A program made the translations under genes and the position numbers. The notes under the pieces are model-generated. The model was not told the DNA's origin. It did no database searches and was given only the letters and a program-made list of their open reading frames with translations. This document shows, in pieces, positions 1 through 24,936 of a stretch of 24,936 nt of DNA. The stretch is from the IMG/VR virus record IMGVR_UViG_3300024335_000046, positions 1 to 24,936 of that record; one strand, given 5' to 3'. The DNA comes from a virus. How positions within the stretch are numbered: position 1 is the first letter of the stretch; every line of letters begins with the position of its first letter.

Positions 1-89
1 TTTCCTTGTGTTGAGGGTTTACCTGACTTGGTTCCCCATTTCTCTTTAGTCCACTTCTTTAGGGACTTCTGTGATTTCTTTAATCCCAT
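1..89 (-). CDS. Small basic phage protein, 3' end outside the window (partial)
   Basis: An ATG at 89-87 opens a frame that stays open to the left edge of the window, giving 29 residues beginning MGLKKSQKSLKKWTKEKW. It is strongly basic, with many Lys and a pair of Trp, and has no membrane segment. It overlaps the end of the lipoprotein gene by 10 bases, the same tight packing as the rest of the operon, which supports it being real. The N-terminus resembles a family of short Lys-rich proteins that I associate with marine phages, whose function is not known to me. Binding to nucleic acid is plausible from charge alone. The true C-terminus cannot be seen. Confidence 0.7.
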   Translation of the reverse strand, partial: MGLKKSQKSLKKWTKEKWGTKSGKPSTQG

Positions 90-349
90 GTTTTAAGTTC
101 CTTACCTATCTTGATCCTACCGTAAGGGTTGCGTCCTTCAAACTCTGAGGATGTCTCGTAGCCTAAAGCACCATCTACGTACCACGTATCCTGCTGTACT
201 CTCAAACCTGTCCACACAATGTCTGTAGAGGTTTCATTTAGATCGTTGAACGGCGTACCGTTAGGGATACTTGAGATGTGTTCAAACTCTCCGTACCATG
301 TGCAGCCTTGTAAGAGTGCTAATATAGAAATTAATTTAACTGCTCTCAT
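80..349 (-). CDS. Small putative lipoprotein (89 aa)
   Basis: The N-terminus is a short lipoprotein signal: a basic start (MRAVK), a hydrophobic stretch and a lipobox-like L-Q-G-C with Cys16 as the candidate lipidated residue. The remaining ~70 residues are polar and rich in aromatics and Gly (for example WYVDGALGYE), which suggests a small beta-rich periplasmic or outer-membrane-anchored domain. The start codon overlaps the upstream stop as ATGA (346-349). It lies three genes downstream of the holin and four downstream of the M15 peptidase, so an outer-membrane spanin-type role in lysis is possible. Classic outer spanins are shorter and Pro-rich, however, and no obvious inner-membrane partner with an N-terminal membrane helix is adjacent. 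It could instead be a superinfection-exclusion lipoprotein. Function unassigned. Confidence 0.75.
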   Translation of the reverse strand: MRAVKLISILALLQGCTWYGEFEHISSIPNGTPFNDLNETSTDIVWTGLRVQQDTWYVDGALGYETSSEFEGRNPYGRIKIGKELKTWD

Positions 350-543
350 TTGTACCCACCACCTGCTGCTTTGTATTCCTTAGCAAGCATCTGAGCTTTA
401 CGGGCTGACCATTGCCCCGGCTTACCACCTTTACTACCCGCCTTGATCTTGTTAAATAAACGCTTACGCATAGTAGGCTTGGTGTAGTTACCTGCCTCAT
501 TAACTTTGGACTTTTTCTTTGCTGGCTTTTTAGCTGCTGGCAT
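346..543 (-). CDS. Small Lys/Gly-rich basic phage protein (65 aa)
   Basis: The 65-residue protein starts with an Ala/Lys block (MPAAKKPAKKKSK), continues with a patch around GNYTKPTMRKR and ends in Gly-Gly-Gly-Tyr-Lys. It has a large net positive charge and no hydrophobic segment. A GGAGG ribosome binding site sits just upstream of the ATG at 543. I recognise the pattern (NEAGNYTKPTMRKRLF, QWSARKAQMLAK) as one that recurs in uncharacterised small proteins of marine phages, from memory only. Its charge suggests DNA or RNA binding or packaging with the genome, but nothing in the sequence proves it. Downstream it is coupled by ATGA to the lipoprotein gene. Confidence 0.8.
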   Translation of the reverse strand: MPAAKKPAKKKSKVNEAGNYTKPTMRKRLFNKIKAGSKGGKPGQWSARKAQMLAKEYKAAGGGYK

Positions 544-554
544 AGTGCCTCCAG

Positions 555-1004
555 TTATCTAGTTAAATATGAAATTAAAAGTGCTAAACACATAGGTATC
601 AACAACACCAATACGGCTATGACAGTGCCTATCTCTCTAACGTCCTTCCAAAACTTCTTCTTAGCAGCTAATGCTCTAGCTAACTCTAGCTGTTTAGCCT
701 TTCTAGCTTCAGCCATAGCAGCCATAGCTTCTTGATATAGCTGACCGTTACCACTGACTGTAAAGAGATCTTTGATCTCCTTCATAGTTTCTTGTATCTG
801 CTTTTTGGCTAGTGCAGCTTTTACAGCATCTGCTTCAGATAGTTTACCCTCATTCTGTGCTCTTGCAAGCTCTACTTCAGCGCCACCAAGTGTAGATAAG
901 AAACCTGATATAGATTGTATATCATTTGTAGTTTCAGCTACACGCTTGATAGCGCCTGTGGCAGCGTTAACACCTGCTATGATCGCAGATATTTCAGCAA
1001 TCAT
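555..1004 (-). CDS. Tail-anchored membrane protein of the lysis region (149 aa)
   Basis: Residues 1-120 are predicted to be mostly helical, Ala/Glu/Lys-rich and coiled-coil-like, especially 43-115. Residues about 126-146 form one strongly hydrophobic helix (GTVIAVLVLLIPMCLALLI), followed by a short Tyr-Leu-Thr-Arg tail. This makes it a C-terminally anchored membrane protein with its bulk on one side of the membrane. The start overlaps the holin stop as ATGA (1001-1004), so it is translationally coupled to the holin. A role as a holin partner, antiholin or spanin-like envelope protein fits the position, although inner-membrane spanins normally have the helix at the N-terminus. I recall similar proteins in marine phages but no characterised member. 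Function unassigned. Confidence 0.85.
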   Translation of the reverse strand: MIAEISAIIAGVNAATGAIKRVAETTNDIQSISGFLSTLGGAEVELARAQNEGKLSEADAVKAALAKKQIQETMKEIKDLFTVSGNGQLYQEAMAAMAEARKAKQLELARALAAKKKFWKDVREIGTVIAVLVLLIPMCLALLISYLTR

Positions 1005-1390
1005 TTGCGAGTCTTCTCATAGGATCTCATAGCACCTAGTCCTAACATACCCATGAGTACAGGCATCATAGTTTCTAGCGGTACAAGAGGAATAACAATG
1101 TCTATACCCACTAAGGCCAGTACAAAGTTTGCAAATGGAATTGTAATAAAGTTACCGAACATTCCTAGTCCACATGTCCAGCCAATGAAGGGCCTCCAAC
1201 CACTTACAAAAATGCTAGAGTGTGCTGCTTCAGTTTTGTTAACTTCAAGCTGACCCTTCATAAGTTCTTGATGGTGTTCTTCTGACATCGTAGCAATCTT
1301 GTGAGCCAGCATTGCCTTCTGGTCTTTGTCTTCAATAAACTTATCTAGTAATCCAGTGACAGGGCCTACTAAGTTTGCTAACATACTCAT
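1001..1390 (-). CDS. Holin of the GTA_holin_3TM type (129 aa)
   Basis: The protein has an N-terminal helical part (residues 1-55, with a charged EDKDQKAMLAHKI stretch). A signature segment around 52-71 follows (KTEAAHSSIFVSGWRPFIGW), then hydrophobic helices at roughly 66-93 and 105-120, with a short basic tail. The segment with Ser/Trp-Arg-Pro before the membrane region is typical of the holin family described from gene transfer agents (Pfam GTA_holin_3TM). Such holins permeabilise the inner membrane and time release of the endolysin. The ATG directly follows the TAA of the M15 peptidase gene. A second in-frame ATG at codon 3 allows an alternative start, which could matter for dual-start holin timing, but I see no clear evidence for two products. 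The endolysin-holin order supports the call. Confidence 0.85.
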   Translation of the reverse strand: MSMLANLVGPVTGLLDKFIEDKDQKAMLAHKIATMSEEHHQELMKGQLEVNKTEAAHSSIFVSGWRPFIGWTCGLGMFGNFITIPFANFVLALVGIDIVIPLVPLETMMPVLMGMLGLGAMRSYEKTRK

Positions 1391-1759
1391 TTAATAACTC
1401 CAGATGTGGGGCCTTGGACGGCCTTCAGAGCATTCAAGGTCATCAAGGTGTACAAATCTAGAGCCGCCTTTCTGACTGATACCAATGCCAGTGAAACCTG
1501 CCTCTAGAGCGCCCTGTAAGAGCTTGTAAGCGGCTTCACCACGTACCCCTATATCTATGGCCCTACCTGAAGCATGTGCTCCCGGAGAGGCTTTACGGGC
1601 CTCTATGGGGTGGTCTTTACAACGGTATGCAGAGGTTACAGGGAAGCTAAAGCCAAGCTTCTCACGCAAGGCATCTACCTTCTTCATGAACTCAGGATCT
1701 ATACCCTTGGTTTGGCAGTGCTTACACTCCAGTTCTTCTTCTGTGAAGTACTTGTACAC
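1391..1759 (-). CDS. Peptidase M15 (D-Ala-D-Ala carboxypeptidase-like) endolysin (122 aa)
   Basis: This is a compact zinc peptidase of the M15 group (Pfam Peptidase_M15_3-like). It would cleave peptide cross-links of peptidoglycan and is the best candidate for the endolysin. Visible motifs are SAYRCKDHP near residues 43-51 and the zinc motif H62-ASGRAI-D69 (HxxxxxxD). A third ligand, His104, lies in FVHLDD. A Cys-x2-Cys pair (C12, C15) near the N-terminus is extra. The start codon is GTG at 1759-1757. It shares one base with the TAG of the LysM gene, and an AGAAGG sequence lies 9 bases upstream. No signal peptide is present, so export would depend on the adjacent holin. It is a single-domain enzyme; a separate LysM protein is encoded immediately upstream. 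Confidence 0.9.
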   Translation of the reverse strand: MYKYFTEEELECKHCQTKGIDPEFMKKVDALREKLGFSFPVTSAYRCKDHPIEARKASPGAHASGRAIDIGVRGEAAYKLLQGALEAGFTGIGISQKGGSRFVHLDDLECSEGRPRPHIWSY

Positions 1760-2640
1760 TAAATAAGACCTTCTATTTTCTTAACATCTGTAGAAGCAAG
1801 CTTACCTAAATTAATTCTTACTTCGCTTCCTTCACCTTTTCCGCTACCTAGTTCTCTAGCTATGTTTCTTAGCTGCGCGTAAGGGCTAAAGCCTGCTCTT
1901 TTAATACCAGACATTAATCCTGTAAAGCTAAACTTATCATCAGAGTCATTAAAGTTATAACGATCTACAATAATAGTATTCCCCTCATCGTCTTGTTCTA
2001 TACGCGCTTGTCCTATAGTAGTTTTCATAGAATATTCAGGATCAAATACTTTAGTAACAAAATCTAAAGCACCGCCGCCGCCACCTACATCTGCATACTG
2101 GCTTTGTCCCGCAGCTTGAGTACCATAATCAGCGTATTCAATAGCTTTCTTACCCTGACTTTGTGCGCGTAGTGCTGCATTTTTTAAAGCTTCTTTTTCT
2201 TCTTGTTTTAAATCCTGCTCTGTTAAAGTTTCTGAACCGCCAAATAAATCATACACAAACTGGCGAACATTTGTAGGTATTAGAGGCTCAGATTTAGGTC
2301 TTTCCAGTAATGAAGATTTTTCTGATTCCTGCTTAACAGGTTCTTTAAGTACAGGAGCTTCTTTCTTAACAGGCTCTTTACGTACAGGAGCTTCTTTCTT
2401 AACAGGCTCTTGGCGCACAGGAGCCTCTTGTTTAACAGGCTCTTTACGCACAGGTTGCTGGGCAGCTTGAACTTGTGCAGCCATATTAGGTTCTTTAGAA
2501 GGCACTACAATTTTTTGGCCCACATAAATTTTATCAGGATTACTAATTTTATTATTACGAGCAAGCTCTTTATAATCCATATTATACTGCTTAGCAATCT
2601 GACTGAGGGTGTCTCCTCTTTTTACTTCATACGAACTCAT
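1759..2640 (-). CDS. LysM-domain protein with Pro/Lys/Glu repeat linker (293 aa)
   Basis: Residues 3-47 are a clear LysM domain (YEVKRGDTLSQIAKQYNM, ending GQKIVVP), which binds N-acetylglucosamine chains of peptidoglycan. Residues about 63-104 are a low-complexity linker of an 11-residue unit (PVKKEAPVRKE). The C-terminal part (about 190-293) is a separate domain with GGGGGALDFV and a segment around RYNFNDSDDKFSF, of unknown function. There is no signal peptide. The start overlaps the upstream TGA as ATGA, with an AGGGAG ribosome binding site six bases ahead, and the stop overlaps the endolysin GTG. It may be a virion-associated wall-binding protein or a wall-targeting partner of the M15 enzyme. 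No catalytic motif was recognised. Confidence 0.8.
   Translation of the reverse strand: MSSYEVKRGDTLSQIAKQYNMDYKELARNNKISNPDKIYVGQKIVVPSKEPNMAAQVQAAQQPVRKEPVKQEAPVRQEPVKKEAPVRKEPVKKEAPVLKEPVKQESEKSSLLERPKSEPLIPTNVRQFVYDLFGGSETLTEQDLKQEEKEALKNAALRAQSQGKKAIEYADYGTQAAGQSQYADVGGGGGALDFVTKVFDPEYSMKTTIGQARIEQDDEGNTIIVDRYNFNDSDDKFSFTGLMSGIKRAGFSPYAQLRNIARELGSGKGEGSEVRINLGKLASTDVKKIEGLI
2330..2454 (-). repeat. 33-bp in-frame tandem repeat (Pro/Lys/Glu linker)
   Basis: Near-identical 33-base units begin at 2351, 2384 and 2417, with partial copies at each end (2330-2350 and 2450-2454). Each encodes an 11-residue unit similar to PVKKEAPVRKE. The repeat lies inside the LysM gene and stays in frame, so it is an expandable protein linker rather than a regulatory array. 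Confidence 0.9.
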
Positions 2641-5600
2641 GCTGCTCTCCCTTTACGCAAAGCCTTTAATACTTTTCCACCTGATTCAAAATTATGTCTT
2701 GCATCATTTGGATCAAACTCAATAGCACTTTCAGTTTTAAACTGTCCGGGCTTAAACAATATGTAAGAAAACGCCTCATCAGTAGGTACATCTGCTGGAG
2801 TATCTGAAGTGTTTAAATACCTGATAGAATCAAAGCCCTGATCTTCTAGCATTTTTCTAAATGATAAATTAATATCTGCCTTTTTCATACGCTCTACAAG
2901 CAAGTCTTTTTCTGACATTCTATTTTTATTAAGCGTACCGCCTGTTACTTCATCCTGCCAAGCTTCAAAGTCCAATACTTTTTGATACAAGTTGTCTTTA
3001 GCAGCCCTAAACTTAGAAGCATTTAAATTCGGAGCCTGAGTAAATACAGCCTCAACAACATTAGGTATTGTATCTGGAGTATCAAACAACACTGAAGCGT
3101 CTGAGTACAAAGCAAAGTTAGGATCGTTTAGTTCTAAAGGATTTTTAACTTGTATAAACCCACGCATCATAGCTATTGGAGGAGGAGCTTCACCTTTCTT
3201 CAAAGGCTTTTTAAGCCTATTAGATATTTGCCGTGAAGTTAAACCTGAGTCTTCATCAAAAGCATCCTCGTCTCCTTGTCTCCTAAACAATGCCATACGT
3301 TCTGCTTGAGTCTGAGTTCCTACGTGCAGTCCTGTTTCGTTAGGCATACCCACAGCCTCTTCAAACTCATTGGAGAAACCACTAGCCACTGCTCTGTATT
3401 GCATTTGTTTTTCTTTAGAGGCGGCTATGAAAGCTTTTTTATTTGCTTCACGAATTTCAGGAGAAACCGTATAATCTATAGGCATTACTTTACCTGAAGG
3501 ATCTGTAGGCAGTGCTTGCCTCGGCATCCTGCTAAAAATTTTACGAGCTAATGTCCGTTCTTCTGGTGTAAACTCTGCTATAAGTTTTGTTACTTCTTCA
3601 GTAGAAATAGTTCTACCAACAGTCTGAGCAACACCCTTGTAGTAATTATCAAACTTATATTCCCAATTAGTATTAATGTTTCTAGCACCAATAGTGTCTA
3701 GCTCGTAAGCTAAATGATAATCTATGTCTTGAGTATTGGCTCCTTCCATGTCGAACTGCTCGGATAGTTCCATGTCTCTATTGTAGTTTTTTATTTGATC
3801 TTTACTATAACCACGCGCCCTGCTAAAGTCATCGCCCATGCGTAAAGCACCCTGCTCGTCTATAAACTCGGGCATTTCTTTTCGCATATCAGACATACTT
3901 AGGTCATGCTTTTCGCCAATAGAGGATTTAACTTTTGCAAACAACATTTCCTTGAAGTCAGGATCATCTAGCTCTGCCGGTAAATCAGGATCTGGGCTGG
4001 CATAAGTTTCTTCAATATTTTTAGCTACCTTAACCGCGCCCTCAGTAGAAACTTTTACATTATTCTTCTTGGTTTCTCCCAGAATAGTTTGCGCCAACTC
4101 ATTTACAAAGGGTGATAAAGCTTTGGTAGCTGCTCTAGTCAGCCCGCCTACTACGTATCGACTTCTTTCTTCACGATCTTCTTGATCAATAAAAGCATCC
4201 CCAGCTTGTGAGTCGTAAGGACGGCCTGTTACTTTATCTATGCGCTCATCAGGTTCACTAGCTGCGCTTTCTACTTCTACAAGGCCACCTTTGTCGTATG
4301 GCGCTCTGCGCTTTTTCTTTTCAAAAGATTCCCAAAAATCATCATAATCTTCTTTAATATCTTCGCCCATAATTGGATCTATGGCACCATAAAAAGGCAT
4401 ACGGCCACCTATAATCGGTCCAATTTTTCCGTAACTAAAACCTCTAGCTGCATCGCTTGCTAAAGGCCCAGCTAAGGAAGCTGTGGCAGTAAACGGATTA
4501 CCTGTTACATCATAAGTTTTTTGAGTTCGTTGAACCATATCTAAAAGAATACCCGCGCCTCCCCATCTTGCTACACCTTCAGCAGCAATTTCAGCTCCGC
4601 TTTTGTCTGAAAAAGAATCTGAATTTCTTACATAATTCAAACCTGTAGCAGCCGCTGTCATAGTTATAGCAGTAGCTAAAGTATTTGCCGCCCCTACAGG
4701 ATTGTCAGCTAAACCAGCAATTGCACGTACAAACTGTTTTAGAACTTTATTTGTAAAAGCTGTGGGGTAACCTAGTAGCTCTGCAAAAATTGCTTTTTTA
4801 GGATCTGACATCCAGATAGGCTTTATAGCTGCTCGGGGGCTTGTATCTAAAATAACTTCATTTACATATCTACCTGCACCTCTTTTAATATTTTTATAAA
4901 AAGGATCTTTAGAATTTATTTCACCGCTATTTCTGTTTAAGTAAGCGATGCCTTGATCTATATCTACATTGAGTTCAGCTAATTGATTTCGTAAATTTTT
5001 AATTCTTTTAGAATCTGGCAAGGCTCCATGATTTTTAATAGCTGTTAAATTCTTGTGTATTAAAGATTTACCTGTGTTATAGCTCGCAAGCTGCACTGTT
5101 TTTGTCCAACCGTCCAACAAAGTCATTTTAAAAAATGCTCTGTTTGCTTTTTTAAAACCATGCCCTGCTATACTAGAGTCTCCTAAGCGATCAGCTGCGC
5201 TAACACTAGCATTTTCTAACATTAAAAATGACTCTCGCATTTCATGAAATATTTCAGGATCTGAAAGCCCTTGCTTTCCTAGCTTTCTTCGTAGTCCATT
5301 AGTCATTAATTCTGTTCCTTGAGCAAGTGCTTGCCCAAAACCTTTACCCATTTCTTTAGTTCCCGCTTTCTGCATGTTTAAAAGAACTTCAGGTAAACTA
5401 GATACTGTGGCAAAAGCTAAAGTAGACATTCTTATAAGAGTAGCGTAGCCATCACGGGCAAATTGAGCAGCAGGCCCAAAATCTTCTAAACCTTCGCCCG
5501 TCATACTTTTGTAAAGATCTTGAATATGCTCTTTATCTGTATCAGTAAAGGTATTTTTTACCGCCTCCACTTCCCTTTTAATTGGATCAATAAATTTAGT

Positions 5601-7946
5601 AGTAAACTCATCTACATTATTGACACCAAACACTTTTCTTTTTGAATAAGAATTTGCACTTTGCGTAATGTATTGAAACAAAACATTTTCAATATCATTA
5701 TCAAGAAAGTCTTCATATTTATTATCGTCTTTAATACTATTAAACTTACGGGCGGTAAAAAAAGAATTGCCTGCTACATGAGAAGCCCCGCTGGGGCCAG
5801 CTGTATCGTTTTTCTTTTTTAACATGCCTTCTATAATAGCCTTGGCTTCGTCCATATTTTCAGCTTCGCCATCTTCTATAAGAAGTTTAGCAAATCTATT
5901 TTGACCTTTACCTGCTAGTTCGGCTCTTTTAGCGTCAGTTACAACTATACGTTGACCATAAAAGTCTTTCATCAAAGCCTTTCTATTCCAAAGACGCGGG
6001 AAGTAATCTTCAGGAATAACATCTGTTTCAAAACCTAATTCTTCATTTTTAGCAATTACTTGATTTAATACATCGCGTCTAATTAAACTTGCCGCTTTGT
6101 TTACATCTTCTGATTGAGAACGTGACCCACGTAAAGCTCTTACAAGCTCTGTATTTATAATATCTTTTAAACCCCCATGAGAAGCGTCTCGTAGGCTGTG
6201 TGTAGCCCTTATTAAAGGTGCATACAAAGCTCCAGCATAGTCTTTCCAAGTCTCGTTGTAGTCCATGCCGACCTGTCGCGTTTCACTTGTATAAGTTTGA
6301 TTAGCGTCATAACGCATTATTTCAGCTAAGCGAAGAGCAGAAGGAGACTCAGAAAACTTAGTAAGTACTTTTGTAGGTCTTCCAAATAAAACCTTACCAT
6401 GTAGCGTTTGTGTCTTCTTTAGCAACATTGCTCTAGCATTGTCTGGAGATATGACACCTCTTTCTACTTGCAATAGAGTGTCAGCTACTTCTGCCTGTGT
6501 CTGCTCACTGCCTCCAATTTTAGAAGTAAATGCTTGCGCTTTAGCTGTAATAGCTTTAGGAATCTCTACACTACCTGCTTCTTGAGCCACGATAGTCAAT
6601 TCATCAAGAGCTTTAGTTACATTTTCAGAAGGAGCATCGGGGCCTTTCTTTCTATTTCTCATGTAGTTGCTAAACGAAGCAATAGCAAACTCTCTGCTTT
6701 GCTTAGCTTTGTTCATACCATAGAATACCTCACCCATTTCTTCCATGAGTTCGTCATCTAGATCATCAATGTTAGGAAGATCTCTAGTAGCTTCATAGTC
6801 AAATATAACTTCTTCTAGCTCTAACCTATCTATATCATATTGCTCTGCAATTTTTTCTATGTCTGCATCAGATACAAAGCCGCCATACTTAGTATCTTCC
6901 TGCTGGCGCTGTTGAGCTTCTTTAGAAGCCTGTCGAGACTGCTTAGCATTAAATCGTGCCTGCTTCTGGGCCTGTTCTGGGCTAGGAGCTACGCTCATTA
7001 AAAGCTCTTCTACGTCATCTTTAAATTCTAGATCTACATTTTTAACTTCTTCTGCTGAAATTTCATTTTGCGTAGGAGTGCCAGTTTCATTTACTAAGTT
7101 TAATTCAACTTCTTCTTCGTCTACAGAGCGTCTAATGTTAGCATCACCCAACCTACTACGAAATATATTATTATAACCACGCCCAGCAAAAGACAAACCT
7201 TTAGCTAACCCCTCTCCAATTTCAGGAGTGAACCGTCCTAAAGCACCACCTCCTACTGTTCCTAGCGTTGTTGCAGTAATGCTTTGCGCCATGTCAAATT
7301 CTTTTTGAATATCGGCTGCCATATGAACAGCTTGCTCAGAAGCGTTGCCAACACCTGTCCAACCTGCCCCTGCCACTGCTGCTTTTGTCATCATAGCATT
7401 ACGGCTATTGCTGGCTGCAAACTGCAAAGCTCTTTTAGCCGCTTCATTACCTACAGCGGCCCGCATAGCTAGAGGTAATTTAGGCCCGCCTACCATCATA
7501 GTAGCTACATTTAAAGGATCTTGAAAAAAATGTTTAGCACCACTAACGACAGATCCAAAATATTCAAAGCCTTCAGGGTCTGTATTTTCCCAATCCTGTA
7601 GTATTCTACCGTAAGCATCTTTAACTTCTTGCGGTGCCTTTTCAAGCATAGCCGCAGTACCAAAGCCAGAAAAAGTCATAGCATCTTGGCGTAGCCTATC
7701 TATAATTTCATCAGAGGCATAGTCTTCTACATTTCCTGCTACAGCTTTCATGTAATCGTTATCGCCAAACCTATGCTCGAATACAGTTTCTAAATCTTCT
7801 GCTCTTGCAGCTTTAAAATCTGACACAGACATAGTAGTATCTTTAGCAGCCTCTGGTATATCTTTAGATACAGGCGCAGACTGCATGTGATCTGTAAAAT
7901 CATTAAGATTTGTAAAGTCTATTTTAGGCTTTGAAATTTCAGTCAT
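2637..7946 (-). CDS. Very large polyvalent/ejection-type virion protein with C-terminal ADP-ribosyltransferase-like domain (1769 aa)
   Basis: This is the largest gene of the window. Residues ~130-260 are Ala/Gly-rich hydrophobic helices around QDPLNVATMMVGG. The middle includes a YFPRLWNR motif near residue 645 and Ala-rich membrane-like helices near 1056-1110. A Gly/Pro-rich stretch (IGPIIGGRMPFYG) follows near 1180. These features resemble large proteins of marine phages that are packaged and ejected, and the 'large polyvalent protein' class. The C-terminal ~230 residues look like a polyvalent-type ADP-ribosyltransferase fold, annotated separately. The start is ATG with a 5-base gap to the upstream gene; the stop overlaps the LysM ATG. 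Placement between other putative ejection proteins and lysis genes suggests the product enters the host with the DNA. No peptidase or transglycosylase motif was seen. Function beyond the C-terminus is unassigned. Confidence 0.85.
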   Translation of the reverse strand: MTEISKPKIDFTNLNDFTDHMQSAPVSKDIPEAAKDTTMSVSDFKAARAEDLETVFEHRFGDNDYMKAVAGNVEDYASDEIIDRLRQDAMTFSGFGTAAMLEKAPQEVKDAYGRILQDWENTDPEGFEYFGSVVSGAKHFFQDPLNVATMMVGGPKLPLAMRAAVGNEAAKRALQFAASNSRNAMMTKAAVAGAGWTGVGNASEQAVHMAADIQKEFDMAQSITATTLGTVGGGALGRFTPEIGEGLAKGLSFAGRGYNNIFRSRLGDANIRRSVDEEEVELNLVNETGTPTQNEISAEEVKNVDLEFKDDVEELLMSVAPSPEQAQKQARFNAKQSRQASKEAQQRQQEDTKYGGFVSDADIEKIAEQYDIDRLELEEVIFDYEATRDLPNIDDLDDELMEEMGEVFYGMNKAKQSREFAIASFSNYMRNRKKGPDAPSENVTKALDELTIVAQEAGSVEIPKAITAKAQAFTSKIGGSEQTQAEVADTLLQVERGVISPDNARAMLLKKTQTLHGKVLFGRPTKVLTKFSESPSALRLAEIMRYDANQTYTSETRQVGMDYNETWKDYAGALYAPLIRATHSLRDASHGGLKDIINTELVRALRGSRSQSEDVNKAASLIRRDVLNQVIAKNEELGFETDVIPEDYFPRLWNRKALMKDFYGQRIVVTDAKRAELAGKGQNRFAKLLIEDGEAENMDEAKAIIEGMLKKKNDTAGPSGASHVAGNSFFTARKFNSIKDDNKYEDFLDNDIENVLFQYITQSANSYSKRKVFGVNNVDEFTTKFIDPIKREVEAVKNTFTDTDKEHIQDLYKSMTGEGLEDFGPAAQFARDGYATLIRMSTLAFATVSSLPEVLLNMQKAGTKEMGKGFGQALAQGTELMTNGLRRKLGKQGLSDPEIFHEMRESFLMLENASVSAADRLGDSSIAGHGFKKANRAFFKMTLLDGWTKTVQLASYNTGKSLIHKNLTAIKNHGALPDSKRIKNLRNQLAELNVDIDQGIAYLNRNSGEINSKDPFYKNIKRGAGRYVNEVILDTSPRAAIKPIWMSDPKKAIFAELLGYPTAFTNKVLKQFVRAIAGLADNPVGAANTLATAITMTAAATGLNYVRNSDSFSDKSGAEIAAEGVARWGGAGILLDMVQRTQKTYDVTGNPFTATASLAGPLASDAARGFSYGKIGPIIGGRMPFYGAIDPIMGEDIKEDYDDFWESFEKKKRRAPYDKGGLVEVESAASEPDERIDKVTGRPYDSQAGDAFIDQEDREERSRYVVGGLTRAATKALSPFVNELAQTILGETKKNNVKVSTEGAVKVAKNIEETYASPDPDLPAELDDPDFKEMLFAKVKSSIGEKHDLSMSDMRKEMPEFIDEQGALRMGDDFSRARGYSKDQIKNYNRDMELSEQFDMEGANTQDIDYHLAYELDTIGARNINTNWEYKFDNYYKGVAQTVGRTISTEEVTKLIAEFTPEERTLARKIFSRMPRQALPTDPSGKVMPIDYTVSPEIREANKKAFIAASKEKQMQYRAVASGFSNEFEEAVGMPNETGLHVGTQTQAERMALFRRQGDEDAFDEDSGLTSRQISNRLKKPLKKGEAPPPIAMMRGFIQVKNPLELNDPNFALYSDASVLFDTPDTIPNVVEAVFTQAPNLNASKFRAAKDNLYQKVLDFEAWQDEVTGGTLNKNRMSEKDLLVERMKKADINLSFRKMLEDQGFDSIRYLNTSDTPADVPTDEAFSYILFKPGQFKTESAIEFDPNDARHNFESGGKVLKALRKGRAA
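2640..3332 (-). other. ADP-ribosyltransferase-like (ART-PolyVal-type) domain of the 1769-aa protein
   Basis: Residues 1539-1769 begin with GLHVGTQTQAER and continue with IQVKNPLELND. They end with GFDSIRYLN and SYILFKPGQFKTESAIEFDPND, separated here by a short acidic loop. This order matches the general plan of ADP-ribosyltransferase domains in phage polyvalent proteins: an N-terminal 'yHGT' strand with His1541, an Asn-Pro-Leu strand, a 'GyDgi.y.n' turn, and a terminal 'y.vF.p.QIKs' strand with Gln1735. The assignment is pattern recognition without a profile search. The substitution of Phe for Ile in the last motif and the absence of a clear catalytic Glu leave activity uncertain. Confidence 0.55.
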
Positions 7947-7951
7947 TTAAA

Positions 7952-9664
7952 TTAGTCCTGAATAGATTGAAGAAGCTGATATACAGAATACGAGTTGCCT
8001 GACTTATCGCTAATTAAAGGTTTAAATAAATGATTGTATGCTGGATCGTCTTGATAGCCATTAAAGCTTTGTAAGTACGCAGTTAAAGTTTTTTTGTCGC
8101 TTTGCAAATTATTTAACTCTTCCATTAAAGCTTCGCTTTTAACAACACCTGCTATATAAGCTGAGTCTACACGGGCAGCATTAGATTTTTTAATACTACC
8201 AAGAGCTTCTAAAATTTCTAGAGTTGTAGGCTCTGCCTTTTTAACACTAAGGCTAAAATCAAAATCATCTGCTTCAAAAAAATCAGGAGCCACACTTTTA
8301 TCTACCATTCTAGCCATATCATTAAGAACAATATGCTGACTAATTGTTTGAGATAAGGTAGCAGAATTATTTTTGTAGCCGTCTGTTTTTGTATTAAATT
8401 TAATAACTGAAGAGTCCGCAACCATATCAGCGTAAGCCGCAGTAAATGTTTTAGCTGCTAAATCTTCGTTATCTACATTTATATCTCGTAGAACATATTC
8501 AGCATAGGCATCACTAAACCCGTTAAAATCAGAGTCATGTCCGCTTTGAAAAACACCTAGCTGGTGTCTGAAATCTTGAGCAGTCGCTTCCGCTTCTGCT
8601 GGAGTAACTGATGCGGCCCTTAATGGATCTAAACGTACAGGAGTATCCGTCACGATAGGATCACTTACAGGATTGTCATACGGATCTAACTGTACTTCAG
8701 TTTTTCTATTATAAACAATACCACCTATTGTTACTTGAGTAGTTGTAACTTTTGGTGTTGTTTGAGTTTTTAAATCTGTAGATGTTTCATCGGGTACAAA
8801 AGTTTCTTTTTCTCGACCCCATCCATCTTTTTTAAGAACACGCCTACCTGTCACAGTATTTTGTTTGCCATTAATGTAAACAGTTTGTGTATCTGCTTTT
8901 TCACTGACAACTTCATAATCATTATCAGAAGCTTTAAAAGACTCCATAGACTTAGCAATCTTCTGGGCATCCTGCACAGGCACCCCTCTTGCCAAGGCGG
9001 ATTGCGCGGCTGCTAAGGCATCTACGTCTCTTATATAACGACTGTTAATAATGCTATTAGCTGCGTCTGCTCTCAACGCCCCTCCTGACTTACCTCTAAA
9101 GAATCCTGCAACGCCTTGCGCCACAGATCCTAAAGGAGTATCGGCAATCCCGTCATTAATTTTAATAAACTTTTCAAAAGCTGTAGAGTCATTACCTACA
9201 GACATGGCAGCTTGCGTAGCTTCATTAAATAAAGTTTTATTCTTTTTAGCTAGTTCTGTAGCCTGCGTGTACACATATTGATCAAAACCATCTTTTGTAT
9301 ATGACTGCTCATCAACATTCATTTTTAATTGTTTTTCAAGCAAAGGAATGTATTGATCTCGCAAATAACCTTCTACGCCTTGAGCATGGGCTTGAGCTTT
9401 TTTATTATTATCCAAGTGCGTAATACTTTGCTGTACTCCCGCATTGTATTTAGCTCTTGCTGCCATGATGGGTTCTTGTTGCATAAACTGAAGGGCTTTT
9501 CTTTCACTATTAGTCTGAGCAATAGAGCCTAAAAGCTTACCGCCCATCTGCAAGTAGCCTTCTATCTTTTGATCTTTTCTACGTCTTCTTGCAGCTTTAT
9601 CACGCTCTTCTCGGTTAGTGCGTTGTGTCGCAAGGAGGGATTCTCCTAAATCTTCAATAGCCAT
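7952..9664 (-). CDS. Putative virion-internal/ejection protein, unknown (570 aa)
   Basis: I do not recognise this protein. Residues 1-35 are highly charged with a run of Arg/Lys (AARRRRKDQK). Residues 35-130 look helical, with a Gly-rich hydrophobic turn (YLQMGGKLLGSI). Residues ~180-200 contain Gly-rich GSVAQGVAGFFRGKSGG. The middle (240-340) has short beta-like strands with many Thr/Val, and the rest is helical and acidic. There is no signal peptide or long membrane helix. The ATG directly follows the TAA of the 186-aa gene with a GGAG six bases upstream. It sits between the 480-aa and 1769-aa genes in what looks like an ejection-protein block, so a virion-internal role is inferred from position only. 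Confidence 0.7.
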   Translation of the reverse strand: MAIEDLGESLLATQRTNREERDKAARRRRKDQKIEGYLQMGGKLLGSIAQTNSERKALQFMQQEPIMAARAKYNAGVQQSITHLDNNKKAQAHAQGVEGYLRDQYIPLLEKQLKMNVDEQSYTKDGFDQYVYTQATELAKKNKTLFNEATQAAMSVGNDSTAFEKFIKINDGIADTPLGSVAQGVAGFFRGKSGGALRADAANSIINSRYIRDVDALAAAQSALARGVPVQDAQKIAKSMESFKASDNDYEVVSEKADTQTVYINGKQNTVTGRRVLKKDGWGREKETFVPDETSTDLKTQTTPKVTTTQVTIGGIVYNRKTEVQLDPYDNPVSDPIVTDTPVRLDPLRAASVTPAEAEATAQDFRHQLGVFQSGHDSDFNGFSDAYAEYVLRDINVDNEDLAAKTFTAAYADMVADSSVIKFNTKTDGYKNNSATLSQTISQHIVLNDMARMVDKSVAPDFFEADDFDFSLSVKKAEPTTLEILEALGSIKKSNAARVDSAYIAGVVKSEALMEELNNLQSDKKTLTAYLQSFNGYQDDPAYNHLFKPLISDKSGNSYSVYQLLQSIQD

Positions 9665-10225
9665 TTACTGCTCCATACTCAATAGACTTGGTGTCTCGGG
9701 TTGCGCTTCAGGCGGCCCTTCAGGGGGCGGTTTCATTTCTTGTATACGCTCTTCTATTTCTTGAGGCAAAGGTATGTTACTTGTCTGCTGTGCTTCTTGT
9801 AGTCTTTGAAGGACTTCGTAGTCTGCACTGTGTCCATCTAGTTCTTCTTCTTCACCGTCTATACCATCAATACTGAAATCAACATCTGCTCTTTCGCAAA
9901 GGGCCATAAAAATATATACAGTAGGCTCAATCAATAGCACCATAAGATCAGGATTTATTTTACCATTGTTATACATTTGGAACAAAAGAACTTTGGTTAT
10001 TTCCATAAGAGAAGTACCATTAGCAATCACTTCCATGAACTGCATGTAGTTTTCTTCTTCTGTTATTTTTTCAAATATAAAGTTTGTAGCCGCATTAATT
10101 GTTGTAAACTCAGGCGGCTTTTCAAATGGTAGGGGAGTGTCTGGATCGTTAGCCAAAGATTCTCCGGGTACTGATCTAGACATCCTAGCTTTTATAAGAT
10201 CTGTATTAATTTCTGGCATACTCAT
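9665..10225 (-). CDS. Acidic phage protein of unknown function (186 aa)
   Basis: The N-terminal 40 residues include a motif-like stretch (INTDLIKARMSRSVPGES) followed by a Pro-rich hinge (DTPLPFEKPPEF). Residues ~45-120 form a compact helical hydrophobic core (MEITKVLLFQMYNNGKINPD, then MVLLIEPTVYIFMALCERAD). The C-terminal third is acidic and ends in a Pro/Glu-rich tail. The pattern 'INTDLIKARMSRSVPGESL' with an 'LLIEPT.Y..MALAERA' core is one I remember from uncharacterised proteins of marine phages. A GGAG lies seven bases before the ATG at 10225; an in-frame ATG at codon 3 is an alternative start. It could be a chaperone or assembly partner for the neighbouring large internal proteins, but no function is shown. 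Confidence 0.75.
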   Translation of the reverse strand: MSMPEINTDLIKARMSRSVPGESLANDPDTPLPFEKPPEFTTINAATNFIFEKITEEENYMQFMEVIANGTSLMEITKVLLFQMYNNGKINPDLMVLLIEPTVYIFMALCERADVDFSIDGIDGEEEELDGHSADYEVLQRLQEAQQTSNIPLPQEIEERIQEMKPPPEGPPEAQPETPSLLSMEQ

Positions 10226-10228
10226 AAT

Positions 10229-11671
10229 TTATCTCCCATATCCTACTGCGCCGGGAAAGGCCATCGTAGGGCTTTGATGCATCAGTCCTTGATTTAAAAA
10301 GTCCATAGAAACTGCACCTGCGCCATAGTTTCCTGCGTTTAGAACTGAAGTCATGTCTACAGAAGCAAAGTCAAATTGAGGCAGGATATCTGCTATGTAA
10401 CCTCTTCCTCCACCAGACATTTCTATTTCTTCAGGTGTGGCAAATGTCCCAGCTACACTTTGCAACATAGGAAGTCCTACAGAAATAGGATCATCAATAG
10501 CTGCGCTTACGCTCCTATTAACGCCTGCCATGCCCCGCTCAAACAAAGAAGGCTTTGCTGCTTCTCCAGCTATGCCTGCTACATCAGTAACCTTGCCAGT
10601 GTTTAAAAGACCTCTTTCAAAGTCTGTTGTGCCGGGAGCATACTGAGGTTGAGAAGGCATAATGTATTGATTAGCATCTGCAAAGTCAAGAGGCTTACCT
10701 ACTATTTCTTCTACAGGACTTAACAAACTTTGAGTAGCTTTTTCATAAGACAAACCGCTATAATCAACATCAGCTACAGTCGGAATAGGCTTGTAAGCTG
10801 CTAAAGTAGTTTGACTTTGATCCAAGACAGCTTGACTAGCATCTAAAGCGCCTCCTGTAAAATCTGATAAACCCTCTCCCGTAGGCTTAAAGTTTAAGTT
10901 CAACTCTCCGGGCTTGTACCCTGTCTCTGGAACTTTTAAAATATCTTCAAACTCTAAAGGATCTGCTGCTGGATTAAACCCTGCAATAGTTGCTTGGGCA
11001 TTAGCTTGGATAGCTTTTATATTAGGACTAATTTTACTAAAATCTAAGTTTAAATTTTGCCCTGTGTTAGCTAAGTTGCTAAAAGTATTTTCATTTAAAA
11101 CTGTATTTGGATTTAAGTTTTGTAAATTTTCTACGGACAAACCTGTAGAGCTACTAAGCTTATCGAGTGTCATACCTTTAGATAAAGTAATATTGTCTCG
11201 GAAAGGATTCATTATATTACCCGCATCCATCTTAATTCCTTCCATCACACTATCAGCACCAAAAAAGTTTGCCTTGGCACTACTAATTTCTATACCGGGA
11301 AGTTTGTTTAATGCAGTTTTACCGAACTCCATGATGCCACTGGTCACAGTTTTAAAAGCGTTAACACCTGTCTGCACAAAGCCGTGGGCACCTTTCAATA
11401 CAGTACCTACGCCTTTTACAACACTGCCTAAAGCAGAGCCTTGCAGCCCCGCAAACTTACCAGTAAGACTAGCCATTTTACCTGCCATTCCTCCTAAGCC
11501 TTTCATTAAGGCTCCTCCTATCCCCGGAAGAATAAACATCATAGCTAGTTGACCAACTATGCCAATCTTACCCATGAATTTACCAAATTTCTTAAAGCCT
11601 TTCTTGATTGCTCTACCAATCTTTTTAAAGACCTTACCAATACCTTTAAATATTTTTTTAAAAAAACTCAT
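10229..11671 (-). CDS. Putative ejection protein with antimicrobial-peptide-like N-terminus and LysM-like segment (480 aa)
   Basis: The first 35 residues hold 13 Lys/Arg and no acidic residue, with Phe/Ile spaced to give an amphipathic helix (FFKKIFKGIGKVFKKIGR). A hydrophobic Gly-rich stretch follows at ~37-65 (IGIVGQLAMMFILPGIGGAL). No Asp or Glu occurs before residue 115. Residues ~160-209 look like a degenerate LysM: ITLSKGMTLDKLSSSTGLSV, then ENLQNLNPNT and a final GQNLNL. The rest is low-complexity and Pro/Gly-rich. This combination suggests a protein that interacts with membrane and wall during DNA entry. It is coupled upstream by TAATG to the 1039-aa gene. The LysM-like call is weaker than that at 1759-2640, and the membrane-active role is inference. 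Confidence 0.75.
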   Translation of the reverse strand: MSFFKKIFKGIGKVFKKIGRAIKKGFKKFGKFMGKIGIVGQLAMMFILPGIGGALMKGLGGMAGKMASLTGKFAGLQGSALGSVVKGVGTVLKGAHGFVQTGVNAFKTVTSGIMEFGKTALNKLPGIEISSAKANFFGADSVMEGIKMDAGNIMNPFRDNITLSKGMTLDKLSSSTGLSVENLQNLNPNTVLNENTFSNLANTGQNLNLDFSKISPNIKAIQANAQATIAGFNPAADPLEFEDILKVPETGYKPGELNLNFKPTGEGLSDFTGGALDASQAVLDQSQTTLAAYKPIPTVADVDYSGLSYEKATQSLLSPVEEIVGKPLDFADANQYIMPSQPQYAPGTTDFERGLLNTGKVTDVAGIAGEAAKPSLFERGMAGVNRSVSAAIDDPISVGLPMLQSVAGTFATPEEIEMSGGGRGYIADILPQFDFASVDMTSVLNAGNYGAGAVSMDFLNQGLMHQSPTMAFPGAVGYGR

Positions 11672-14600
11672 TATGTAATCCCATTAATAAGAGTGAATAA
11701 TCTGTCTACATTGGTAGACTTTTCTGCGCCGCCTGTAGCTCCCTCGTTAGCCAAGGCTGTAGCGTACAGGGTAGTTTTTCTTTGCTGTTCGTTTTCAAAA
11801 GCAGTTCTTACATAGGTTGCATCATCTCGTAAGTTCTGCCACAAAAAAGCCATTTCAGCAGAGTCCATTTGAAATACTTGTTGAGCATTTAACATATTAG
11901 AAGCATTTTGTGCTGCCGTATCAATTGTATTTGATTTTCTACGCCATTCGATATTAGACTGCTCTACAGCCTGAGCATTAGCAGCATTCCATGTGTCCCT
12001 TTGAAGATCCATATTCTCATTAAATTGATCTGCTGTAAGTTTTAAACTTGCATTATGCTTAGACACATCTGTAACATTTTGAGCATTAATAGCTTTAAGC
12101 CTATTTATTTCTGAAGTATTAAATTGTGTCATTGCGTTTTGTTGACTAGCATTGAACTGACGCATTGCTGCTTCTGTAGAAGTTAAAAACTGATTTACTT
12201 GATTTTTAGAAGTCGCATTAAATTGTTTTTCAGCATTTATGGCGGCTTGATCCGACAATATACGTTGTTGTTTAGCTTGTTGATCAAACATGATAGCTTG
12301 CTGCTCATTATTTAAATTAGCCATATCCATAGACAAAAAACTTTGAGCATTTGTAATTGCTACTTTTGTTCTTTGATCTACCGCTGCCATATCTAAACTT
12401 GCAAGAGCCGTAGCGTTTTGAAGCATAGCTTGTTGTTCGTTACTCAAATCTGCAAGTACAAGAGTTTGCATAGCTTTACTATTAGCTAACTCAACTTGTT
12501 GTGCTGCATTAAACTTTGTAAGATCTATATTAGCAACTGTAGAAGCATGTTGAATAGCTTGTTGCTGATCTACATTAAGCTGAGCCTGATTCATTTCGGC
12601 AGCAATTTTGCCTTGTAACAAATTAGTTTGCAGTCGAGAATTTAAATCTGCTAATTCTGTCTGTTGTGCAGCACTAAGATTTTCAGACGCATTTTGATTT
12701 CTAGAAGACAGATTAGCTAAACGCATTTGCTGATCATTAGAAAGATTAGCAAGCTCCATCTGCTGCTTAAACCCTGCATTCTTTACAAGAAAATCAGCAG
12801 CTATCTGCATATCTACAAGCCGCTTTTGATTGTAAGCAGTCATGTTTTCACGGGCAGTAGCGTCTTCGTACTTCATTTCAGCCAGTTCTATCTGCTGCTC
12901 GTTACCAAGCTCCATAGCATTTATAGCTTGTTGATTTTGAGAACGTAACACTGCTGACTGCTGCTCATTTGCAAGATTTTGAGTACGTGTTTGCTGCTGT
13001 TGCTGCGCGGAAGTTAGTACAGCTTGTTGATCAAAGTTACTTTGTAAGACTCCCATTTGCTGTGCCATCTGAGCAGTTTGTGAAGCTGCTGTTTGCTTGT
13101 TGGCTAAGTTAGCCATGCGTCTTTGCATGTCTTGTGTAGACTGCGTAAGATTGGCTTGCTGCTCATTAGAAAGGTTCTGCGCTGCACGTTGCTGGAGGGC
13201 CTGTGCGTTGCTTTGAGCCATTGGTAAGGCACTTTGTATGATTGCATTAAACAACGCATCACGCCCCACTGTGGAGGCCGACAGGCCCCTTTGAGCAAGT
13301 TTCTGCTCTACAGCTGATATTGCTGGCTTAGCCCATGCAGGAGTTTCACCGTCTTCTAACCCACCCAAAAGCGAATCCATTTGCGAAGATACAAGAGCTT
13401 CTGTAGGTAAAGCTGCTACAGCGGCTCGAACTTCCACAGGTTGCTCATCAATTTGTGCTTCAACAGTAGCTGGATCTTCTACAATAGCTGCTGTAATATC
13501 AGAAGGAATACCAGAAGTTTGTGCAATCATTTCGGCTGCCGCACCTTTCGCGGCTGTCCCAGTTACTGTGCGTCTTTGTGCAGCTTGAAAGCCTACTACG
13601 TCAGTGATAGCCGCCGCATCCCCAGCAGGAGCAGGCTCTCCTAGAATTTCTGTTCTTTGTTTTTCTTCAGCCGCTTTTGTAGAAGATACTTGAGTTTCTG
13701 AACCTGTCACGTCCCTTGCGAAAGTTCGTGAATCAATAGTGAACTGAGCTTCTTTAGCTAAAGTACTACTTTTTTGATCGGCAGTAGTTGTCACACCTTC
13801 CGCTTTTTCAGTAAGCTCTCTAATTTCATCAGGGTCTGCGATAGACTCTGCACTTAAATCACCTATAGCTGAAATTGTAGGGTCTAAGTCAACTGCCTTT
13901 GCCGCTGTGTATTCGGCTGGCTCAAAAGTAGTTACACTTTCTGCCTGAGCAGTTCCGGGAGCAAGTGTTGTCGTAGCTGTTCCTGCTATAGCTTTTTCTC
14001 TTGAAATAGCAGTGGCATCATCTAGCTTTTCAGTTTTAGTGCTCAGACCTGCTTTAAGTTTAGTAGTATCGGGATCTGTTTCTTTTACATCAGAAACAGC
14101 TAACTTTTTTACTGTAGCAGAATTAACTGTTGGCTTTTCAGGAGAAGTTATTTGAGGACGAGGAATGCTTTTAACAAAATCCTCTACATTTGTTTTGTTA
14201 TTAGCCATATTATTTCCTTGTTGCCCTGTCTGCCCTATACTGCTATAAATATCTTCAGGAAGTCCACTGCCGTTATTTTCTGTTATATTAAGATTTCTAG
14301 CATTTTCACCTTGCCTAGCTTTCCAAGCATTGTGAGCATTTTTGTATGCATTCTGACCACCGACGTTTCCTTTATAATCAGATCTTTTAGGCTCTGGATC
14401 AACATTACTAGTTGTTGTATTAGTCGATGTCGGAGTAGTAGTAGTAGTAGATGTACCACTGTTTGTCACAGAAACTTTTCCATATTTAGCTACTCTTTCA
14501 GCTTCGAGTCGAGCCGCTTCTGCTGCTTGTTCAGCGGCAAGTTTGTCCTCTTTTTCTTTAGCAGCTTTTTCTGCGGCTTCTCTAGCCGCTTTTTGTTCGG

Positions 14601-14790
14601 CAGTTTCTTGCAGCTGAGGTTTATTTTTTTTCTGCGATTCTATATTACGTTTTATCTCTTCTTCAGTAATAATATCAATATTACCTTCGACACCTCCAAA
14701 ATACTTTTTAGTTCGGCCACCCTTAGATTTTTTTTGACGAAGAGAAGTTAGTATTTTATTAGTATTTTTACTAGATCTTTTATTACTCAT
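11671..14790 (-). CDS. Long Gln/Asn/Ala-rich helical protein with 44 tandem 11-residue repeats (1039 aa)
   Basis: Residues 1-60 are basic (SKGGRTKKYFGG). Residues ~62-103 are a charged Ala/Lys/Glu helix, and ~105-125 a Thr/Ser-rich linker. Residues ~200-500 are Ala/Thr/Glu-rich, ending in a compact segment around PAWAKPAISAVEQKLAQRGL. From residue 533 to 1016 the sequence divides into 44 consecutive 11-residue units without insertion or deletion, rich in Gln/Asn/Ala, for example QQMELANLSND. The last 23 residues are non-repetitive. Such hendecads form right-handed coiled coils or long amphipathic helices. The family resembles an uncharacterised marine-phage protein known to me only from memory. 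It is preceded by AGGA six bases from the ATG and followed by the TAATG junction. It is probably a virion structural or ejection protein; a fibre role is possible. Confidence 0.85.
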   Translation of the reverse strand: MSNKRSSKNTNKILTSLRQKKSKGGRTKKYFGGVEGNIDIITEEEIKRNIESQKKNKPQLQETAEQKAAREAAEKAAKEKEDKLAAEQAAEAARLEAERVAKYGKVSVTNSGTSTTTTTPTSTNTTTSNVDPEPKRSDYKGNVGGQNAYKNAHNAWKARQGENARNLNITENNGSGLPEDIYSSIGQTGQQGNNMANNKTNVEDFVKSIPRPQITSPEKPTVNSATVKKLAVSDVKETDPDTTKLKAGLSTKTEKLDDATAISREKAIAGTATTTLAPGTAQAESVTTFEPAEYTAAKAVDLDPTISAIGDLSAESIADPDEIRELTEKAEGVTTTADQKSSTLAKEAQFTIDSRTFARDVTGSETQVSSTKAAEEKQRTEILGEPAPAGDAAAITDVVGFQAAQRRTVTGTAAKGAAAEMIAQTSGIPSDITAAIVEDPATVEAQIDEQPVEVRAAVAALPTEALVSSQMDSLLGGLEDGETPAWAKPAISAVEQKLAQRGLSASTVGRDALFNAIIQSALPMAQSNAQALQQRAAQNLSNEQQANLTQSTQDMQRRMANLANKQTAASQTAQMAQQMGVLQSNFDQQAVLTSAQQQQQTRTQNLANEQQSAVLRSQNQQAINAMELGNEQQIELAEMKYEDATARENMTAYNQKRLVDMQIAADFLVKNAGFKQQMELANLSNDQQMRLANLSSRNQNASENLSAAQQTELADLNSRLQTNLLQGKIAAEMNQAQLNVDQQQAIQHASTVANIDLTKFNAAQQVELANSKAMQTLVLADLSNEQQAMLQNATALASLDMAAVDQRTKVAITNAQSFLSMDMANLNNEQQAIMFDQQAKQQRILSDQAAINAEKQFNATSKNQVNQFLTSTEAAMRQFNASQQNAMTQFNTSEINRLKAINAQNVTDVSKHNASLKLTADQFNENMDLQRDTWNAANAQAVEQSNIEWRRKSNTIDTAAQNASNMLNAQQVFQMDSAEMAFLWQNLRDDATYVRTAFENEQQRKTTLYATALANEGATGGAEKSTNVDRLFTLINGIT
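11743..13194 (-). repeat. Array of 44 in-frame 33-base units (11-residue hendecad repeats)
   Basis: Codons for residues 533-1016 of the 1039-aa protein fall into exactly 44 units of 11 codons. Representative units are QQRAAQNLSNE (first), QQMELANLSND, QQTELADLNSR, QQAMLQNATAL, AAMRQFNASQQ, NAMTQFNTSEI and TTLYATALANE (last). Gln-Gln tends to open the units in the first two-thirds, and aromatic/hydrophobic-Asn-Ala occupies positions 6-8 in later units. DNA identity between units is low, so the array is old and maintained at protein level. Confidence 0.85.
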
Positions 14791-14793
14791 TAT

Positions 14794-15015
14794 TTATCCT
14801 AAGTGTGTAATAATAACAGAAGAGGCACCAGTAAATACCACGCCTACTACAAGCCATGCAAGTCTTTCCCACCGTGCAGCATGAGATGCAGCTAACTCCC
14901 TTAACTGTTTTAACTCAGCCGTGGCTTCTCCCCAACGCTCTCCACATTCTTTCTCATGTTGAGCAATCTTTTCTAAAGCCTCTAGAGCTATTTCCATCTC
15001 AGTTTTTACTGCCAT
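14794..15015 (-). CDS. Small coiled-coil protein with C-terminal membrane helix (73 aa)
   Basis: The protein has a charged helix (about residues 3-48, rich in Glu/Ala/Leu, with ALEKIAQHEKECGER) followed by a Trp-flanked hydrophobic segment near the C-terminus (LAWLVVGVVFTGASSVIIT). It is therefore a tail-anchored membrane protein with a short outside tail. Domain order resembles small phage membrane proteins of the XhlA type (helix, then membrane segment), associated with holins, but I cannot confirm homology. A GTG four codons upstream (15027) is open, but it would overlap the AGGTGA sequence that is well placed for the ATG at 15015, so I chose the ATG. The gene follows the 49-aa membrane protein by 12 bases. 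Confidence 0.75.
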   Translation of the reverse strand: MAVKTEMEIALEALEKIAQHEKECGERWGEATAELKQLRELAASHAARWERLAWLVVGVVFTGASSVIITHLG

Positions 15016-15023
15016 AACTACTT

Positions 15024-15029
15024 TCACCT
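15024..15029 (-). promoter_or_regulatory. Ribosome binding site that sets the start of the 73-aa gene
   Basis: AGGTGA on the minus strand overlaps the TAG stop of the 49-aa gene. It lies at normal distance from the ATG at 15015, with nine bases between AGGTG and ATG. It overlaps the alternative GTG, which makes the ATG the better start and implies translational coupling of the two genes. Confidence 0.6.
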
Positions 15030-15177
15030 ACTGCTTTGCTTTACCAACATTAATGGCTAACAAGTCTGTAAGTTTGTAAAACTTTTCAACCCATTTATTA
15101 TTATTAGGAATAGGTTTTAAAGCAGCAATAATAGAAGCTACAGTAACAATTGTTGTAATAATATTAATTAAATCCAT
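15028..15177 (-). CDS. Small single-helix membrane protein, holin-like (49 aa)
   Basis: An ATG at 15177 opens a 49-codon frame ending TAG at 15028. The protein has a hydrophobic N-terminal helix (MDLINIITTIVTVASIIAAL), then Lys-Pro-Ile-Pro and a basic amphipathic tail (WVEKFYKLTDLLAINVGKAK). An AAGGAG ribosome binding site lies six bases upstream, and a near-consensus promoter lies just ahead. The size, N-terminal helix and basic tail resemble small phage membrane proteins sometimes annotated as holins or as unknown. Together with the coiled-coil/membrane gene that follows, it forms a two-gene membrane cassette away from the main lysis genes. Function is inference; the gene itself is well supported. 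Confidence 0.8.
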   Translation of the reverse strand: MDLINIITTIVTVASIIAALKPIPNNNKWVEKFYKLTDLLAINVGKAKQ

Positions 15178-15194
15178 TTTAAACTCCTTAAAAG

Positions 15195-15223
15195 ATTATA
15201 GCATATTTTCTGAAGGTTGTCTA
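15195..15223 (-). promoter_or_regulatory. Near-consensus sigma-70 promoter with extended -10
   Basis: Minus strand: TAGACA (15223-15218, one mismatch to TTGACA), a 17-base spacer, and TATAAT (15200-15195, perfect) preceded by TGC (extended -10). It occupies the only sizeable intergenic gap in the window (15178-15241). The predicted start at about 15188-15190 falls on the AAGGAG of the 49-aa gene, so the leader would be about 11-13 bases. It would give a host-polymerase transcript for the downstream membrane, ejection and lysis genes. No terminator hairpin is visible upstream, so read-through from the fibre genes is also likely. Confidence 0.7.
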
Positions 15224-15241
15224 CTGTTAAAGTTTTATTTA

Positions 15242-15424
15242 TTACCAATTTGGTTTAGGGATGTCTTCCATGCTTGGGAAATCTTCAGTAGCTGGATAGT
15301 CACGAAGCAGTTGGCGATATGCTAATATTTCAGTTCTTTTTCCGTGATCCGTAATTGCTGCAAGTTCATCTGTTTGCCGCAAGCAAAGCTGCAACTGATC
15401 TCTACATATTTCTTCCATGTCCAT
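15242..15424 (-). CDS. Short tail-fibre assembly chaperone-like protein (60 aa)
   Basis: The C-terminal half (EILAYRQLLRDYPATEDFP) matches the C-terminal half of the 99-aa protein at 18125-18424 (NILTYRQALRDWPSTSDFP). That half in turn resembles the conserved region of phage tail-assembly chaperone proteins. This copy lacks the ~40-residue N-terminal part of the longer one. It sits two bases downstream of the 591-aa adhesin, the usual place for a dedicated fibre chaperone. ATGs at codons 1 and 3 are both possible; only a weak AGGG is visible ahead. The promoter follows its stop codon. The call rests on similarity to the paralogue and on position. Confidence 0.7.
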   Translation of the reverse strand: MDMEEICRDQLQLCLRQTDELAAITDHGKRTEILAYRQLLRDYPATEDFPSMEDIPKPNW

Positions 15425-15426
15425 AA

Positions 15427-17202
15427 CTAAGATACCCTATAATAAGTTGTTGAAACTGAACCCAGTGATCCTGAAGGATTACCAACTACATCTGGTGTAG
15501 GAATTTTTGTCTGTGTGGTTGAGTTAGTATACATACCAACCAAATGACCGTTATGTACTTCAGAGTCTTCCCAGCCTGCTGATACAGAAGCACCTTTGTT
15601 TGTGCCGTCAAGTGCGTACATGTGGCAATTGGAAGTATCAGTAACCAAAAACACATTGTTTGTTGAATCAACAGCAAGGGATACAAGTGTTGAGGAAGTA
15701 TGTGGCGTGTCAGAAAGAGTTACAAAACTAACGTAGCTGGAACCAGTTGCGTTGTACTTATGGATTTTAGAATTAGACCCATCAAGTACATAGAGGTTAG
15801 TGCCATCGTGCGCTATGCCTACAGCATTTGTCCCACTGACTTTATTACTAATGTCTATAGTAGAAACAAAAGCATTACTAGTGGTTGAGTAGGTGTGTAT
15901 ATTTGTACCGTTTAAGTTGTACAAAACATTATTGTGGTACGCAAGCCTATAAGGTGTTGCTTGTGAAGATGTGCTAATAGCAGTACCAAGTGCCTTAGTT
16001 GTTGGATGTATAGCAAAAATCTTGTTTTCATTAGTGTGCCCAATGTAAATAGTACTTGCGTCCTTAAATGCGTAGCCTCTGTAGCCTGTAGCAAAATACT
16101 GTGTATCAAAAGTAATTGTGGTAGTCACGCCTGAATATTTTCCAGCGAAAGGTGCAGTCTGATTACTTCTTTGAAACATTAGTGCGTGAGTTCCGTGAAC
16201 AAACGGTGCCCTGTAGTTGTAGTTGTTAGTATTATCTATGTTAGATATGTCATAATTATAATTGTTTTGGACGTTAGTATAACGGGCATCCCATGTTGAT
16301 AGGTGCTGATTAGAATAACTACTAGAAGGTCTTACCTTTATAGTAAATCTGTAAGTTGACTGACTAGTTCCACTTAAACTGTCGGGCCAGACCTCTGGAT
16401 TTCTCCACCACTCGCCATTAGTAGGCCCTGTAAAAAGAGTTTTTGAGGTTATTTCTGTAAGCTCCCCAGAGGTATTATTTAAGTTAGGTACTGCATAGGT
16501 TACTTGATATGTAGTAGCACCCTGTGCTTGACCTTGATGCAGAACAACAATACGGTCAGTGCCGTCAATATGCAAAAAGATTGCTTTCACATAATTTCTA
16601 TTAGGAGGCCATCCACTTCCAGTCCCATAGTCTGTTAGGTCAAAAGTGCCGTAATGCGTCTGTAGATCATTACTCAAATATGCAATTGCTGGTACTTGGT
16701 TGGTGCCGCCATCTCCAGAGAAAAAAGCTCTTAGGTTGGTAGCAGGCAAATTACTAGCTAGTGCGCGTGAAGTCATTCCATAAGCAACACAGCTAATTTT
16801 GTCTGCGGAACAAGTTGTAGGAAAAACTGTACCATCACGAAGATTCCTGCTTGATACAAAAGTAGTTCCATAACTACTGAACTTATTGACCCACCCGGTG
16901 CTTATTATACTAAACATTTCTTGAGTCCCGGTGTCAGCCATTCCGCCACCGTTATTTTGATATACGGTACTTACACCCTGCCAAGGAGATAAACTAGTAT
17001 CATAGTCAGAATGGTTTGCTAGAGTTCCGGAACTAATAAAACTTTTTACTGGAGCATCAGGGTATGTAGAAGAAGACGCTGTAAGTCCTGTTCTAAGAAA
17101 AACTTCACTCCCTTTAGTTACAGTATTTGCCGTATCAAGTAAACTTAGGTTTCCACCAATAGGAACAGATACACCGCCGCCGCCACCTAATTTAATAGCC
17201 AT
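15427..17202 (-). CDS. Tail adhesin with C-terminal propeller-like repeats (591 aa)
   Basis: The N-terminus (MAIKLGGGGGVSVPIGGNLS, followed by FLRTG and YPDAPV) resembles the attachment end of phage tail adhesins. The middle is Ser/Thr/Asn/Tyr-rich and beta-like. From about residue 380 to 545 there are four recognisable repeats of the type 'GIAHDGTNLYVLDGSNSKIH' (YAFKDASTIYIGHTNENKI, LAYHNNVLYNLNGTNIH, LAVDSTNNVFLVTDTSNC), as in NHL/six-bladed propellers. The last ~40 residues are a non-repetitive Ser/Thr tail. This would be a receptor-binding protein on the tail. The ATG directly follows the TAA of the short fibre with a GGAG six bases ahead, and a chaperone-like gene follows. The exact receptor is unknown. 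Confidence 0.75.
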   Translation of the reverse strand: MAIKLGGGGGVSVPIGGNLSLLDTANTVTKGSEVFLRTGLTASSSTYPDAPVKSFISSGTLANHSDYDTSLSPWQGVSTVYQNNGGGMADTGTQEMFSIISTGWVNKFSSYGTTFVSSRNLRDGTVFPTTCSADKISCVAYGMTSRALASNLPATNLRAFFSGDGGTNQVPAIAYLSNDLQTHYGTFDLTDYGTGSGWPPNRNYVKAIFLHIDGTDRIVVLHQGQAQGATTYQVTYAVPNLNNTSGELTEITSKTLFTGPTNGEWWRNPEVWPDSLSGTSQSTYRFTIKVRPSSSYSNQHLSTWDARYTNVQNNYNYDISNIDNTNNYNYRAPFVHGTHALMFQRSNQTAPFAGKYSGVTTTITFDTQYFATGYRGYAFKDASTIYIGHTNENKIFAIHPTTKALGTAISTSSQATPYRLAYHNNVLYNLNGTNIHTYSTTSNAFVSTIDISNKVSGTNAVGIAHDGTNLYVLDGSNSKIHKYNATGSSYVSFVTLSDTPHTSSTLVSLAVDSTNNVFLVTDTSNCHMYALDGTNKGASVSAGWEDSEVHNGHLVGMYTNSTTQTKIPTPDVVGNPSGSLGSVSTTYYRVS

Positions 17203-18123
17203 TTATAGCTCCTTCCATCCAATAGTTGAATCAACATAAACCAGAGAAGCTCCAGCATCTGCTGCTAGTTCCCCATCGTCTGTTGCTGAATTAATTTTTG
17301 AGCCGTTACGAGCTACAGTGACTGTGCCGGTTCCAGCGTTCTTAATAAATACTACATCACCAGCACTAGGGCTTGCGGGTAGTGTGATTGTTACTGCACT
17401 GCTTGAGTTAACAATAAGCTGGTCTTTACTAACAGCAGTATAGTTTCCTGTCTTGATAGCAAAGTCATTATAAGCACCACCAATAGTTGCAAAGGCTAGT
17501 GTACCACTACCATTAGTGGTTAAACTTTGACCTGCTGTACCATCAGCCGTTGGCATTTTAAGACCGTTTAAGTTGGTAGAAGCTGCGTTATAGGCATGAT
17601 TACCCATATAAGCATGACTTGAACACTGATAGTAAAGGACGCTAGGCGTTTCTCTATCTACTGCTATCTGTGTATAAGCTCCTGCACTTCCCGGAGTACC
17701 AGTGGTCGTTACGCCTGTAGTGTAAGCTGTTGTTTTAGCGGCATCCATGTAAAACAACAAAGGATGCCCACTGTTTGACCCGTCTGCTTGATCAAAACGA
17801 TAAAAATATTCAGTGTTAGCTGTGACACTATCAGCACCGTGTAAATTAATAGCAGGAGACTCAATACCATTTAGGAAATAACCTGAGCTACTTCCGTCTC
17901 CATTATATGGATGTGCTGAAGTTTTAGAAGCTACTGTAACTGTAAATATTACGGGGCTTGAAGAACTTCCGTACACTCCACCTGCACCAGCACCCGCTGC
18001 AAGTTTTGTAGATGTGATAGCACCATCAGCAATTGCAGAAGCTGTAATGGCATTGTCAGCGATTGCAGCAGAAGTTACTGCATCGTCAGCAATACCAGTA
18101 GCTTTAATTTTTGTTGTAGCCAT
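17203..18123 (-). CDS. Short tail fibre with cupredoxin-like module (306 aa)
   Basis: Residues 10-43 are a repeat of the form IADxAITxxxIADxAIT. Residues 51-177 are the cupredoxin-like module shared with the 904-aa fibre, containing H71, the GH120PL motif and C167-x2-H170-x2-M173. Residues ~190-215 hold a Gly/Ala/Thr-rich linker (GTAGQSLTTNGSGTLAFA). Residues ~240-306 are a beta-rich tip domain (VTITLPASPSAGDVVFI, ending with GW) that matches the C-terminus of the 904-aa fibre. The protein therefore looks like a condensed relative of the long fibre. An AGGAG lies six bases before the ATG, one base after the stop of the 99-aa chaperone-like gene. It may act as a side fibre or adaptor for the 591-aa adhesin. 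Confidence 0.8.
   Translation of the reverse strand: MATTKIKATGIADDAVTSAAIADNAITASAIADGAITSTKLAAGAGAGGVYGSSSSPVIFTVTVASKTSAHPYNGDGSSSGYFLNGIESPAINLHGADSVTANTEYFYRFDQADGSNSGHPLLFYMDAAKTTAYTTGVTTTGTPGSAGAYTQIAVDRETPSVLYYQCSSHAYMGNHAYNAASTNLNGLKMPTADGTAGQSLTTNGSGTLAFATIGGAYNDFAIKTGNYTAVSKDQLIVNSSSAVTITLPASPSAGDVVFIKNAGTGTVTVARNGSKINSATDDGELAADAGASLVYVDSTIGWKEL
17593..17973 (-). repeat. Duplicated 127-residue cupredoxin-like fibre module, copy in the short fibre
   Basis: Encodes residues 51-177 of the 306-aa protein. It aligns without gaps to 20664-21044, with about 96 of 127 residues identical by eye. The conserved block GHPL...LYYQCSSHAYMGNHA carries His, Cys, His and Met in the order of type 1 copper ligands. 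Confidence 0.8.
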
Positions 18124-18124
18124 T

Positions 18125-18424
18125 TTACGCTCCTAGTTCTGGGCGAGTAGCTGGAAAGTCTGACGTACTAGGCCAATCCCGTAGTGCCTGACGATACGTT
18201 AAGATGTTATCTCTGTTAGGCCAGTCTGGGGTCTGTGCTGCTTTGTCTGTAGACTCTAGTTCTTCATCACGCCATAACCTTGCAGCGCCTTCCGCTGAAA
18301 CAGGACTTGTAGCAGTAGCAGCCTCTTCGTACCTACCAGCATAATTTGCCTCAACAAACGCTAGGTCAGCTACAATGCGGTTAACTTCTTCGTTGCTTTC
18401 ATTCTTAATAATATAATTAGCCAT
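18125..18424 (-). CDS. Tail-fibre assembly chaperone-like protein (99 aa)
   Basis: A 99-residue protein with an N-terminal beta-like segment (MANYIIKNESNEEVNRIV). It ends in a conserved C-terminal region: LWRDEELESTDKAAQTPDWP, then NRDNILTYRQALRDWPSTSD and FPATRPEL. This 'WRdeEL..TD...D.PNR...l.YRqaLRDwP' pattern is that of phage tail-assembly chaperone proteins (Phage_tail_APC type), which help fibres fold or trimerise. A GGAGG ribosome binding site lies just ahead of the ATG. The gene directly follows the glycine-rich adhesin, and a shorter paralogue follows the second adhesin cassette (15242-15424). The family name is from memory of the motif; the chaperone role is inferred from family and position. 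Confidence 0.75.
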   Translation of the reverse strand: MANYIIKNESNEEVNRIVADLAFVEANYAGRYEEAATATSPVSAEGAARLWRDEELESTDKAAQTPDWPNRDNILTYRQALRDWPSTSDFPATRPELGA

Positions 18425-18435
18425 TGTAGCCTCCG

Positions 18436-19626
18436 TTAAACAAACATGATGATGCAGACGCCATCACCGCCCGGCCCCCAAACGCGAGCCGTGGCAGATG
18501 TAGCGGTATGGAAGGGGCCGCTAAAGGCACCGCTACCTCCACCACCAACTCCTCCGTTACCAGTGCCTACTTGGCCAGTGCTGGTCGTGTCTACGCCGCT
18601 TATCCAAGTAAGCGCACCGCCACCCCCAAAGCCACCGCCGGTTGCGGATTGGTAATAATGGCCAGTGTTTCCGCTGGGATTGTAGCCTGAACTGGCACCA
18701 GACCCGCCTCCAAAACCACCATTTCCAGAGTAAACACCAGTGTTGTGAGTGTGGTAGGCATAGCCTCCATTGCCTTGAGCGTCAATAGTGCTGATCGTAG
18801 GACTAGTATTTGGGCCGCCTGAAGTACCGGTAATCATTTTAGTCGATGTCGGTGCTATTGGTTCTGCTGCGGGAGCGTCTTTTGCGGAACTTCCACCTAA
18901 ACTAAGGTAGGCATAAGCACCAGTGCTAGTAACACCAAGGACATCACCTCCGTTACCTCCAACACCTGCGCCGCCAGTAGCAATAATTTTATCTTGACCG
19001 CCCACAGCACCTGTCATAGTCACGCTGCCGCCATTAAAGGCTGTGCCATAAAGAGCAACAGCGCCTCCTCCTGTTGTTACAGCATTGTTGGGGCATCCAG
19101 CCACCCTTGAGATAGTACCCCCAGTGCCACCTGTGTAATTAAAGTCACCACCACTAGCAGTACCGCCTGCTCCTCCAGCAGTAGAGACAGCACTAGAAGT
19201 AGATGCGCTAAACTGCCCACCACCGCCACCATTAGCAACCATGTTTACAGACACCGCTGCGGAAGCAGTAACAAAGCTAGTGTTGCCCCCGTTGTTACCT
19301 ACTCTAGAAGAGTTAATATTATTTGGTGCCAACGTACTAGCGCCTCCAGCGCCAATAGTGATCGTGAAGGTTTCTCCTGCTGTTACATTGAAAGTTTTTT
19401 CGCTGTAACCACCACCGCCACCGCCTGTAGCATCTCCTTGGTTCTGATCTATGCTTGCGTTTTTATTAGCAAGGAACGCACCTTGACCTCCACCACCAGT
19501 AATGATGACTTTGATCCTACCTGTTAATGGCGCTGTAAAAGTCTTTGACTGACCAATAACAAACTGTGTTGTGGGTATTGGTGCTGCATCTCCACCACCG
19601 CTAATAAAATCTGTAAAGTTGCTCAT
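18436..19626 (-). CDS. Glycine-rich tail-tip adhesin-like protein (396 aa)
   Basis: The protein is dominated by Gly-rich loops (TGGGGGGYSEKTF, ANGGGGGQFSA, GNGGVGGGGSGAFS), with short beta strands such as RIKVIITGGGG and FTITIGAGG near the N-terminus. This pattern is typical of glycine-rich phage tail proteins and of tip adhesins where poly-Gly helices display recognition loops. An in-frame ATG at 19638 is possible. The ATG at 19626 gives the ATGA overlap seen elsewhere in this operon and leaves an AGGA 11 bases upstream, so I chose it. The gene is visibly GC-richer than its neighbours because of Gly codons. It would bind the host surface at the end of the 904-aa fibre. Confidence 0.75.
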   Translation of the reverse strand: MSNFTDFISGGGDAAPIPTTQFVIGQSKTFTAPLTGRIKVIITGGGGQGAFLANKNASIDQNQGDATGGGGGGYSEKTFNVTAGETFTITIGAGGASTLAPNNINSSRVGNNGGNTSFVTASAAVSVNMVANGGGGGQFSASTSSAVSTAGGAGGTASGGDFNYTGGTGGTISRVAGCPNNAVTTGGGAVALYGTAFNGGSVTMTGAVGGQDKIIATGGAGVGGNGGDVLGVTSTGAYAYLSLGGSSAKDAPAAEPIAPTSTKMITGTSGGPNTSPTISTIDAQGNGGYAYHTHNTGVYSGNGGFGGGSGASSGYNPSGNTGHYYQSATGGGFGGGGALTWISGVDTTSTGQVGTGNGGVGGGGSGAFSGPFHTATSATARVWGPGGDGVCIIMFV

Positions 19627-22337
19627 GCCATTGCCCATCCTACTGTAGAGTTTGTATAAATAAATTGAATTGAAAGATATTCTTTATCTAGTGTCATATC
19701 AGTACCACTAGACATAATGTTACTTCCGTTACGTCCAACTACTGTGTTTGTAAAGTTTCCAACTGTGATTAAAACTCTTTGACCAATTGTAGGTGACGCA
19801 GGTAATGTAATGGTTCTTCCAGCAGTATCCACATATACATGTGTGTTTACCGTAGCTGTTATGCTTGCACTAGTAACTACTGACGTTATACCAACTGTCA
19901 CAGGCTCAGAAGCTATCTTAGCTGCTGTTACTGCATTGCTTGCTATCTTGGCTGTAGTAATATTAGAATCAACTATAGAGGCTGTTACAACTGAACTTGT
20001 TGCTAATTGATCGGCACCAACAGCATCGTTTGCAATTTTAGCTTGTGTTATATTGTCATCTACTATAGAGGCTGTTACAACTGCATTTGCAGCTAACTGG
20101 TCTGCACCAACAGCATCGTTTGCAATTTTAGCCTGAGTTACATTGTCATCTACTATAGAAGCGGTAACTACTGCACTCGCTGCTAATTGATCTGCACCAA
20201 CAGCATCGTTTGCAATTTTAGCTTGTGTAACCGCATCGCTTGCTAATTTAGCTGTAGTAACCGTGCCATCGCCCGGAGTTGTTGAAGCAGCAACAGTAGA
20301 AATAATAATAACTTCTACCTTAACGCCTGTGGCTGGGGCAGTGCTAAAAGTAAGTGTAGTTCCGCTAAAGCTAAAAGTATCTTTATGCTGATATACACCA
20401 TCAAAATAAACTTGAATAGAGTTTTCAGAAGCAGGTGTAACAGACATGGTGAGCGTTGTGTCGCTTCCATCGCCTGTCATGGTGTCTAGCGTGAACTGAG
20501 CCTCACCGCCTCCAATGTCTCCCCAAGAAGTAGTATAGCCCTCAAACTTTCCAGTTGTACTGTTATATCTAAACTGTCCTGCTGAAGCCGTAGGACGCTG
20601 TGCTGTAGTACCAACAGGGAGTTTTAATGCTCCTGTCGTGCCCATTGTAGTAGTAATTGCTGTAGCGTGATTGCCCATATAAGCATGTGAGCTACACTGA
20701 TAATATAAAATATTAGGCGTATCAGACGTTACAGCTATTGTAGTATGAGCACCAGAACTTCCGGGAGTTCCTGAAGTTGTTACACCAGTTGTGTACGCCG
20801 AAGTCTTAGCTGCGTCATAATAAAAACGTAATGGGTGTCCGCTGTTTGAAGAATTAGATTGATCAAACTTATAATAGTATCCACTAGAGCTTGTAATACT
20901 ATCTACGCCTAGTAAAGATAATGCTGGAGACTCTTCACCATTTAAAAAATATGCACTGCTAGAACCATCACCGTTATAAGGATGTGATGAAGTTTTTGAA
21001 GCTACTGTAACTGTAAACACTACAGGGCTTGAAGCACTACCATAATCTCTTGTTACGATAGAACCAGTAACTTGAGAGTCTACATAAGCTTTAACAGACT
21101 GTTGAGTAGGCACAAGTGTTGCACTATTAGAAGACATAGTATCTTCATCTACGAATGCAGTTACATTGATTGAACCGTCATTAAGACTTCCAAAAGTTAA
21201 GTTTGTAATGGCAACAGCATCAATTGTGCCACCTTCTACTTTATTACCAGAAATCTGATTGTCTGCAAGTGTAAGAGTACCTCCTGAGACATCTAAAGCA
21301 TTACCAGATCCTACAGTAATATTAGCACCATCTACAGTGCCTCCATTAATATCTGGATTTGTTAAAGTCTTGTTAGTAAAAGTTTCACCACCTGCAAGCG
21401 TAGCTACAGTGCTGTCAATTGCAAAAGTTACTGTATTACCTGAACCAGACGTATTAATACCTGTACCGCCTGTAAAGGTCATAGCTTCGCTGTCAAGGTC
21501 AATGCTTAAAGCACCACCAGAGTCTGCACTAAAGTCCAAGTCCTGTGCAGTTACTTGAGCGTCTACATAAGCCTTAATAGACTGCTGAGTAGCTAAAGAC
21601 GTATTACTATTAGAAGTTAAACCATCTTCATCAAGAATAGAGGTTACTGTAGTACCACTGTTTAATACAAGGCTGTCAAGATTAGCAGTACCGTTAATGT
21701 ATAAGTCTTTCCACTCAGCCCCTGTAGCACCTAAGTCATGAGTATTATCCGCACTGGGAAGCAAGTCAGAAGCTACATCAGCACTAAAAGATACTGTATC
21801 TGTAGCAGCATCACCAAAAGTTAAGTTACCTGCAATGGTTGCGTTGCCAGTTACTGTAAGATTACCGCCTACACTTAGATTATTAGAAAGCGTTGTAACG
21901 CCTGTGACACCTAAAGTACCTGCAACTGTAGCATTTACATCTACATCTAAAGTATCTACATGTGCTGTACCGTCTAAAAATAAATCTTTAAACTCTAAAG
22001 AAGATGTGCCTAAATCAATATCATTGTTTGTTACAGGTACAATAGCACCATCTTGAATACGAATCTGCTCTACAGCAGCACTAGAAACTTCTACATAAAA
22101 ACCAAGACGATTGTTTGTTCCGTCTACTTCAATCTTGTTAAGAAAATCAAGATCACCAATTTTAAAAATATTACCGCCCTGACCAGCAGTACCATCGTGT
22201 CTGTGGCCTGTGCTTACTGCACTGCTAGAAGAGTAAGCAAAAGAGTTTACTAATTGGTTATATTCGTTATTAAATAACGATGCTGATATAGTATCTCCAT
22301 CAGCGAATGTACTTTGTCTGGTATAGCTCTGAGCCAT
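19623..22337 (-). CDS. Long tail fibre (904 aa)
   Basis: The N-terminal 60 residues (FADGDTISASLFNNEYNQLV, with GHRHDGTAGQGG) resemble attachment regions of marine phage fibres. Two shaft repeats follow (IDLGTSSLEFKDLFLDGTAH and HDLGATGAEWKDLYINGTAN), with beta-rich 'VGGNLTVTGNATIAGNLT' runs. Two copies of a TQQSxKAYVDxQV motif are present. The cupredoxin-like module is at 432-558. A short strand region (LTMSVTPASENSIQVYFDGV) follows, then three tandem 30-residue repeats (AKIANDAVGADQLA) at about 703-792. The tip domain at ~820-904 (ITLPASPTIGQRVLI) is shared with the short fibre. AAGGAG precedes the ATG. It acts as a trimeric host-binding fibre by analogy. Confidence 0.85.
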   Translation of the reverse strand: MAQSYTRQSTFADGDTISASLFNNEYNQLVNSFAYSSSSAVSTGHRHDGTAGQGGNIFKIGDLDFLNKIEVDGTNNRLGFYVEVSSAAVEQIRIQDGAIVPVTNNDIDLGTSSLEFKDLFLDGTAHVDTLDVDVNATVAGTLGVTGVTTLSNNLSVGGNLTVTGNATIAGNLTFGDAATDTVSFSADVASDLLPSADNTHDLGATGAEWKDLYINGTANLDSLVLNSGTTVTSILDEDGLTSNSNTSLATQQSIKAYVDAQVTAQDLDFSADSGGALSIDLDSEAMTFTGGTGINTSGSGNTVTFAIDSTVATLAGGETFTNKTLTNPDINGGTVDGANITVGSGNALDVSGGTLTLADNQISGNKVEGGTIDAVAITNLTFGSLNDGSINVTAFVDEDTMSSNSATLVPTQQSVKAYVDSQVTGSIVTRDYGSASSPVVFTVTVASKTSSHPYNGDGSSSAYFLNGEESPALSLLGVDSITSSSGYYYKFDQSNSSNSGHPLRFYYDAAKTSAYTTGVTTSGTPGSSGAHTTIAVTSDTPNILYYQCSSHAYMGNHATAITTTMGTTGALKLPVGTTAQRPTASAGQFRYNSTTGKFEGYTTSWGDIGGGEAQFTLDTMTGDGSDTTLTMSVTPASENSIQVYFDGVYQHKDTFSFSGTTLTFSTAPATGVKVEVIIISTVAASTTPGDGTVTTAKLASDAVTQAKIANDAVGADQLAASAVVTASIVDDNVTQAKIANDAVGADQLAANAVVTASIVDDNITQAKIANDAVGADQLATSSVVTASIVDSNITTAKIASNAVTAAKIASEPVTVGITSVVTSASITATVNTHVYVDTAGRTITLPASPTIGQRVLITVGNFTNTVVGRNGSNIMSSGTDMTLDKEYLSIQFIYTNSTVGWAMA
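19962..20231 (-). repeat. Three tandem 90-bp in-frame repeats in the long fibre
   Basis: The identical string cagcatcgtttgcaatttta on the plus strand occurs at 20021, 20111 and 20201, exactly 90 bases apart. Each unit encodes 30 residues of the type TQAKIANDAVGADQLA plus VVTASIVDDN. Degenerate further units flank the array (TTAKIASNAVTAAKIAS). The repeat is in frame and probably varies the shaft length. Confidence 0.9.
20664..21044 (-). repeat. Duplicated 127-residue cupredoxin-like fibre module, copy in the long fibre
   Basis: Encodes residues 432-558 of the 904-aa fibre, with His501 (GHPL), Cys548, His551 and Met554. It is gap-free with the copy at 17593-17973 and also similar at DNA level, so the two arose by duplication or exchange within this genome or between related phages. 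Confidence 0.8.
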
Positions 22338-22340
22338 CTA

Positions 22341-23945
22341 TTATCTCCTTCCTGATGGAGTGTAGTCTATATAAAGACCATTCACTGTATATGGCGATTT
22401 TTGATCTGAACTTGTTACAATAAAACTTACAGTATGCCCACTGCCTTGAACTGTTTGGCGTACTAGAGGATCTGCTGGAGCACCAAATACATTGGCTCCA
22501 AATATGCCTGACCCAAGAATACTAGGCAGAGGAATACTATCTAATATATAATCTAAAGGTTGTGAAATTAAAGGATCTTCATAATCATAACGTACACGTA
22601 ATGTAGGCTGGATAGCCCCTTCAGGACTCATAGATAGACGTACATGACGTAAAGTCTTTTTAGTACCTACATCACCAAAGTCTAAATTAGGTGTCTGATA
22701 AGACGCTCTAATGTCAGCAGGATTACCACCATAATCAAAAGAAATACCATCATCATGATTATAGATATAGCCGTCACTATCTCCATGCCACGTTTGCTCA
22801 ATACCATCTACATCTAGATCTGATGTTAAAGCAGTAGCTTTGATACCTTCAGTTTCTGAATACTGAAAACCTTCATTTGTTAATGTAGCAATAACACCTT
22901 TAGAAGCAGCATTAGCTGTACCGTCTGTGTTATAAAATAATCTGTATTGTGATTTACTTCTAAGTACAGCACTTGTAATATCTAAATTATCAATGTTTGC
23001 TGCAATACTTTTAATTGTAGGTTGAATAGGTCTACTTACAGTCCCTAACTCAACGTCACCAATCCGTACTGTACCTGCAATGGTTCTAAGTCCGTCAGGA
23101 CTCAAAAATAACAAGTCACCTGCAATTTCCTGAATACTTTGTGCATCCATACAACCTACGTTTTTTGTTACTGGTTGTACTGTAATAGCATTAGAATCAT
23201 TAATGTTTAATAGTTTAAAAATACTATTCTTACAAAAGATAACAAGATCACTACGGAAACTGGCTAGGCCCACTACTTGATCTTCAAGTACAATAGATCC
23301 TGCTCCAGCTCCTGAAAAGTTATCAGGATCATTTGTGTGGCTGTAATAAATTGTATTAGATGCAGCGCCTGCACCAGCAACTACAAAGTGCTTATCATGA
23401 ATAGTGCCTACTGCCGGAGCAACAGTACCGCTTACAGTAATTTCACCAGCAAAAAAAGTACGTGAATTTAAAGCACCAGTACCTTCCATTCTAAAAAAGT
23501 AAGGCTTGTTAACACCATCACATATAAGAATCTCACCATAATCTGATAAGCCTTCAAAAAATGCAAAGCTTGTTTGTTTTTGCCCAGTACGTGCTAAATC
23601 TGAACGGCCTGTAAAAGTTGTGTAGTTATCCCCGCTGCTATGAACACTAGACTTAGATATAGAAATCCATGAGGTTCCATCTTGACTAAAAAATATTCCA
23701 GTGCCTGAACAAACTATTACACCATCAGCATAACCTCTAATCCCCAGTACTTTGTTATCACCATTAGGACGTACCGCTGAACCGCCTCCAAAGATAGTAA
23801 AGCCATTAATACGACGATAGCCGCCATCTGTGTCTACTTCAAAGTTTGTAAGCTTAGAAGCAACTCCCGGCTGTCCCAGCATCTCAAGCTGGTTAAGGCT
23901 AGTATATAATCCGCCTTTAGTTGATAAACCAAACGGCTGAGACAT
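22341..23945 (-). CDS. Tail nozzle / stabilisation-type protein (534 aa)
   Basis: A beta-rich protein beginning MSQPFGLSTKGGLYTSLNQL with 'NFEVDTDGGYRRINGF' near residue 35. It continues with repeated blade-like strands (VLGIRGYADGVIVCSGTGIF, LVIFCKNSIFKLLNI, LLFLSPDGLRTI) and ends in a beta domain with PYTVNGLYIDYTPSGRR. This organisation and its place after the tube protein resemble P22-type stabilisation (gp10) proteins and T7-type tail tube protein B (gp12), which form the nozzle of short tails. Sequence similarity is too weak for me to choose between them. TAATG couples it to the upstream gene, and a GAGG lies upstream. Its product would close the tail until host contact. Confidence 0.75.
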   Translation of the reverse strand: MSQPFGLSTKGGLYTSLNQLEMLGQPGVASKLTNFEVDTDGGYRRINGFTIFGGGSAVRPNGDNKVLGIRGYADGVIVCSGTGIFFSQDGTSWISISKSSVHSSGDNYTTFTGRSDLARTGQKQTSFAFFEGLSDYGEILICDGVNKPYFFRMEGTGALNSRTFFAGEITVSGTVAPAVGTIHDKHFVVAGAGAASNTIYYSHTNDPDNFSGAGAGSIVLEDQVVGLASFRSDLVIFCKNSIFKLLNINDSNAITVQPVTKNVGCMDAQSIQEIAGDLLFLSPDGLRTIAGTVRIGDVELGTVSRPIQPTIKSIAANIDNLDITSAVLRSKSQYRLFYNTDGTANAASKGVIATLTNEGFQYSETEGIKATALTSDLDVDGIEQTWHGDSDGYIYNHDDGISFDYGGNPADIRASYQTPNLDFGDVGTKKTLRHVRLSMSPEGAIQPTLRVRYDYEDPLISQPLDYILDSIPLPSILGSGIFGANVFGAPADPLVRQTVQGSGHTVSFIVTSSDQKSPYTVNGLYIDYTPSGRR

Positions 23946-24715
23946 TATACAAACCTCATACGGTCATCTTTAAACTCACCGGGATTAGGATTCATCAAAT
24001 TAAGTTTCATTAAACGTAAGCCACGCTTGTAGTCTTCAAGAGCAAAAGCAGAAAACTGTGGGCTTTCTTTAAACTGATAGATATAATATCTAGCTCTATT
24101 AAGCAATACAGGCTTGTAAGTATTTGGAAAAACTGTTTCATCACCAAAGGCTACAAGCTCTGTAGGTAATACATAAGCGTAAAACCAGATACGATATACT
24201 TTATCTGGAATAGAGCTAAGACCAAACTTACGGTTGTCAGGACTTTTGATTACACGATCAGGTACACCGTATTGCTGAGTATCTGCATCGTCTAAGTTTT
24301 CTGGAATACGTCTATAGTCTTTCCAAGCTTCTGTTGTAGTAAAACGTAAGTTACGTGCAGTATATGGTACTGATTCGCCTGCTACGCCTACTGTAGTCAA
24401 ATAAAAGTTGTCCCAATCAATGTAGCCGTAGTCAGTAGTTAAAGAAGAACTAGCAGTCTTTAAATTATACCAGCGTTGTCCCGCTACAGTTTCTACGTAT
24501 ACATTACCGTACATAGGATCTGTCTCACCACTTAAATTAGCAGCAAGGAAAGGCCACTGAGGTTCTTCATTAACAATATCTAGATAAGCTCTGTTAATAG
24601 AGTCTTTAACATGTTGTTGAATACCCACAGCAGAAGCAAAGCTAGAACTTGTAAGCTCTACTTCATTCATCTCCCGTAGGAGTTCATTTGCTAAATCTAG
24701 ATATGTTGCTGCCAT
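23945..24715 (-). CDS. Tail tube / head-tail connector protein, tail tubular protein A-like (256 aa)
   Basis: The N-terminus (YLDLANELLREMNEVELTSS, then VKDSINRAYLDIVNEEPQWPF) is a helical connector motif found in phage tail tubular A/gp11-type proteins and related head completion proteins. The middle is beta-rich (RWYNLKTASSSLTTDYGYID, VPYTARNLRFTTTEAW). The C-terminal part (VYRIWFYAYVLPTELVAFGD, then helices to the basic end KDDRMRFV) completes the fold. At 256 aa it is longer than T7 gp11. It lies immediately before the nozzle-type gene and is coupled by TAATG on both sides. The product would form the ring between portal and nozzle. The family is recognised from motif memory; assignment to a T7 or P22 lineage is uncertain. 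Confidence 0.8.
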   Translation of the reverse strand: MAATYLDLANELLREMNEVELTSSSFASAVGIQQHVKDSINRAYLDIVNEEPQWPFLAANLSGETDPMYGNVYVETVAGQRWYNLKTASSSLTTDYGYIDWDNFYLTTVGVAGESVPYTARNLRFTTTEAWKDYRRIPENLDDADTQQYGVPDRVIKSPDNRKFGLSSIPDKVYRIWFYAYVLPTELVAFGDETVFPNTYKPVLLNRARYYIYQFKESPQFSAFALEDYKRGLRLMKLNLMNPNPGEFKDDRMRFV

Positions 24716-24858
24716 TATTTATGCGCCTTTTGAACCTCAAAGGTTGCTGATTTACTTGCACCCTTATGAGGCTTATAACCGTCTTTAGGATCTTTCATAA
24801 GCTTAAAAGTCTTTCCAGACTTCATCCAGTGGTAACCTTTAGGAGCAGCTACTTTCAT
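24715..24858 (-). CDS. Small basic conserved phage protein (47 aa)
   Basis: An ATG at 24858 opens 47 codons ending TAA at 24715: MKVAAPKGYHWMKSGKTFKL, then MKDPKDGYKPHKGASKSA and a short tail ending in HK. It is rich in Lys/His with Trp and Tyr, and has no hydrophobic helix. Both ends overlap neighbours (ATGA with the upstream gene, TAATG with the tube gene), which strongly supports expression. Short proteins of the type 'APKGyHWMK.G....LM' followed by 'KPHKGAS' are familiar to me from marine phage genomes, without known function. The position near connector genes hints at a packaging or head-completion accessory. Confidence 0.8.
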   Translation of the reverse strand: MKVAAPKGYHWMKSGKTFKLMKDPKDGYKPHKGASKSATFEVQKAHK

Positions 24859-24936
24859 TTTACTTTCTGCGTTACGGTTTTACTACCGCACATTCTTTCC
24901 ATATCCTGCACAGAAGCATAGCCGCCTTTATTATAC
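24855..24936 (-). CDS. C-terminal end of a small phage protein (partial)
   Basis: The frame is open from the right edge and ends at TGA 24857-24855. It reads YNKGGYASVQDMERMCGSKT followed by a short basic tail. The stop overlaps the next ATG as ATGA. The Asn-Lys-Gly-Gly-Tyr start recalls Gly-Gly motifs seen elsewhere in this window. The gene's N-terminus is probably just outside; an internal ATG is possible but less likely because the frame is open upstream. Confidence 0.65.
   Translation of the reverse strand, partial: YNKGGYASVQDMERMCGSKTVTQKVK

Follow-up and report, generated by a model that had tools for sequence, protein, structure and literature searches.

To our knowledge, the passage of a short-tailed phage across two membranes and the cell wall is known in detail for few models, such as T7 and the N4-like phages. 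The T7 ejection proteins are described, in the passages of the source that concern them, as an outer-membrane channel (gp14), a periplasmic tunnel (gp15), and a protein that reaches the inner membrane (gp16) (PMC8954989). DEV gp73 is presented in the corresponding passages of its report as having a very positive region that faces the outer membrane and as making pores in bilayers (PMC10925440), and in the passages on N4 gp52 the modelled channel combines an amphipathic helix with a hydrophobic part (PMC12633501).

The window analyzed here is the whole of the 24,936-base virus record IMGVR_UViG_3300024335_000046, in which all of the main genes are on the minus strand. A protein of 480 residues is encoded at complement(10229..11671), as assigned from the ORF list and the relatives. 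With a probability of about 0.5, this protein is an ejection (pilot) protein with an N-terminus that inserts into the host envelope. Like T7 gp14, DEV gp73, and N4 gp52, it would be the small member of a small-medium-large ejection set, and the membrane-directed helices of those proteins have a counterpart that is predicted from its sequence. No match naming any of the three was found in the PHROG, Pfam, and PDB-sequence searches; these families diverge beyond such searches. T7 gp14 is 196 aa long and has no cationic N-terminus, whereas the window protein has 480 aa and a predicted LysM-like domain.

Gene layout of the window and an ejection-type cassette

The main genes of the window encode tail proteins (phrog_10775 and phrog_5107), a tail fibre, a 1039-aa Gln-rich protein, the 480-aa protein, an acidic 186-aa protein, a 570-aa protein, a 1769-aa giant, a LysM protein, a peptidase M15, and a holin-like protein. 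The tail protein at 22341-23945 (minus strand) is 33-42% identical to the tail proteins of HTVC103P, HTVC104P, HTVC115P, and HMO-2011, and the phage is assigned to that marine group on this basis. In public records, relatives of this tail protein appear either as 'amidase' or as 'dimodular nonribosomal peptide synthetase'. These names look like misannotations, because other records name it a tail structure or phage stabilization protein. The tail fibre (19623-22337, minus strand) contains near-identical repeats of ~30 residues each, for example NDAVGADQLAANAVVTASIVDDNVTQAKIA.

The start codon of the 480-aa gene overlaps the stop codon of the upstream gene (TAATG). The sequence-only reading was concerned with positions 11327-11671 and named no strand; this stretch encodes residues 1-115 of complement(10229..11671), and a plus-strand reading is ruled out by the stops that are present. 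The 1039-aa Gln-rich protein is encoded directly upstream (11671..14790, minus strand; ORF list). No family match was obtained for it in the PHROG and Pfam searches. A long ORF occupies its slot in nearly all of the family loci.

The gene for the 186-aa acidic protein (9665..10225, minus strand; net charge -25) is the conserved partner of the 480-aa gene. Of the 66 unique family loci that extend at least 700 bases downstream, 65 have an acidic gene there by hmmsearch, with product lengths of 171-233 aa and net charges of -11 to -33. The acidic gene was also found in 14 cultured-phage records, and it can serve as a marker for finding the cassette. The next gene encodes the 570-aa protein (7952..9664, minus strand), which is proposed from gene order only as the medium ejection protein in the slot of T7 gp15. 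An ORF of 428-992 aa follows the acidic gene in most family loci, and no clear family match to the 570-aa protein was found in PHROG or Pfam. The 1769-aa giant (2637..7946, minus strand) is proposed as the large ejection protein in the slot of T7 gp16. It matches PHROG 7348 (E 6e-98) and the virion structural protein family PHROG 6958 (E 2e-21), and tblastn matches to proteins of KPP25, LUZ24 (gp50), and Slicky01 were obtained.

The 480-aa gene is thus in a late module and adjoins medium and giant ejection-type genes. The cassette order of small, small acidic, medium, and giant resembles that of T7 gp14-gp15-gp16, and this gene context suggests that the 480-aa protein is in the virion. The inner membrane had been named as a possible target in the sequence-only reading; by analogy, gene order favours the outer membrane, since the slot of the 480-aa gene is that of T7 gp14, the outer-membrane channel. 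The cassette is annotated as 'hypothetical protein' in every isolate examined and is named here.

The giant matches an internal part of the 2564-aa family phrog_7348, and the 293-aa LysM protein (1759-2640, minus strand) matches the C-terminal end of the same family, as if one giant protein had been split into two genes. A basic protein of 65 aa (346-543, minus strand) belongs to phrog_17747 (function unknown; E 2.5e-38) and carries the motif NYTKPTMRK...GQWSARKAQ. A look-alike of this protein sits between the cationic and acidic genes in HTVC103P, HTVC104P, and HTVC115P.

The cationic amphipathic N-terminus and the hydrophobic segment

Residues 1-35 of the 480-aa protein contain 13 K/R (12 K and 1 R) and no D/E. 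The acid-free stretch extends over residues 1-114 (11330..11671, minus strand), with Glu115 as the first acidic residue. Both counts agree with the sequence-only reading, and the spacing of Phe and Ile along one helix face was upheld by the hydrophobic-moment calculation. An Eisenberg moment of 0.76 at 100 degrees was obtained for residues 1-35, compared with 0.19 +/- 0.10 for 20,000 same-residue shuffles, none of which was as high. The column means of 65 aligned relatives gave a moment of 0.70 at 100 degrees versus 0.18 +/- 0.09 for permuted columns (0/20,000).

The cationic amphipathic helix is placed at residues 4-36 (11564..11662, minus strand) from the sequence pattern and from the AlphaFold2 model, in which a helix appears at residues 3-35 with low confidence (pLDDT about 57-64). 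Residues 4-36 consist of three 11-residue units, FKKIFKGIGKV, FKKIGRAIKKG, and FKKFGKFMGKI, with cations at unit positions 2, 3, 6, and 10. At 98.2 degrees per residue, all 12 cations of these units are found on one face in four stripes, at 98-196 degrees. The periodicity peak for 62 relatives is 98.9 +/- 1.2 degrees, which is closer to the 98.2 of an 11/3 surface helix than to the 102.9 of a heptad coiled coil, and the coiled coil is therefore disfavoured. The lag-11 identity in residues 4-36 is 0.50. This value was reached by 14 of 20,000 shuffles; it was also reached by 4,914 of 20,000 shuffles in which the hydrophobic and cationic classes were preserved, so the repeat is one of pattern and not of residues. 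An 11-residue repetition at the level of individual residues was rejected for this reason.

The helix of the 480-aa protein, which we take to be far more cationic than the lipid-binding helix of alpha-synuclein, shares with it an amphipathic character in units of about 11 residues, and no homology. Alpha-synuclein is described in part of the cited work as having seven imperfect repeats of 11 residues (PMC7430991).

Counted from the first residue of the conserved IGxxGQ motif, the face positions -25, -21, -18, -14, -10, -7, -4, and -3 (eight in all) are hydrophobic in 65/65 aligned relatives, whereas the cation positions are K/R in 57-98%. The greasy face is thus more constrained than the charges. 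Over codons 1-36 synonymous change is high and non-synonymous change is low (pS 0.61 and pN 0.03 for the window versus relative L005), which indicates that the protein sequence is under selection. A charge-and-moment test, with K/R minus D/E of at least 8 and a moment of at least 0.45, was applied to the 1,079 unique ORFs in the collected loci that start with ATG and are at least 100 aa long, and 106 of them passed. The family motif is present in 101 of the 106, and the other five are family members as judged by eye. The cationic amphipathic N-terminus is a real, conserved, and unannotated feature.

The helix is followed, as had been claimed, by a hydrophobic segment, IVGQLAMMFILPGIGGALM, at residues 38-56 (11504..11560, minus strand). 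It is the most hydrophobic stretch of the 480-aa protein, with a Kyte-Doolittle 19-residue mean of 1.82, and 57 of 74 unique relatives reach a value of 1.6. The segments of HTVC104P and HTVC115P are weaker (1.13 and 1.12, respectively). These lower values, together with a conserved Gln and a conserved Pro within the segment, indicate that it is not a classical transmembrane helix.

The resemblance to an antimicrobial peptide that was pointed out in the sequence-only reading holds for the cationic amphipathic helix itself. It stays a resemblance, as no solved peptide matched residues 1-52 in the PDB sequence search; PDB sequence searches with the protein likewise gave nothing relevant. A host-killing role, in which the N-terminus is produced late in infection as an antimicrobial or lysis peptide, would draw on a composition and moment that we take to be like those of cationic antimicrobial helices. 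This role is very improbable: the helix begins a protein of 320-530 aa that is encoded in a structural cassette, holin-like (PF11351) and peptidase M15 proteins have genes of their own in the window, and no match to a solved antimicrobial peptide was obtained.

The LysM-like domain and the choice between envelope and DNA

A domain with a predicted beta-alpha-alpha-beta fold, assigned from AlphaFold2, structure matches, and Pfam, is located at residues 157-211 (11039..11203, minus strand). The full AlphaFold2 model of the 480-aa protein is poor (mean pLDDT 51), but the pLDDT is about 90 over residues 161-210, which form a strand-helix-helix-strand arrangement. The top hits of the whole model in Foldseek are LysM domains at values that are not significant (best E 2.0). 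A Z of 6.0 to LysM 5bum was obtained using VIA-align (49/49 residues, 2.1 A), a score that is middling by the tool's own notes. When modelled alone (pLDDT 77), the domain matched LysM 4uz2 with a probability of 0.98 and an E of 0.13, and most of the listed hits were LysM.

In Pfam, LysM is the top hit for seven of eight family fragments, one of which exceeds the curated cut-off of 20.9 bits; the fragments of relatives L073 and L008 score 25.5 and 20.7 bits, respectively. The window fragment shares the beta-alpha-alpha-beta fold of the LysM domain (PF01476) over 47-49 residues in the models and differs in its score of 13.0 bits, which is under the cut-off and ranks third behind two HTH models. 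For relative L009, HTH_26 is the sole domain hit in the LysM-like region (16.1 bits, cut-off 22). An HTH assignment was considered, since the Pfam scores are close in some members, yet the predicted fold and the structure matches are those of LysM. Residues 157-211 are therefore described as LysM-like, a wall-binding-type fold with predicted peptidoglycan binding. A profile of the region detected the domain in 21 of 77 distinct full-length proteins from the 86-locus family set (hits tallied by eye), including the window's copy (L061). The domain was missed in the sequence-only reading; together with the three 11-residue units and the conserved gene neighbourhood, it is an addition to what that reading contained.

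The main alternative is suggested by T7 gp7.3 (phrog_1320, 99 aa). According to the passages of the structural source that mention it, its N-terminus is mostly positive and was not resolved, and density that surrounds the DNA end within the tail channel is assigned to it; the same passages state that gp7.3 is ejected and is needed for making an infective particle (PMC11784390). This placement on DNA, together with a C-terminal loop that binds the nozzle, is known for T7 only. The gp7.3 start, MGKKVKKAVKKVTKSVKKVVKEGARPVKQ, contains 12 K/R in 35 residues; its moment is 0.67 (0/5,000 shuffles), and its periodicity peaks at 99 degrees. Its charge, moment, and period are the same as those of the cationic amphipathic N-terminus of the 480-aa protein, and in both proteins a Gly/Ala segment follows the helix. 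The same kind of helix can thus sit on DNA in the virion, and the N-terminus of the window protein might likewise lie on the DNA end in the tail channel, with any membrane effect being secondary. A weak VirionAssem_T7 (PF11653) match in HTVC104P gp60 (13.1 bits versus a cut-off of 25) points in the same direction.

The two proteins differ in that gp7.3 has an acidic residue already at position 22 and no LysM match, while the window protein has 480 aa, no gp7.3-family match (PF11653 or phrog_1320), and a gene in the ejection cassette and not upstream of the portal as in T7. Coating of DNA needs charge; it does not need a strictly kept greasy face, a hydrophobic segment, or a LysM-like domain. 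These three features tilt the case toward the envelope, and a location of the N-terminus on the DNA end is judged rather unlikely. A two-stage role, with DNA first and the membrane later, is possible.

The membrane-engaging ejection protein is thus the preferred reading. The membrane-inserting virion peptide of the sequence-only reading is partly supported, by the conserved pattern, the more strictly kept greasy face, the hydrophobic segment, the ejection-type cassette, and the LysM-like domain in some members; its virion part follows by inference from gene context. The phage would be a short-tailed member of the wider HMO-2011/HTVC103P group, with the 480-aa protein as an internal-core protein that is packed in the virion and presumably exits via the tail before or with the DNA. 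Residues 4-36 would form an 11-residue-periodic helix on anionic lipid (lipid A or phospholipid), with twelve cations on one face and Phe, Ile, Val, and Met on the other. Residues 38-56 may then insert into the membrane, and several copies, presumably as an oligomer, might form the lining of a path, or open one, through which the medium and giant proteins would pass. In the window's branch, the LysM-like domain ~100 residues further on would anchor the chain to peptidoglycan in the periplasm. The presence of this domain in part of the family fits an envelope role, and a probable ejection protein is thereby found to carry a domain of the wall-binding type.

Distribution among related phages and an acyltransferase neighbour

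Searches with the 480-aa protein itself provided 39 relatives and searches with its profile (A1) provided 119. The 86 loci used for the N-terminal counts were derived from the 39 protein-derived loci and 80 of the 119 profile-derived loci. At least 9 K/R in the first 35 residues and a moment of at least 0.45 were found for 70 of 74 unique N-terminal stretches, as tallied by eye; the stretches under a moment of 0.45 are those of L095 and L104 (both with a start that is misassigned or cut), L117, and L136. Since FKKFGKFM or FKKFGKF was the search pattern in the protein- and profile-based searches, the invariance of this motif is partly due to selection of the sequences. Dozens of marine phage contigs retain the trait, as do the isolates HTVC103P, HTVC104P, HTVC115P, and Slicky01.

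The presence of the same N-terminus in related phages was also examined by anchoring on the acidic neighbour gene and ignoring the N-terminus, in a sample that has some contigs in common with the profile-search set. From 80 loci, 8 that were too short upstream and 11 duplicates were removed. The charge-and-moment test was passed by 50 of the 61 unique upstream genes under a start rule that favours the trait (the ATG within 180 bases that maximizes K/R minus twice D/E). Homologues without the amphipathic pattern, which would count against the sequence-only reading, make up at most 11 exceptions among these 61 genes. Two of these (L142 and L146) start inside the motif, L145 is just under the threshold, and five (L173, L194, L196, L203, and L218) are cationic with a low moment. 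The remaining three (L149, L153, and L159) are truly without a cationic N-terminus despite the acidic gene. The branch of these three keeps a hydrophobic TGxxGxMxALPGVG segment, and the cationic helix was either lost or never acquired. This branch provides a natural comparison for experiments.

Among the isolates, the genes upstream of the acidic gene are HTVC103P gp58, HTVC104P gp60, HTVC115P gp45, and Slicky01 WGH49920. Their products start with acid-free, cationic amphipathic stretches that contain 10-12 K/R, with moments of 0.47-0.70 and an LGPIGMIAMS-like motif. The protein in the same slot has no cationic start in phiM6, RHph_I3_11, CRP-207, HTVC033P, MQM1, CHOED, Aeromonas 1233, HMO-2011, CRP-9, and CRP-13. 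In MQM1 (L054:7543-7977), CHOED (L055:7561-7971), and Aeromonas 1233 (L059:6696-7139), the slot is occupied by a protein of 136-147 aa that is possibly the counterpart of the cationic protein; its start is amphipathic but acidic, and it has a YALxAxLxMMxNFP-type segment.

These isolates bear on whether the helix serves for packing, with its greasy face bound to a partner in the virion and no direct contact with lipid or DNA. The proposed partners are the portal barrel, the 1039-aa Gln-rich protein, and the acidic protein, which could shield the charges. The acidic gene adjoins in nearly every locus as described above (65/66; -11 to -33), and the conservation of FKKFGKFMxKIGIxGQ is tighter than lipid binding alone needs. 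Against this, the acidic gene is present without a cationic N-terminus in phiM6, RHph_I3_11, CHOED, MQM1, HTVC033P, and CRP-207, which also weakens the acidic protein as a mere charge partner, and the period of 98.9 and not 102.9 degrees disfavours a coiled coil. A packing role is accordingly considered distinctly unlikely.

As a putative membrane-engaging module, the 55-residue stretch at the N-terminus is defined, conserved, and also present in cultured pelagiphages, and membrane insertion is testable on a peptide; the finding is of interest more for this testability than for any surprise. No match among cultured phages was obtained with the 480-aa protein at either the DNA or the protein level. 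A hand-made 72-aa consensus query also gave no match among cultured phages, a result that the BLAST low-complexity filter makes uninformative. A profile search of the genome collection returned 457 stretches that matched the pattern, none of which was confirmed, and absence from this collection would fit a purely lytic family. The N-terminus of the family was not named in the open-access literature that was searched, which yielded neither virion proteomics nor an ejection or membrane experiment on any member. Pfam hits to LiaI-LiaF-TM_PspC (PF22571), Senescence, and SseC/SctB2 were far under the cut-off or weak and were set aside.

Matches to tape measure proteins were also obtained. The window protein matches phrog_167 at E 1.7e-4, and for relative L132 (6001-7128) the phrog_167 match has E 2.2e-8, with matches to six further tape-measure families. 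The matches are in internal stretches of the profiles, and tape measure proteins differ from the family in length, gene place, and tail type. The matches are probably compositional, and those of L132 are perhaps a hint at a shared pilot-protein chemistry.

A gene for an HlyC-family lysine acyltransferase (PF02794, 58.2 bits, cut-off 25) was identified in HTVC115P as gp46 (L052:5777-6226), and it overlaps the start of the cationic protein gene. Such a gene directly precedes or overlaps the cationic gene in 10/10 loci, namely HTVC115P and nine IMG/VR relatives (L223-L231) that were chosen by the enzyme and are close kin. In the nine IMG/VR loci the start of the cationic gene falls from 9 bases before to 5 bases past the point where the enzyme match ends. 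In five of the nine, the first 35 residues have a low moment (0.10-0.21) although their charge is high. The enzyme belongs to the RTX-toxin-activating family, and this gene order is that of an activating enzyme and its substrate. The lysine-rich helix may be a virion-borne membrane-insertion device that is fatty-acylated in the HTVC115P branch. This is a speculative and quite improbable extension of the preferred reading. If true, there would be two versions of the device: an acylated one in the HTVC115P branch and a bare cationic 11-residue helix with a LysM anchor in the window's branch. Lysine acylation was rejected for the latter, in which an HlyC-like gene was found in 0/40 family records including the window, many of them fragments. 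The HlyC-like genes of HTVC103P and HTVC104P are located elsewhere in the genome. In the pelagiphages HTVC112P, HTVC026P, and HTVC111P, which have tape measure genes, the tail module contains an HlyC-like gene, and the gene for a large tail protein follows it immediately.

Follow-up and report, generated by a model that had tools for sequence, protein, structure and literature searches.

A hendecad-repeat protein family with two opposite hydrophobic stripes in HMO-2011-type podophages, and its possible role in DNA ejection

Background

HMO-2011-type phages, described as being among the most abundant marine virus groups, possess short tails (PMC9038755); in their relative MQM1, a tail of 9.2 nm is attached to a head of 70.6 nm (PMC10410586). 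The ejection proteins of podophages infecting Gram-negative bacteria are encoded by a small operon, the last ORF of which is the largest (PMC8954989), and the ejected proteins lengthen a tail that is otherwise too short for the envelope (PMC11784390). The ejection genes of T7 (gp14/gp15/gp16) and P22 (gp7/gp20/gp16) follow tail and fibre genes and form a series ending in a giant protein. Helical units of 11 residues (hendecads) are known from the tape measure proteins of siphophages, such as TP901-1 and staphylococcal and clostridial prophages (PMC3271669, PMC5099701), which are encoded in the structural gene region, gain and lose whole units, carry W/F markers, are hydrophobic on a single face and determine how long the extended tail becomes. 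They are also known from right-handed coiled coils, in which the 11-residue repeat equals three helical turns and the core is a single a/d/e/h stripe.

The window analysed here, a virus-record fragment of 24,936 bases, originates from an HMO-2011-type podophage, the core replication and packaging genes of which lie outside it. It encodes a protein, referred to as the rod, that shares the 11-residue helical units, their gain and loss as whole units and the structural gene region with the tape measures, but that has N/Q instead of W/F markers and two opposite hydrophobic stripes, and that occurs in short-tailed phages. Similarly, the rod shares the three-turn repeat and a predicted helix with right-handed hendecad coiled coils, whereas its stripes lie on opposite sides. 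Its gene module resembles the T7 and P22 ejection genes in position, in its giant last member and in the role proposed below, but it counts five genes instead of three, shows no detectable sequence relation to them and includes, in the rod, an 11-residue period that they lack.

Results and discussion

Architecture of the rod protein

The rod ORF (window 11671-14790) encodes 1039 amino acids and is located, as are all protein segments and module genes given below, on the minus strand. Its N-terminal ~425 residues (13516-14790) form a low-complexity sequence rich in Pro/Thr/Ala/Glu, the length of which varies strongly among relatives; whole-protein length ranged from 857 to 1282 amino acids in window-clade relatives, while the length of the repeat region was constant. 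A conserved helical cap (residues 430-523; 13222-13503; PAWA...LAQRGLSAS...ALFNAIIQSALP), recognised by its invariant or near-invariant alignment columns and its AlphaFold2 (AF2) helices, precedes the repeats and contains the N-terminal anchor tryptophan W486. The hendecad array (about residues 524-983; 11842-13221), consisting of ~42 units of 11 in one register and free of proline, starts after Pro523, beyond which the protein contains no further proline. It comprises a sub-region of NLSNxQQ-type hendecads (residues 533-851; 12238-13194), in which units alternate and form a 22-residue double unit as judged from identity by lag, and a sub-region of QFNAS-type hendecads (residues 852-983; 11842-12237), in which the single-unit gains among window-clade relatives are located. 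Outside the repeat, a conserved C-terminal cap (residues 984-1016; 11743-11841; WQNLRDDA...ENEQQRK), delimited by unit scores and conserved columns, is followed by a short variable tail (residues 1017-1039; 11674-11742). In several relatives, this tail is swapped for a hydrophobic stretch resembling a glycine zipper, for a domain of the CWVAREVYG type or, in one case, for Peptidase_S74. HMO-2011-like members (L001 14700-15077 and 50 others) carry, after a glycine-zipper-like stretch, an extra end domain of ~80 amino acids (CWVAREVYG...W..FR.WL), for which no Pfam match was found. In two loci (L067 and L079), two ORFs encode the rod instead of one; the break, which represents either a sequencing error or a real split, lies near residue ~710-755 of the window protein.

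Period 11 stood out in the rod with an information z of 16 compared with shuffles; among all periods from 3 to 22, only its multiple 22 stood out besides. The signal was confined to residues ~480 onward, sliding windows giving a z of about 0 for the N-terminal ~425 residues. Among 500 other ORFs from related loci that served as a control, one unrelated repeat protein exceeded a z of 4.6. Cutting residues 533-1016, correctly placed at window positions 13194-11743 by the first-pass annotation, into elevens gave exactly the units listed there. In addition, an 11-position matrix made from 128 relatives, all outside the window's clade, was slid along the window protein; it preferred the same register in every 44-residue segment starting at residues 500 to 951, with a lead of mostly 20-60 bits, and scored positive for most such segments starting at residues 522 to 940. 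Of the 44 uninterrupted units claimed originally, 41 are in register and one more can be added N-terminally, but the last three (984-994, 995-1005 and 1006-1016) are misfits, with matrix scores of -20, -11 and -5 bits. Similarly, the claim that Gln-Gln marks are spaced by multiples of 11 held for in-phase gaps of 11, 22, 33 and 44, but gaps of 55 or 66, also listed, were absent; the region contains 24 Gln-Gln steps, only 15 of which share one phase.

A 22-residue super-repeat overlies the 11-residue period: alternate units were more alike both in residues 533-851 of the window protein (p = 0.006) and in HTVC115P (p = 0.002), with an identity in the former sub-region of 0.219 at even lags versus 0.175 at odd lags; lag-22 and lag-44 identity exceeded lag-11 and lag-33 identity in the window rod. 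The array is rich in Gln, Asn and Ala and has few charges, as had been noticed before (A 16%, Q 17%, N 12% and DEKR about 18%), and it contains 0.8% Gly, no Pro, 0.6% W and 2.9% F. Tandem repeats at the DNA level were not found within the array, indicating that the repeat is old.

Further repeats were encountered in the window and in other loci. The LysM protein (ORF 1759-2640, minus strand) contains a 33-bp tandem array at 2332-2454 (3.7 copies, 88% match), encoding a second, unrelated 11-residue repeat that is KKEAPVRKEPV-like and rich in Pro/Lys/Glu. A tail-fibre-like ORF (window 19968-20228) harbours 2.9 tandem copies of a 90-bp unit (87%), which encode 30-residue repeats of the NDAVGADQLAAS type. 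An unrelated ORF in another locus (L148 1872-3620), with a near-perfect LTGVNATASDGAV-type repeat and a period-11 z of 37.6, probably encodes a beta-rich repeat protein.

Helical hendecads with two hydrophobic stripes

That the hendecads are helical, as had been proposed, is supported by three observations. Firstly, no proline occurred in 68,233 residues of array and C-terminal cap from 194 distinct proteins, versus 6.2% upstream in the same proteins. Secondly, AF2 modelled both the window protein (residues 425-1039) and the HMO-2011 rod as helix only, without strands, the longest unbroken helices measuring 157 and 120 residues, respectively; model confidence was low (mean pLDDT of 60 and 59, pTM of 0.23 and 0.27), the tertiary arrangement not being readable. 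Thirdly, the length of the array changes by whole elevens, as described below. Both the register and the predicted helix are considered firm, with very little doubt. A beta-solenoid, prompted by peaks in hydrophobicity at periods of 2.75 and 2.2 residues and by the pentapeptide-like motif ANLSN, was rejected because AF2 modelled no strand in two members, proline is absent and glycine is nearly absent.

The hydrophobic residues (LIVMFWY) had a power of 0.9 at 11/3 (3.67) residues in the window array, with medians of 0.2-0.9 in the larger clades; the power at the second harmonic (2.2 residues) amounted to 13.5, with clade medians of 5-18, and hydrophobicity was also strong at 2.75 residues. The 3.67-residue hydrophobic period, the lack of which had been set beforehand as the refuting outcome, is hence essentially absent, and with it the single hydrophobic face required by the two arrangements proposed in the first-pass annotation, namely a right-handed hendecad coiled coil and an 11-mer membrane helix. 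Plotted on a helical wheel, the hydrophobic residues form stripes near 0 and 170 degrees (stripe axis at ~172 degrees), with Gln/Ser/Thr near 65-85 degrees (Q at 63 degrees) and Asp/Glu/Lys/Arg near 260 degrees. Two roughly opposite stripes thereby separate Gln/Ser/Thr, on one face, from charged residues and Asn, on the other, which is a third arrangement outside the two options considered earlier. All groups compared (window, HTVC, HMO-2011, gamma and phiM6) share the hydrophobic and Gln pattern; in the phiM6 clade, the charged face stands out only weakly. Depending on the scale used, the angle between the stripes is 139-195 degrees, which is too loose to count the helices in a tube. Since the stripes are opposite, each helix is most likely flanked by others on both sides, a pattern that does not tell apart a sheet, a tube and a folded bundle.

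An unnamed family with a whole-unit length rule

A tblastn search with the rod retrieved 26 phage records with about 30-47% identity, all unannotated, encompassing HMO-2011, CRP roseophages, the pelagiphages HTVC103P/104P/115P/033P, Vibrio phage CHOED, Aeromonas phages MQM1 and 1233, Pseudoalteromonas phage Slicky01, and Rhizobium and Sinorhizobium phages; scans of sequence collections yielded over 200 additional relatives. No family of PHROG, Pfam or NCBIfam covers the rod, a profile search against the PDB gave two chance matches (E 0.3), and Foldseek retrieved only family members from the viral set and nothing significant from the PDB. The rod belongs to an unnamed protein family of HMO-2011-type podophages.

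The length of the array was measured as the spacing of two tryptophans located in the conserved flanks (W486 to W949 in the window protein), with anchor profiles that exclude the bulk of the array. This distance equals 463+11k in 177 of the 195 distinct relatives and is within one residue of it in the other 18, which have distances of 187, 198, 200 or 319 and comprise phiM6/Rhizobium-like proteins and a few others. The value of k ranges from -28 to +10, so that the smallest array has ~16 and the largest ~54 units, which as straight rods would measure 26 and 89 nm; one relative cut at its 3' end (L190, k = -34) was left out of this range. Entire clades share one exact distance, namely 265 in 74 HMO-2011-like, 353 in 28 HTVC-like and 463 in 46 window-like distinct relatives. 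A tree of the flanking domains without the array requires at least 19 length changes versus only two register changes, these counts being rough, as the tree was made with a fast method and has some long branches. Furthermore, a held-out set of 31 later loci provided 23 further distinct proteins in which both anchors were present, all 23 being in register, and added three unseen length classes (210, 287 and 397). Across the relatives, array length changes only by whole hendecads. Gain solely as double units (22 residues) was rejected, as odd steps are present. No tight relation was found between array length and the length of the giant protein described below.

The rod gene heads a five-gene module

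The rod gene comes after a block of tail-fibre-like genes and heads a module of five genes that ends in a giant protein. The next gene encodes a Lys/Gly-rich protein of 480 amino acids with one predicted hydrophobic segment at residues 32-60 (10229-11671). It is followed by the gene for a conserved partner of 186 amino acids (9665-10225; PGESL..PFEKPPEF), which stands beside the rod gene in all clades, as evidenced by 204 homologous ORFs, synteny and phage matches. A 570-amino-acid protein (7952-9664), for which no match was found beyond close relatives, precedes the giant protein of 1769 amino acids (2637-7946). The order rod-(480)-186-570-giant, or a shorter form of it, was found in most loci with enough sequence; in the window-like and HTVC-like clades, the 480-amino-acid Lys/Gly-rich gene usually precedes the 186-amino-acid gene, after which a gene for ~500 amino acids and the giant gene follow. 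In HTVC115P (L002 15867-16316), a gene annotated as toxin-activating lysine-acyltransferase lies directly after the rod gene, and an ORF of ~151 amino acids occupies this position in about 19 related loci.

Residues ~620-1077 of the giant protein are related to virion ('particle') proteins of KPP25 and phiR18 and to LUZ24 gp50 (tblastn E 1e-12 to 2e-8), and the giant matches PHROG 7348 (E=6e-98) and 6958 (E=2e-21); its likeness to virion proteins spans about 25% of its length or less. LUZ24 gp50 and KPP25 ORF088 are thus kin of the giant, and several neighbours of LUZ24 gp50 are annotated as phage particle proteins, but no hendecad array was found in LUZ24 gp48-gp53 and gp56 or in three tested KPP25 module proteins. 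The C-terminus of the giant (window 2637-3200; GFDSIRYLN...SYILFKPGQ) resembles the ADP-ribosyltransferase-like domain of polyvalent phage proteins; it had no Pfam match.

The neighbours of the rod showed no sequence match to the ejection proteins of T7, P22, P-SSP7 and N4 (best E 0.03, chance level). Podophage groups usually lack mutual sequence likeness in their ejection proteins. Of the ejection-protein features compared, the gene series ending in a giant was found and sequence or profile similarity was not; therefore, the ejection assignment rests on gene order. Period 11 was absent from the ejection proteins of these four phages, P22 gp20 giving a weak z of 3.4. In P22 gp20 (L230 10069-11484) and LUZ24 gp51 (L234 6290-7807), an RGQD-(L/M)-A motif recurs at short spacings (7, 11 or about 18-19 residues) within a stretch of helical appearance, which is possibly a distant analogue of the hendecad spacing.

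Proposed role and alternatives

A trans-envelope or internal role in DNA ejection, as suggested by the first-pass annotation, is compatible with the gene order and with the short tails of relatives. On this reading, the ORF encodes a modular, essentially proline-free helical protein, built of a conserved cap (430-523), about 42 hendecads and a conserved C-terminal cap, that is probably an internal virion protein of the ejection module. Each hendecad would make three helical turns of ~1.65 nm in total and, since the number of turns is an integer, the same stripes and faces would recur from unit to unit. Identical helices may pack flank to flank via their stripes into a sheet, a tube wall or a folded bundle, with the neutral Gln face turned to one side, for instance as a channel lining, and the charged face to the other. 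The rod would be carried in the particle, be let out with the neighbouring module proteins and help the short tail to reach through the envelope. A straight rod of 68-73 nm is set against a head of about 70 nm across (relative MQM1, PMC10410586) and is thus too long for it, so that the rod would either have to be folded inside the particle or reach out exclusively beyond it. Longer members of the family would likewise need folding to be housed in a head. To this whole chain, from an ejection-module virion protein to helices packed flank to flank, we give an even chance. A bolder version, in which the DNA-delivery conduit is a self-assembling, extensible helical tube of identical two-striped hendecad helices with a Gln/Ser/Thr-lined wall, is tentative and on balance unlikely.

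The head size also bears on an antiparallel array folded into a helical-hairpin bundle, a compact core or scaffold in the head with intramolecular stripes, as the head is too small for a straight rod. Stripes on opposite sides are in keeping with a helix that is flanked left and right, and AF2 splits the window array into helices no longer than 157 residues and the HMO-2011 array into three long helices. However, the AF2 breaks fall mostly in low-confidence stretches, the turn-makers Pro and Gly are absent and scarce, respectively, in the array, and unit-by-unit length changes would displace hairpin partners, which makes this bundle an unlikely alternative.

An external trimeric fibre or stalk, with a hendecad coiled-coil shaft on the tail, would fit the position of the rod gene after the tail-fibre-like genes, and the rod of one relative (L181 1505-4024) ends in Peptidase_S74 (E 6e-10). 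Peptidase_S74 is a chaperone of trimeric fibres. Such an end was present in only one of the 227 relatives, however, and a dimeric or trimeric coiled coil needs the single core stripe that the rod lacks; moreover, the genes that accompany the rod downstream belong to the giant virion-protein type and not to a receptor-binding one, so that a fibre seems improbable.

A tape-measure-like rod, either a length-setting or an extended pilot protein equivalent to those of siphophages, would explain the gain and loss of whole 11-residue units, as in tape measures (PMC3271669), and the exact array length within clades, as in the 74 HMO-2011-like relatives; the TP901-1 tape measure is periodic as well (period-11 z of 12.3). 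Its hendecads are one-faced, however, with a first harmonic of 50.6 and a second of 0.5, which is the reverse of the rod array. In addition, the tails of relatives are short (PMC9038755; 9.2 nm in MQM1, PMC10410586) versus arrays of ~26-89 nm if straight, the MQM1 rod of ~22 units extending ~36 nm, far beyond its own tail; therefore, the rod measures no tail. Of the three tape-measure features compared, only whole-unit gain and loss was found, the W/F marker with a single face and the setting of a long tail length being absent, so that the resemblance is partial, restricted to the units, and a tape measure appears quite improbable.

Finally, an 11-mer membrane-binding helix like that of alpha-synuclein or perilipin, suggested by the equal repeat length and the few charges on the rod helix, is hardly credible, as there is no single apolar face, the hydrophobic moment being 0.044 for the whole array and 0.14 on average over 33-residue windows versus 0.42 for tape-measure hendecads.

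Conclusions

The structural genes of HMO-2011-type phages are mostly unannotated, and the rod family adds to these phages a strict sequence-to-geometry rule that extends across relatives infecting alphaproteobacteria, SAR11 and gammaproteobacteria. Two-stripe hendecads can now be separated from the one-stripe hendecads of tape measures, a distinction that could serve to find other helical-wall proteins, and the rod offers a concrete target for cryo-EM in the cultured phages HMO-2011, HTVC115P, CHOED and MQM1. If a conduit of two-striped helices were indeed formed, its length would be tuned in steps of ~1.65 nm by the gain and loss of hendecads, unlike the solutions found in T7, P22 and tape measures.
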